This document shows positions 1 through 46,207 of a DNA stretch of 46,207 nt, piece after piece. The translations under genes were made by a program, and so were the position numbers. Each line of letters starts with the position of its first letter. Within the stretch, counting starts at the first letter, position 1. This stretch comes from an uncultured Burkholderiales bacterium (GTDB taxonomy: Bacteria; Pseudomonadota; Gammaproteobacteria; Burkholderiales; Burkholderiaceae_C), in NCBI GenBank assembly GCA_902825995.1, contig CADEDE010000015.1, forward strand, positions 1 through 46,207. The letters run 5' to 3'. The notes beneath the pieces were generated by a model, which saw only the letters and a program-made list of their open reading frames with translations, did not search any database and was not told the DNA's origin.

Positions 1-2
1 CC

Positions 3-1166
3 GTGGCCATCCCTTCGCCCTCGCTGGCCCTGCCCGGCGTCAAGCCGGCCGGGCTGCGGTGGCCGCGCCGCGCAGGCTGGTCGGCGCTGGCGGCTACGGT
101 CGTGCTCGGGCATGCCCTGGTCACGCTGTGGCTGCAGCAGAACCTGGTGGACTGGGGTGACGGCGCCACGCCGATGCCGCAGCGCATCGAGGTCGCCTTC
201 GTGCAGGCCTTGGCGCCCGCCGCGCCGCCGCCAGCGCCACCCACGCCCGCAGCGCTGGCGCGCGCGCGGGCGAAACCAGCGCAGGCCCGTGCGGTTGCTG
301 CGGCCGCCTCGACGCCGCGGGTGGCTGCGGCCGAGCCCGAGCCCGAAGCCTCGGCGCCGGTCGAAGCCCTGCCCGCGCCGCCACCGGCGCCGGACAGCCC
401 CCCGGCGATCGAAGCGCTGGCCGCGACCGCGGCGCTGCCGGCCCCTGCGCCCGCGACCGATGCCGCTTTCGAATGGCCGCCCTCGACGCGCCTGACTTAT
501 GTGCTCAGCGGCAACTACCGCGGCGAAGTGCACGGCAATGCGCGCGTGCAATGGGTGCGCCAGGGCGCGCGCTACCAAGTCCACCTCGACATCAGCATCG
601 GCCCGAGCTTCGCGCCGCTGATCTCGCGGCGCATGAGCAGCGACGGCGAACTCGGCGAGCAGGGCCTGTCGCCGCGGCGCTATGACGAAGCTACGCGTCT
701 GCTCTTTCAGCAGGCGCGCCGCGCGAGCCTGCAGTTCACGCCCGAGCAGGTGACGCTGGCCAACGGCAGCCGGCACGAGGCCCTGCCCGGCCTGCAGGAC
801 GCGGCCAGCCAGTTCGTGCAACTGACCTGGCTGTTCACGACTCAGCCCGAACTGCTGCGCACGGGGAACACGGTGACGATGCCGCTGGCGCTGCCGCGGC
901 GCGTCGGCCGCTGGGTCTATGACGTGCTCGGCCGGGAGCGCCTGGCCACGCCGGTCGGCGAGCTCGATACCTTCCACCTGAAGCCGCGGCTGGGCGAGCG
1001 CCGCCCCGGCAACGAGCTGAGTGCCGAGGTCTGGTTTGCGCCGACCTTGCAGTACCTGCCGGTGCGCATCCGCATCCAGCAGGACGCCGACACCTTCATC
1101 GATCTGTTGCTCGACGCGGCACCCCTGCAGGCCGCGCCAGCCGACGAGCCGACGGCGGCGCGCTGA
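3..1166 (+). CDS. DUF3108 domain-containing membrane-anchored protein
   Basis: The protein has a short basic N-terminus, one hydrophobic segment at about residues 25-44, a Pro/Ala-rich low-complexity stretch at about 68-155, and a globular C-terminal half (about 156-370) of the DUF3108 type. The architecture suggests an inner-membrane anchor, a flexible periplasmic linker and a folded periplasmic domain. The biochemical role of DUF3108 proteins is not established and I do not assign one. The first visible start is a GTG at base 3, so the true start may lie upstream of the window and the entry may be partial at the 5' end. It ends 73 bp before the enoyl-CoA hydratase on the same strand. Confidence 0.75.
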
Positions 1167-1239
1167 TGGCCGGAAGATCGTATCCTCGTGCCCGTACAGT
1201 GGCCGCTCCCCGTGCAACCCACGAACGGACCTCCGACCC

Positions 1240-2034
1240 ATGGACTACGAATGCATCGTCACCGAGCGGCGCGATAACACGCCCGGCACGCTGGCCACCG
1301 GCCTGGTCAGGCTGAACCGGCCGCAACAGCTCAATGCGCTGAACGACCGCCTGATGGACGAACTCGGCCACGCCCTGCAGGCCTTCGACGCCGACCCCGG
1401 CGTCGGCTGCATCGTGCTGAGCGGCAGCGAAAAAGCCTTCGCTGCCGGCGCCGACATCGGTGCCATGGCCGGCTACAGCTACATGGACGCCTACCTAGGC
1501 AACTACATCACGCGCAACTGGGAGGCCCTGAAGAGCGTGCGCAAACCGGTGATCGCCGCGGTGGCCGGCTTTGCGCTGGGGGGCGGCTGCGAACTCGCCA
1601 TGGCCTGCGATTTCATCATCGCCGCCGATACGGCCCGATTCGGCCAGCCCGAGATCAAGCTCGGCATTGTCCCGGGTGCCGGCGGTACCCAGCGCCTGCC
1701 GCGCGCGGTGGGCAAGAGCAAGGCGATGGACATGATCCTGACCGCGCGCACGATGGACGCCGCCGAGGCCGAACGCGCCGGCCTGGTCAGCCGCGTGGTG
1801 GCGGCCGACCGGCTGCTCGACGAAGCCTTTGCCGCCGCGGCAACGATCTGCGCCTTCGGCCTGCCCAGCGTGATGATGGCCAAGCAGTGCGTCAACCGCG
1901 CTTTCGAGTCCGGCCTGGCCGATGGCGTCGCCTACGAGCGTGGCGTTTTCCACGCGCTGTTCGCCACCGAAGACCAGAAAGAAGGCATGGCGGCCTTCGT
2001 TGCCAAGAGGAAGCCTTCATTCAAGCATCGCTAA
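1240..2034 (+). CDS. enoyl-CoA hydratase (crotonase family)
   Basis: This 264-aa protein has the crotonase fold signatures. AGADIGAM near residues 69-76 and [11 protein letters not shown] near 110-120 form the CoA pocket and oxyanion hole. The two catalytic glutamates of true hydratases are present as E118 (GGGCELA) and E138 ([18 protein letters not shown]), with the usual 20-residue spacing. The family adds water to trans-2-enoyl-CoA in fatty-acid and amino-acid beta-oxidation, and the intact glutamate pair argues for hydratase rather than isomerase activity. ATG 1240 is chosen because the residues after it match the usual family start, while an upstream extension would encode non-homologous Arg-rich sequence. 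It converges with rlpA, with two bases between the stops. Confidence 0.93.
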
Positions 2035-2036
2035 GC

Positions 2037-2639
2037 TCATTCGATCCCGGGCGGCGTGCCGGCCAGCTCGGGCTGCCAGGCGCCGCGCCGGATTTCATCG
2101 GGCGTGATGCGCACCACCTCGACCGTCGCGACGCCGAATACACCGAGCCTTTGCGCGGCGGTGTAACTCAGGTCGATGATCCGTTCCTTGATGAAGGGGC
2201 CGCGGTCGTTCACGCGCACGATCACCGAACGGCCGTTGGCCGGGTTGCTCACGCGCGCAAAGCTCGGCAGCGGCAGCGTGCGGTGTGCGGCCGTCATCGC
2301 GTACATGTCGTAGCGCTCTCCGCTGGCCGTGCGGCGGCCGTGGAACTTGCGGCCGTACCACGAAGCCAGGCCGCGCTCGCTGAGGGCGGCGCCGGACGGC
2401 AAGGGGGTGTAGGTTTCGCCGAGCACGGCGTAGGGTTTGTTCGGGCCGCCCTGGCGAATCGGCTCGAGTACCGGCAAGGCGTCGGGGATCTGCATCGGGT
2501 CGAGCGGGAGGCGCGCTTGGGGGCCGTCGGTCTGCGGCGGCGGTGCCGGTGCGCGCGTGGCGCAACCCGCCACCACCAGCGCCAGCGCAGCCAGCAGCAG
2601 GGGCGCCGGGGGCGGGCGGCGGGGCATCGTGGTTGACAT
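2037..2639 (-). CDS. rlpA: septal ring lytic transglycosylase RlpA, lipoprotein
   Basis: This 200-aa protein starts with a lipoprotein signal (hydrophobic run ending VVAGC) and carries a double-psi beta-barrel domain at about 85-180. The characteristic stretches are GLASWYGRKFHGRRTASGE, HRTLPLPS and VRVNDRGPF. RlpA proteins cleave naked (denuded) glycan strands at the division septum and localise to the outer membrane. The C-terminal SPOR domain found in many RlpA proteins is absent; the protein ends soon after the barrel, which is common in shorter homologues. It is transcribed away from the dipeptidase gene at 2794. Confidence 0.9.
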   Translation of the reverse strand: MSTTMPRRPPPAPLLLAALALVVAGCATRAPAPPPQTDGPQARLPLDPMQIPDALPVLEPIRQGGPNKPYAVLGETYTPLPSGAALSERGLASWYGRKFHGRRTASGERYDMYAMTAAHRTLPLPSFARVSNPANGRSVIVRVNDRGPFIKERIIDLSYTAAQRLGVFGVATVEVVRITPDEIRRGAWQPELAGTPPGIE

Positions 2640-2686
2640 GGCGCCGCGAGCCTAGCAGTGGCGCCGGTGGCTATGATCGATGCAAC

Positions 2687-2797
2687 ATGATGTTTCGCCC
2701 GCTGTGTGCATTGCTGGCGCGGTCTTGTGCCGTGGCCGGCATCTCTGCGGCCGCCGCCAAGGGCCGCGTCGATTTTGATGGCCTGTGGCGCGCATGA
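2687..2797 (+). CDS. possible small ORF with signal-peptide-like sequence ahead of the dipeptidase
   Basis: A 36-codon ORF begins with two consecutive ATGs and encodes a short hydrophobic, signal-like peptide (MMFRPLCALLARSC...). Its TGA overlaps the ATG of the dipeptidase in an ATGA arrangement, but in a different frame. It could be a translationally coupled leader, a signal peptide separated from the enzyme by a frameshift, or chance. No homologue is recognised, so confidence is low. Confidence 0.25.
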   Translation: MMFRPLCALLARSCAVAGISAAAAKGRVDFDGLWRA

Positions 2798-3402
2798 CCA
2801 GCGTTCGCGTCGAAGACCTCGCCGCCCACCCTGCGTTCCGCCGCCTGGCCAGCATCGAGGGTATCGACGTCGACTTGCGTTATGCCACCCCGAACAATTT
2901 CAGCGGCCGCGTGTTCTACGATCGTTTCGACTGCGCGTGGCTGCGCGCCGAAGCCGCAGCCGGCCTCGAAGCTTCGGCCGCGTGGCTGGCGCGCACGCGC
3001 CCCGCTTGCCGCATCGTCGTGCTCGACGCGTTGCGCCCGCAACGTGTGCAGGAAGCGATCTGGCGCGACGTGGCCGGCACGCCGGCCGCGCGCTACTTCG
3101 CCAACCCCGGGCGCGGCTCGATCCATTCCTTTGGCATGGCCGTTGACGTGAACCTTCGCGACGGCAACGGCCGCGAACTCGAGATGGGCAGCGGCTTCGA
3201 CGAAATGACGCTGGCCTCGCATCCCGCGCTCGAAGCCGATCGGCTGGCTGCGGGCGCGATCACCCGCGACCACATTGCCGCGCGCGAGCTGCTGCGCGGC
3301 GCGATGGCCGCCGGCGGCTTTGCCGGCATTGCCACCGAGTGGTGGCATTTCGACCACGGCGACCGCCAGCGTGTGCGGCGCGAATTTCCACGGGTGCTGT
3401 GA
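2794..3402 (+). CDS. D-Ala-D-Ala dipeptidase-like M15 metallopeptidase (VanX/DdpX family)
   Basis: This 202-aa zinc peptidase carries the M15D signatures: SIHSFGMAVD (zinc ligands H111 and D118) and TEWWHF (catalytic E182, zinc ligand H185). An upstream DALRP segment also matches VanX/DdpX enzymes. The family hydrolyses D-Ala-D-Ala dipeptide, either in peptidoglycan recycling or in vancomycin resistance. No vanHA genes are nearby, so recycling or nutrient use (DdpX-like) is more likely. ATG 2794 is preferred to the GTG at 2785 because it overlaps the upstream small ORF as ATGA and is the stronger start codon. The start lacks a clear ribosome-binding site. Confidence 0.85.
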   Translation: MTSVRVEDLAAHPAFRRLASIEGIDVDLRYATPNNFSGRVFYDRFDCAWLRAEAAAGLEASAAWLARTRPACRIVVLDALRPQRVQEAIWRDVAGTPAARYFANPGRGSIHSFGMAVDVNLRDGNGRELEMGSGFDEMTLASHPALEADRLAAGAITRDHIAARELLRGAMAAGGFAGIATEWWHFDHGDRQRVRREFPRVL

Positions 3403-3424
3403 ATCAACCGCAGCGCAACACGAC

Positions 3425-4168
3425 CTATCCGCGCCGTAGCGGCGGCCGGCCGCCGCGCCGCGGGTCGGGGCCGGCCGCGACAGGCGCGCAGGCCCGCCAC
3501 TCGGCCCGCTCCTTGCGCGCCTGCGCCAGCGCGGCATCCAGCGCCGCCTCGGTGACGTTCTTGAGCGCACAGAAATTAGCCTTGGTCAGGGTCGCGGTCT
3601 CGAAGCTGTGCAGCAGGTTCGCGCGCTCGCGTCGCGCCTGCTCGTCGGCGCTGCGCTGCCGTTGCGTCGCGGCCTGCTGCTCACGCTGCGTTTCGCGTTG
3701 CGTTTCGCGCTCCGCGTTGCGGCGCGCCTGGTGAAATTCGCGCCGACGCGCCAGTTCCTCGGCAGCCATCCGGCGGTGCTCGTCGCTGATCTCGCCGGCG
3801 GGCTGGCCGTCGAGGTCGAACCGCTGCGCTGCGCCGGTCAGCGCCTTCAGGTAGCCGTTGCTCGTGGTGTAGCGGCTGAAAAAGAGGCCCAGCACGCGCT
3901 TGCTGAAGAGGCCCGGCGCGCGCTGCTGGATATCGGCCTGGATGCGCAGCTTGAGTGGCTTGGGCGGGGCGGGAGGGTGCTGCGCCGTGTCGGGCGCGGC
4001 GGCTGCGAACAAGGCGGGAAAGCATTCGGCCAGGCGCGCGCCGCAGGCGGCGGGGGAAATGTCGGGTACCGCGACGGCTTCGGCCGACTCGGCCGGAGCC
4101 GGGTTCAGGGTCTCGACGGGCGCGGTCTGGATGGCCGGGGAGGACGGCGCTTCGGGCGGCTTGTGCAT
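3425..4168 (-). CDS. ProQ/FinO-domain RNA-binding protein
   Basis: This 247-aa protein has a ProQ/FinO domain at about residues 40-140 (CFPALF, PKPLKLRIQADI, LGLFFSRYTTSNGYLKAL). A long charged helical segment rich in Glu, Arg and Gln follows (about 145-215), then a basic tail. FinO-domain proteins bind structured sRNAs and mRNA 3' ends and act as RNA chaperones. The tail may add non-specific RNA contacts. The start is placed at the ATG at 4168 because the proline-rich leader just before the domain begins there. It is divergent from lysE, with 90 bp between the starts. Confidence 0.8.
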   Translation of the reverse strand: MHKPPEAPSSPAIQTAPVETLNPAPAESAEAVAVPDISPAACGARLAECFPALFAAAAPDTAQHPPAPPKPLKLRIQADIQQRAPGLFSKRVLGLFFSRYTTSNGYLKALTGAAQRFDLDGQPAGEISDEHRRMAAEELARRREFHQARRNAERETQRETQREQQAATQRQRSADEQARRERANLLHSFETATLTKANFCALKNVTEAALDAALAQARKERAEWRACAPVAAGPDPRRGGRPPLRRG

Positions 4169-4258
4169 GGGCTGTGGGTGGCGTTTGGCGGCGCGATTGT
4201 CGGTCAGGCCGGTGCGATCCTGTAATCTCGCCGGCCCGCAGCCCCAACCGCCTCGACC

Positions 4259-4885
4259 ATGATCGGTCCGCTTTTCGGTGTTCACGACTACGGCGCCTTC
4301 TGCGCCGCCATCGTGCTGTTTCTCGCCCTGCCCGGCCCGGGCACGTTTGCGCTGCTCACGTCCACGGCCAAAGGCGGCTTTCGCGCCGGCGCTGCGGCCA
4401 CGCTGGGGGTGATCGTCGGCGACCAGGTGCTGCTGTGGCTCGCCGTGGCCGGCGTGGCCGCGCTGCTGGCGGCCTACCCGGTGGCCTTCAAGGTGGTGCA
4501 GTACGCGGGTGCGGCCTACCTGGCATGGGTCGGCCTGCGGCTCTTGTTCTCCAAGGGCGATGGCCGTGCCTCGCCGATCCGAATCGAGCCGCGCGATTAC
4601 GCCCGCCAGGCCCTCTTCATCACCCTGCTCAATCCCAAGGCCATCGTCTTCTACATGGCCTTTTTCCCGCTCTTCATCGATCCAGCCACGCACCGCGGCC
4701 TGCCCACTTTTGCCGCGATGGCCGTGACCATCGCCGCCATTACCGCGGTGTACGGCCTCCTGCTCTGCGCCTTTGCCCAGGCGGTGGCCGAGAAGCTCAG
4801 GGCGCAGCGCTGGCTCACGCGCTGGCTCGAGCGCGCGGCCGGCCTGTTCCTGATCGGCTTCGGCATTCGCCTCGTGAGAGACTGA
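4259..4885 (+). CDS. LysE/RhtB family amino-acid exporter
   Basis: This 208-aa protein has about six hydrophobic segments and the LysE/RhtB signature near the N-terminus (LPGPGTFALLTS followed by GFRAG). The LNPKAIVFYMAFFPLFID motif lies in the middle. Members export amino acids such as lysine, homoserine or threonine; the substrate cannot be told from sequence. It stops 4 bp before parA, and the pair are probably co-transcribed. In many betaproteobacteria a LysE gene sits upstream of parA in the chromosome-partitioning neighbourhood. Confidence 0.9.
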   Translation: MIGPLFGVHDYGAFCAAIVLFLALPGPGTFALLTSTAKGGFRAGAAATLGVIVGDQVLLWLAVAGVAALLAAYPVAFKVVQYAGAAYLAWVGLRLLFSKGDGRASPIRIEPRDYARQALFITLLNPKAIVFYMAFFPLFIDPATHRGLPTFAAMAVTIAAITAVYGLLLCAFAQAVAEKLRAQRWLTRWLERAAGLFLIGFGIRLVRD

Positions 4886-4889
4886 CAAA

Positions 4890-5663
4890 ATGCCGCGCAT
4901 CTTCTGCATCGCCAATCAAAAGGGCGGGGTTGGCAAGACCACCACCACGGTCAACCTCGCCGCCGGCCTGGCCCAGGCAGGCCAGCGCGTGCTGGTGGTC
5001 GATCTCGACCCGCAGGGCAACGCCACGATGGGCTCGGGCATCGACAAGCGCAAGCTCGAACTCAGCCTCTACGACGTGCTGCTCGAATCGGCCAGCATCG
5101 CCGAAGCGCGGCGGCGCAGCGACAAGGGCGGCTACGACGTGCTCGGCGCCAACCGCGAGCTGTCGGGCGCCGAGATCGAACTGGTGCCGCTCGAACGCCG
5201 CAACCAGCGCCTGCACGACGCCCTGGCGGCCACGCACGCCGACTACGACTTCGTGCTCATCGACTGCCCGCCGTCGCTCTCCCTGCTCACGCTCAACGGC
5301 CTGTGCAGCGCGCACGGCGTGATCGTGCCGATGCAGTGCGAGTACTTCGCCCTCGAAGGCTTGTCCGACCTGGTCAATACCATCAAGCAGGTGCATGCCA
5401 ACCTCAACCCGCAACTGCAGGTCATCGGCCTGCTGCGCGTGATGTACGACCCGCGCATCACCCTGCAGCAGCAGGTCAGCGCACAGCTCGAAGCGCACTT
5501 CGGCGACAAGGTCTTCAAGGCCGTGATCCCGCGCAACGTGCGCCTGGCCGAGGCGCCGAGCTACGGCCAGGCCGGCGTGGTCTTCGACCCGTCGTCCAAG
5601 GGTGCGCTGGCCTATATCCAGTTCGCGCACGAGATGATCGAGCGCATCAAGCAACTCGCATGA
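4890..5663 (+). CDS. parA: chromosome-partitioning ATPase ParA (Soj)
   Basis: This 257-aa protein has the deviant Walker A motif (QKGGVGKTTTTVNLA) at residues 9-23, LVVDLDPQGNATMG as the A' motif, and VLIDCPPSL as Walker B. It has no N-terminal helix-turn-helix, so it is the short chromosomal Soj type. It forms DNA-bound ATP dimers on the nucleoid, and ParB-parS complexes stimulate its hydrolysis to move the origin region. The next gene overlaps its stop by 4 bp. The partner parB lies 2.4 kb downstream rather than adjacent. Confidence 0.95.
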   Translation: MPRIFCIANQKGGVGKTTTTVNLAAGLAQAGQRVLVVDLDPQGNATMGSGIDKRKLELSLYDVLLESASIAEARRRSDKGGYDVLGANRELSGAEIELVPLERRNQRLHDALAATHADYDFVLIDCPPSLSLLTLNGLCSAHGVIVPMQCEYFALEGLSDLVNTIKQVHANLNPQLQVIGLLRVMYDPRITLQQQVSAQLEAHFGDKVFKAVIPRNVRLAEAPSYGQAGVVFDPSSKGALAYIQFAHEMIERIKQLA

Positions 5664-6454
5664 AGGCCGGCAGCGGCCTGGCGCCCGCCTTCAGCGCGCG
5701 GCTGCTGTCGCGCATCGAGGATGCGGGCTTGAATGCCAGTGCGCCGCCGCAACAGCGCTGGCTCGATGGCTGGCTGGTTCGCTTCTCGCCCGGCAAGGCC
5801 AAGCGCGCGCGCTGCATCAATGCGCTCGCGCCCGGGCGCTTGCCGCTCGACGAAAAACTGGCCCTGGCGGCGCGCGTATTGGCCGAGGCCGGGTTGCCGA
5901 TGCTCGTGCGCATCACGCCCTTCAGCGAGCCGGGCCGGCTCGATGCGTTGCTCGAGGCGCGCCGCTGGCCGCGCATCGACGATACGCGGGTGATGGCGCT
6001 GGCCGCGCTCGATGGCGTCGAGCCCGAAGCCCTGCCCGCCGGCCTGGTCTGGCAGCCGATGGCATTGCAGGCCTTTGCGCAGGCCGTGGGCCAGCTGCGC
6101 GGCTCGCCGCTGGCGCAAAGCCAGGCCCATGCCGAACGCCTGGCGCTGTCGCCGGTGCCGTTTCGTGCGCTGGCGATTCGCGGCCAGGCCGACGGCGCGC
6201 TATGGGCCTGCGGCCAGTTTGCCCGCGAAGCCGATCTGGTCGGCCTGTACGACATCTTCACTGCCGAATTCGCGCGCGGCCAGGGCCTGGCGCGGCGTCT
6301 GTGTGTGCGCCTGCTGCTCGACGCCCGCAGCGAGGGCGCGCGTTGCGCCTACCTGCAGGTCGAGGGCCACAACCAGGCTGCGCGCAGTGTCTATCGGCGC
6401 CTGGGCTTTGCCGACGGCTACGCCTACCACTACCGCACGGCGAACCGGCCCTAA
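5660..6454 (+). CDS. GNAT family N-acetyltransferase
   Basis: This 264-aa protein has a C-terminal GNAT fold at about residues 165-255, with [20 protein letters not shown] as the acetyl-CoA pyrophosphate-binding loop. Near the end [21 protein letters not shown] is typical of the family. The N-terminal half resembles the extra domain seen in two-domain GNAT proteins. The substrate is unknown. Its ATG overlaps the parA stop (ATGA), which suggests translational coupling. It converges with argC and the two stop codons overlap. Confidence 0.82.
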
Positions 6455-7395
6455 AGCCCCAGGCCCTCGTCGCAACCGAGGTGCAAATTCATGCACTGCA
6501 CCGCCGCGCCGCTGGCGCCCTTGCCGAGGTTGTCTTCGCGCGCGATCAGGATCGCCTGGCTGGCGTCGGCGAAGACAAAGACGTCGATGCGGTTGGTATC
6601 GTTGGCGCCCTGCACGTCGAAGAAGTTCGGCTCGGTGACGGCCGGATCGCCCAGCGGCATGACGCGGATGAAGCGTTCGCCTGCGTAGTGTTTCTCGAAA
6701 GCGCGCACCAGGGCCGCGCCGTCGCTGCCGGGCTCGAGTTGCGACAGATGCAGCGGCACGCTGAGCGCCAGGCCTTTGTAGAAATTGCCGACGATCGGCA
6801 TGAACGCCGGCTTCACCGTGAGGCCGCTGTAGGCCATCATTTCGGGCACATGCTTGTGGCTGAGCTTCAAGCCATAGGGGCGCGGCGATTCGAGCTTCGG
6901 GTTGCCACCCGCGCGGTACTCCTCGATCATCTTCTTGCCGCCGCCCGAATAGCCGGTGATCGAGGTTGCCGTAACCGCCAGGTCGCGGGCCACGATGCCG
7001 GCATCGACCAAGGGGCGCAGCAGGGCGATGAAGGCGGTCGAGTGGCAGCCCGGATTGGCGATGCGCTTGGCTTGGCGCAGCGCCTCGCGCTGGCCCGGCG
7101 CCAGCTCGGGCACGCCGAAGACCCAGCCGGGGGCAACGCGGTGCGCGGTGCTGGCGTCGATGATGCAGGTGTCGGGGTTGCTGACCAGGGCCACGGCTTC
7201 GCGGGCCGCCGCATCGGGCAGGCACAGGAAGGCCACGTCGGCGGCGTTCAACAGGCGCGCACGCTCGGTGGCGTCCTTGCGCTTGTCGGCCTCGATCTTC
7301 AGCACCTCGATATCGCTGCGCGCGGCCAGGTACTCGTGGATGCGCAGGCCGGTGGTGCCCTCCTGGCCATCGACGAAGACAAGATGCTTTTTCAT
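6451..7395 (-). CDS. argC: N-acetyl-gamma-glutamyl-phosphate reductase, type 2
   Basis: This 314-aa enzyme reduces N-acetylglutamyl-phosphate to the semialdehyde with NADPH in arginine biosynthesis. The N-terminal nucleotide-binding region ([18 protein letters not shown]) and the catalytic cysteine motif ([15 protein letters not shown]) match the shorter type 2 ArgC family. The catalytic histidine is probably in [10 protein letters not shown]. It sits between parA and parB on the opposite strand, so it is an inserted unit within the partition neighbourhood. No other arg genes are in the window. Confidence 0.94.
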
Positions 7396-7445
7396 GCTGG
7401 ATTCAAAATCGCGGCGGATGTCGGATCAAGGATAAGGCAAGTCGG

Positions 7446-8055
7446 ATGGCGCAATGTCGGATTCTGTTATTGCCGGGCTGGCTCGATTCGGGGCCGGACC
7501 ATTGGCAAAGCCGCTGGCAGCTTCGGCACGGCTACCGGCGCGTGACCCAAGACGATTGGCTGTGGCCCAAGCGGGGCGACTGGATGGCGCGGCTCGAAGA
7601 CGTCCTGCTGGAGAGCGCCCCCAGGCCGACGACATACGTCGTCCGCCCCCCCCCGAGGGGGTATGAGTAAAGTGGCAAAGCCACATTTACTCATGAGCGC
7701 AACGCCGGCCGTGCTGGTGGCGCACAGCCTGGGCTGCCACCTCGTGGCTGCGTGGGCCGCGCACTCACGTCACACGGCGCGCGTGCGCGCGGCGCTGCTG
7801 GTGGCGCCACCCGATATCGAGCGCGACGATAGGCCGCCCAACCTGCACGGCTGGCGGCCGATCCAGCGCCAACGACTGCCCTTCGCGGCCGTCGCCGTGA
7901 CCAGCGACGACGACCCGTTCAGCACGCCCGAACGCAGCGCGCTTCTCACGCGCGAATGGGGTGCATGCCAGGTGGGCGTCGGCGCCGCCGGCCACATCAA
8001 CGGCGAATCGGGCCTGGGCGACTGGCCGGCGGGACACGCACTGGTGCCGGCCTGA
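7446..8055 (+). pseudogene. RBBP9/YdeN-type serine hydrolase, frame-disrupted by a palindromic repeat
   Basis: Two reading-frame pieces encode one RBBP9/YdeN-type alpha/beta hydrolase. Bases 7446-7670 encode the N-terminal part (LLLPGWLDSGPDHWQSRW, then GDWMARLEDVLLESA). Bases 7663-8055 encode the nucleophile elbow (VLVAHSLGCHLVAAWA, Ser in AHSLG), the Asp region (SDDDPFSTPER) and the His (GHINGESGLGDWP). Between them sits about 75 bp of palindromic, non-homologous DNA containing a run of nine C and an in-frame TAA at 7668. Removing a single C from the run would give one continuous frame, with about 25 extra residues and no stop. It may be a true pseudogene, a phase-variable gene or a sequencing slip. 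The family's substrates are poorly known. Confidence 0.8.
7624..7695. repeat. REP-like palindromic element inside the hydrolase gene
   Basis: It consists of GACGAC-ATAC-GTCGTC-type dyad DNA, a C9-GAGGGGG stem, then GTGGC-AAA-GCCAC (7672-7684) flanked by near-complementary ATGAGTAAA and TTTACTCAT arms. The order (C/G palindrome, then TGGC-AAA-GCCA hairpin) is the same as in the element at 19591-19660, so the two appear to be one family. Its edges are inferred from where hydrolase homology stops and resumes. Confidence 0.6.
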
Positions 8056-8100
8056 ACCCCTGGAGGGTGCGTGCCGGCCGATCGCCGACAATCGCGCCCC

Positions 8101-9003
8101 ATGGTGACCAAAAAACCCAAAGGCCTGGGCATGGGCCTCGAAGCCTTGCTCGGCCCCAGGGTCAGCGATGCGCCCGCGGCCTCGCCCGACGACGGCGCGC
8201 CGCGCACGCTCGAGCTCAGCCAAATGCAGCCCGGCAAATACCAGCCGCGCACGCGCATGGACGAAGGCTCGCTCTACGAGCTGGCCCAAAGCATCAAGAG
8301 CCAGGGCGTGATGCAACCGGTGCTGGTGCGCCCGCTGGGGTCCAACCGCTACGAGATCATCGCCGGCGAGCGCCGCGTGCGCGCGGCCGATCTTGCCGGC
8401 CTGAGCGAAGTGCCGGTGCTGGTGCGCGCCGTGCCCGACGAAGCCGCCGCGGTGATGGCGCTGATCGAAAATATCCAGCGCGAAGACCTGAATCCGCTCG
8501 AGGAGGCGCAGGGCCTGAAGCGCCTGATCGATGAATTCGAGCTCACGCACGAGCAGGCCGCGCAGGCCGTGGGCCGCTCGCGCAGTGCGGCCAGCAACCT
8601 GCTGCGCCTGCTGAACCTGGCCGCGCCGGTGCAGCAGATGCTGCTCGCCGGCGACCTGGAAATGGGCCACGCGCGAGCCTTGCTGTCCCTGGACGCGGCG
8701 CAGCAGATCCTGACCGCGAACCAGGTCGCGGCGAAAAAGCTCTCGGTGCGCGAAACCGAAAAATGGGTCGCCCGCAGCGCCAGCGGCAACGGCCGCCAAT
8801 CCCCGCTGATGCGCATCCAGCGCGACAAGCCGCGCGATATCGTGCGCCTCGAAGAAGCCCTCGCCGACCGCCTTGCCGCCGCCGTCGAAATCCGCGTGCA
8901 GCGCAAGACCCGGCGCGGCGAACAGGGCGAGATCGCAATCTCGTTCGGCTCGCTCGACGAGTTGAACGGGCTGCTCGACAAGCTGGGGGTTGTCGATCGC
9001 TGA
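8101..9003 (+). CDS. parB: chromosome-partitioning protein ParB (Spo0J)
   Basis: This 300-aa protein has the usual N-terminus (KGLGMGLEALLG) and the ParB/Srx CTPase domain with the GERRVRAA box (ENIQREDLNPLEEA follows). A helix-turn-helix for parS recognition is at about 150-190 (THEQAAQAVGRSRSAASNLLRLL). The C-terminal dimerisation segment includes the ISFGSLDELNGLLDKLG tail. ParB loads on parS, spreads as a CTP-dependent clamp and stimulates ParA. ATG 8101 is chosen because the conserved N-terminal box begins within a few codons. I noticed no consensus parS (TGTTTCACGTGAAACA) while reading nearby, but did not scan exhaustively. Confidence 0.95.
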   Translation: MVTKKPKGLGMGLEALLGPRVSDAPAASPDDGAPRTLELSQMQPGKYQPRTRMDEGSLYELAQSIKSQGVMQPVLVRPLGSNRYEIIAGERRVRAADLAGLSEVPVLVRAVPDEAAAVMALIENIQREDLNPLEEAQGLKRLIDEFELTHEQAAQAVGRSRSAASNLLRLLNLAAPVQQMLLAGDLEMGHARALLSLDAAQQILTANQVAAKKLSVRETEKWVARSASGNGRQSPLMRIQRDKPRDIVRLEEALADRLAAAVEIRVQRKTRRGEQGEIAISFGSLDELNGLLDKLGVVDR

Positions 9004-9063
9004 AACGATGGCTCGAGCTGAGCGAGTTCAACCTCTACGCCATCGAGCAGGATCGGGCAGAGC

Positions 9064-9236
9064 GGCCAGGTGCTGGTGCTCGACATGGGCGAGCCGGTGA
9101 AGATCGTCGACCTGGCGCGGCAGTTGATACGGTTGTCGGGACGCAGCGAGGACGAGATCGGGCACGCGCAACAACACCGAGTCGGTGCAACAAACACTGA
9201 CCCAGCTCGTGCCCAAGTACCGCGCGGTGAGCGGTA
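9064..9236 (+). pseudogene. fragment of a CapD/WbpM-type nucleotide-sugar epimerase/dehydratase (late C-terminal part)
   Basis: The frame at 9064-9163 encodes [20 protein letters not shown] followed by [13 protein letters not shown], a segment conserved near the C-terminus of polysaccharide-biosynthesis epimerase/dehydratases. The same frame continues into a piece ending [11 protein letters not shown], which resembles the extreme C-terminus of that family, with the intervening sequence missing. There is no start codon or N-terminal domain. It lies just after parB and before the first DUF4143 ATPase. The matching middle portion of the same kind of gene is found at 10688-10893, beyond that ATPase. 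Confidence 0.65.
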
Positions 9237-9277
9237 ATATGTACAATTACAAAGTCTGAATTTGAATCTGTACAAAG

Positions 9278-10456
9278 ATGCTGCCCCGCCGAGCATTAAC
9301 CACCTTGCAGAACCTGGCCCGGGGATTCCCCATCGTGGCCATCACCGGGCCGCGCCAATCGGGCAAGACGACGTTGGCGCGCGAGGCTTTTCCAACCCTG
9401 CCCTACGTCAACCTCGAAGACCCTGACACGCGCGAATTGGCGCTGGCCGATCCGAGGCGCTTTCTGGCCCACCACACTGACGGGGCGATCTTCGACGAGG
9501 TGCAGCGTGTGCCGGCGTTGATGTCGTACCTGCTGGGAATGGCCGACGCCAGCCCACGCATGGGCCGCTTTGTGCTCACCGGGTCGCAGCAGTTCGGTCT
9601 GATGGACGGCATCACGCAGTCGCTGGCGGGCCGGGTGGGCATGCTCACCTTGCTGCCGCTCGGCAACGCCGAGCTGACCCAGGCGGGCGCACAAGCCGGT
9701 GAGGGTCAACGCCCCAGCCTCGAGCAACGCCTGTGGCGCGGCGGCTACCCTGCGCTGTACGCGGCGCGCCGGGCGCTGCAACCCACCCAGTGGTTCGCGA
9801 CTTATGTGGCGACGTACATCGAACGCGATGTGCGGCAGGTGTTGAATGTAGGCAACCTGCTGACCTTCCAGCGCTTTGTAGCCATGTGCGCCTCGCGCAG
9901 CGGTCAGTTGCTGAACCTGCACAGCCTGGCCGGCGACTGCGGCATCAGCCAACCCACGGCACGCCATTGGCTGACCGTGCTGCAGGCCAGCCATCTGGTG
10001 ACGCTGCTGCCGCCGTACCACCGCAACTTCGGCAAGCGGCTCGTCAAGACACCCAAGCTGTACTTTCTGGACAGCGGGCTGCTGTGCTACCTGTTGCGCA
10101 TCGCCGGCCCCGACGATCTGCACGCGCACGCCCTGCGCGGCGCCGTGTTCGAGACCTGGGTCGTCGGTGAAGCGCTCAAGCATCGCCACAACCTCGGCTT
10201 GCCACCGGACCTTTACTTCTGGCGCGACAACCACGGGCTCGAGATCGACCTCGTCTTCGAGCATCGCTCGCGCCTGTATCCGGTGGAGTGCAAATCGGGC
10301 ATGACCTACAGCTCGAGCTGGCTCGACCCTGCGCGCCGCTGGCGCACGCTCGTGGGCGATGCGGCGGCCGATCCGTTGCTCGTCTTTGGCGGCGACGAGG
10401 GGCACCGCGGCGCTGACTACGAAGTGCTTGGCTGGCGGGCCCTGGGGGTGGCGTAG
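9278..10456 (+). CDS. AAA-family ATPase with DUF4143 domain
   Basis: This 392-aa protein has an N-terminal P-loop (ITGPRQSGKTTLARE, about residues 21-35), a Walker B-like IFDEVQRVP, and sensor LTGSQQFGLM. A DUF4143 C-terminal half follows, with the usual FGKRLVKTPKLYFLDSGLL and a nuclease-like FWRDNHGLEIDLVFE...VECKSG block. Such proteins are frequent single-gene accessory cargo of unknown function; the C-terminal motif resembles PD-(D/E)XK nucleases. The 40 bp upstream are AT-rich (TGTACAATTACAAAG), unlike the surroundings, and probably hold its promoter. A paralogue lies at 11015. Confidence 0.88.
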   Translation: MLPRRALTTLQNLARGFPIVAITGPRQSGKTTLAREAFPTLPYVNLEDPDTRELALADPRRFLAHHTDGAIFDEVQRVPALMSYLLGMADASPRMGRFVLTGSQQFGLMDGITQSLAGRVGMLTLLPLGNAELTQAGAQAGEGQRPSLEQRLWRGGYPALYAARRALQPTQWFATYVATYIERDVRQVLNVGNLLTFQRFVAMCASRSGQLLNLHSLAGDCGISQPTARHWLTVLQASHLVTLLPPYHRNFGKRLVKTPKLYFLDSGLLCYLLRIAGPDDLHAHALRGAVFETWVVGEALKHRHNLGLPPDLYFWRDNHGLEIDLVFEHRSRLYPVECKSGMTYSSSWLDPARRWRTLVGDAAADPLLVFGGDEGHRGADYEVLGWRALGVA

Positions 10457-10541
10457 GCCCACTCGGTGACGAGATGGCCAGCGCGTCGGACCCCGCAGCG
10501 CCGCGGCGGCCGTGTCCGAGATGCTCGGGCCGGAGCCTGTC

Positions 10542-10684
10542 GTGTTTCGCTCGTTTGCGTGTCACGACACTGAGATGCTGTTCAACGCTCAGGCCGTGGC
10601 TCGTTTCAGGAATATCGAATGGGTGGCCAGGCGCAAGCTGCTGCAACTCCATGCAGCCACCGAACTCGCCAGTCTGCGGCAGAG
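10542..10684 (+). pseudogene. truncated HigB/RelE-like toxin (N-terminal part)
   Basis: From a GTG at 10542 the frame encodes VFRSFACHDTEMLFNA and then VARFRNIEWVARRKLLQLHA, which matches the N-terminal half of HigB-type (plasmid maintenance killer) mRNA interferases of the RelE superfamily. Homology stops at about residue 47 (SLRQ), where the sequence joins the epimerase fragment. The catalytic C-terminal half (family consensus GDRxGQ...RINDQWRI) is missing and no antitoxin gene follows, so the product cannot be an active toxin. Confidence 0.6.
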
Positions 10685-10687
10685 GCG

Positions 10688-10893
10688 AAGTGCGAACGTT
10701 TCGTGCCGATCAGCACCGACAAGGCCGTCAACCTCACCAACGTGATGGGCGCCACCAAGCGCGCCGCGGAAATGGTGATCTCGGTCCTGGCCGCGCAGCA
10801 CGCCGGCACCAAGTTCATGGCCGTGCGCTTCGGTAACATGCTCGGCTCGTCGGGCAAATTGTTCGAGGAATTGTTGGCGGATACGGACACCAC
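10688..10893 (+). pseudogene. fragment of a CapD/WbpM-type nucleotide-sugar epimerase/dehydratase (central part, internally deleted)
   Basis: The frame encodes FVPISTDKAVNLTNVMGATK then RAAEMV and FMAVRFGNMLGSSGK, the conserved catalytic-domain core of these enzymes. It jumps directly to LFEELLADTDTT, which normally lies over a hundred residues later. Part of the missing section is what survives at 9064-9163. The gene was therefore broken by rearrangement around the DUF4143 ATPase. It has no start or proper end and is certainly non-functional. Confidence 0.7.
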
Positions 10894-10983
10894 GAGGCCA
10901 ACATCGGTGACGGCACCGTGTGTGGCCCGCCTCGAATCGCGCGGCGCCTTCAGCGTGAGCCGGCTCTGCGGCTGATGGTTTGC

Positions 10984-11008
10984 ATTTTCGCCATCAAGTG
11001 GCGAAAAT
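10984..11008. promoter_or_regulatory. perfect 10-bp inverted repeat in front of the second DUF4143 ATPase
   Basis: ATTTTCGCCA, a 5-base spacer (TCAAG) and TGGCGAAAAT form a perfect dyad that ends six bases before the ATG at 11015. Its position across the expected ribosome-binding site suggests an operator or a translation-blocking hairpin. The regulator is unknown. Confidence 0.55.
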
Positions 11009-11014
11009 ACAGCC

Positions 11015-12247
11015 ATGTACCGGCGAAATATTCAAGAGAAGTTGATTGCGGCACTCGCTGACACGCGAGTGGTGCTGCTGAACGGCGCCCGACAGGTCGG
11101 CAAAAGCACGCTGGCGCAACAACTGGCGCAGCAACGGGGCGGCCAGTACCTCACGCTCGACGACCCGGTCATCGCTGAACTGGCCCGCACCGATCCGTCA
11201 GCACTCATCGATGGCGCCGCTGGCTTGACGGTGATCGACGAGGTGCAATCCGCGCCTGCGCTGTTCCCCGCGCTCAAACGGGAGGTCGATCGAAACCCCG
11301 TCCCGGGCCGCTTTCTGCTTACCGGCTCGGCCAATGTGTTCATGCTGCCGACGGCAGCCGAATCGCTGGCCGGGCGTATGGAGGTGCTGACGCTCGAGCC
11401 CTTGTCACAGGCCGAGATCGAGGGCTCGCCGCATAACCTCGTCGATGCCTTGTTCGACACCGCCCCCTGGGTGCGACGTACGGTGCGAACCGATCGCGCG
11501 GACGTCGTGCGCCGGCTCGTGTCGAGCGGGTTTCCGGAGGCGCTGGGGCGAACCGAGCCGCAGCGGCGCGATGCCTGGTTCCGCGCCTACCTGATCAGTC
11601 TGCTCCAACGCGACGTTCGCGACTACGCCAACATTGAAGGATTGCACGACCTGCCGCGCCTGCTGTCGCTGCTGGCCGCGCGCACCAGCTCGTTGCTGAA
11701 CATGGCCGAGGTGTCGCGCGCAACGGGCATTGCGCATTCCACGCTGCGGCGCTACCTCGCGCTGCTAGAGGCGCTGTTCATCGTGCAGCCGCTACCGGCT
11801 TGGTCAATCAATCTCGGCAAGCGCCTCGTCAAGTCACCCAAGCTGCACTTGATCGACGCTGGGTTGACCGCGCACCTCCAGGGGTACATCGATCCGGCCG
11901 CGCTGGCCATTTCGCCGCAGCTGGGCCCCTTGCTCGAAACCTTTGCCGTGCAGGAAATTCGACGCCACCTGCGTAGCGCCGAAACGGCGGCCACGGCCTG
12001 GCACTTCCGCACTGCGGCGGGGCGGGAGGTTGACCTGGTGCTGGAGGCGCCCGGTCACCGGATCGTCGGCATCGAGATCAAGGCCAGCGCCAGCATCACT
12101 CAGGGCGACTTCAGCGGCTTGCGCGAACTCGCCAGTGCAGCCGGACGGGGCTTTACCAGAGGCGTCGTTCTCTACACCGGCGAGCAGCTCATCCCATTTG
12201 AAGAACGCATGTGGGCCGTGCCGCTGGGTGTGCTGTGGGCACGCTGA
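11015..12247 (+). CDS. AAA-family ATPase with DUF4143 domain (second copy)
   Basis: This 410-aa protein is paralogous to the one at 9278. It has a P-loop LLNGARQVGKSTLAQQ at about residues 21-36, Walker B-like VIDEVQSAP, and LLTGSANVFMLP. The DUF4143 signature is INLGKRLVKSPKLHLIDAGL, and the C-terminal nuclease-like block is FRTAAGREVDLVLE...GIEIKASASI. The two paralogues are clearly divergent, so they are not a recent duplication. It has no partner genes. The start is fixed by the ATG directly after the 10984-11008 dyad; no Shine-Dalgarno is evident because the dyad occupies that space. Confidence 0.88.
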   Translation: MYRRNIQEKLIAALADTRVVLLNGARQVGKSTLAQQLAQQRGGQYLTLDDPVIAELARTDPSALIDGAAGLTVIDEVQSAPALFPALKREVDRNPVPGRFLLTGSANVFMLPTAAESLAGRMEVLTLEPLSQAEIEGSPHNLVDALFDTAPWVRRTVRTDRADVVRRLVSSGFPEALGRTEPQRRDAWFRAYLISLLQRDVRDYANIEGLHDLPRLLSLLAARTSSLLNMAEVSRATGIAHSTLRRYLALLEALFIVQPLPAWSINLGKRLVKSPKLHLIDAGLTAHLQGYIDPAALAISPQLGPLLETFAVQEIRRHLRSAETAATAWHFRTAAGREVDLVLEAPGHRIVGIEIKASASITQGDFSGLRELASAAGRGFTRGVVLYTGEQLIPFEERMWAVPLGVLWAR

Positions 12248-12308
12248 CGGCGCTATCGCCCTAAGGCGGCCATCACCCACGGGACGCGCATTGCCGGCAT
12301 GCCGGTGC

Positions 12309-12344
12309 ACTTTCTGGACAGCGGGCCGTTGCTACCTGTTGCGC
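12309..12344 (+). pseudogene. scrap of a third DUF4143 ATPase gene
   Basis: About 36 bases (CACTTTCTGGACAGCGGGC through GCTACCTGTTGCGC) nearly match 10063-10098 in the first ATPase, where they encode the conserved YFLDSGLLCYLLR motif. There is a small indel and no surrounding homology. It is either a third, almost erased copy or a recombination footprint. Confidence 0.5.
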
Positions 12345-12408
12345 CGACGCGACTCAGAGCCGCGCGCATGGCCTCGAAGTCGGGTGTGCGGAGCTCCTTC
12401 CACACACA

Positions 12409-13734
12409 TCACCTGTTATTGCTATGGTCTGGGAAGTACTGCCAGATCGCAGTGCCGGCAGTGTCTCTATGGCCACCAAGAACAACGATCGAGCCGTTGA
12501 ATTCCACCAACGAACTGGCGTGGCGGACTGCCATCGGTGACGTATCAGGAATTGGCATGAAGTGCACACAGTCGGCTGCAAAGAAGACCTCACTGCTGGT
12601 GTTCAGCTGCGTCCCAACGGATCCGTTCGCAACCCAGCAGCCTGCCTGCGTGGCCAGCACGGCAAAGTGCGTGCGCGGCGCAAACCCGAGCGTGTCGGCC
12701 TCGCGGCGCCAGACGATGCCGTCTGCAGACGACCAGATGTCGGCGTACTCGACAACCGTTTCCGCGTATCCTTCGCCCTCGGGGACGGCTTTGACGCCGC
12801 CACCGATCACGTAGATCCGGCCGTTGAACAGGGCGCTCCCGTGGATCAGCCCTCGCCCAGCGTAGGGGGCATGCGTGACCAGTTCTTGCCATGACCGACC
12901 GTCGGCGCTGGCCCAGACGTCGTTCAGGCCCTCGCTGCCGCCCTGGCCGGCGTAAAGAACAAGTTGATCATTGATGCTGACGGCATTGGGCGTGTAGCGT
13001 GTGCCAAACGGTGCCGTGTCGGTGTGCCGAACCCAGTTCACCCCATCTTCCGACGACCAGCTGTCCACCAGAAAGTCGCCGCCGATCACGTAGAGCCGAT
13101 TCCGATGGGCCACCCATGCTGCGCCGTGACGCCCGGGCCAGGGCGCATGCTCGACCAGGCGGGTCCACTTGGACAGGTCTGAAGTGAACCAGACGTCGTT
13201 CTTGCCACCTGTGTCGCTGCTCCACCCCCCAAGCAGGTACAGCCCACCATCCTTGGCCAGCAGGCCGGCGCCGTCGCGCCAGTCCCATGTGTCGAGGTTG
13301 GCAAACGATCGCCAGCTGCCCTTGCGGTGCACTGACAATTCACGCGCTTCACCGGGTGCGAGCTCGACGGACAGTGCGACGCCGAAGTCGGGCAAGGTCA
13401 CGGTCTGCGACCGCGTGTCGCTCCCCAACTCGGACTGCAGGCTGATCTCGAGGGGCCCGCTCGAGGCGCAGTCGCGCGCGACCAGCACATAGATGACCTT
13501 GCCGCTGTCGCGCACCTGCGCACCCGCGCAGCTGCGTACGGCGGCAGTGGTCACGCGTTGCGGTCGCGGTTGGATTGATGCGTTGGATTCTTCGTTGCCG
13601 GCCGGCGCGTCGGAGCCACCGCCGCAGGCCGTGAGGGCTATTAGGGTCAAGACCGCGATCCAGTGGGGGATCGGGGAGGGGAACTCAATGCAGAGGATTG
13701 CGTTGCGACGCGCAGATGCGATGAGGTTGGGCAC
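12409..13734 (-). CDS. kelch-repeat-like exported lipoprotein
   Basis: This 441-aa protein has a signal peptide with lipobox (LIALTACGGG). A Ser/Asn-rich linker and a small beta domain follow (about 60-150). From about 170 on there are repeated kelch-type blades with the motifs LYLLGGW, LYVIGGD, LVLYAGQGG, IYVIGGG and IVVLGGH, each followed by W-containing strands. Such beta-propellers bind proteins or sugars; no catalytic motif is visible. It lies in the accessory region between the second DUF4143 ATPase and the Rep fragment, and is probably cargo rather than core genome. The start may be one of several upstream codons, since the signal peptide is preceded by about 27 residues; an internal start is possible. 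Confidence 0.75.
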   Translation of the reverse strand: MPNLIASARRNAILCIEFPSPIPHWIAVLTLIALTACGGGSDAPAGNEESNASIQPRPQRVTTAAVRSCAGAQVRDSGKVIYVLVARDCASSGPLEISLQSELGSDTRSQTVTLPDFGVALSVELAPGEARELSVHRKGSWRSFANLDTWDWRDGAGLLAKDGGLYLLGGWSSDTGGKNDVWFTSDLSKWTRLVEHAPWPGRHGAAWVAHRNRLYVIGGDFLVDSWSSEDGVNWVRHTDTAPFGTRYTPNAVSINDQLVLYAGQGGSEGLNDVWASADGRSWQELVTHAPYAGRGLIHGSALFNGRIYVIGGGVKAVPEGEGYAETVVEYADIWSSADGIVWRREADTLGFAPRTHFAVLATQAGCWVANGSVGTQLNTSSEVFFAADCVHFMPIPDTSPMAVRHASSLVEFNGSIVVLGGHRDTAGTAIWQYFPDHSNNR

Positions 13735-13824
13735 GGTGTCGGGGCGATGGCACGGCCCGTGCGTGGCAGGCCGGGTCGCCGAGGCGGCCCGGAGCCGGGT
13801 GCTGCCGAGCGAGGCGAGCCGTGG

Positions 13825-14383
13825 TCATGCCGTCATCTTCGTATCGCAGGCAACGATCCAATCTCCGAAACAGGGCCGCAATCGCCGCGCAAATGGCACA
13901 ATGCCCGCCTCGCGCCAAAGCCCGAGCAGGTACTCCTTGCCCGACTTCTGGCACTCCAGCAGCTTGTGATACAGCCGCGCCATCAGCACGCCGCCCGCGC
14001 CGACCGTCCAGCCGGTGAAGGTCGAGCCCTCCGCGTACTGGTGCACGGCACTGGCCTTGGTAACCCAGGCATCGCGGTCCCAAGCTTCCATCGAATCGGT
14101 CGATGCGAAATCGACGAACAGATCGATGCGGCTGACCTTGGGCGCATGTACGTCGCCGAGCTCTTCGAGGATCCAGCGCAGCTCGCGCTCGATGAGCTCG
14201 ACCGGCTTGTAGGCGAGCAGGCCGCTCGACACCTGCACATAGGCCATGGGCAGCGTCTTTGATGCGCCCGCCGACAACCGGATCTGGAATGCGCCATCCG
14301 CCAGGGTGAAGGCGAAGAGGCCGGAGCTCTTGTCCTTGACCTCGAAGACGTGATCGCCAATCACCAACTGAGCCTTGTCTGCA
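13825..14383 (-). pseudogene. rolling-circle replication initiator (Rep_trans-like) fragment
   Basis: The frame encodes LPMAYVQVSSGLL, VSRIDLFVDFAS, STFTGWTVGAGGVLMARLYH then KLLE, and a CQKSGKEYLLGLWREAGI segment. These are hallmarks of replication-initiation factors of the Rep_trans group carried by rolling-circle plasmids and some filamentous phages. The N-terminus is replaced by IS3 sequence at about 14383, and the C-terminal domain breaks off after WREAGIVP into unrelated residues. It is therefore a remnant of an integrated replicon. No other plasmid or phage genes are evident nearby. Confidence 0.65.
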
Positions 14384-14587
14384 GGACTGCCCATCAAAGA
14401 GCTGTGCAGGAAACACGGCTTCAGTGAGCCCAGCTACTACGCCTGGAAGGCCAAGTTCGGTGGCATGAAGGTCTCGGACGCGCAGCGTCTGAAGGCCCTT
14501 GAGGCCGAGAACGGCAAGCTCAAACGGTTGCTGGCGAATTCAATGCTGGAGGTCGATGCGATGCGCGAGGTGCTGTCGCGAAAATAG
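14381..14587 (+). pseudogene. IS3-family transposase OrfA, 5'-truncated
   Basis: The remaining product encodes AGLPIKELCRKHGFSEPSYY plus AWKAKFGGM and a leucine-zipper-like tail (LKALEAENGKLKRLLA). It is a helix-turn-helix protein that recognises the IS ends. The N-terminal start region typical of the family is missing, so it has no natural start. The frame ends in GCGAAAATAG. The A-rich run before the stop is where a -1 frameshift would normally fuse OrfA to OrfB, and orfB is indeed in the -1 frame. Confidence 0.75.
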
Positions 14588-15477
14588 TGGCCGTGGCGGC
14601 ACGGCGCGAGGTGGTGCAAGAGCTCAAGGCCCTGGGCCTGCGCGAGCGCACGGCGTTGAAGCTGGTGGGCATCAGCGCCAGCGTTCTGCGCTACCAGCCT
14701 CGCGACGACGGCAACAGCAAGCTGCGCGAGCGCCTCAAAGAGCTCGCCGGCCAGCACCGCCGCCACGGCTACCGCATGCTGCACGACCGCCTGACCCGCC
14801 AGGGCTGGGCCATCAACGTCAAGCGCACCTACCGGCTGTACCGGCAGGAAGGCCTCATGGTGCGCCAGCGTCGGCGCAAGAAGCTGCCGGTGCCCGAGCG
14901 GCAGCCACTGCTGCGACCCAGTCAACCCAATGAGGTGTGGAGCATGGACTTCGTATTCGACGAGCTGGCCACGGGCCGCAGGGTGAAGACGCTGACGGTC
15001 GTGGATGACTGCACCAAGGAGTCGGTGCAACTCGTTGCCGACACCTCGATCCCAGCGCTCTACGTGACGCGCGTACTCGACCAGGTCAAGGCCGAGCGCG
15101 GCCTGCCCAAGGTCATCCGCACCGACAACGGGCCGGAGTTCGCCGGGCGCACGATGCACGACTGGGCAGCCAGGAATGGCGTCGAGCTGCGCTTCATACA
15201 GCCCGGCAAGCCGGTGCAAAACGCATACATCGAAAGCTTCAACAGCCGCTTCAGGGACGAATGCCTGTCGCAGCACTGGTTCGCCAGCCTGAGCCACATG
15301 CGCAGCGTGCTCGACAACTGGCGCGAGGACTACAACCACCACCGTGGCCACAGCAGCCTGGGCTACGTGCCGCCGGCCGAGTTCGCCGCGCGGTGTCGCC
15401 TGCTCGCAGGCGACACCGCGCGACCCCAGCCATCAACTACGATTCAACCCCCGGACTCTAGAGCCGAGTGCTACTGA
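14587..15477 (+). CDS. IS3-family transposase OrfB (DDE integrase core)
   Basis: This product of about 296 aa has an HTH_21-like N-terminal region (RHGYRMLHDRLTRQGW) and an integrase core. The acidic triad is visible as WSMDFVFD, RTDNGPEF and NAYIESFNSRFRDECL. The C-terminus HRGHSSLGYVPPAEFA is typical of IS3 members. It normally acts as an OrfAB fusion made by -1 frameshifting from orfA. The GTG at 14587 is the first in-frame codon after the overlap. The catalytic core is complete, but the truncated orfA and missing left end make activity on this copy unlikely. Confidence 0.88.
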   Translation: MAVAARREVVQELKALGLRERTALKLVGISASVLRYQPRDDGNSKLRERLKELAGQHRRHGYRMLHDRLTRQGWAINVKRTYRLYRQEGLMVRQRRRKKLPVPERQPLLRPSQPNEVWSMDFVFDELATGRRVKTLTVVDDCTKESVQLVADTSIPALYVTRVLDQVKAERGLPKVIRTDNGPEFAGRTMHDWAARNGVELRFIQPGKPVQNAYIESFNSRFRDECLSQHWFASLSHMRSVLDNWREDYNHHRGHSSLGYVPPAEFAARCRLLAGDTARPQPSTTIQPPDSRAECY

Positions 15478-15487
15478 ACTTGGGGGC

Positions 15488-16047
15488 AGCGCAGCCTTGC
15501 TGACCGGCAGCGAAACCGTGATCACATCGCCGCTGACGCAGTCTTCGGCCTGCTGGTCGCGTAGCAGGTAGCCGATCACGCGTTGCATCCCGGTGTGCAG
15601 CGCATAGGCCTCGACGTCATGCACCAAGCCGTGCAGGCGGCGCGAAATGCCGGCCAGCATGCGCAGGGCAAAGCGGCCGTCGCGCTCGATCTCGTCGATC
15701 ACCGCGTGCTTGCCCACCGTCAGCAGCAGGGTATCGGTGAGCGCCTGCGCATTGATGAAATAGGGCTTGCCGGTGAACATCAGAGCCTCGGCAAAACTGC
15801 TGCCGGGGCCGACCAGTTCGATCACCTTCTCCTGCCCCGATGGCGACAGCGCGAACAATTTCACCTGCCCGGTCACGGTGACGTGAAAGGCCTCGCAGGG
15901 CTCGCCGCAACGGAAGACCATCTCGCCGCGCGCCAGGCGCCGCAGCGAGCAGCCTTCGGCCAGGCGCTCCAGCTCGGCCACGTTCATCTCCTGAAACAGC
16001 GGCAGCACCGACAAATAGCGAGGCAGGTTGAAAACCCGGGGATCCAC
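15488..16047 (-). pseudogene. DNR-like Crp/Fnr regulator cut off by the IS3 element
   Basis: The product begins VDPRVFNLPRYLSVLPLF (GTG at 16047). It has a cyclic-nucleotide-type sensor fold at about residues 15-115 (LARGEMVFRCGEPCEAFHVT, GQVKLFALSPSGQEKVIEL, SFAEALMFTGKPYF) and a long dimerisation helix at about 120-150. The closest family I can recall is DNR, the NO-sensing regulator of denitrification genes: same GQEKI and FAEAMMF blocks, no Fe-S cysteine set. Homology ends at SLPVSKA, exactly where the winged-helix DNA-binding domain should start, and reads into IS3 sequence. Without that domain it cannot bind DNA. It lies beside the putative NO reductase locus. Confidence 0.75.
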
Positions 16048-16104
16048 TGGATGGGGTGTGAGGAGCAGGCCGGCGCATTGTCGAAAACCGTCATGCGTCG
16101 CGAC

Positions 16105-16118
16105 TTGATAAACGTCAA
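16105..16118. promoter_or_regulatory. FNR/DNR-type box upstream of the truncated regulator
   Basis: TTGAT-AAAC-GTCAA matches nine of ten fixed positions of the FNR/DNR consensus TTGATNNNNATCAA. It lies about 65 bp upstream of the regulator start on the minus strand and overlaps the last codon of ctaA. The position suits autoregulation by an Fnr/Dnr-family protein. A related box occurs at 26866-26879. Confidence 0.55.
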
Positions 16119-17035
16119 GCCAAACGCAGCACAAGCACCAGCAATAGCACCGCAGCGAGGTTGTGCAGCAACACCGGCACCAGCGGCAGGCCGATGCTGC
16201 CGCCAGCCAGGCCGAGCGCCACCGACGCGCCCAGCAGCAGCAGCAGCGCCAGGCCCTCTCGTCGATGACCGCAGCGCAGTACCAATACGCCAAAACAAGC
16301 CACCGCCGGCGCGACGACCAGGCTGGCGAGCCGATGCAGCAATTGCGCCAGCGCGCCCTCGGCATGCGGCGACCCGACCGCAAAGGCCGCCTCGCGCCAG
16401 GGAGCCAGCGAGCGCCAATCCCAACCCGCCGCGCTGGATTGCTCGATGCATTCGCGAATGCTCGCGCAGGCCAGACCGGCCTGCGACGCGCTGACGAAGG
16501 CGCCGCTGACGATTTGTGCCATCAGCAGCACGGCAACGCCGATCGCGCCCCGGTGAAGCGTGTCCTCGCGGGGCGCCGCTGGTGCCGCCAGACGCGCGGC
16601 GATGGCCAGCATCACGAACCCACCGAGCAGGTTGCCGATGGCCACCGCCGGCAATCGGCTGCCGGGCGTGAACACACCGAGCAGCGCGAGCATCAGCGCG
16701 AGCATGAGCAAGACCAGCGACAGTGCGCCGTCGCGCCACAGTCGCGGTGGCTTGGCCAGGCTCGCGACCACCATCGCGATCACCAACAACAAGGCCAGCG
16801 TTGCGGTGATCCGATGCGCCGCACGGGCCACGGTCAAGGCCTGGCCACCGATGACGGCCGTGCCCGCCGCCGCAGCGCGCTCGCCCTGCCCGAAACACGC
16901 CGGCCAGGGCGCGCAGCCGAGACCGGCGGCGCTGTGACGCAGGTAGGCGCTGAGGCAGGTGACCGCCAGCAACAACAGCAGCGTGGACCAGGCCATCCGG
17001 CGCAGCAATCTGGAGCGTGAATCGGCGGTCAGCAT
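16115..17035 (-). CDS. ctaA: COX15/CtaA-type heme A synthase
   Basis: This protein of about 306 aa has eight hydrophobic segments arranged as two four-helix halves. Conserved pieces are SAAGLGCAPWPACFG near the first loop, AHRITATLALLL, and LHRLASLVV and LLHNLAAVLL in the second half (histidines near each helix end). The family oxidises the C8 methyl of heme O to make heme A. It points away from the oxidoreductase cluster that begins at 17167. With ctaB inside that cluster, it suggests the heme-copper enzyme uses heme O or A. ATG 17035 is preferred because the family start (SRLLRRMAW) follows closely; ATG 17107 would add a polar 24-residue leader. Confidence 0.85.
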   Translation of the reverse strand: MLTADSRSRLLRRMAWSTLLLLLAVTCLSAYLRHSAAGLGCAPWPACFGQGERAAAAGTAVIGGQALTVARAAHRITATLALLLVIAMVVASLAKPPRLWRDGALSLVLLMLALMLALLGVFTPGSRLPAVAIGNLLGGFVMLAIAARLAAPAAPREDTLHRGAIGVAVLLMAQIVSGAFVSASQAGLACASIRECIEQSSAAGWDWRSLAPWREAAFAVGSPHAEGALAQLLHRLASLVVAPAVACFGVLVLRCGHRREGLALLLLLGASVALGLAGGSIGLPLVPVLLHNLAAVLLLVLVLRLA

Positions 17036-17166
17036 GGATGGCGCGGATCGTAGGCGAAAGCCTTGCCCGCCAGCCGCGCCATCGCCCGCTTCCTTGTCCT
17101 GGATCATGTCCGGAGCCTGTCGCGCGCAACAGAATGATTTCGTCCGATCGACAACAAGGAGACGCC

Positions 17167-17328
17167 ATGAGCCCGATTCCGCACGACGACCAGACCGCCC
17201 CTGTGCCCTGGCTGCAGCAGTTGCTCGACAACCCGTTTCTGTTGCTCTTCATCGGCGTGATGGTGCCGATGGTGCTGTACACCGTGTGGGGGGTATTCGA
17301 CATCCTCACGCTGCCGACCGCGAAATAA
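17167..17328 (+). CDS. small single-span membrane peptide at the head of the heme-copper cluster
   Basis: This 53-residue peptide has a clear AAGGAG ribosome-binding site and one transmembrane helix at about residues 25-46 (LLLFIGVMVPMVLYTVWGVF). It is followed 9 bp later by the subunit II gene, which has its own Shine-Dalgarno. By size, topology and position it resembles the tiny accessory subunits (for example subunit IIa of ba3-type oxidases) that pack against subunit I. No sequence family is recognised, so the role is inferred from context. Confidence 0.7.
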   Translation: MSPIPHDDQTAPVPWLQQLLDNPFLLLFIGVMVPMVLYTVWGVFDILTLPTAK

Positions 17329-17337
17329 GGAGCCGTC

Positions 17338-17877
17338 ATGAGCGCCATCCTCCCACCCGCCGAACGGCTCTGGATTCGGCACCCGATCGATCGCGTCGAA
17401 GGCACCTGGATCGCGATCGCGCTGGTCTGGTGTCTGGTGATGTTCGTCATGATGATCGGCTGGCACATCTGGGGCAAACAAAACCTCTCGACCGAAACCT
17501 ACCGCACGACGCCGGAGAAATTCACCGCCAAGGCGCAGGCCGTGGTCGATAAATACACCGTGCGCACCGAGACCGCCGAGAAGATTCCGGTGGTCGCGCC
17601 GCCGCCGGGCAGCGACGTCTATATCGTCGCCAGCCTGTGGAAATTCTGGCCGATTCTCGAGCTGGAGAAGGGCAAGACCTACAAGCTCCATCTCACCTCG
17701 ATGGACTACAACCACGGCTTCTCGCTACAGCCGCAGAACATCAATATTCAGGTCGTGCCCGGCTTCGAGCACGTCATCACCATCACACCCAACCAGTCGG
17801 GGCCGGTGTCGATCGTGTGCAACGAATACTGCGGCATCAACCATCACACGATGGTCGGTCGCCTGTACGTCAAGTAG
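17338..17877 (+). CDS. CuA-containing heme-copper oxidoreductase subunit II (NorS/CoxB-like)
   Basis: This 179-aa protein has one N-terminal transmembrane helix (about 22-44) and a periplasmic cupredoxin domain. The CuA ligands are complete: H126 (DYNHGFSL), then C161, E163, C165, H169 and M172 in CNEYCGINHHTM. The domain is closest to short ba3-type subunit II proteins, with one helix rather than two. It should take electrons from a periplasmic carrier and pass them to the hemes of the next gene product. Context and the altered active site of its partner suggest a nitric oxide reductase of the NorSY (sNOR) or eNOR kind. A strong AAGGAG precedes the start. Confidence 0.88.
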   Translation: MSAILPPAERLWIRHPIDRVEGTWIAIALVWCLVMFVMMIGWHIWGKQNLSTETYRTTPEKFTAKAQAVVDKYTVRTETAEKIPVVAPPPGSDVYIVASLWKFWPILELEKGKTYKLHLTSMDYNHGFSLQPQNINIQVVPGFEHVITITPNQSGPVSIVCNEYCGINHHTMVGRLYVK

Positions 17878-17893
17878 GCCGGAGGATCCAAAA

Positions 17894-19588
17894 ATGACAA
17901 CCACCTACCGTACCTGCCCGCGCTCGGGCTTGCAGTTCGAGGCCAATGCCGAAAAGCTGATGATCGCCAACGCCTTCGTTGCCGTGGTCTTCCTGCTCAT
18001 CGGCGGCGTCCTGGCCATCGGCGTGGCACTGACGCGCTGGCCGGCGATCCACTGGCTGCCGGCCGACACCTTCTACCAGGTGCTCACGGCGCACGGCATC
18101 GACATGCTGATCTTCTGGATCATCTTCTTCGAGATCGCCGTCCTCTACTTCGCCTCATCGACCTTGCTGCGCTGCCGGCTGGCGACGCCGAATATCGCCT
18201 GGGCGGCCTTCGCGCTGATGCTGATCGGCGCGGTGATGAACAACGTCGCCGTGTTCCAGGGCGGCTCCAGCGTGATGATGACGTCCTACGTGCCGATGAT
18301 GGCCGCGCCGTCGTTCTACGCCGGCCTGATCCTGTTCGCCGTCGGCGCGCTGATCGCCTGCTTCGTCTTTTTCGGCACCCTGGTGGTCGCCAAGCGCGAC
18401 AAGACCTACCAGGGTTCGGTGCCGCTGGTGACCTTCGGCGCGATCACCGCGGCGATCATCGCCGTATTCACCATCGCGTCGGGCGCGATCATCCTGATCC
18501 CGACCTTCCTGATGTCGATCGGCTGGGTCAAGGAAGTCGATGCCCTGATCTATCGCACGATCTGGTGGGCCTTCGGCCACTCGTCGCAGCAGATCAATGT
18601 GGCGGCGCACATTTCGATCTGGTATGCAGCGGCGGCGATTGCCTTCGGCGCCAAGCCGATGAGCGAGCGCGTCAGCCGCATCGCGTTCCTGCTCTATATC
18701 CTGTTCCTGCAGCTGGCCAGCGCGCACCACCTGCTCGCCGACCCGGGCCTTTCAACCGGCTGGAAGGTCGTCAATACCAGCTACTTCATGTATTTCGCGG
18801 TCCTGGCCTCGATGATCCACGGCCTGACCATTCCCGGTGCGATCGAAGTCGCGCAGCGCCAGAAGGGCTACAACAAGGGCCTGTTCGAATGGCTGCGCAA
18901 GGCACCCTGGGGCAACCCAACCTTCTCGGGCGTCTTCATCGCCATCATCGGATTCGGCTTCCTGGGCGGCATTTCGGGCGTGATGATGGGCACCGAGCAG
19001 CTCAACATGATCATCCACAACACAGTCTATGTGCCGGGACACTTCCACGCCACCGTGGTGGTGGGCACCACGCTGACCTTCATGGCCCTGACCTACTTCC
19101 TGCTGCCGGTCTTGTTCAGGCGCGAAATCATCAACCCGGGCCTGGCCAAGATGCAGCCCTACCTGTTCGGCTTGTCGATGTATTTCTTCTGCCTGGTGAT
19201 GATGGGCGCCGGCACCCTGGGCGTTTCGCGCCGGCATTGGGATATGGCCTTCAGCGGCCACGCGCTGGCCTATGAATGGCCGGGCGCGGCCTACCTGATG
19301 ATGGCGCTGGTGGGCGTCGCCGGCATCGTGGCCATCGCCGGCGGCGCGATCTACGTCTATCTCACGGTGGGCACATTGCTGTGGGGCAAGAAGCTCGACA
19401 GCGGCGCGCAAAGCGCGAAGTTCACGCCGATTCCGCCGACCGCGCCGACTGCCGTGGCGCAAACCTACGGGTCGGCCGGCTTCGCGGCCCCCGGCACCTT
19501 CGCGCTGGCGATGGTCTTCCTGCTGGCCTTCATCCTCTATTACTTCATCAACTGGAAATACCTCTCGACACTGTGGGGTCTGTCGTGA
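17894..19588 (+). CDS. B-family-like heme-copper oxidoreductase subunit I with Gln at the active-site Tyr position (putative NO reductase, NorY-like)
   Basis: This 564-aa protein has about 13 hydrophobic helices. Metal ligands are in place: low-spin heme H67 (TAHGID) and H385, high-spin heme H383 (GHFHATVV), and CuB ligands H229, H278 and H279 (AHHLLADPG). In B-family O2 reductases the helix VI motif has a Tyr four residues after the CuB His, cross-linked to it and needed for O-O cleavage. Here the motif is GHSSQQ, so that position is Gln233. Loss of this Tyr marks the NO-reducing branches related to B-family enzymes (sNOR, eNOR). The order subunit II, subunit I, heme O synthase, SCO resembles norSY-senC of nitrifiers. 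The substrate is inferred, and an unusual oxidase remains possible. Confidence 0.85.
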   Translation: MTTTYRTCPRSGLQFEANAEKLMIANAFVAVVFLLIGGVLAIGVALTRWPAIHWLPADTFYQVLTAHGIDMLIFWIIFFEIAVLYFASSTLLRCRLATPNIAWAAFALMLIGAVMNNVAVFQGGSSVMMTSYVPMMAAPSFYAGLILFAVGALIACFVFFGTLVVAKRDKTYQGSVPLVTFGAITAAIIAVFTIASGAIILIPTFLMSIGWVKEVDALIYRTIWWAFGHSSQQINVAAHISIWYAAAAIAFGAKPMSERVSRIAFLLYILFLQLASAHHLLADPGLSTGWKVVNTSYFMYFAVLASMIHGLTIPGAIEVAQRQKGYNKGLFEWLRKAPWGNPTFSGVFIAIIGFGFLGGISGVMMGTEQLNMIIHNTVYVPGHFHATVVVGTTLTFMALTYFLLPVLFRREIINPGLAKMQPYLFGLSMYFFCLVMMGAGTLGVSRRHWDMAFSGHALAYEWPGAAYLMMALVGVAGIVAIAGGAIYVYLTVGTLLWGKKLDSGAQSAKFTPIPPTAPTAVAQTYGSAGFAAPGTFALAMVFLLAFILYYFINWKYLSTLWGLS

Positions 19589-19590
19589 CC

Positions 19591-19660
19591 CACCCCCGAA
19601 GCGGCTTCGCCGCTCCCCCTCGAGGGGGCACCGCTTGCGGCCTGGCAAAGCCAGATCCGC
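19591..19660. repeat. REP-like palindromic element between subunit I and ctaB
   Basis: Three stacked dyads are visible: AAGCGGC-TTC-GCCGCT, the perfect 14-bp palindrome CCCCCTCGAGGGGG (19615-19628), and CTGGC-AAA-GCCAG (19642-19654). The element fills the gap between the two genes and occupies the region where a longer ctaB N-terminus would lie. It shares layout with the repeat at 7624-7695. Confidence 0.75.
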
Positions 19661-19701
19661 GGCGGTCGCTTGGAAAGGCGACCCTGTCGCGTGGGCGGCT
19701 C

Positions 19702-20544
19702 GTGCTCGGCATCTTCAAGCTGCGCATCGGCGTGCTGATCATGATCAGCGCGCTGGCCGGCCTGGCGATCACGCCCGGCGCGGCCATCGGGGTGGTGCCG
19801 GGCCTGGTGCTGGCGCTGTCGGTGCTCGTCGCGTCGGCGAGCGCGGGGGCGTTCAACCAGTTCTACGAGGCCGAGGCCGACAAGCTGATGGCGCGCACGC
19901 GCGGGCGCGCCTTTGCCAGCGGCGCATTGACGGCGTCGCCGCTGTGGCTGACCCTTATCGGCGCGCTGCTGGTCGTTTCGGTCGGCGCAACGGCGCTCAT
20001 CGTCAACCCGCTCGCGGCGCTGTTCATCTTTCTCGGCGCCTTCTTCTACGGCGTGGTCTATACGGTCTGGCTGAAGCGCCGCACCTGGGCCAATATCGTC
20101 ATCGGCGGTTTGTCGGGCAGCTTCGCGGTGCTGGCCGGCGCGGCTGCGGTCGATCCGGCGCTGGGCGCCCTGCCGCTGCTGCTCGCGCTCGTGCTCTTCC
20201 TGTGGACGCCGCCGCATTTCTGGAGCCTGGCCATCGCCTGCCGTGACGACTACGCCGCGGCCGGCGTGCCGATGCTGCCGGTCGTCGCCGGCGTGCCGCG
20301 CGCCGCGCGCATCGTGCATGCGAATGCGCTCGTGCTGGTGGCGGTATCGCTGCTGCCGGTCTTCTTCGGCGCCGGCCCGGTCGTGCTGGCGGGTGCCGTT
20401 CTCGGCGGCGCCTACTTCCTGCGCAAGACCTGGGCTCTGGCCCGAGCGCCCAGCCGCGCCACCGCGATGGCCTCGTTCTTCGCGTCGATGGTGCAACTGA
20501 GCGCGCTGCTCGCTGCGGTGGCGATTGATGCGGCGATTCGCTGA
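19702..20544 (+). CDS. ctaB: protoheme IX farnesyltransferase (heme O synthase)
   Basis: This UbiA-fold prenyltransferase of about 280 aa has seven to nine hydrophobic segments. The first prenyl-diphosphate motif is in NQFYEAEADKLMARTRGR. The second conserved loop is WTPPHFWSLAIACRDDYAAA followed by GVPMLPVV, diagnostic for heme O synthase. It adds the farnesyl chain to heme B, supplying heme O to the neighbouring heme-copper enzyme and substrate to CtaA. GTG 19702 is chosen as the first plausible start after the REP-like repeat, but this gives a shorter N-terminus than usual. The start is uncertain. The next gene overlaps its 3' end. Confidence 0.88.
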   Translation: MLGIFKLRIGVLIMISALAGLAITPGAAIGVVPGLVLALSVLVASASAGAFNQFYEAEADKLMARTRGRAFASGALTASPLWLTLIGALLVVSVGATALIVNPLAALFIFLGAFFYGVVYTVWLKRRTWANIVIGGLSGSFAVLAGAAAVDPALGALPLLLALVLFLWTPPHFWSLAIACRDDYAAAGVPMLPVVAGVPRAARIVHANALVLVAVSLLPVFFGAGPVVLAGAVLGGAYFLRKTWALARAPSRATAMASFFASMVQLSALLAAVAIDAAIR

Positions 20545-21358
20545 AGGGCTGCTGCTCGCCGTCTTCGCATTCAGCACGGCCGCGAGCGCCGCCGAGGGCG
20601 CCGGCGCACTCGACGAGAAAGAAGCCCTGCGCGCGAGTCAGGCGGTCATCGGCCAACCGATTCCCGACGATGTGCTGCTCGATACCCGCGGACGGCCGCT
20701 GAAGCTGTCGAGCTTGCGCGGCAAGCCGCTGCTGGTGAGCTTCATCTATACCGGCTGCTTCCAGATCTGCCCGGCGCAAACCCGCGCCCTGCATGAGGCG
20801 GTGAAAGGTCTCGATGCGCGCTTCGGCGCGCACCAATACAACGTCGTCAGCATCGGCTTCAACCAGCCTTTCGATTCGCCGACGGCGATGCGCGCCTTCG
20901 CCGCGCAGCAGGGCATCGACGCGCCGAACTGGGCCTTCCTGAGCCCGCCGCTGCAAAGCGTCGAGCGCCTGACGCGCGAGTTCGGCTTCAGCTACGCGGC
21001 CACGCCGGCCGGCTTCGACCACTTGTTGGGCGTCAGCATCGTCGATGCCGCCGGGCGCATCCACACGCAAGTCCTCGGCAACCGCCTCAGCGCGGCGCAG
21101 CTCGGCGAACCGCTGCGCGAGCTGCTCGGCGCCGCGCCGCTGGCGCAAGGCCTGCGCCTGGACGCGCTGGTCGAACGCATCCGCATCCTGTGCACGGTCT
21201 ATGACCCCGAGACCGGCGCCTACCGCTACGATTACAAGCTGATCTTCGAGATCGCCGGCGGCCTGACCTTCTTCACGAGCGTGGGCATCTATCTGCTGCT
21301 CGAACTGCTGCGACGGCGCAAGCAGACGAGGCTCCATCACCCGGTGCTGCTTCGATGA
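20528..21358 (+). CDS. SCO1/SenC family copper-delivery protein with C-terminal membrane helix
   Basis: This 276-aa protein has a signal peptide (cleavage near ASAAEG) and a thioredoxin-like SCO domain at about 30-200. The copper site is CFQIC plus a His in GFDHLLGV. A C-terminal extension ends in a transmembrane helix (FEIAGGLTFFTSVGIYLLLEL) and a basic tail, unlike typical SCO proteins anchored at the N-terminus. SCO proteins insert copper into the CuA site of subunit II, which fits the gene at 17338. A SenC gene also follows norSY in nitrifiers. The ATG lies inside the end of ctaB. Confidence 0.88.
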   Translation: MRRFAEGLLLAVFAFSTAASAAEGAGALDEKEALRASQAVIGQPIPDDVLLDTRGRPLKLSSLRGKPLLVSFIYTGCFQICPAQTRALHEAVKGLDARFGAHQYNVVSIGFNQPFDSPTAMRAFAAQQGIDAPNWAFLSPPLQSVERLTREFGFSYAATPAGFDHLLGVSIVDAAGRIHTQVLGNRLSAAQLGEPLRELLGAAPLAQGLRLDALVERIRILCTVYDPETGAYRYDYKLIFEIAGGLTFFTSVGIYLLLELLRRRKQTRLHHPVLLR

Positions 21359-21380
21359 GTGCCGGCCGCGAGTTCCGGCC

Positions 21381-22913
21381 GTGAGCTTGGCCCTCTGGCG
21401 TCGCGTCGAGCATGGCTTCGACGCTGTATTCGGCGCGCCGCTGAACCCGTTGCGCCATCTCGGCGCCCTGGGCTTCCTCAGCTTCTGGCTGCTGGCGGCC
21501 AGCGGCATCTACCTGTATGCGGTGCTCGACACCTCGGTCGCGGGCGCCTACCGCTCGATCGTCGATCTGTCGCAGCAGCAGCCCTGGCTCGGCGGCCTGC
21601 TGCGCAGCCTGCACCGCTATGCGGCCGATGCCTTCGTGATCCTGATGGCGCTGCACCTGCTGCGTGAATGGCTGCACGGCCACTATCGCGGCGTGCGCCG
21701 CTTTTCGTGGCTGACCGGCGTGCCGCCCGTCGCGCTGGTATTTGCCAGCGCCATCGGCGGCATCTGGCTGCATTGGGATCGGCTGGCCCAATATTCGGCG
21801 GTCGCCACCGCTGAATGGTTCGACGCCTTGCCGCTGCTGGCCGCGCCACTGGCGCGCAACTTCCTGTCCGACGGCGCGGTCAGCGACCGGCTGTTCTCGC
21901 TGTTCGTCTTCGTCCACCTCGGCGTGCCGCTGCTGCTGCTGTTTGCGCTGTGGTTCCACATTCAGCGCCTGACGCGCGCGGCGGTGTGGCCGCCGCGGCC
22001 GGTCGGCCTGGGCTTGTTCGGCACGCTGCTGCTATTGGCCATCGTGGCGCCGGTCAGCAGCCACGCGCCGGCCGATCTGGCCACGGTGCCGCAGGCGCTG
22101 CGCCTGGACTGGCTGTTGCTCTTCATCCACCCGCTGGCCGAAGCCGCATCGCCCGCCGTGGCCTGGGCCCTGGTCGGCGGTGCCTTCCTGACGCTGTTTG
22201 CGCTGCCCTTCCTGCGCCAGCCGGCGCGCGCGCCGGTGGCCGTCGTCGATCCCGCCAACTGCAACGGCTGCCGGCGCTGTTTTGCCGATTGCCCGTTTGC
22301 GGCGATCACGATGGTGCCGCACCCCAATCAAAAAATCGGCAAGCAAATGGCCGTCGTCGATGCCGACCTGTGTGCCAGTTGCGGCATCTGCGCCGGCGCC
22401 TGCCCCTCGTCAACGCCATTTCGCAGCGTCGTCGAACTGGTGACCGGCATCGACATGCCCTCGGCGCCGATCGGCGCCCTGCGCCAGCGCATGCAACGCG
22501 GCCTGGCGGCATTGCAAGCCGCGCGGCCGATCGTCGTCTTCGGCTGCGACCACGGCGCCGCGGTCGCGCCGCTCGCCGCGCCCGACGTCGCCGCCTTCAG
22601 CCTGGTCTGCACCGGCCAGCTGCCGCCGTCCTTCGTCGAATACGCCTTGCGCGACGGCGCGGCCGGCGTGCTGGTCAGCGGCTGCCGGCCGGGCGGCTGC
22701 GAGTTCCGCCTCGGCACGCGCTGGACCGAGGAACGCCTGCTCGGCCTGCGCGAGCCGCATCTGCGCGCCGAAGTTCCGCGCGAGCGCCTCGAAGTCGCCT
22801 GGGCCGACCCGGGCGAAGACCTCACGCTGCAGCGCGCGCTCGAGCGCCTGCGCGAGCGGGTACGCTGTGCGCATGACGGCGTCGGCCCCAAACCCAAGGC
22901 CAGCCATGCCTGA
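21381..22913 (+). CDS. cytochrome b - 2x[4Fe-4S] ferredoxin - MvhD/FlpD-like fusion protein
   Basis: This 510-aa fusion has three parts. Residues about 25-200 are a cytochrome b6-like four-helix bundle with two bis-His heme sites (H78/H179 and H92/H193, each pair in one helix 14 apart). Two further helices follow. Residues 294-341 hold two [4Fe-4S] motifs (CNGCRRCFADCP and CASCGICAGACP). Residues about 380-480 resemble the MvhD/FlpD small iron-sulfur subunit of methyl-viologen hydrogenase and heterodisulfide reductase systems (C389, C410, C435, C440; VLVSGCRPGGCEF). The fusion should link membrane hemes, hence quinone, to cytoplasmic iron-sulfur carriers. The start is a GTG reached from a nine-codon mini-ORF (21355-21384) that overlaps the SCO stop. 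The function is inferred. Confidence 0.8.
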   Translation: MSLALWRRVEHGFDAVFGAPLNPLRHLGALGFLSFWLLAASGIYLYAVLDTSVAGAYRSIVDLSQQQPWLGGLLRSLHRYAADAFVILMALHLLREWLHGHYRGVRRFSWLTGVPPVALVFASAIGGIWLHWDRLAQYSAVATAEWFDALPLLAAPLARNFLSDGAVSDRLFSLFVFVHLGVPLLLLFALWFHIQRLTRAAVWPPRPVGLGLFGTLLLLAIVAPVSSHAPADLATVPQALRLDWLLLFIHPLAEAASPAVAWALVGGAFLTLFALPFLRQPARAPVAVVDPANCNGCRRCFADCPFAAITMVPHPNQKIGKQMAVVDADLCASCGICAGACPSSTPFRSVVELVTGIDMPSAPIGALRQRMQRGLAALQAARPIVVFGCDHGAAVAPLAAPDVAAFSLVCTGQLPPSFVEYALRDGAAGVLVSGCRPGGCEFRLGTRWTEERLLGLREPHLRAEVPRERLEVAWADPGEDLTLQRALERLRERVRCAHDGVGPKPKASHA

Positions 22914-23439
22914 CCCGACCCTCGCCCCCCGGCCTGTCCTGCCCGCCAGCGCCTGGATCGGCCAGTTGCTGCTGTATGCCCTGTTCGCGCTGGCCATCGG
23001 CGTGTTCTCGCGCTGGCCCAGCTACCAACATATCGCGCCGGATCAGGCGCTGATCAAGCTCAGCTTCACGCACACGGGCAAACCGGTCGGCGAGTGCAAG
23101 GCGCAAAGCCAGGCCGAGTTGGCCAAGCTGCCGCCGAATATGCGCGCGCCGATCAAATGCCCGCGCGAGCGCTCGCCGGTGACGGTCGAGGTCGATATCG
23201 GCGGCATCAACGCAATGCGCCGCTCCGCGCCGCCGACGGGCCTGTCGCGCGACGGCGCCTCGGCGGTCTATCAGCGCCTGGTCGTTCCCGCCGGCGAACA
23301 GCGCATTGCCGTGCGCCTGAACGATGATGCGCGCCAGGCCGGCTTCGCCTACCAGCGCGAAGTCACGGTCAAACTGGCGCCGGCCCAGATCCTGGTCATC
23401 GATTTCGACGCCGAAAAGGGCGGCATCACCTTGCAGTGA
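22906..23439 (+). CDS. membrane-anchored periplasmic protein of unknown function
   Basis: This 177-aa protein has one transmembrane helix (about 15-35) followed by a periplasmic domain of mainly beta character. Two cysteines (GECKAQ and IKCPRER) could form a disulfide. I recognise no family. Its ATG overlaps the end of the cytochrome b fusion, and the next heme-copper paralogue follows at 23447, so it belongs to the cluster. FixH-like or copper-chaperone-like roles are conceivable from size and topology but have no motif support. Confidence 0.7.
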   Translation: MPDPTLAPRPVLPASAWIGQLLLYALFALAIGVFSRWPSYQHIAPDQALIKLSFTHTGKPVGECKAQSQAELAKLPPNMRAPIKCPRERSPVTVEVDIGGINAMRRSAPPTGLSRDGASAVYQRLVVPAGEQRIAVRLNDDARQAGFAYQREVTVKLAPAQILVIDFDAEKGGITLQ

Positions 23440-23446
23440 ACTTGCG

Positions 23447-24913
23447 ATGATCATCAGCCAATGGCCCTCACCCCGGCCCTCTCCCGCCAGCGGGAGAGGG
23501 GGCGAATCTGCCTCCCTCGCCCCCGTACTCGGGGGAGAGGGTTGGGGTGAGGGGGTTGCCGCTGCGGCCGACTTCAGCCTGCCAATCGCCGGCGACACGC
23601 AGCGGGCGCTGGCGCGCGGCTGGCTCTACCTCGGCCTGGTCGCGTTGATCGGATCGGGTTTGTTCTCGCTGCTGCTGGTGCTGGCGCGAACGCCGGGCAT
23701 CAGTGCCTGGCTGCCGACGGGCGACTTCTTCCGCGTCTCGCTGGTGGTCCACGTCGATCTCTCGGTGCTGGTCTGGTTCAGTGCCATTGCCGGCATGTTG
23801 TGGAGCCTGAATACCGCCGCGCGCGGCGCCGTCTGGAGTTGGGTCGCGCTGGGCCTGTGCGCCGCCGGCAGCTTGCTGATGTCGCTGGCGGCCTTCGTCA
23901 GCCCGGGCACGCCGATCATGGCCAACTACATCCCGGTGCTCGACAGCCCGCTGTTCCATGCCGGCCTGGCGGTCTTCGGCGCGGGCGCGGCGCTCCAGGT
24001 GCTGCGCAGCCTGTGGGCGGCCGAACGCATCGGACCTGCCCCGGGCGGCGAAGGCGCGCTGCGCTTCGGCCTCAACGCCAGCGTGGTCGCGGCCGCCGTG
24101 GCCTTGCTCGCCATGGCCGCGTCGCTGGCCCTGGTGCCGACCGTGCTCGACGGCAAGGCGTACTACGAAATCCTCTTCTGGGGCGTCGGCCATGCGCTGC
24201 AATTCACCTGGACGCTGCTGATGCTGGTGGCCTGGCTGTGGTTGGCGCAGGCCTGCGGCGCGCGCGTGGCGCTGAGCCCGCGCGTGGTGTTGCTGCTCTT
24301 CGCATTGGCGCTGGCCAGCGTCTTCGTCACGCCGTATGCCTACCTGGCGCACGACGTGGCCAGCGTCGAGCACCGCGTGCTGCACACCTGGGCCATGCGC
24401 TTCGGCGGCGGCCTGGCGATCTTCCCGGTAGCCTTGGCGGTGGTGCTGGCGCTGGCGCGCGCGCGCGATTTGCCGCCGAACGCGCGGCCGCTGCGCGCGG
24501 CGCTGTGGTCGTCGATCGGGCTCTTCGCCGCCGGTGGCGTGATCGGCCTGTTCATCGGCGGCAGCAATGTCACCATCCCCGCGCATTACCACGGCTGCAT
24601 CGTCGGTGTGACGCTGGCGCTGATGGGCCTGGTGTATCTGCTGTTGCCGCAGCTCGGCTGGCGCGCACCGCAAGGCCGGCTCGCGGTGGCGCAGCCGGTG
24701 CTGTATGCCGTGGGCCAGTTCATGCACATCGCCGGCCTGGTCTGGTCGGGCGGCTACGGCGTGCAACGCAAGGTGGCGGGCAGCGAGCAGGTGCTGCGCG
24801 GCACGGGCGAGATCGCCGGCATGGGCCTGATGGGCCTGGGCGGGCTGGTCGCCATCGTCGGCGGCCTGCTGTTCGTGGTCGTCGTCTGGCGCGCAATGCG
24901 CACGCGCCGATGA
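23447..24913 (+). CDS. second heme-copper oxidoreductase subunit I paralogue with degenerate CuB site
   Basis: This 488-aa protein has about 12 hydrophobic helices. It is related to the subunit I at 17894: compare NYIPVLDSPLFHAGL with SYVPMMAAPSFYAGL. Heme ligands appear kept: H102 (VVHVDLSVLVW) and H380/H382 (IPAHYHGC). The CuB site is altered: H249 (GVGHALQF) has Phe at the Tyr/Gln position, and the paired histidines are replaced by AHDVASVEH (H302 then D303). It may carry hemes without CuB, acting as an electron-transfer or structural partner, or may bind another metal. The first 35 codons lie in a REP-like repeat, so the true start may be later. It overlaps the next gene by 4 bp. Confidence 0.78.
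   Translation: MIISQWPSPRPSPASGRGGESASLAPVLGGEGWGEGVAAAADFSLPIAGDTQRALARGWLYLGLVALIGSGLFSLLLVLARTPGISAWLPTGDFFRVSLVVHVDLSVLVWFSAIAGMLWSLNTAARGAVWSWVALGLCAAGSLLMSLAAFVSPGTPIMANYIPVLDSPLFHAGLAVFGAGAALQVLRSLWAAERIGPAPGGEGALRFGLNASVVAAAVALLAMAASLALVPTVLDGKAYYEILFWGVGHALQFTWTLLMLVAWLWLAQACGARVALSPRVVLLLFALALASVFVTPYAYLAHDVASVEHRVLHTWAMRFGGGLAIFPVALAVVLALARARDLPPNARPLRAALWSSIGLFAAGGVIGLFIGGSNVTIPAHYHGCIVGVTLALMGLVYLLLPQLGWRAPQGRLAVAQPVLYAVGQFMHIAGLVWSGGYGVQRKVAGSEQVLRGTGEIAGMGLMGLGGLVAIVGGLLFVVVVWRAMRTRR
23465..23553. repeat. inverted-repeat element inside the 5' end of the second heme-copper gene
   Basis: The 89-bp element has outer arms CCCTCACCCC (23465-23474) and GGGGTGAGGG (23544-23553) and inner arms CCCTCTCCC and GGGAGAGGG. 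This CCCTCACCCC/CCCTCTCCC palindrome type is scattered in many proteobacterial genomes. It is read in frame as a low-complexity Pro/Gly/Ser leader. Confidence 0.8.
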
Positions 24914-26817
24914 TGGGGGCCTTCCAACGCCTGTTGCGCGCGGGTTTCATGCACGCCGAGGCGCTGTTCAATCGCGCCTTCGGCGATAAGTTGAACCCGC
25001 TGTACCACCTCGGCGCGACGATCTTCTTCCTCTTCTGGGTGGTTGGCGCCAGCGGCCTGTACCTCTACGCCTTCTTCGACACCAGCGTCGAAGGCGCCTA
25101 CCGCTCGGTGCAGGCACTGACCGAAGGGCAGTGGTATGCCGGCGGGATCCTGCGCAGCGTGCACCGCTATGCCTCGGACGCGATGGTGGCGACGATGGCG
25201 GTGCATGCGCTGCGCTATTTCGCCTTCGACCGCCTGCGCGCCTTTCGCTGGTTCTCCTGGGTCAGCGGCGTGGCGCTGATCTGGCTGGTCTATGCCGCGG
25301 GCGCCAACGGCTACATGCTGCCGTGGGACCGGCTGGCGCAGTTCGTCACCCAGGCCAGCTTCGAGTGGCTGGATTGGCTGCCCGGTTTCGGCGGCAGCCT
25401 GATCCGCAATTTCATTTACCCGGCCAGCGTCAGCGATCGGCTGTTTTCGCTGCTGGTCTTCATCCATATCGGCGTGCCGCTGCTCGCGCTGCTGGTGATG
25501 TGGGTGCATGTGCAGCGCGTGCCCAAGGCGGCCACGCAACCGCCGCGGCCGATCGCGCTGGCAGTGCTGGCGATGTTGCTGGTTATGGCCATCGTGCAGC
25601 CGGTCGTCAGCCAGGGCGGCGCGGCGAACCTGGCCCTGGCCCCGGCCGTGCTCGAACTCGATTGGTTCCTGCTCGCGCTGTATCCGCTGATCTATGCCTG
25701 GCCGCTGGGCGGCGTCTGGGCCTTCGTCGGCCTGGGCACCCTCGTGCTGCTGCTGATGCCGTGGCTGCCGCCGCGGCGCGGCCCGCGCACTGATTTGCAT
25801 CTGACGATGCACCCGGGGGCCGTACCGGTCAGCGCGCGCGCCGGCGAAACCCTGCTCGAAGCCGGCCTGCGCGCGGGCCTGACGCTGCCCTGCGACTGCC
25901 GCGCCGGCGGCTGCGGGCGCTGCGTCTGCACGATCCTGAATGGCCAGGTCGATCCGGGGCCCTACCAACCCACCACCCTGACCGAGGCGATGCGCGCACG
26001 CGGCCAGGCGCTGATGTGCTGCGCGGTGGCCCTCGACGATGTCGAGCTCGAAGTCGATGTGCCTTCGTTCGGCGCGAGCGTTGCCACCCGGCGCTGGCAG
26101 GGCCGCATCGAAAGCCTCGAACGCATCGCCGCGAACGTGATGCGTGTGCGCATTGCGCTGCCCGGCGGAGAACGTATCGCCTTCGCCGCCGGCCAGTACA
26201 TCCATATCGTCCTGCCCGATGGCCAACGCCGCGCGTTTTCGTTTGCCAACCCGCCGAATGACAACGCATTGATCGAGCTGCACGTGCGGCATATCCCCGG
26301 CGGCCTGTTCACGACCCGGGTGTTCACGACCATGCAGCCCGGCGATGCGATCGACTTTGAGGGCCCACTGGGCCGCTTCACGCTGCGCGAAAGCCAGCGG
26401 CCGATCCTCTTCGTGGCCGGCGCCACGGGCTTTGCGCCGATCAAGAGCATCGTCGAAGATGCATTCCAGCGCGGCATCCGGCGCCCGATGCAGCTCTATT
26501 GGGGCGTGCGCGAGGCCGCGGATTTGTATGCGCTCGATCTGGCTGAGCGATGGCAACGCGAGCACGCCAATTTCAGTGTCGTGCCGGTCCTGTCGCAGGT
26601 CGCGCCCGGCGACCCCTGGCCCGGCCGCCGCGGCTGGGTGCACGAGGCCATGCTCGCCGACCACCCGGACCTGTCGGGTTACGAGGTCTATGCCTGCGGC
26701 TCGGTGCAGATGGTCGAGGCGGCCGTGCCGGCTTTCCTGGCCCGGGGGCTGGGTGAACAGTTCTGCTTCTCCGACGCTTTCGTACCCGCCGCGGCCGCAT
26801 CGACAGCAACGGCCTGA
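24910..26817 (+). CDS. cytochrome b - [2Fe-2S] ferredoxin - flavin/NAD(P)H reductase fusion protein
   Basis: This 635-aa fusion begins with a cytochrome b6-like four-helix bundle (residues about 30-205; bis-His pairs H85/H186 and H99/H200; b6-like GYMLPWDRL). Two more helices follow. A plant-type [2Fe-2S] domain comes next at about 295-385 (C330, C335, C338, then the CC at 370-371). A ferredoxin-NADP reductase-like module fills about 395-625, with RAFSFAN for FAD, GATGFAPIKSI for NAD(P) and ACGSVQMVEAA near the end. Electrons should flow NAD(P)H to FAD to [2Fe-2S] to the b hemes, or the reverse. The cytochrome part is paralogous to that at 21381. Its ATG overlaps the preceding stop. It is the last gene of the cluster. 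Confidence 0.82.
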   Translation: MMGAFQRLLRAGFMHAEALFNRAFGDKLNPLYHLGATIFFLFWVVGASGLYLYAFFDTSVEGAYRSVQALTEGQWYAGGILRSVHRYASDAMVATMAVHALRYFAFDRLRAFRWFSWVSGVALIWLVYAAGANGYMLPWDRLAQFVTQASFEWLDWLPGFGGSLIRNFIYPASVSDRLFSLLVFIHIGVPLLALLVMWVHVQRVPKAATQPPRPIALAVLAMLLVMAIVQPVVSQGGAANLALAPAVLELDWFLLALYPLIYAWPLGGVWAFVGLGTLVLLLMPWLPPRRGPRTDLHLTMHPGAVPVSARAGETLLEAGLRAGLTLPCDCRAGGCGRCVCTILNGQVDPGPYQPTTLTEAMRARGQALMCCAVALDDVELEVDVPSFGASVATRRWQGRIESLERIAANVMRVRIALPGGERIAFAAGQYIHIVLPDGQRRAFSFANPPNDNALIELHVRHIPGGLFTTRVFTTMQPGDAIDFEGPLGRFTLRESQRPILFVAGATGFAPIKSIVEDAFQRGIRRPMQLYWGVREAADLYALDLAERWQREHANFSVVPVLSQVAPGDPWPGRRGWVHEAMLADHPDLSGYEVYACGSVQMVEAAVPAFLARGLGEQFCFSDAFVPAAAASTATA

Positions 26818-26865
26818 CCGGGGGATCGGTGACGTTGCGCGAACGGGACGCGCCCGACAGCCAAC

Positions 26866-26879
26866 ATGATCTGCGTCAA
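26866..26879. promoter_or_regulatory. FNR/DNR-like box upstream of the small cytochrome c gene
   Basis: ATGAT-CTGC-GTCAA matches eight of ten fixed positions of TTGATNNNNATCAA. It shares the GTCAA right half with the box at 16105. Its centre is about 92 bp before the ATG at 26965. It is plausible for an Fnr/Dnr-regulated promoter but weak on its own. Confidence 0.4.
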
Positions 26880-26964
26880 TCGGGCGCACACACAGCCCCC
26901 AACCGGCGCCGACCGCAGATGTAGATTAGCCTTTGCCGATTCAATCACCGCCAAGGCCATCGCC

Positions 26965-27318
26965 ATGAAAAGAACCATCCCCCCGACGACCGGCCTGATG
27001 CCTGTCGTCGCTGCCGTGCTGATGGGGGTGGCCGCACCCGCCTTCGGGCTCGACGCCGACGCCGACGCTGCGCAGGCCCTGGCCAAGAAGAGCCATTGCA
27101 CCAAGTGCCATTCTGTCGATAAGAAAAAGGAAGGCCCGCCCTACAGGGAGACCGCCGCAAAATACAAGGGTCAGGCCGACGCCGCACAGAAGCTCTTGAC
27201 GCACCTGACCACCAGCCCGAAGGTCAAGGTCGACGGCAAGGAGGAAGAACACGCTGCCGTCAAGAGCAAGGACGAGGCCGAGATCAAGAACCTGATCGCC
27301 TACATCCTGTCGCAGTGA
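26965..27318 (+). CDS. small class I-like c-type cytochrome without an axial methionine
   Basis: This 117-aa protein has a signal peptide (cleavage after about APAFG, residue 28) and one heme-binding motif, CTKCH at 45-49. The fold looks like class I: heme motif early and the final helix AEIKNLIAYILSQ at the end. The mature part has no methionine at all, so the usual Met sixth ligand is impossible. H96 in GKEEEHAAV sits in the expected loop and could give bis-His coordination, or the site may be open. It is followed 52 bp later by a NapC-type gene, so it may exchange electrons with that protein. Confidence 0.85.
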   Translation: MKRTIPPTTGLMPVVAAVLMGVAAPAFGLDADADAAQALAKKSHCTKCHSVDKKKEGPPYRETAAKYKGQADAAQKLLTHLTTSPKVKVDGKEEEHAAVKSKDEAEIKNLIAYILSQ

Positions 27319-27370
27319 AGTCGCCGGGTCGTCCGCATCGACAAAAACAAACCAGGATCGGGATCCGACC

Positions 27371-28003
27371 ATGACGAATCTTCTCGCCACGCTGCGCCGC
27401 CGCTGGAAGCTTGCGCTCGGCCTGACCCTGATCGGCGTATTTGCCGCGATGTCGCTGGTCATCGGCGGCGCCTACGGGCTGGCGGTGACGAGCACCGAGG
27501 AGTTTTGCATCGGCTGCCACGAGATGCGGAACAACGTCTATGCCGAGTACAAGGGCACGATCCACGACACCAACCGCAGCGGCGTGCGGGCCATCTGCAC
27601 CGACTGCCACGTGCCGCATGAGCCGGTGCCGTTGATCCTGCGCAAGATGCGTGCGACCTTCGAGGTCATCGGCCATCTGCGCGGGATCATCGATACCAAG
27701 GAGAAGTTCGAGGCCCATCGCGCCCTGCTTGCGCAGCGCGTCTGGACGCGCATGCTCGAGACCGACTCGCACGAATGCCGCAACTGCCACGTCGCCGAGA
27801 AGATGGACCAGGACAAGCAGACCGAGAAGGCGCAGGCGCGCCATGCCAAGGCCCAGGCCGAGGGCTGGACCTGCATCGAATGCCACTACGGGATTGCCCA
27901 CACCGAACCCGCCGGCCCAGGCCCGCAGGAGTTGCGCGAGAAGCTGAAGCTTGCGCGCGTGGCGGCAGCGGCGTCGGTTCCGCAGCAGGCCATTCAGAAG
28001 TAA
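27371..28003 (+). CDS. NapC/NirT/CymA-type tetraheme cytochrome c
   Basis: This 210-aa protein has an N-terminal membrane anchor (about 14-37) and four c-heme motifs: CIGCH (46-50), CTDCH (76-80), CRNCH (136-140) and CIECH (168-172). Family members oxidise membrane quinol and pass electrons to periplasmic partners such as nitrate reductase, fumarate reductase or MtrA-type conduits. No nap or nir genes are in the window. The neighbours (a small cytochrome, an Mtr-like remnant and a heme-binding periplasmic protein) favour a CymA-like hub role. Confidence 0.92.
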   Translation: MTNLLATLRRRWKLALGLTLIGVFAAMSLVIGGAYGLAVTSTEEFCIGCHEMRNNVYAEYKGTIHDTNRSGVRAICTDCHVPHEPVPLILRKMRATFEVIGHLRGIIDTKEKFEAHRALLAQRVWTRMLETDSHECRNCHVAEKMDQDKQTEKAQARHAKAQAEGWTCIECHYGIAHTEPAGPGPQELREKLKLARVAAAASVPQQAIQK

Positions 28004-28051
28004 TGGGGAGGACGAAGTAAGTTACTTTTGCCCGAGACTGAGGGGAGCAGA

Positions 28052-28519
28052 ATGAGATCCGCTTTCTTGCCGTTGGGCTCTGCCGCCATGCTGGCAGCCG
28101 TATTGACGGGTTGCGGCGGCGGCAGTTCGGATCCGGTAGCGCCGGTGGTGGTCACGCCGCCGATCGTGCAGGCGGCCATCGCTGCGGCTGCGGCGGTGGC
28201 TGCAAATGACGCGGCGAGCAATTCTTCCGCGCCTTTTACCGTGCTCCAGGGTGCCGGCGTACCGGCCGTGACCGTCAACAGCACGCCCAAGGTGAATTTC
28301 GCCGTGTTCTCCGACGGCGCCGTGAAGACCGGCCTGGTCATCAGCAACGTCAGCGTCGAATTGCGGCTCGACCTGGTTCATCAGCGCTCGAACTGGGCCG
28401 ACTGGACCTGGGCCTACAACGGCGTGCCCTTCACCTATTCCGACGGCGCCACGGTCGGCCAACAGCCGCGCCAGAACGCCAGCTTCGTCGGCCTGCGCTA
28501 TGTCTACAAATGGCTTTGA
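28052..28519 (+). pseudogene. chimeric lipoprotein: MtrC/OmcA-like start joined to MtrB/PioB-like barrel end
   Basis: This 155-aa product has a lipoprotein signal (LAAVLTGCGGG, Cys21). Residues to about 100 (SAPFTVLQGAGVPAVTVNS, KVNFAVFSDGAVKTGLVISN) resemble the N-terminal region of MtrC/OmcA-type extracellular decaheme lipoproteins. The rest (ELRLDLVHQRSNWADWTW, VPFTYSDGATV, NASFVGLRYVYKW) reads like the final beta-strands of an MtrB/PioB-type outer-membrane barrel, ending in an aromatic residue two positions from the C-terminus. No CXXCH motif is present. The simplest reading is an in-frame deletion of several kilobases across an extracellular-electron-transfer cluster, or an assembly collapse of one. 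ATG 28052 follows a GAGGGGAG ribosome-binding site. Confidence 0.55.
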
Positions 28520-28584
28520 TTTCTTGCGCCGCGGCGGGAACGCTCGCGGTGTCGCAACCGACCTTCAACCCACCAGGGAATGCA

Positions 28585-29889
28585 ATGAAAATAACTCGCA
28601 TGCTGATCGGCCTGTCCGTGCTTTGCACGGGCGCCGCGATGGCCGCCGACCCGGCCACGATCGATTGGACGCGCATTAAAGCAACCTCGGTGCCGCTGTT
28701 CTACCCCGGCCAGTCTTCCTACGAATGGCTGCGCAGCGCCGCCCACAAGGGCGCCAGCGGGAAGGTCGAAAATGGCCAGTCCTGCGTGTCGTGCCACGAC
28801 GAGAAGGATGCCGAGAAGGATCTCGGCAACGAATTGGTCAAGGGCGGGCGGCTCGAGCCCATGCGGGTCAAGGGGAAGAACGGTTTCGTGGAACTGGGTG
28901 TCCAGGCCGCCTACGACGCCAGAAACCTCTACCTGCGCTACCAGTGGAAAACCAACAACCCCCAAGCCGGCACCGAGCACCAGTACCTGCGCTTCGGCGG
29001 CAAGGAGTGGAAGGTCTGGGGTTTTCCTAAGCTCGACAAGGTGGTGCAGGAAGGCAAGCAGCCCGGCATCTACGAAGACCGCATCTCGGTCATGATCGAC
29101 GACGGCAAGGTGCGCGGCTTCGCGCAGCAGGGTTGCTGGTTGACCTGCCACGACGGCTCGCGCGATATGCCCAGGATGGCCAGCCCTGAAGACGCGGCGG
29201 CCAACCCGCTGCTCGCGGCGATCAAGAAGAGCGACCTGCGCAAATACCTGCCTGAGACGCGCACCGACCCCTCGAACTGGAAGACGGGCAAGAGCCTCGA
29301 AGAAATCGCCAAGCTCAAGGCCGACGGCAAGTTCGTCGACCTGATCCAGTGGCGCGCGCACCGCAGCAATGCGGTGGCCATGGCCGATGATGGCTATGTA
29401 CTCGAGTACCGCCTGGCGGATGCCGGCAAGGACATGTTCGGCGGCAATGCCGACGCCAAGACACACGAGCCCAAGTTCATGTGGGACGAGAAGAAGATGG
29501 GTTTCAAGTCGATCCGGGCGGACAGCCCGGCTCGCAAGGCCAATCTGTTCCTGGTTCGCGAGCAGAACGCGGTGCCCTTCGATCCGAACGCCGGCTGGAA
29601 AGAGGGCGACCTGATTCCCGACTACATCATCAGCCGCGAAGACGCCAAGGGCTCGGCGGCCGACAACAACGCCATCGCCTCCTGGAAGGATGGCGTGTGG
29701 ACGGTGGTCCTGACGCGGCCGCTGGGCTTGAGAAATGCCGACGACAAACCGCTGCAGGCGGGCGGTCTGTACAACGTCGGCTTTGCCGTGCATGACGACA
29801 ACATCACTACCCGCGGCCACCACGTCTCGTTCGTCAAGACGTTGGGCCTTGGCGCCAAGGCGGACATCGAAGCCGTCAAGCTGCCCTGA
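28585..29889 (+). CDS. ethylbenzene-dehydrogenase-related periplasmic heme-binding protein
   Basis: This 434-aa protein has a signal peptide cleaved after AMAA, a typical c-heme motif CVSCH (67-71), and a second motif CWLTCH (184-189) with three residues between the cysteines. The rest matches the EB_dh (ethylbenzene dehydrogenase-related, DmsC-gamma-like) heme-binding beta domain: LYLRYQWKT, IYEDRISVMIDDG, WTVVLTRPL, GLYNVGFAVHDDN. In dehydrogenase complexes this fold carries a b heme as an electron-transfer subunit. Here no molybdenum catalytic subunit is nearby, so it may serve as a stand-alone periplasmic electron carrier working with the NapC-type protein. ATG 28585 precedes a clean signal peptide. 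Confidence 0.82.
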   Translation: MKITRMLIGLSVLCTGAAMAADPATIDWTRIKATSVPLFYPGQSSYEWLRSAAHKGASGKVENGQSCVSCHDEKDAEKDLGNELVKGGRLEPMRVKGKNGFVELGVQAAYDARNLYLRYQWKTNNPQAGTEHQYLRFGGKEWKVWGFPKLDKVVQEGKQPGIYEDRISVMIDDGKVRGFAQQGCWLTCHDGSRDMPRMASPEDAAANPLLAAIKKSDLRKYLPETRTDPSNWKTGKSLEEIAKLKADGKFVDLIQWRAHRSNAVAMADDGYVLEYRLADAGKDMFGGNADAKTHEPKFMWDEKKMGFKSIRADSPARKANLFLVREQNAVPFDPNAGWKEGDLIPDYIISREDAKGSAADNNAIASWKDGVWTVVLTRPLGLRNADDKPLQAGGLYNVGFAVHDDNITTRGHHVSFVKTLGLGAKADIEAVKLP

Positions 29890-29907
29890 TCGGCCGAGGG
29901 CCGACGC

Positions 29908-30648
29908 ATGTCGCCACCCCCGTTCGAGGCCAGCCTTGCCGGCGGCCTTTTTCCCAGGCCGGATGCGGCGCCGATCCCGCGCTATCTCGAACAGGTGTAC
30001 TGGTGGGCCTATGTGCATCCGCATGCGGTGCGCCTGTTCGAGCGCGAATGGCTGGTCAACGCGATCCTGTTCGGCAACTACGGCCGCCTGCGCGATGCGG
30101 CACTGGCCGAACTCGGCACAACGATCGAAGGCCGCACGCTGCAAGTGGCCTGCGTCTATGGCAATCTGACGCGCCGCTTGCGCGAGCGCATGACCAGCGA
30201 CGCGCGCCTGGACGTGGTCGATATCCTGCCGGTGCAGCTGCGCAACCTGGCCAGCAAGCTGCCGCGCGATGAGCGCATCGCACTGCTGCACAGCGATGCC
30301 TCGTCGCTGGCCTGCGCCGATGCCTGCTACGACCAGGTGCTGCTGTTCTTCCTGCTCCACGAAATGCCCGAGGCCGTGCGCCGCGCCACGCTCGGCGAAG
30401 CCCTGCGCGTGCTTGAGCCCGACGGCCGGCTGGTCATCGTCGATTACCACCGCCCGCATCGCTGGCATCCGCTGAAGCCTTTGATGCACTTGGTATTCCG
30501 CCAGCTCGAGCCCTATGCCGCCGATCTGTGGCGCCATGAGATCGCGCATTACCTGCCTGCCGACGCCGCGGGCATGCCGATCGTCAAGCGCAGCTTCTTC
30601 GGCGGCCTGTACCAGATGCTGGTGCTGACCAAGCCCGCGCAAGCATGA
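29908..30648 (+). CDS. rquA: rhodoquinone biosynthesis protein RquA
   Basis: This 246-aa protein is related to class I SAM methyltransferases but shows features I associate with RquA. These are the N-terminal IPRYLEQVYWWAYVHP segment, FEREWLVNAILFGNYGRLR, and a motif I that reads LQVACVYGNL instead of the canonical E/DxGxGxG. Later parts (DQVLLFFLLHEMPEAVRR, EPDGRLVIVDYHRP) are methyltransferase-like. RquA converts ubiquinone to rhodoquinone, replacing a methoxy by an amino group, with SAM as amino donor. Its stop overlaps the frdA start (ATGA), tying rhodoquinone supply to fumarate reductase. UbiE/UbiG-like methyltransferase is the alternative, but motif I and context argue against it. Confidence 0.85.
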   Translation: MSPPPFEASLAGGLFPRPDAAPIPRYLEQVYWWAYVHPHAVRLFEREWLVNAILFGNYGRLRDAALAELGTTIEGRTLQVACVYGNLTRRLRERMTSDARLDVVDILPVQLRNLASKLPRDERIALLHSDASSLACADACYDQVLLFFLLHEMPEAVRRATLGEALRVLEPDGRLVIVDYHRPHRWHPLKPLMHLVFRQLEPYAADLWRHEIAHYLPADAAGMPIVKRSFFGGLYQMLVLTKPAQA

Positions 30649-32453
30649 TCGAGACCTTCAAGGCCGACGTGGCCATCGTCGGCGCCGGCGGTGCCGGCCT
30701 GCGCGCGGCGATCGCCGTGGCCGAGGCCGACCCGACGCTGAGCGTCGCGCTGATCTCCAAGGTCTATCCGATGCGCAGCCACACCGTGGCCGCCGAGGGC
30801 GGCGCCGCCGCGGTGACGCAGGGCCACGACAGCCTGGAGGCGCATTTCCACGATACCGTGGCCGGCGGCGACTGGCTGTGCGAGCAGGATGTGGTGGACT
30901 ATTTCGTCGCCCATTCGCGCGAAGAGCTGGTGCAGATGGAGCATTGGGGCTGCCCCTGGAGCCGGCGCGCCGACGGCCGCGTCAATGTGCGCGCCTTCGG
31001 CGGCATGGCCATCGAGCGCACCTGGTTCGCCGCCGACAAGAGCGGCTTCCACATGCTGCATACGCTCTTTCAGACCTCGATCAAATACCCGTCGATCCGC
31101 CGCTTCGACGAACATTTCTGCATCGACCTGGCGGTCGATGAGGGCCGCGCGCAGGGCGTGGTGGCAATCGATATCGCGCGCGGTTCGTTCAGCCTCATCC
31201 AGGCCAGGGCGGTGATCATCGCCACCGGCGGCGCCGGCCGCGTCTTTCGCGAAAACACCAACGGCGGCATCGTCACCGGCGACGGCATGGCGCTGGCCTA
31301 CCGCCACGGCGTGCCGCTGCGCGATATGGAATTCGTGCAGTACCACCCGACCTGCATGCCCGGCACCGGCCTCTTGTTCACCGAAGCCTGCCGCGGCGAA
31401 GGCGGCTTCCTGCTCAACAAGGACGGCTACCGCTATCTGCAGGACTACGGGCTGGGCCCGGCCACGCCCGAGCCGCGCAACAAGGCGATGGAGCTGGGGC
31501 CCCGCGACCGCCTGAGCCAGGCTTACTGGCACGAAAAACAAAAGGGCCGCACGATCGCCGGCCCGCACGGCGAAGTTGTGCACCTCGATTTGCGCCATCT
31601 CGGCGAGGCCAAACTGCGCGAACGCCTGCCGCAGATCTATGAGCTGGCGCTGGCCTACCTCGGCGTCGATCCGGCGAAATCGCCGATCCCCGTGCTGCCC
31701 GCCGTGCACTACACGATGGGCGGCATCGTCGCCGACGGCCGCACCGCCTCGCCGCTGCCGGGCCTGTACTCGGTGGGCGAATGCTCGAGCGTGGGCATCC
31801 ACGGCGCCAACCGCCTGGGCTCGAACTCGCTGACCGAGCTGCTGGTCTTCGGCAAGGTGGCCGGTATCGAGGCCGCGGCCCATGCCCGGCGCACGCCGCA
31901 CGGCAAGGCCTCGACGCTCGCCGCGCTGGCCCGGCAGGCCAGCGAGCGGGCGCTGGCGGTGCAGAAAAAACGCGCGGCGCGCGGCGACGGCGAGCGCATC
32001 GCCACGCTGCGCGGCGAGATGGCGCGCAGCATGGAAGAAGGCTGCGGCATCTACCGCAGTGGCGCCTTGCTGCAAGCCACCTGCGACAAACTGGCCGAAC
32101 TCAAGCAGCGCTTTCGCAAGCTGCAGCTCGACGACGGCTCGAAGGCCTGGAATACCGAGTGGCTGCTGGCCCTCGAGCTCGGCTACCAGCTCGACGTGGC
32201 GCAGGCGATGGCGCACTCGGCGCTGGAACGCCGCGAATCGCGCGGCTCGCACCAGCGCCTGGACGGCTTCGAGGCGCGCGACGATATCAATTTCCTCAAG
32301 CACAGCCTGGCCCATTACGCCGGCGACGCCGCGCCGCGCATCGACTGGGGCCCGGTGAGGATCACCCATTCGCCGCCCGGCACGCGCGCCTACGGAGCGG
32401 CCGGCGTTGAGGCCGATGCCGCGCGCCACGCGCAGGAGACGCCGCATGTCTGA
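30645..32453 (+). CDS. frdA: fumarate reductase flavoprotein subunit
   Basis: This 602-aa protein has an N-terminal FAD-binding motif (VGAGGAGLRAAIA), the covalent-FAD histidine in MRSHTVAAEGG (H46), and the ATGGAGRVF loop. Active-site stretches include VQYHPTCMPGTGLL, HYTMGGI and SVGECSSVGIHGANRLGSNS. Length and the membrane subunits that follow match the E. coli-type quinol:fumarate reductase rather than succinate dehydrogenase. It reduces fumarate to succinate on the cytoplasmic face. It overlaps rquA by 4 bp and frdB by 8 bp, so the five genes form one operon. Confidence 0.95.
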   Translation: MIETFKADVAIVGAGGAGLRAAIAVAEADPTLSVALISKVYPMRSHTVAAEGGAAAVTQGHDSLEAHFHDTVAGGDWLCEQDVVDYFVAHSREELVQMEHWGCPWSRRADGRVNVRAFGGMAIERTWFAADKSGFHMLHTLFQTSIKYPSIRRFDEHFCIDLAVDEGRAQGVVAIDIARGSFSLIQARAVIIATGGAGRVFRENTNGGIVTGDGMALAYRHGVPLRDMEFVQYHPTCMPGTGLLFTEACRGEGGFLLNKDGYRYLQDYGLGPATPEPRNKAMELGPRDRLSQAYWHEKQKGRTIAGPHGEVVHLDLRHLGEAKLRERLPQIYELALAYLGVDPAKSPIPVLPAVHYTMGGIVADGRTASPLPGLYSVGECSSVGIHGANRLGSNSLTELLVFGKVAGIEAAAHARRTPHGKASTLAALARQASERALAVQKKRAARGDGERIATLRGEMARSMEEGCGIYRSGALLQATCDKLAELKQRFRKLQLDDGSKAWNTEWLLALELGYQLDVAQAMAHSALERRESRGSHQRLDGFEARDDINFLKHSLAHYAGDAAPRIDWGPVRITHSPPGTRAYGAAGVEADAARHAQETPHV

Positions 32454-33201
32454 GCCCACGCGGACGATCCGCATCGAGATCCTTCGCTACCGCCCCGAGC
32501 AGGAGGCCGAGCCGGTATGGCAGGCCTTCACGGTGCCATTTACAGACGACATGTCGGTGCTGCAGGGCCTGCAACATATCAAGGATGAGCAGGACGGCAC
32601 GCTGGGCTATCGCTGGTCGTGCCGGATGGCCATCTGCGGCAGTTGCGGGATGATGGTCAACGGCAAACCGCGCCTGGCCTGCGAGACCTTCCTGCGCGAT
32701 CTGCTGCCCGGGCCGGTGCGCGTCGAGGCGCTGGCGCATTTCCCGATCGAGCGCGACCTGATCGTCTCGGTCGAGGGCTTCGTCGAAAAGCTCGAAGGCA
32801 TCAAACCCTACCTGATCCCGAAGGCGCCGCGCACGCTGGACGAAGGCGAGTATCTGCAAACGCCGCGGCAGCTCGAGGTCTTCGAGCAATACAGCGCGTG
32901 CATCAATTGCATGCTCTGCTATGCCGCCTGCCCGCAGTTCGGCCTGGATCCCGAATTTACCGGTCCCGGCGTGCTGGCGCTGCTGCACCGCTACAACGCC
33001 GACTCGCGCGACGGCGGCCAGGCCGAGCGCGCCGCCGTGATGAACGCCGAAGAAGGCGTGTGGAGCTGCACCGCGGTGGGCTACTGCTCCGAGGTCTGCC
33101 CCAAGGGGGTGGACCCGGCCAACGCGGTGAACCAGAACAAGCTCAACAGCGCGAAGGACTATTTCCTGCGCTTCCTGGCGCCGCGCGGAGCCAAATCATG
33201 A
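32446..33201 (+). CDS. frdB: fumarate reductase iron-sulfur subunit
   Basis: This 251-aa protein has a plant-type [2Fe-2S] site at about 58-80 (SCRMAICGSCGMMVNG, with a further Cys in PRLAC). A [4Fe-4S] motif follows (CINCMLCYAACP), then a [3Fe-4S] motif (CTAVGYCSEVCPKGVDP). It conducts electrons from the membrane quinol site to FrdA. The VGYCSEVCPK block matches QFR-type FrdB. The start codon sits inside the end of frdA, and the stop overlaps frdC. Confidence 0.95.
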   Translation: MSEPTRTIRIEILRYRPEQEAEPVWQAFTVPFTDDMSVLQGLQHIKDEQDGTLGYRWSCRMAICGSCGMMVNGKPRLACETFLRDLLPGPVRVEALAHFPIERDLIVSVEGFVEKLEGIKPYLIPKAPRTLDEGEYLQTPRQLEVFEQYSACINCMLCYAACPQFGLDPEFTGPGVLALLHRYNADSRDGGQAERAAVMNAEEGVWSCTAVGYCSEVCPKGVDPANAVNQNKLNSAKDYFLRFLAPRGAKS

Positions 33202-33602
33202 AGCCGCCGATACGCGACGCCTATGTGCGGCCGATGCAGGGCTGGTGGCGGCGCGACCCGTTTTTCATGCGCTACATGCTGCGCGAGGCCACCGCCCTGG
33301 CCGTCGCGGTGTATGCCGTGGTGCTGTGCGTTGGCGTGGTGCGCCTGGCGCAGGGCGAAGTGGCCTGGAATGGCTGGCTGGCCGCGCTGCGAACACCGGG
33401 GTCGCTGCTGCTGCATATCGTATTGCTGGTGGCGATGATCGTGCACGCCAAGAGCTGGTTCGAGATCATGCCCAAGACGATGCCGATGATCTTCATCGGT
33501 GGCCGGCGCTTGTTGGCCAGCGGCATCACGCGCGCGGGCTGGGCCGCCACGCTCGTCGCCTCGGCCCTGTTGATCGCGCTGGCCGCCTGGGGGCCGCGAT
33601 GA
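33198..33602 (+). CDS. frdC: fumarate reductase membrane anchor subunit C
   Basis: This 134-aa protein has three hydrophobic helices and aligns along its length with E. coli FrdC: YVRPMQGWWRRDPFFMRYML then REAT at the start, and HAKSWFEIMPKTMPMI before the last helix. With FrdD it forms the heme-free quinol-oxidising anchor. In this organism the reductant is probably rhodoquinol, given rquA. It overlaps frdB and frdD by 4 bp each. Confidence 0.92.
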   Translation: MKPPIRDAYVRPMQGWWRRDPFFMRYMLREATALAVAVYAVVLCVGVVRLAQGEVAWNGWLAALRTPGSLLLHIVLLVAMIVHAKSWFEIMPKTMPMIFIGGRRLLASGITRAGWAATLVASALLIALAAWGPR

Positions 33603-33955
33603 AGCGCTCCAACGCCCCGATCTTCTGGCTGCTCTTCGGCGCCGGTGGCATGCTCTCGGCATTGCTCGGCTCGGCGCTGGTCTTCATCACCGGCCTGGCC
33701 GTGCCGCTGGGCTGGCCGCTGCCGGCCGACCTGATGAGCCATGCGCGCATGGCGGCCCTGGCGCAGCATTGGGCCGGCAAGGCTTTTCTGTTCACTGTGA
33801 TCTCGCTCTTTGCCTGGCACGCGGCGCACCGCATCTTTCACAGCCTGCACGATCTGGGGCTGCGCACCGGATGGGTTGCCAGGCTGGCCTGCTACGGCAG
33901 TGCGCTGGCGATCACGCTGACCAGCGCGGGTGCGTTGCTCAGTCTGGGGTTGTGA
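33599..33955 (+). CDS. frdD: fumarate reductase membrane anchor subunit D
   Basis: This 118-aa protein has three helices and matches FrdD: PIFWLLFGAGGMLSALLGSA at the start and HAAHRIFHSLHDLGL in the middle. It completes the four-subunit D-type fumarate reductase. No fumarase or C4-dicarboxylate transporter follows; the next gene, after 30 bp, is unrelated. Confidence 0.92.
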   Translation: MKRSNAPIFWLLFGAGGMLSALLGSALVFITGLAVPLGWPLPADLMSHARMAALAQHWAGKAFLFTVISLFAWHAAHRIFHSLHDLGLRTGWVARLACYGSALAITLTSAGALLSLGL

Positions 33956-33985
33956 GCGCTGCCGCCGGCCGCTACCATCGGGTAC

Positions 33986-34633
33986 ATGAGTGCAAGCCAA
34001 CGCGACCAGACCCTGGGCGAAGAAATCGCCAACGCGCTGAGCCACGGCCTGGGCCTGCTGCTCGCCGTGGCGGCGCTGCCGATCCTCGTGCACGGCGCCG
34101 CGCAGCGTGGCGGCACGGCGAACGTGGTGGCGGCCAGCCTGTTCGCCAGCACGATGATCGTGCTGTATTTCGTTTCGACGCTGTACCACGCGCTGCCTCG
34201 CGGCCGCGCCAAGGTATGGATGAACCGGCTCGACCATGCCTCGATCTACCTCTTTATCGCCGGCAGCTATATGCCCTTCCTGTTCGGCGTGCTGCACGGC
34301 GCCTGGGGCTGGACCCTGTTCGGCGTGGTCTGGGGCGCGGCGGCGCTCGGCGTCACGGCCAAGCTGTTCGATCGCCTGAAGCACCCGCTGTGGTCCACCG
34401 GGCTGTACGTGGCGATGGGTTGGGTGGCGTTGATCGCGGCTGCGCCGCTGGTTGAACGCATGTCAGCCGAAGGCCTGGCCTGGCTGGTGGCCGGCGGCCT
34501 GTCGTACAGCGTCGGCGCGGTGGTCGTCCTGTTCGACGCCAAGCTGCGCTACGCGCATTTCGCCTGGCACCTGTTGGTGATCGGCGGCAGCGCCTGCCAT
34601 TTCTTCGCGGCGCTCTGGCACGCGGGGGCTTGA
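33986..34633 (+). CDS. hemolysin III / PAQR-family membrane protein
   Basis: This 215-aa protein has seven hydrophobic helices. The conserved features of the family are EIANALSHGLG near the start, STLYHALP with the His/Asp cluster (NRLDHASIYLFIAGSY), and FAWHLLVIGGSACHFFA at the end. These His and Asp residues form a metal site in PAQR-type hydrolases. The Bacillus cereus prototype is called hemolysin III, but bacterial YqfA-like members are mostly linked to membrane lipid homeostasis. A role in haemolysis should not be assumed. The 107 bp after it show no gene. Confidence 0.85.
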   Translation: MSASQRDQTLGEEIANALSHGLGLLLAVAALPILVHGAAQRGGTANVVAASLFASTMIVLYFVSTLYHALPRGRAKVWMNRLDHASIYLFIAGSYMPFLFGVLHGAWGWTLFGVVWGAAALGVTAKLFDRLKHPLWSTGLYVAMGWVALIAAAPLVERMSAEGLAWLVAGGLSYSVGAVVVLFDAKLRYAHFAWHLLVIGGSACHFFAALWHAGA

Positions 34634-34740
34634 GCGATGAGCGAAGCGTTGATCTTGGCGCCGGCCCGCGCCAGCAGATTTCGCTATCACTCATGCAACA
34701 GTGCGGTGGTGGTCGAGCAGGCGGTCACTCGAAAACGACT

Positions 34741-36210
34741 TCAGCCGCCACTGCGTGCGGGGCGAACCAACTCCAGCGCCAGGAACCCGGTTTCCAGCAA
34801 CAAACGCCGGGCCATCAGCCAAAGCACTCCGAGGTAAGCCATCGCCCCCACGGCCACCTCGACCGGCAAGCGCAGCAGCACCGTCAGCTCGGCGCCCATC
34901 GCGCGCCGGCTGGCCTCGACGGCCACCAGCATCGCCAGTCCGGCCATCAGCGGTGCCGCCATTGGGCGCATGCTCACCAGGAAGCCGAGACCGATCGCCC
35001 GGCTCGTCAGGCGGCTCGAAAACAGATAGACGACGGGATAGGCCAGCAACCACGCCAGCGACGCTCCGTGCAACCCCTGCAGCCAAGCCCCCAGGCCCAC
35101 CGCCAGGGGCATGAGGACGCTGGCCAGGAGCAGTTCGCGGGTGGCGACCTGGGGCACGCCGGCCGCCGTGACGACCGTATTGTGGAAGGCGCACAGCATG
35201 CGCAGTGGGGCCACCAGTGCCAGCATCGCCAAGGGCACGGCCGCCGGCTGCCACTTCTGGCCCAGCACCGCGAGGACGAACTCCGGGGCGACCGCGCCCA
35301 GACCCCAACAAATTCCGAATCCGTACAGGGCCAGCAGTGCGGTGATCCTGCGGTGCATATCCTGCAAGCCGGCCGCCTCGCCGCGCAGCCGCGACAGGAT
35401 CGGGAAGGCGACACGGTTGACGGCCTCCATGGCCTTGCCGGCAGGGAGCATGGCCAGTTGCGCGGCCACGTTGTACATACCCAGTATCGATGCGTGCAGG
35501 ATGCGGCCCAGCACCATCTGGTCGGCATGTCCCGACCAATACCACAACACGCGAGCCGCCAGAACCTGGCCGCTGACCCTGATCATGGGCCGCAGGCCGC
35601 CCAGATCCAGGGCTCCCGGCCAAACCAGGCGCCCGTGGAAGGCGATCAGGCCCGCCGAACGCACGAGTCCGGCGCTCAGGCTACCCGCCACCAGAGCCCA
35701 AACGCCGGCGTCGAGCAGCGCGGCGGCAAGCGTCACCGCCGCACCGCAGATCCCGGCCGCCATCTGGGCGATGGAGACTTCGCGGATCTTCAATGCACGC
35801 TCGAGCAAGGCCATGGGCACCGCGGCAAACGCCGCAAAAAGCAGTTCGAGCGTCAGCACCTGGATCACGGCAGTCACGCCGGGCTTCTCGAACACCGTCG
35901 CCACCAGTGGCGCCAGCAGCACCAGCGCTGCGGCAATTAGCCCGTTGAGCAAGATGACCAGCGAACTGGCCATGCGCGCCTGAGCCGGGGTCAGTTCGGG
36001 CGCCTGCACCAAGGCCACGCCCAGACCCAGCTCGGCGAAAAGCGTGATGAAACCGCTGACCACCAGCGCAATGGCGAAGAGCCCGTAATCGGCCGGCGCC
36101 AGCAAGCGCATCACGACGATCGTGATCGGCCAGGTCACCAGCTGCAGCCCAATGCGGGCCGTCACCGTCCAGCGGGTGCCCGATAGAGCGGCCTGGCGCA
36201 GCCCCGTCAT
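34741..36210 (-). CDS. polysaccharide flippase (Wzx/MOP superfamily)
   Basis: This 489-aa integral membrane protein has 12-14 helices. The N-terminal signature is WTVTARIGLQLVTWPITIVV then MRLLAPADYGLFAIA, followed by FAELGLGVALVQ, typical of oligosaccharide flippases that move undecaprenyl-linked repeat units across the inner membrane. ATG 36210 overlaps the stop of the upstream asparagine synthase gene (ATGA), so the two are co-translated. No glycosyltransferases or polymerase are adjacent, so this looks like a two-gene remnant or satellite of a surface polysaccharide locus. Confidence 0.88.
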   Translation of the reverse strand: MTGLRQAALSGTRWTVTARIGLQLVTWPITIVVMRLLAPADYGLFAIALVVSGFITLFAELGLGVALVQAPELTPAQARMASSLVILLNGLIAAALVLLAPLVATVFEKPGVTAVIQVLTLELLFAAFAAVPMALLERALKIREVSIAQMAAGICGAAVTLAAALLDAGVWALVAGSLSAGLVRSAGLIAFHGRLVWPGALDLGGLRPMIRVSGQVLAARVLWYWSGHADQMVLGRILHASILGMYNVAAQLAMLPAGKAMEAVNRVAFPILSRLRGEAAGLQDMHRRITALLALYGFGICWGLGAVAPEFVLAVLGQKWQPAAVPLAMLALVAPLRMLCAFHNTVVTAAGVPQVATRELLLASVLMPLAVGLGAWLQGLHGASLAWLLAYPVVYLFSSRLTSRAIGLGFLVSMRPMAAPLMAGLAMLVAVEASRRAMGAELTVLLRLPVEVAVGAMAYLGVLWLMARRLLLETGFLALELVRPARSGG

Positions 36211-38099
36211 CGGGCGGTCGTCCCCCGGGAGTTTTCCAGGCCCGAAAGCCACAGCTCCGTCTGCACGAGGGTGAACAGCGAATCCGCGTCATCCGCCCCG
36301 GCCGGGCCGGCCAGCAGCCGGCCAACCGCTTCAGGGTCGTAGATGCCGCGTTCACGGAACGCTCGGGTCGATGCCAGCTGGCGGCACAAGGCCTGCAGGC
36401 CCGTGGCGGTAGCGCTGGAGTGTCCGACCGGAAATCCGTACTTCTGCGCGCGTGCCGACACGCTGGGCGGCACCCGCCGTGCCGCCACCTGCCGCAGCGC
36501 CACCTTGTTGACGCCCTTGGCGAACCTCAGCCGGTGCGGCATGCGAAGCGCGTGCTCAACCAGGCGATAGTCGGTGAACGGCAGCCGCGCCTCGACGGAG
36601 TGCGCCATGGAGACGCGATCCTCAATGCGCAGATACATCGGTAAAGGCCATATCGCCGCAGCCCGGCGCTGGGCTGGATCCAGGCGCTGCTCGTGCGCCG
36701 CCAGCACGGGCGCCGCGGCCTGCTGCATGAACTCGTGCGAGAACATCGCGTGCCCGGTGTTGGCCGACCATCGCGCGCGCTGCGAGCGCAGCCGTCGATA
36801 CAGTGCCGAACCCGACAGCCCGATGCGCAATGACCGGTATGCGGTGGACAACAAGGTGCGGGCCACAGTGTGCCCGTGAACGCCCGCACTGGCACGGACA
36901 TCGGCCAGCCAGGCCGACCACTGTCGATCGTCGATCAGCGTATGCCAGTAGTCGGCCTGGAAGTTCCTGTAGCCGGCGAATATCTCGTCGGCAGCCTGCC
37001 CGCCGAGCAGAACCTTCACGCCATGCTCCCGCGCCAGTCCGAACAGCGCGTAGTTGGCCACGGCCGCCAAGGAGTGCACCGGTTCGCCGTTGGCCGCCAC
37101 GACACGCGGCAGCAAGGCGGCCACGTCCAGCCGATCGCCGTGCAGCGTGTGCAGCGTCGCGTTCGACCTGGCCACCGTGTCGGCGATCGGCACGCGTTCG
37201 TCGTAGTGGCTGTCCTGGTAGCTGAACGCGAGCAGCTTGCAGCCCCCTGCGCCCTGCTGCGCCGCTTCGCAGATGAGCAGCGAAGAATCGATACCGCCCG
37301 AGAGGGTGAAGCCCACCGGTACATCGCTGCGCAGCCGCAGGCGCACCGCGTCACTCACCAGCGCGGCCAGTTGTTCGACCCATGCGGCATCGGTGCCAGG
37401 GTCGGGCCCCTCCGGCGCCTCGGGCAGCGACCAGTAGCGCCGCTCTTGCAGGCCGCTGTGGGCGTGCAGGCTCAAGGTGTGGCCGGCCGGCAGTTGGCGG
37501 ATGCCGGCCAGGCAAGTGCCTGCGTCATCGTCCATCAGGTTCCAGAGCAACGCATTGGCGGCGCGGGGCCAGTCCGGCTGCATGGCATACAGGCCGGTGG
37601 CGGCGATGGCCGCCGGCTCCGAGGCCAGTACGATCCAGTCGGCGTCCTGCCACAGATACAAAGGTTTTTCCCCGAGACGATCGCGCGCGCCGAACAGTCT
37701 GCCGTCGCGCCGGTCATGAATGACAAAGGCGAACATGCCATTCAAGCGCTGCACGCACTCGCGCCCCCAATGTCGGTAGGCGGTGAGCAGGACTTCGGTG
37801 TCGCTGCGGGATTGAAAGCGATGGCCCGCTGCGCTCAACTCCACCCGCAGCTCGCGGTAGTTGTAGATCTCACCGTTGAACACCAGCGTCAGGTCGCCAT
37901 CCAGGCTGGTCATCGGCTGGTGCCCGCCTGCGCCGAGGTCGATGATCGACAAACGCCGAAATCCGAGCGCCACTGCACCGGCGAAAAATTCGCCGGCGTC
38001 GTCCGGCCCCCGGTGCAACAGCGCGCTCATGGCCCGGCGCAACCCATCCTGCGGTACGGACTGGCCGTGTCGGCCGACGATGCTGATCCAACCGCACAT
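36207..38099 (-). CDS. asnB: asparagine synthase (glutamine-hydrolysing), AsnB-like
   Basis: This 630-aa protein starts MCGW, so Cys2 becomes the N-terminal glutaminase nucleophile after Met removal; that fixes the start at 38099. The glutaminase domain covers about 1-200 (RGPDDAG, RRLSIIDLGAGGHQPM, FNGEIYNYREL). The synthetase domain covers about 240-600, with the PP-loop LSGGIDSSL and a GGQAADEIFAGY stretch. Homologues in polysaccharide loci amidate uronic acids or related sugars rather than make free asparagine. The coupled flippase favours that role. Either role is possible. Confidence 0.9.
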   Translation of the reverse strand: MCGWISIVGRHGQSVPQDGLRRAMSALLHRGPDDAGEFFAGAVALGFRRLSIIDLGAGGHQPMTSLDGDLTLVFNGEIYNYRELRVELSAAGHRFQSRSDTEVLLTAYRHWGRECVQRLNGMFAFVIHDRRDGRLFGARDRLGEKPLYLWQDADWIVLASEPAAIAATGLYAMQPDWPRAANALLWNLMDDDAGTCLAGIRQLPAGHTLSLHAHSGLQERRYWSLPEAPEGPDPGTDAAWVEQLAALVSDAVRLRLRSDVPVGFTLSGGIDSSLLICEAAQQGAGGCKLLAFSYQDSHYDERVPIADTVARSNATLHTLHGDRLDVAALLPRVVAANGEPVHSLAAVANYALFGLAREHGVKVLLGGQAADEIFAGYRNFQADYWHTLIDDRQWSAWLADVRASAGVHGHTVARTLLSTAYRSLRIGLSGSALYRRLRSQRARWSANTGHAMFSHEFMQQAAAPVLAAHEQRLDPAQRRAAAIWPLPMYLRIEDRVSMAHSVEARLPFTDYRLVEHALRMPHRLRFAKGVNKVALRQVAARRVPPSVSARAQKYGFPVGHSSATATGLQALCRQLASTRAFRERGIYDPEAVGRLLAGPAGADDADSLFTLVQTELWLSGLENSRGTTAR

Positions 38100-38126
38100 G
38101 TTTGCGACCTCAGTGTTCAATCTGCC

Positions 38127-38234
38127 CTAAAGCCCAGGATCGGCGCCAACGGGAGAACCACACGCGCTGCTGCCCGATCGCAGAGGCAACAGCCCGATCC
38201 CACGCCGTTCGGGGGCAACGAGTGCGATTTTCAT
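38127..38234 (-). pseudogene. possible stub of a glycosyltransferase gene
   Basis: A 35-codon frame starts MKIALVAPERRGIGLLPLRS, resembling the first beta-strand of GT4-type glycosyltransferases (MKIALVAP), and then becomes unrelated sequence. It lies just upstream of asnB on the same strand, where a glycosyltransferase would be expected. The similarity covers only about ten residues, so this is weak. The rest of the 38100-38408 gap shows nothing recognisable. Confidence 0.25.
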
Positions 38235-38408
38235 GGCAATGCGCAGCACACGGCCGGCAGCACCCCCCATAGCGGGGGAAACCGGCACAATTTCATCGCG
38301 CACGGTCGGGGCGAAGGATTCTGCTTTACCGATACCTTCGCGCCCGAGGTTTGACCCCGTGCGCCGGCCTCGTGCGTACAAGCCGGACCACTACCACGGG
38401 GTCACGCC

Positions 38409-39254
38409 ATGCATCAGCTCCACTCCCCCGCCACCCTCACGCGGCGCGGCGCCCTCGGCGCACTCGCCTGCGCCGCCGGCCTGATCGGCCTGGGCGGCTG
38501 CGCCGCCACCGCACAGGCCCACCAGGGCCTGGTCGGGCTCGAAATCTTCGACCGCGACAGCGGCCAGGTGCTGCCGACCTACGCCAAGGACGGCCGCCAG
38601 TTCGTTCCCGGCCGCCCCGGCGCGCGCTATGCGCTGCGCCTGCGCAACCTGACCCACGCCCGGGTGCTGGTGGTGCTGGCGGTGGACGGCATCAATGTCA
38701 TCTCGGGCGCCAATGCCGCCTGGCAGCAGGTCGGCTATGTGCTCGACGCCGGGCGCAGCTACGATATCAACGGCTGGCGCAAATCGGGCAGCGAAATCGC
38801 CGCCTTCGAGTTCGCGCCGATCGAGCGCTCCTACGCCGCGCTGACCGGTCGGCCGGGCAATGTCGGTGTGATCGGCGTGGCAGCATTTCGCGAGCGCATA
38901 TCGATGCCAACGCCGGTAACGCCGCCGATCGCCGCACGTTCCGAGCGCCGCGCTGACGCACCCGCGCCCGGCGCGCTGGGGGCCACCGCACCCTCGCCGA
39001 CGGAGAAGAGCGCCGCAGCCGATGCCGCCGGCGGCCGCCTGGGCACCGGCCACGGCCAGCGCGAATGGTCGGTGATCGAGCGCACGGATTTCGTTCGCGC
39101 CAGCGCCACGCCGGACCAGGTGCGCGAGATCGAATACGACAGTCGCGAGCGCCTGGTCGCGGCCGGGGTGATCGTCGAGCGCTATGCCTACGGCAAGCCG
39201 CGCGCTTTCCCGGCCCATACGGGCGGCTTCGTGCCCGACCCGCCCGCGCGATAG
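38409..39254 (+). CDS. conserved exported lipoprotein of unknown function
   Basis: This 281-aa protein has a signal with twin arginines (TRRGALGALACAAGLIGLGG) ending in a lipobox Cys. A compact domain at about 40-165 contains GLVGLEIFDRDSGQVLPTY, GARYALRLRNLTHARVLVVL and DVDG-like DGINVISG, followed by RKSGSEIAAFEF. A Pro/Ala linker and a short conserved C-terminus follow (ERYAYGKPRAFPAHTGGFVP). The family is familiar as a betaproteobacterial hypothetical protein, but no function is known to me. It is 41 bp from the next gene and may be co-transcribed with it. Confidence 0.75.
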   Translation: MHQLHSPATLTRRGALGALACAAGLIGLGGCAATAQAHQGLVGLEIFDRDSGQVLPTYAKDGRQFVPGRPGARYALRLRNLTHARVLVVLAVDGINVISGANAAWQQVGYVLDAGRSYDINGWRKSGSEIAAFEFAPIERSYAALTGRPGNVGVIGVAAFRERISMPTPVTPPIAARSERRADAPAPGALGATAPSPTEKSAAADAAGGRLGTGHGQREWSVIERTDFVRASATPDQVREIEYDSRERLVAAGVIVERYAYGKPRAFPAHTGGFVPDPPAR

Positions 39255-39295
39255 GCTCGCAGCGGGGGCCGCATCGCCACTACCATCGCGACGCC

Positions 39296-40966
39296 ATGCC
39301 AACGACGCCGCTTGCCGCACTCGAACGCTACCGTCTTGAATTCGGACCCGTTGCCGCCGCCGCCAAGCTGGCCCTGCTGAAGCAACTCGCGCGCATGCGC
39401 CTGGGCAACGCACGCAGCGTGATGCGCCTGCACGAAGCCCTGTGTTTCATGCGCGCCTACCCCGACAACGCCGCGCTGCTGGCGCAGGTGCAGGCGATGC
39501 TGGCGGGCTTTGCCCGTCGCTCCGATCTGCGCGCACACCGAACCGCGCTGGCCGACAGCGGCATCGCCGGCAGCGCCATCCACTACCGCTTCTTTGCCGA
39601 GCAGGCGCAGTGGCTGGCGCGGCATTGGCCCGGGCAACTGCGCCTGGACCGCGATGACGGCGACGCCGAAGAACGCATCGCACGCGCCCTGCCGCCGCTG
39701 CTCAGCGTGGCCGAGGCGCATGCGCTGGCCGAGCTGAAATTGCCGGGCTTTGCAGCGCTCGACCGCCTGCGCGGCAAGGGCGGTAGCGACGCCGTTTTTC
39801 TGCTGCAGCGCATCGCCGCGATGCCCGGCAACGGCTTCACCCGCGAGGCCTTTTCGGACACCATCGATGCGGGTTACGTGCTCGAACCGGGCGCCGATAC
39901 ACCATCGCGAAGCGCTGCGTTTTTCGCCGCCGCGCCGGTGGTGTTCCGAAAGGATGCGCCGACGCGCGTGCGCCCCGATCTGCGCGCCGAGATCGCGCGA
40001 TCACCGCGCTCGCTGCGGCGCATGGCATTGCCGGACGCCGAGGCGATCATCCACCTGGCGCGCGGCGCGATGGTCACGCGGGCGCGTTCGCTCGAGGCTT
40101 TCTCGTTCGCCAACCCGCACGACGCCTGGCTGATCGACGACGGCGACGGCCTGGCCTTTGCCTTCATCGGTGTGCTGCCGCAGCGGCGCCACGCCCTGGC
40201 CGCGTATTACGGTGGCCTGACCCTGCGCAACGGCGTGCCGATCGGCTACCTGCAGGCCGATATCCTCGGCCGCGGCGCAGCGTTGTCGTTCAATACCTTC
40301 GAGACCTTTCGCGGTGCCGAGGCCGCGCACACCTTCGCGCGCTGGCTGGCTGCGCTGCACCGCGTCTTCGGCAGCACCTCGTTCAGCATCGAGCCGTATC
40401 AGCTCGGCCAAGACAACGACGAGGCGCTCGAATCCGGCGCCTGGTGGTTCTACGCCAAGCTCGGCTTCGCGCCGCGCGATGTGGCCACGGCCAAACTCGC
40501 GCGCGCTGAGCATGCGCGTTTGCGGCGCTGCCCGCGCCAGCGCAGCAGCCCGGCCACGCTGCGCCGGCTGTCCGAACAGCATCTGTTCTTCGACCTCGAC
40601 CCGTCTCGGACGCAGCCGCGCTTGGCGCTGGCCGAACTCGGCCTGCGCAGCGGCGCGGCGCTCTCGGCGCGGGCCGGCGCGAACCGCGATCGCGGCCTCG
40701 ATGCAGCCGGCACTGAGCTGATGCACCTGTGCGGCCTGGCCTCGCTGCGCGGCTTCTCGGCCGACCAGCGCGAAGCCTGGCGGCGCATGGCGCCGATCCT
40801 CACCCTGCTCGAGCTCGGTGCATGGCGCAGCGACGAACGCCGCGCGCTGGTGGACCTGATCCGCACCAAGGGCGGGCGCAGCGAGCGGGCCTTTGTGTCG
40901 CGCTACCTCGATCTGCCGAAACTCGAAGCCGCGCTGTTGCAGCGCGCTCGCGCGCGTGGGCGCTGA
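39296..40966 (+). CDS. conserved protein of unknown function (556 aa)
   Basis: This is a large soluble-looking protein with no signal peptide or membrane helix. The N-terminal part is helical and Ala/Leu/Arg-rich. The middle (about 210-400) has segments such as IGYLQADILGRGAALSFNTF then ETFRGAEAA, and WWFYAKLGFAPRD, the last reminiscent of acyltransferase-like folds. The C-terminal third is helical with several RRM/RRA repeats. No domain is recognised with confidence. ATG 39296 follows a CGACGCC leader without a strong ribosome-binding site. It converges with the DAHP synthase gene, 23 bp apart. Confidence 0.7.
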   Translation: MPTTPLAALERYRLEFGPVAAAAKLALLKQLARMRLGNARSVMRLHEALCFMRAYPDNAALLAQVQAMLAGFARRSDLRAHRTALADSGIAGSAIHYRFFAEQAQWLARHWPGQLRLDRDDGDAEERIARALPPLLSVAEAHALAELKLPGFAALDRLRGKGGSDAVFLLQRIAAMPGNGFTREAFSDTIDAGYVLEPGADTPSRSAAFFAAAPVVFRKDAPTRVRPDLRAEIARSPRSLRRMALPDAEAIIHLARGAMVTRARSLEAFSFANPHDAWLIDDGDGLAFAFIGVLPQRRHALAAYYGGLTLRNGVPIGYLQADILGRGAALSFNTFETFRGAEAAHTFARWLAALHRVFGSTSFSIEPYQLGQDNDEALESGAWWFYAKLGFAPRDVATAKLARAEHARLRRCPRQRSSPATLRRLSEQHLFFDLDPSRTQPRLALAELGLRSGAALSARAGANRDRGLDAAGTELMHLCGLASLRGFSADQREAWRRMAPILTLLELGAWRSDERRALVDLIRTKGGRSERAFVSRYLDLPKLEAALLQRARARGR

Positions 40967-40989
40967 GCGGCGGCGCCCGCACCGCGCCC

Positions 40990-42114
40990 TCAGCGCGCGG
41001 TGCGACCGCGCCGCGCCCGCACCGCCGCCGCCAGCTCGTGCAGCAGCGGCGCCGTCTGCGCGAAGCCGATGCAGGCATCGGTGATCGAGACGCCATGCTG
41101 CAAGGGCAGCCCAGGGCGCAGATCCTGGCGCCCGTCCTCGAGGTGGCTCTCGATCATCAGGCCGACGATGCGCCGCTCGCCGGCTGCTATCTGCCCGGCC
41201 ACTTCGTGGGCCACGGCAATTTGGCGCAGGTACTGCTTGCCGCTATTGCCATGCGAGACGTCGATCATCACCTGCTCGCGCAGGCCGGCGGCGCGCAGCA
41301 AGTCGCAGCCCGCGGCCACCTGCGCCGGCGAATAGTTGGGCGTCTTGCCGCCGCGCAGGATGACATGGCAATCGTCGTTGCCGCGGGTTTCGAAGATCGC
41401 GGCCATGCCCATCTTGGTCATGCCCATGAAGGCATGAGGCGCGCGCGCGGCGAGGATCGCATCGGCCGCCACCTGCAGGCTGCCGTCGGTGCCGTTCTTG
41501 AAGCCGACCGGGCAGCTCAGGCCCGAGGCGAGCTGGCGGTGGCTCGGGCTCTCGGTCGTGCGCGCGCCGATCGCCCCCCAGGCCACCAGGTCGGCGATGA
41601 ACTGCGGGCTCAGCAGGTCGAGAAATTCGGTGCCCGTGGGCAGGCCCAGCGTGGTCAGCTCCAGCAGCAGGCGGCGCGCGCGTTCCAGGCCTTCATTGAT
41701 GGCAAAGCTGCCGTCCAGATGCGGGTCATTGATATAGCCCTTCCAGCCGACCGTCGTGCGCGGCTTCTCGAAATAGGCGCGCATGACGATCAGCAGATCC
41801 TGCTGCAGCTCGTCGGCCACCGCCTTCAGGCGCCGGCCATATTCGAGCGCCTGGTCGTGGTCGTGGATCGAACACGGCCCGACGACGACGACCACGCGAT
41901 CGTCGCGGCCGTGCAGCACGTCGGCGATCGCGGCGCGGCTGGATTCGACCAGGGCCAGCGTATCGTCGCCCACCGGCACGCGCTCTTGCAGCAAGGCCGG
42001 CGTCATCAGCGGGCGCACCGCGCCGATGCGCACATCGTCGATGCGCGTCGTATCCAGGGTGCTGTCGCGGGCGCCGATTTCGCGGTCGTGGCGGGGGTCG
42101 TCGAAGGGGATCAT
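40990..42114 (-). CDS. 3-deoxy-7-phosphoheptulonate synthase (DAHP synthase, class I AroF/G/H type)
   Basis: This 374-aa enzyme condenses phosphoenolpyruvate and erythrose 4-phosphate, the first step of the shikimate pathway. Conserved stretches include VVVVGPCSIHDHDQALEY (the metal-binding Cys is in GPCSIHD), MRAYFEKPRTTVGWKGYIND, GARTTESPSHRQLASGLS, VGFKNGTDGS, and MIDVSHGNSGKQY near the end. It has the length and order of the E. coli-type feedback-regulated isoenzymes; which amino acid inhibits it cannot be said. No other aro genes are adjacent. Confidence 0.95.
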   Translation of the reverse strand: MIPFDDPRHDREIGARDSTLDTTRIDDVRIGAVRPLMTPALLQERVPVGDDTLALVESSRAAIADVLHGRDDRVVVVVGPCSIHDHDQALEYGRRLKAVADELQQDLLIVMRAYFEKPRTTVGWKGYINDPHLDGSFAINEGLERARRLLLELTTLGLPTGTEFLDLLSPQFIADLVAWGAIGARTTESPSHRQLASGLSCPVGFKNGTDGSLQVAADAILAARAPHAFMGMTKMGMAAIFETRGNDDCHVILRGGKTPNYSPAQVAAGCDLLRAAGLREQVMIDVSHGNSGKQYLRQIAVAHEVAGQIAAGERRIVGLMIESHLEDGRQDLRPGLPLQHGVSITDACIGFAQTAPLLHELAAAVRARRGRTAR

Positions 42115-42254
42115 GGGTGGAGTGCGCGCGGCAATGCGCGCATCATCAGTCTAGCCAAGCCGCGAGGAGATCGACGCCATCTTGCCGGTTCCTGCCTCGT
42201 ACCCGGATAATCCGGACCGTGCCGCCTCACCGGCGTGACGATCCTGGGTTCCCC

Positions 42255-42943
42255 ATGAAGGCAGACGCTTCCGACATCCGCAATCAACCGGCCTACGGCC
42301 CGGCCGAGGCCGCGCGTTATCTGCGCCTGCCGGCGGCGACGCTGCGCACCTGGTTGATCGGCCGCAGCTACCCCAAGGGCGGCACGAACGCCACGTTTCA
42401 CCCGCTGATCAAGCCCGCGAGCAAGCAGCCGCTGCAGGTTCGTTCTACAACCTGATCGAAGCACATGTGCTGCGCGCGATGCGTACCGAGCATGGCGTGG
42501 CGTTGGTCGAATTGCGCAAAGCCATCGCCTATGCCGAGAAGAAGCTGCAGATTCAGCGACTGCTGTTGAGCCACGAGTTGCGCACCCATGCCGGCGAGGT
42601 CTTCCTCGACCGGTACGTCGAACTCATCAACCGCAGCGCGTCGGGACAATTGGCCATGCGCAAGATGTTCGAGGACCATCTGCAGCGCGTCGAGTGGGGC
42701 GAATGGCAGTTTCCGGTGCGCCTGTATCCCTATGTCGATTCGTTGCGTGGCACGGCCGAGCGCCCCATCGCCATCGACCCGAAGATCGCTTTCGGCCGCC
42801 CGATCGTTCGTCGCACCGGGGTTTCAACCGCAGCCATCACCGACCGCATCGATGCCGGCGAAAGCGTGGCTGCACTGGCCGAGGATTACGACCTGTCGCC
42901 TGAAGAGATCGAGCTCGCGGTTCTGTACTCGCAGGCGGCGTGA
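42255..42943 (+). pseudogene. DUF433 / HTH antitoxin-like protein with one frameshift
   Basis: Bases 42255-42455 encode an N-terminal HTH region (YGPAEAARYLRLPAATLRTW, then NATFHPLIKPASKQPLQV). The expected continuation FYNLIEAHVLRAMRTEHGVA is in a shifted frame from about 42436 and runs to 42943. It ends in a DUF433 domain (IDPKIAFGRPIVRRTGVSTA then DLSPEEIELAVLYSQA). A one-base change near 42430-42440 separates the halves. Such proteins are usually the antitoxin partner of a PIN-like toxin, and that toxin's remnant overlaps its stop. It may be a real decay or a base-calling error. Confidence 0.7.
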
Positions 42944-43207
42944 GCTGGATTTACTTTACCGACCGCGACCTCGGAAAACAGTTTCCGGCCATCCTGGCCG
43001 CCGCCGGCCTGGCGGTCCATCATGATCGCGCAGGTACCCACGGCTGAGTTGGCGCGCACCTTCGTGCACTCATTGCCCCGTGTCGAAGCTTTCCTGGCAG
43101 CACACTCGCCGCCGTTCATCGCGAAGGTCTATCGGCCGGCGCCGGGAGAGCTGGCGACGGCTGCGTCGGCACCTGGGCGGATCGAACTTTGGTACCCGAA
43201 GCGCTAG
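42940..43207 (+). pseudogene. PIN-like toxin remnant with internal deletion
   Basis: A GTG at 42940, overlapping the DUF433 stop, begins WIYFTDRDLGKQFPAILAAA, the typical start of the PIN-like (DUF5615-type) partner of DUF433 antitoxins. Reading stops at 43047-43050. A second frame (from about 43031) gives the family C-terminus: TAELARTFVHSLPRVEAFLA, then PFIAKVYRPAPGEL and ELWYPKR. The catalytic middle is missing. It is a dead toxin gene next to a frameshifted antitoxin. Confidence 0.65.
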
Positions 43208-43286
43208 GCGTTAGCGAGGCTTCGACAAGCGCGACGCATTGCCACGAGCCGGGCAGTGGCTTCACCCGCAAGAGGAGATCGACACC

Positions 43287-43760
43287 ATGCAGCTCGAAGG
43301 TTCCTGTCATTGCAAAGCGGTCCGCTTCAGCGTCGAATCGCACCAGCCGGTGCCGTTCATGCGCTGCTACTGCTCGATCTGCCGCAAGACCGCCGGCACG
43401 GGCGGCTTTGCCATCAACCTCGGCGCCGTCCACGCCACGCTCGAAGTGCAGGGGCGCGAGCACCTGTCGGTCTATCGCGCCCGGCTCGAAGGCGGCCGGC
43501 AAAGCACCGGGCAGCGCCATTTCTGCAAGTACTGCGGCACGGCGCTGTGGCTGTGGGATGCCACCTGGCCGGAGCTCGTGCACCCCCACGCCGGGGCTAT
43601 CGATACGCCCCTGCCGCCGCCGCCCTGCATCACGCACATGATGCTCGGCTCCAAACCAGGTTGGGTGCAAGTGCATGTTCAAGCCGGCGACGCTTCGTTC
43701 GACGAGTACCCCGACGAATCGCTGGCCGATTGGCACCGCCGCCATCAGCAATCGTTCTGA
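43287..43760 (+). CDS. GFA-family zinc-binding protein (CENP-V/GFA domain)
   Basis: This 157-aa protein has the cysteine pattern of the GFA fold: GSCHCKAVRF, RCYCSICRKTAG and FCKYCGTALW, giving two zinc sites. The prototype was described as S-hydroxymethylglutathione synthase (glutathione-dependent formaldehyde-activating), but most relatives have no proven activity. The start at 43287 has a good AGAGGAG site. The next gene, 18 bp downstream, is a GST-like protein, so a shared glutathione-linked role is reasonable but unproven. Confidence 0.85.
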   Translation: MQLEGSCHCKAVRFSVESHQPVPFMRCYCSICRKTAGTGGFAINLGAVHATLEVQGREHLSVYRARLEGGRQSTGQRHFCKYCGTALWLWDATWPELVHPHAGAIDTPLPPPPCITHMMLGSKPGWVQVHVQAGDASFDEYPDESLADWHRRHQQSF

Positions 43761-43778
43761 ACTCAGCGAGGCGAGACC

Positions 43779-44474
43779 ATGATCAAGCTCTTCCAATTCC
43801 CGCCCGCCTTCGGCCTGCCCAATGCCAGCCCCTTCTGCATGAAGATGGAAACCTACCTGCGCATGGCCGGCCTGCCCTTCGAGCTGGTGAACGGCGATGT
43901 GATGAAAGCGCCCAAGCGCAAGCTGCCCTATATCGACGATGGCGGCAGCGTGGTGGCCGATACAAGCTTCATCATCGAGCATCTGAAGGCCCGTTATGGC
44001 GACCCGCTCGACGCCGCGCTCTCCGCGCCCGAGCGTGCCGTGGCCACCGCCTTCCAGCGCCTGTTCGAGGAGAACCTGTATTGGGCCGTGGTGCACACAC
44101 GCTGGGCTGACAGCGCCGGTTGGGCCAAGACCCGCGCGGCCTTCTTCGCCACCATGCCGGTACCGCTGCGCTGGTTCGTGCCGGCCCTGGCGCGGCGCGG
44201 CGTGCTCGCCGAGATGCAGGGCCACGGCATGGGCCGCCACAGCGCGGCGCAGATCCACGCCATCGGCTGCCGCGACGTGAGCGCGATCGCCGATTTCCTC
44301 GCCGACAAAGCCTTCATGCTCGGCGAGCAACCGAGCTCGCTGGATGCCACGGCGCACGCCTTCCTGGCCAACCTGCTGTGGGCCCCTGTCGATTCGCCGA
44401 TCCAGCGCCACGCGCAGGCGCGGCCGACGCTGGAGGCCTACTGTCAACGCATGAAGGCGCGCTTCTTTGCATGA
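43779..44474 (+). CDS. glutathione S-transferase-like protein (failed-axon-connections/metaxin type)
   Basis: This 231-aa protein has a thioredoxin-like N-terminal domain (KLFQFPPAFGLPNASPFCMK, Cys near residue 20; KLPYIDDGGSVVADTSFI as the glutathione-binding cis-Pro loop) and an all-helical C-terminal domain (FLADKAFMLGEQPSSLDATA in the N-capping region). The closest architecture is the Fax/metaxin branch of GSTs. The substrate is unknown. It follows the GFA gene with the same orientation and may be co-transcribed. Confidence 0.85.
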   Translation: MIKLFQFPPAFGLPNASPFCMKMETYLRMAGLPFELVNGDVMKAPKRKLPYIDDGGSVVADTSFIIEHLKARYGDPLDAALSAPERAVATAFQRLFEENLYWAVVHTRWADSAGWAKTRAAFFATMPVPLRWFVPALARRGVLAEMQGHGMGRHSAAQIHAIGCRDVSAIADFLADKAFMLGEQPSSLDATAHAFLANLLWAPVDSPIQRHAQARPTLEAYCQRMKARFFA

Positions 44475-44513
44475 GCGCGGCATCGCATGGGATCGCGCCC
44501 TCGAATTCGAGGG

Positions 44514-45248
44514 ATGAAGAAATCCATGCAGCGCCGTTTTCCGTTGACCGTCCTGTTCCTGCTGCTCTGGATCGGCAGCGCCCCTGCCGCCGAGGCCCCC
44601 GGCGAAGCGCCGCCGGCGCCGACCGAGGCCGAGCTGTCACGCAGCGCCAGCGCCGCGGCCAGAGCCGCTTGGGGCCGGCGCGATGCCGCGTCGATGCTGG
44701 CCCTGGTGAAGAGCATGAAGGCCCTGGCCTGCGCGCGCGATGAGCAGGGCGTGTGCAAGAACCTGGCGTCATTCGAGGCCGGCGCGGCGCCCCGCCTGCC
44801 GCCCGGCAAGACCCTGATGCTCGGCCTGGCGTCGCTGGGTACCTTCGTTCCCAGTCAAAGCTACGGCGCCTGCGTCTTCAACAACAATGCGGGCACAAGC
44901 CTCGGTACCTGCTTGCGCTTCGGCGCGGCCAACGATAGCCAGCGCCGCGAGATCGAGGCCGTACTCGCGCAGATGCAGCTCGGGGCGGTGGATGCGAAGG
45001 CGACCGTGGTCGGCTTTCTGCGCGCGCAACTGCCCGATGCACTGCCGGTGGCGGCGGGCGAGGCTGGCGCCAACGCCCTGGTGGCCTACCGCGCCGAGGG
45101 CGACGCCGACCGCGCGCCCATGCCCACCGTGATCCGGCAGCAGGGCGATACCCTGTATGCGGCCAGCATCGGCTTCCTGGAAGAGCGGCCGGGCAGCTTC
45201 GACAGGAAGCCGACCCTGATGCTGTCCACGCTGAAGATTTTGAAGTAG
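44514..45248 (+). CDS. exported protein of unknown function
   Basis: This 244-aa protein has a signal peptide (FPLTVLFLLLWIGSAPAAEA). The mature part has four cysteines in two close groups (LACARDEQGVCKNL; GACVFNNNAGTSLGTC) that could form disulfides. It ends in an alpha/beta segment with APMPTVIRQQGDTLYAASIG then FLEE. I recognise no family. The start could also be the ATG at 44526; 44514 is taken because it gives the usual basic n-region MKKSMQRR. No gene is apparent between its stop and 45294. Confidence 0.7.
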   Translation: MKKSMQRRFPLTVLFLLLWIGSAPAAEAPGEAPPAPTEAELSRSASAAARAAWGRRDAASMLALVKSMKALACARDEQGVCKNLASFEAGAAPRLPPGKTLMLGLASLGTFVPSQSYGACVFNNNAGTSLGTCLRFGAANDSQRREIEAVLAQMQLGAVDAKATVVGFLRAQLPDALPVAAGEAGANALVAYRAEGDADRAPMPTVIRQQGDTLYAASIGFLEERPGSFDRKPTLMLSTLKILK

Positions 45249-45293
45249 CCCGCCAACGCCAGGCCGACCTGATCTGCCCGTCCCTGCCAGGGC

Positions 45294-45647
45294 TCAGGCC
45301 GTGGCCAGGATGCGGAACTCGGTCGCCGTCACGACCGGGCGGACCTGGGTCTTCACGCGCTGCAAATCGACCAGCCCATAACGCGACATCGTCTTCAGCG
45401 TGCGCGACAGGTTGCTCGGTTGCCGGCCCGTGGCCTTGGCCAGCACCGCCAGGGAATCGGGGTTGGTTTCCCGGATGAGCTTCAGCAGCGCGCGGTTCTG
45501 GTCGCTCAGCACTTCAGCCGCCGACTTCATCGAGGTGAACCAGATCTTGGGCTCGCCTGGCCTGGGCTTGTATTCGCCCTTGGCAATGGCGATCATCCGC
45601 GCCCGGATCTGCTGTTGCGGCATCACGCCGATAACGATGGGCTTCAT
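45294..45647 (-). CDS. HTH-domain antitoxin-like protein (partner of TumE)
   Basis: This 117-aa protein has a winged-helix region at about 55-105 (LIRETNPDSLAVLAKATGRQ then PSNLSRTLKTMSRYGLV) of the HVO_A0114 or MarR-like type. The N-terminal stretch KGEYKPRPGEPKIWFTSMKS is typical of small HTH partners of TumE-family toxins. It should bind the toxin and repress the operon. Its ATG overlaps the toxin stop (ATGA), so the pair is coupled with the toxin first. Confidence 0.75.
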   Translation of the reverse strand: MKPIVIGVMPQQQIRARMIAIAKGEYKPRPGEPKIWFTSMKSAAEVLSDQNRALLKLIRETNPDSLAVLAKATGRQPSNLSRTLKTMSRYGLVDLQRVKTQVRPVVTATEFRILATA

Positions 45648-46009
45648 TGCATTGACTCCTTGATGACACGATCGACCTCTGAAAAGAAATCCTCCAGCAG
45701 CCGTTGCGCGGATTCGAACGCGTAGGGCACACCTTTGTCGCTCGACGTTCTGTGGCGGTGGTCGTAGGGCAGCCGCTGGCCCGCGAACCTGAAATTCTTC
45801 GGTGGCTTCACGGCGTGCGCGTTGTCGTAGCCCAAGACCCTTGTGCCATACCTGTCGTGCAGCGTCAGGCTGTATTGGATTGCGTGGGGCGCATGCTCCG
45901 ACGCCGGGATCTGTCGCGCTTGCATCTTGATCCAGTAGCCACCCTCTTGCTCCAGGACGTTGCCGTCCAGCTCGAGCAGCGTTTCAAGGCCAATGTCGGG
46001 ACGGCTCAT
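45644..46009 (-). CDS. TumE-family (DUF6516) toxin-like protein
   Basis: This 121-aa protein matches the TumE/DUF6516 pattern: YWIKMQARQIPASEHAPHAI then QYSLTLHDRYGTRVLGYDNA followed by HAV, and YDHRHRTSSDKGVPYAFESA followed by QRLLEDFF. The conserved His/Asp cluster suggests a nuclease-like active site, but the mechanism is not known to me. It precedes the HTH gene, and both frames are intact, unlike the decayed pair near 42.3-43.2 kb. A short dyad upstream may be its operator. Confidence 0.75.
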   Translation of the reverse strand: MSRPDIGLETLLELDGNVLEQEGGYWIKMQARQIPASEHAPHAIQYSLTLHDRYGTRVLGYDNAHAVKPPKNFRFAGQRLPYDHRHRTSSDKGVPYAFESAQRLLEDFFSEVDRVIKESMQ

Positions 46010-46022
46010 CTCCGATAAACTA

Positions 46023-46037
46023 TATCAGCCGTTGATA
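46023..46037. promoter_or_regulatory. operator-like dyad upstream of the TumE/HTH pair
   Basis: TATCA-GCCGT-TGATA is a perfect 5-bp dyad about 14 bp before the toxin start, in an AT-rich patch (GATAAACTATATC). Toxin-antitoxin operons are usually autoregulated through such sites. It is short, so chance is possible. Confidence 0.4.
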
Positions 46038-46160
46038 ACTGCTGTCAGCCACCCGATTCGCGTAAGCGGTCAATAGACCGCGCCCTTGTTCCGTGCGCCG
46101 ATTGCTGATCAGCGATCGACCGGCACCAGGCGCCAGGGCATCAGCGCCTCGAATGTTGGC

Positions 46161-46207
46161 GCCGACCGAAAACTGAGCCACTTATGAGGGTTGTGCCGAC
46201 CCAAAAC
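46161..46207. mobile_element. probable insertion-sequence end with direct repeats (IS21-like), cut by the window edge
   Basis: GCCGACCGAAAAC (46161-46173) recurs as GCCGACCCAAAAC (46195-46207), 12 of 13 identical and 34 bp apart, with ACTGAGCCACTT after the first copy. Multiple short terminal repeats of this appearance are typical of IS21-family ends. No transposase is visible inside the window. Confidence 0.35.

Follow-up and report, generated by a model that had tools for sequence, protein, structure and literature searches.

An operon for a proposed eNOR-type nitric oxide reductase with two cytochrome b fusion proteins in an uncultured Burkholderiales bacterium

The window analysed here, a stretch of 46,207 nucleotides on contig CADEDE010000015.1 of an uncultured Burkholderiales bacterium, carries nine genes (positions 17167-26817) which we judge, at about even odds, to form an operon for an eNOR-type nitric oxide (NO) reductase, the factors that mature it and a cytoplasmic electron-exchange module of its own. 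At the level of sequence this assignment is supported by a CuA subunit, by a subunit I with three CuB histidines and a Gln where oxidases have Tyr, and by adjacent genes for heme o synthase and SCO. The predicted module is supported in the same way, since a cytochrome b with an Fe-S/FlpD tail accompanies subunit I and, in most named loci, so does a second with an NAD(P)H-reductase tail.

Organisation of the locus and its host genome

A check of the open reading frames confirmed all nine on the plus strand (Table 1). The first-pass annotation had described them as same-strand genes that mostly overlap or lie close together, and this description stands, with every frame in place and gaps within the set of -47 to +22 bases. 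Two samples were used for comparison, 369 genomes of the class and a set of 80 named genomes that were retrieved by their cytochrome b-[4Fe-4S]-FlpD fusion. The arrangement is more than chance, because exactly the same nine-gene order recurs at 30 of the 80 named loci. Cultivable strains with the complete operon include Ramlibacter lithotrophicus RBP-1, Comamonas granuli and Paucibacter oligotrophus. The downstream plus-strand neighbour, starting 150 bases after the set, is a cytochrome c gene.

Table 1. Genes of the operon and its upstream flank, with the evidence for each assignment
Feature	Coordinates	Strand	Evidence
Crp-type regulator without recognisable HTH	15433..16062	-	cNMP_binding only; adjoins transposase
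Heme A synthase family gene (ctaA), divergent	16115..17107	-	COX15-CtaA 72 bits vs cut-off 30
53-aa single-helix membrane peptide	17167..17328	+	one hydrophobic segment; no Pfam family
Putative CuA subunit II of NO reductase	17338..17877	+	COX2 just under cut-off; CoxB
Putative catalytic subunit I, eNOR type	17894..19588	+	COX1; Gln233 at oxidase Tyr position
Heme o synthase (CtaB/CyoE)	19585..20544	+	TIGR01473 251 bits vs cut-off 210
SCO/SenC copper chaperone	20525..21358	+	SCO1-SenC above cut-off
Cytochrome b (two b-heme sites) + two [4Fe-4S] + FlpD/MvhD	21381..22913	+	domain profile matches
Membrane-anchored beta-sandwich protein	22867..23439	+	no known family; model pLDDT 92.4
COX1-like heme-copper paralogue without helix VII CuB His pair	about 23447..24913	+	COX1 match
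Second cytochrome b + [2Fe-2S] + FAD + NAD domains	24910..26817	+	domain profile matches

Relatives of the small membrane peptide are present at 67/80 named loci, of the divergent ctaA gene at 36/80 and of the Crp-type regulator at 19/80. The regulator is FtrB-like, with a match spanning positions 11-179 of 236, and its proximity suggests that it may be a member of the system; a simple scan of the adjoining transposon for terminal inverted repeats found none. The ctaA gene and the regulator were missing from the first-pass annotation, as were the FlpD/MvhD domain and the active-site Gln described below. Among the maturation factors, the SCO/SenC protein keeps C78, C82 and H166 in 20/20 alignment rows, and the heme o synthase has more than one candidate start codon. 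Alignments A1, A2, A3 and A4 retain 14/17, 18/21, 24/33 and 15/20 rows, the remainder having been removed for internal stops, read-through starts or length.

The host genome also carries aa3 and cbb3 oxidases and a nirS-like gene, the match to which is split across two frames. Among the COX1 matches of this genome, no recognisable cNOR or qNOR is found besides the operon.

Enzyme type of subunits I and II

The ligands of both subunits are conserved, with H126, C161, E163, C165, H169 and M172 of the CuA site kept in 18/18 rows of subunit II and all six histidines of subunit I in 17/17. Structure 7deg and ba3 oxidases (ba3-type) are the best PDB matches of subunit I, and public records label its relatives as ba3 or cbb3-type oxidases. 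Compared with B-type (ba3) oxygen reductases, the fold and His ligands are common to both, but the window protein has Gln in place of Tyr. This Gln on helix VI is present in all 96 readable rows of an alignment of 103 (7 unreadable), in the motifs GHSSQQIN (92), GHSSQQVN (2), GHPSQQIN (1) and GHSAQQVN (1); the 96 comprise 95 distinct sequences, and two of the rows, L044 and L156, are the same contig. The active-site Tyr is found in the B-type rows from Haloarcula, Caballeronia, L191 and G362. A tree places subunit I with Gln-bearing homologues from Thermus and Thermomicrobium (94/96) and apart from the Tyr-bearing B-type oxidases, in a set of 26 rows with long branches and no published eNOR accession.

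Gln at the diagnostic position is characteristic of eNOR and Asn of sNOR (PMC8756737, section 3.3, Table A4), and NO reductase activity or biochemical characterisation has been reported for eNOR (PMC8879329, PMC11388526). The eNORs are heme-copper superfamily NO reductases related to the B family and also called ba3-a1; the window shares with them the active-site Gln, the B-type relatives (PMC8756737, PMC8879329) and a cupredoxin (CuA) subunit II directly upstream of subunit I. The comparison to norSY (sNOR) made in the first-pass annotation fails because sNOR carries Asn and eNOR Gln (PMC8756737), and subunit I carries Gln, with no Asn in any readable row. The order of small peptide, CuA subunit, subunit I and SCO is nevertheless shared with sNOR clusters (norSY-senC) and with the Bacillus qCuANOR type I cluster (PMC3475470, PMC3772326); the available parts of these two papers name no cytochrome b genes in such clusters, unlike the window operon. 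Assignment to cNOR or qNOR was also rejected, as these have a cytochrome c subunit or a fused quinol-type subunit and an active-site Glu, where the window has a CuA subunit and Gln. At another locus, L039:12186-13568, identity as NorB was set aside after the libraries gave COX1 and weak CtaD/ccoN matches.

Partner genes and their co-occurrence with subunit I

In the 369 class genomes subunit I occurs in 35 (including G362, a distant Tyr-bearing B-type), the cytochrome b-[4Fe-4S]-FlpD fusion in 34 and the anchored protein in 35, and 33 genomes have all three. For subunit I and the fusion the overlap has a hypergeometric p of 1.5e-43, a value that ignores the kinship of the genomes. In the 80 named genomes subunit I is adjacent to the fusion in 70 and elsewhere in 9, 79/80 in all. 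Independent travel of the cytochrome b and heme-copper genes, which the first-pass annotation had named as the outcome that would count against it, is thus not what the two samples show. Four Accumulibacter loci have the cytochrome b genes separate from subunit I, with both still in the genome in 4/4, and a plasmid of the alphaproteobacterium Defluviimonas carries the same core. Genes for d1 heme lie near the cluster in loci L044 and L048, and nirS adjoins the Thermus eNOR copy; an NnrS assignment for neighbours of 433-438 aa in L037, L038 and L068 was dropped for want of Pfam or NCBIfam support.

The two cytochrome b proteins of the window are 50% identical over 270 residues. In the first, the four heme histidines are conserved in 19-20 of those rows that have letters there, and every Fe-S and FlpD cysteine in 20/20. 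Its membrane part is similar to the ExtP cytochrome b (NF040969) and its Fe-S/FlpD tail resembles the C-terminal end of HdrA2 (NF040770), each under the family cut-off, so that the fusion joins ExtP-like and HdrA2-like parts and equals neither. The heme histidines and [2Fe-2S] cysteines of the second are kept in 69/69 rows, and its FNR domain is detected at 70/80 named loci. In most class loci examined this gene is missing from the vicinity of the operon, the window and L037 being the exceptions; in G082 it is about 1.9 Mb from the operon. In G156 the cytochrome b of a second gene has a flavodoxin-FAD-NAD tail in place of [2Fe-2S]-FAD-NAD, so that the membrane part is shared but the NAD(P)H reductase attached to it is another, and we count this for the electron-exchange module.

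The anchored protein is present in 34/34 class genomes with the [4Fe-4S]-FlpD fusion, plus G099. Family libraries were searched and gave no family, and comparison of the model with PDB structures gave no match at E 0.001; none of the 50 matches listed exceeded a query-based TM of 0.34.

The heme-copper paralogue keeps H104, H251, H382 and H384 in 33/33 rows, but its helix VII is without the His-His pair. Retaining one CuB histidine of the three expected of a catalytic heme-copper oxidoreductase (33/33), it was fairly called 'CuB-less', although one CuB-type His persists. Its N-terminal tail differs from those of its relatives. The model (pLDDT 88.6) has a TM of 0.74-0.77 to ba3/aa3 subunit I, a sequence search of the PDB gave no match at E 1, and a plasmid collection held no relative. 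Matches in 52 class genomes were cut to 46 by excluding G111, G167, G214, G228 and G264, matched only via subunit I, and the doubtful G061; 18 class genomes hold the paralogue without subunit I. In 54/80 named loci it shares the strand of the operon and sits close to the cytochrome b genes; in 9 it is on the opposite strand, and it was not seen in 17, some of them clipped by contig ends. Its co-divergence is the weakest, with Spearman values of 0.28-0.49 as against 0.61-0.81 among the other operon genes. The paralogue is present in the nine-gene set as first annotated, but its standing as a core part is weakened by the 18 genomes, the low correlations and its frequent position beside cox, ctaA, ctaB or SCO genes elsewhere; it is a looser companion of the operon than the other genes.

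Possible electron flow and alternative explanations

Under the reading of an eNOR with an electron-exchange module, NAD(P)H and a ferredoxin- or Hdr-like carrier would deliver electrons into the cytoplasmic tails, the electrons would cross the b hemes to quinone or to the CuA side, and NO from NirS would be reduced to N2O by eNOR. The anchored protein may have an assembly or bridging role, and the CuB-less paralogue may be a heme-handling or structural accessory. Both a physical complex and this direction of the electrons are inferred. For this reading we count the Gln motif, the tree, the CuA and six-His ligands, the nirS-like gene with no cNOR or qNOR in the host, the co-occurrence, the repeated gene order, the d1-heme and nirS neighbours and the Defluviimonas plasmid. 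Against it we count the rarity of the second cytochrome b near the operon in class loci and its distance from it in G082, the four unlinked Accumulibacter loci, the split nirS-like match, and the eNORs of Thermus and Thermomicrobium, around which no relatives of the cytochrome b, anchored or SCO proteins are encoded out to 9 kb. As these eNORs have no such partners nearby, the electron module is dispensable for eNOR as such, and the first-pass description of a 'self-contained respiratory system' goes further than the evidence on a complex, on electron direction and on these distant eNORs allows. In a bolder version, which we regard as doubtful, proteobacterial eNOR would be one membrane complex in which NAD(P)H-fed and ferredoxin/Hdr-like-fed cytochrome b proteins directly drive NO reduction, bypassing complex I and bc1; at its boldest, the chains would share electrons and couple NO reduction to ferredoxin/NAD+ reduction (electron-confurcating or -bifurcating).

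The cytochrome b genes might instead be mere neighbours, co-regulated at low oxygen and each feeding the quinone pool independently. The broken linkage in at least four Accumulibacter loci and in G082, and the distant eNORs without cytochrome b genes, favour this, but co-occurrence outlasts the broken linkage (4/4; 79/80 overall) and an alphaproteobacterial plasmid carries this core as well, and we consider it rather unlikely. We think it unlikely that flow is reversed, with the cytochrome b proteins using the membrane potential to move quinol electrons to NAD(P)+ or ferredoxin and the tie to eNOR being one of low-oxygen redox balance. The 'novel quinol reductase' of Accumulibacter, which we take to be probably the cytochrome b-[2Fe-2S]-FAD-NAD (FNR) fusion, bears on this, the fusion being in 10/10 Accumulibacter loci. 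That enzyme, found in most Accumulibacter genomes, has been proposed for anaerobic quinone reoxidation in the direction quinol to NAD(P)+, with eNOR unmentioned in the available part of the paper (PMC4930944), and 'ba3' transcripts of UW-1 are high during the anaerobic stage (PMC6446978). The quinol reductase role is itself only a proposal (PMC4930944), however, and the near-constant NO reductase partner (33/369 class, 79/80 named) speaks for electron delivery or a shared use.

Less probable again is that subunits I and II are a B-type high-affinity oxygen reductase and the operon serves microaerobic respiration. The B-type relatives and the oxidase labels in public records agree with this, the Accumulibacter ba3 has been handled as an oxidase (PMC6446978) and the related sNOR has been argued to be possibly an oxidase (PMC6967387); set against these are the Gln replacing the oxidase Tyr in 96/96 readable rows, the published activity or characterisation of eNOR (PMC8879329, PMC11388526) and the aa3 and cbb3 oxidases already in the host. 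For the CuB-less paralogue, the chances seem evenly balanced that it handles heme in the assembly of heme-copper enzymes generally and is no electron-path subunit here. Its heme histidines are retained and its CuB pair lost, it has the lowest co-divergence and occurs in genomes without subunit I, and of the 25 copies examined outside the operon (G061 counted among them) 15 have cox, ctaA, ctaB or SCO genes no more than 6 kb away; the other 10/25 lack such a neighbour, at least one being on a very short contig, and the position on the operon strand near cytochrome b genes in 54/80 named loci also speaks against it.

Relative to eNOR as described, the window operon would add the [4Fe-4S]-FlpD cytochrome b, the anchored protein, SCO, heme o synthase, the paralogue and the cytochrome b-FNR fusion. 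The available parts of the literature searched (on NO reductases and the Accumulibacter cytochrome) describe no eNOR with these cytochrome b partners; the main eNOR paper lies outside that coverage and may describe the set.

eNOR is frequently annotated as cytochrome oxidase and overlooked in surveys of N2O-producing bacteria, and the near-constant partner gene offers a second marker for it in gamma-/betaproteobacteria (Accumulibacter, Ramlibacter, Comamonas, Sulfuritalea and others), as well as a hint of the route by which eNOR may be supplied with electrons. If the 'novel quinol reductase' is indeed the cytochrome b-FNR fusion, this enzyme of sludge bacteria that remove phosphorus would also be linked to NO reduction. 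Cultivable strains make it possible to test what role the fused cytochrome b proteins play.

Operon layout and assignment of subunit I

The nine plus-strand ORFs that the first-pass annotation had placed at 17167-26817 were all located as claimed. Neighbouring ORFs are separated by -47 to +22 bases, and the next gene after the operon follows at a distance of 150 bases.

Features of the operon, its surroundings and some relatives (window positions unless a relative's locus, L, is named)
Feature	Coordinates	Strand	Remarks
Transposase-type integrase ORF	14587-15477	+	Abuts end of Crp/FtrB-like regulator
Crp-type (Crp/FtrB-like) regulator	15433-16062	-	Divergent from operon, beside ctaA; no recognisable DNA-binding domain
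CtaA-family gene		-	Divergent from operon
53-aa peptide		+	Operon; one hydrophobic segment; no Pfam family
CuA subunit II		+	Operon; COX2 match slightly below cut-off (domain search)
Subunit I	17894-19588	+	Operon; COX1-type (domain search)
Heme o synthase		+	Operon; domain search
SCO		+	Operon; domain search
Fusion: cytochrome b, two [4Fe-4S], FlpD/MvhD	21381-22913	+	Operon; domain search
Anchored protein	22867-23439	+	Operon; no family in domain searches
Paralogue	23447-24913	+	Operon; COX1 family (domain search)
Paralogue residues ~1-35	23447-23550	+	Low-complexity, Pro/Ser/Gly-rich, differing from relatives'
Second cytochrome b, [2Fe-2S], FAD, NAD	24910-26817	+	Operon; domain search
Cytochrome c, NapC-type tetraheme cytochrome, ethylbenzene-dehydrogenase-like protein, methyltransferase, SdhA/SdhB-like proteins	26866-33201	+	3' of operon
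Relative of Crp/FtrB-like regulator	L037:12743-13495	-	FtrB model matched nearly to its end
Membrane proteins, 433-438 aa	L037:11464-12777; L038:12994-14292; L068:5019-6320	+	Near heme A synthase genes; similar by eye; no Pfam family at meaningful score; no NCBIfam family (L037, L038)
Cytochrome b of genome G156	L043:1175-3712	-	Flavodoxin, FAD and NAD domains (diflavin-reductase-like)

Relatives of the NapC-type and ethylbenzene-dehydrogenase-like genes lie close to the operon in only three of 80 named loci (best 80 of at least 489 relatives); the two adjoin as a recurring pair, separate from the operon, in four relatives' loci (L059 of genome G099, L080, L138 and L150).

Among solved structures, subunit I is closest to 7deg and ba3-type oxidases, and it conserves all six metal and heme His residues (17/17 rows). 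At the helix VI motif 92 of 103 rows read GHSSQQIN, two GHSSQQVN, and one each GHPSQQIN and GHSAQQVN; seven rows are unreadable, and the 96 readable ones represent 95 distinct sequences. In the available part of PMC8756737, Gln at this position marks eNOR, Asn sNOR, Asp gNOR, Glu cNOR and qNOR, and Tyr the oxygen reductases. Gln is present in plasmid homologues of Defluviimonas (60%), Thermus thermophilus (46-48%) and Thermomicrobium roseum (44%), and Tyr takes its place in the rows of Haloarcula, Geobacillus, Caballeronia and the class genome G362. A 26-row tree, midpoint-rooted, with several long branches and without a published eNOR accession, groups the 16 Gln rows at 94/96, and five Tyr rows and five paralogues at 100/100 each. 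By this residue test subunit I is a predicted eNOR. On the T. thermophilus plasmids (loci L186 and L187) helix X of the eNOR-like proteins reads GHFK, against GHFH or AHFH in the other rows, Lys replacing the usual second His of helix X, the low-spin heme ligand.

Partner genes in relatives

In one class sample of 369 genomes, subunit I (E 1e-60), the fusion (1e-40) and the anchored protein (1e-10) were found in 35, 34 and 35 genomes, and all three together in 33 (subunit I against fusion, hypergeometric p 1.5e-43, uncorrected for relatedness). The exceptions are G264, whose contig ends directly after subunit I, G362, with a distant Tyr-bearing relative of subunit I, and G215 and G099, 77% and 73% complete; the anchored protein is present in 34 of 34 class genomes with the fusion, plus G099.

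The named genomes were searched through the fusion, which found at least 489 relatives at E 1e-3; the best 80 were kept and are therefore the closest ones, with the fusion in all 80 loci by construction. Among these best 80 of at least 489, relatives occur of the anchored protein in 77 loci, SCO in 74, subunit I and the FNR domain in 70 each, the small peptide and CuA in 67 each, heme o synthase in 64, the paralogue in 63 (54 on the operon strand), ctaA in 36 and the Crp-type regulator in 19, and 30 have the exact gene order of the window. Ten of the 80 lack subunit I: four from Accumulibacter, where the cytochrome b genes lie apart, and six mostly close to a contig end. In nine of the ten genomes subunit I lies elsewhere or on another piece (Accumulibacter 4/4, others 5/6; the single miss is the genome of locus L093), and both genes are therefore present in 79 of the best 80.

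The first-pass annotation had proposed a possible self-contained respiratory system, to be abandoned if its cytochrome b and heme-copper genes travelled independently. The fusion and subunit I nearly always co-occur in both samples, but the paralogue is looser: by our own cut it occurs in 46 class genomes, 28 with subunit I and 18 without, and seven have subunit I without it. Pairwise distances of seven of the longer proteins correlate mutually at 0.61-0.81, and those of the paralogue with the other operon proteins at only 0.28-0.49, part of the correlation being common descent since the comparison has no housekeeping control.

On the Defluviimonas plasmid (Alphaproteobacteria) the genes follow in the order peptide, CuA, subunit I, heme o synthase, SCO, cytochrome b, anchored protein and hemerythrin; the paralogue and the FNR tail are missing. 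In Thermus and Thermomicrobium the peptide and CuA accompany subunit I, Thermomicrobium also having a heme o synthase, and cytochrome b, the anchored protein and SCO have no relatives within 9 kb of these copies. Judging by these three outside records, an older eNOR core seems to have gained the fusion and the anchored protein in proteobacteria.

The model of the anchored protein (pLDDT 92.4) shows a single N-terminal helix and a beta-sandwich, and has no structural match in the PDB at 0.001. Five residues (C77, C98, R93, R100, R102) do not vary across 18 rows; assembly or bridging is our guess at the protein's role. The paralogue has the predicted fold of subunit I (TM on query 0.74 to ba3, 0.76 to bovine aa3) and retains the His of helix II, of helix VI and two of helix X, the helix VII pair being absent. 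Outside the operon 25 copies were examined, of which the one in G061 is doubtful and another sits on a 3.7 kb contig; cox, ctaA, ctaB or SCO genes lie inside 6 kb of 15 copies and are absent from that distance around the other ten. We consider the paralogue about as likely to be a heme-handling accessory as a subunit in the electron path. Its N-terminal stretch may be an intergenic repeat that is read in frame, although a search of the window showed no direct repeat of this stretch.

Cytochrome b proteins and the proposed electron route

Both cytochrome b proteins have four His with the spacing of two b hemes (H78, H92, H179 and H193 in the fusion; H85, H99, H186 and H200 in the second, 69/69 rows). 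Because the window's two genes are direct DNA repeats (71-73%, spacing 3550) and their proteins share 50% identity over 270 residues, one of them arose by duplication. The fusion's C-terminal part, which resembles the end of HdrA2, carries two [4Fe-4S] sites and an FlpD/MvhD domain with all Cys conserved (20/20 rows); the second protein has a BenC-like [2Fe-2S]-FAD-NAD tail. The second protein is encoded near the fusion in 70 of the 80 named, mostly betaproteobacterial loci (best 80 of at least 489), and near the operon, among the class loci examined, in the window and L037 only; genome G082 has a full-length copy (56%) about 1.9 Mb from the operon on the contig. The similar protein of G156 joins the same membrane part to a different NAD(P)H reductase, replacing [2Fe-2S]-FAD-NAD.

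The tails presumably face the cytoplasm. The system, whose parts, ligands and co-occurrence are observed, would most likely take cytoplasmic electrons into the two tails and pass them over the b hemes and, by way of quinone or the CuA side, on to NO. A quinol reductase proposed earlier for Accumulibacter, probably the second cytochrome b with its [2Fe-2S]-FAD-NAD tail, would run in the reverse direction. That older proposal has quinones reoxidised anaerobically (PMC4930944, in the part available). The Accumulibacter ba3 genes are taken as an oxidase in the accessible part of PMC6446978, where UW-1 ba3 transcripts are high in the anaerobic stage and those of UW-LDO-IC little changed; they are likely the genes described here. 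We favour the route from cytoplasmic tails to NO, and infer the electron direction, contact between the proteins, substrate and product.

The eNOR itself is already known: the available text of PMC11388526 describes it as biochemically characterised and related to the B family, and that of PMC8879329 gives it as the new name of the ba3-a1 subtype, following reported NO reductase activity. Of its near-constant partner genes we found no description in the literature searched (NO reductases and Accumulibacter, with partial coverage).

Genome setting and source of NO

The assembly to which the window belongs spans 2.82 Mb in 140 contigs, with a stated completeness of 100%. Its COX1-family matches comprise pieces of aa3 and of cbb3 as well as subunit I and the paralogue, with no cNOR or qNOR among them. 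The assembly holds a cytochrome d1 protein that shares 68-69% identity with the NirS-like protein of locus L044, no nirK match, and narG matches only far under cut-off. The genome's own nirS-like match (L197, contig C29, about 7401-9187) lies in two frames split about 100 bases apart, which may be assembly error or real damage. Near the cluster in relatives are d1-heme genes (L044; nirJ in L048, TIGR04051 over cut-off), hemerythrin (L042 and the Defluviimonas plasmid) and dsrA (L038, TIGR02064 over cut-off), and the Thermus TF24 plasmid copy adjoins an annotated nirS. Since a d1 protein was found and no cNOR or qNOR was seen, we may fairly infer that NirS makes NO in this organism and that the eNOR is the sole recognisable NOR of the draft genome.
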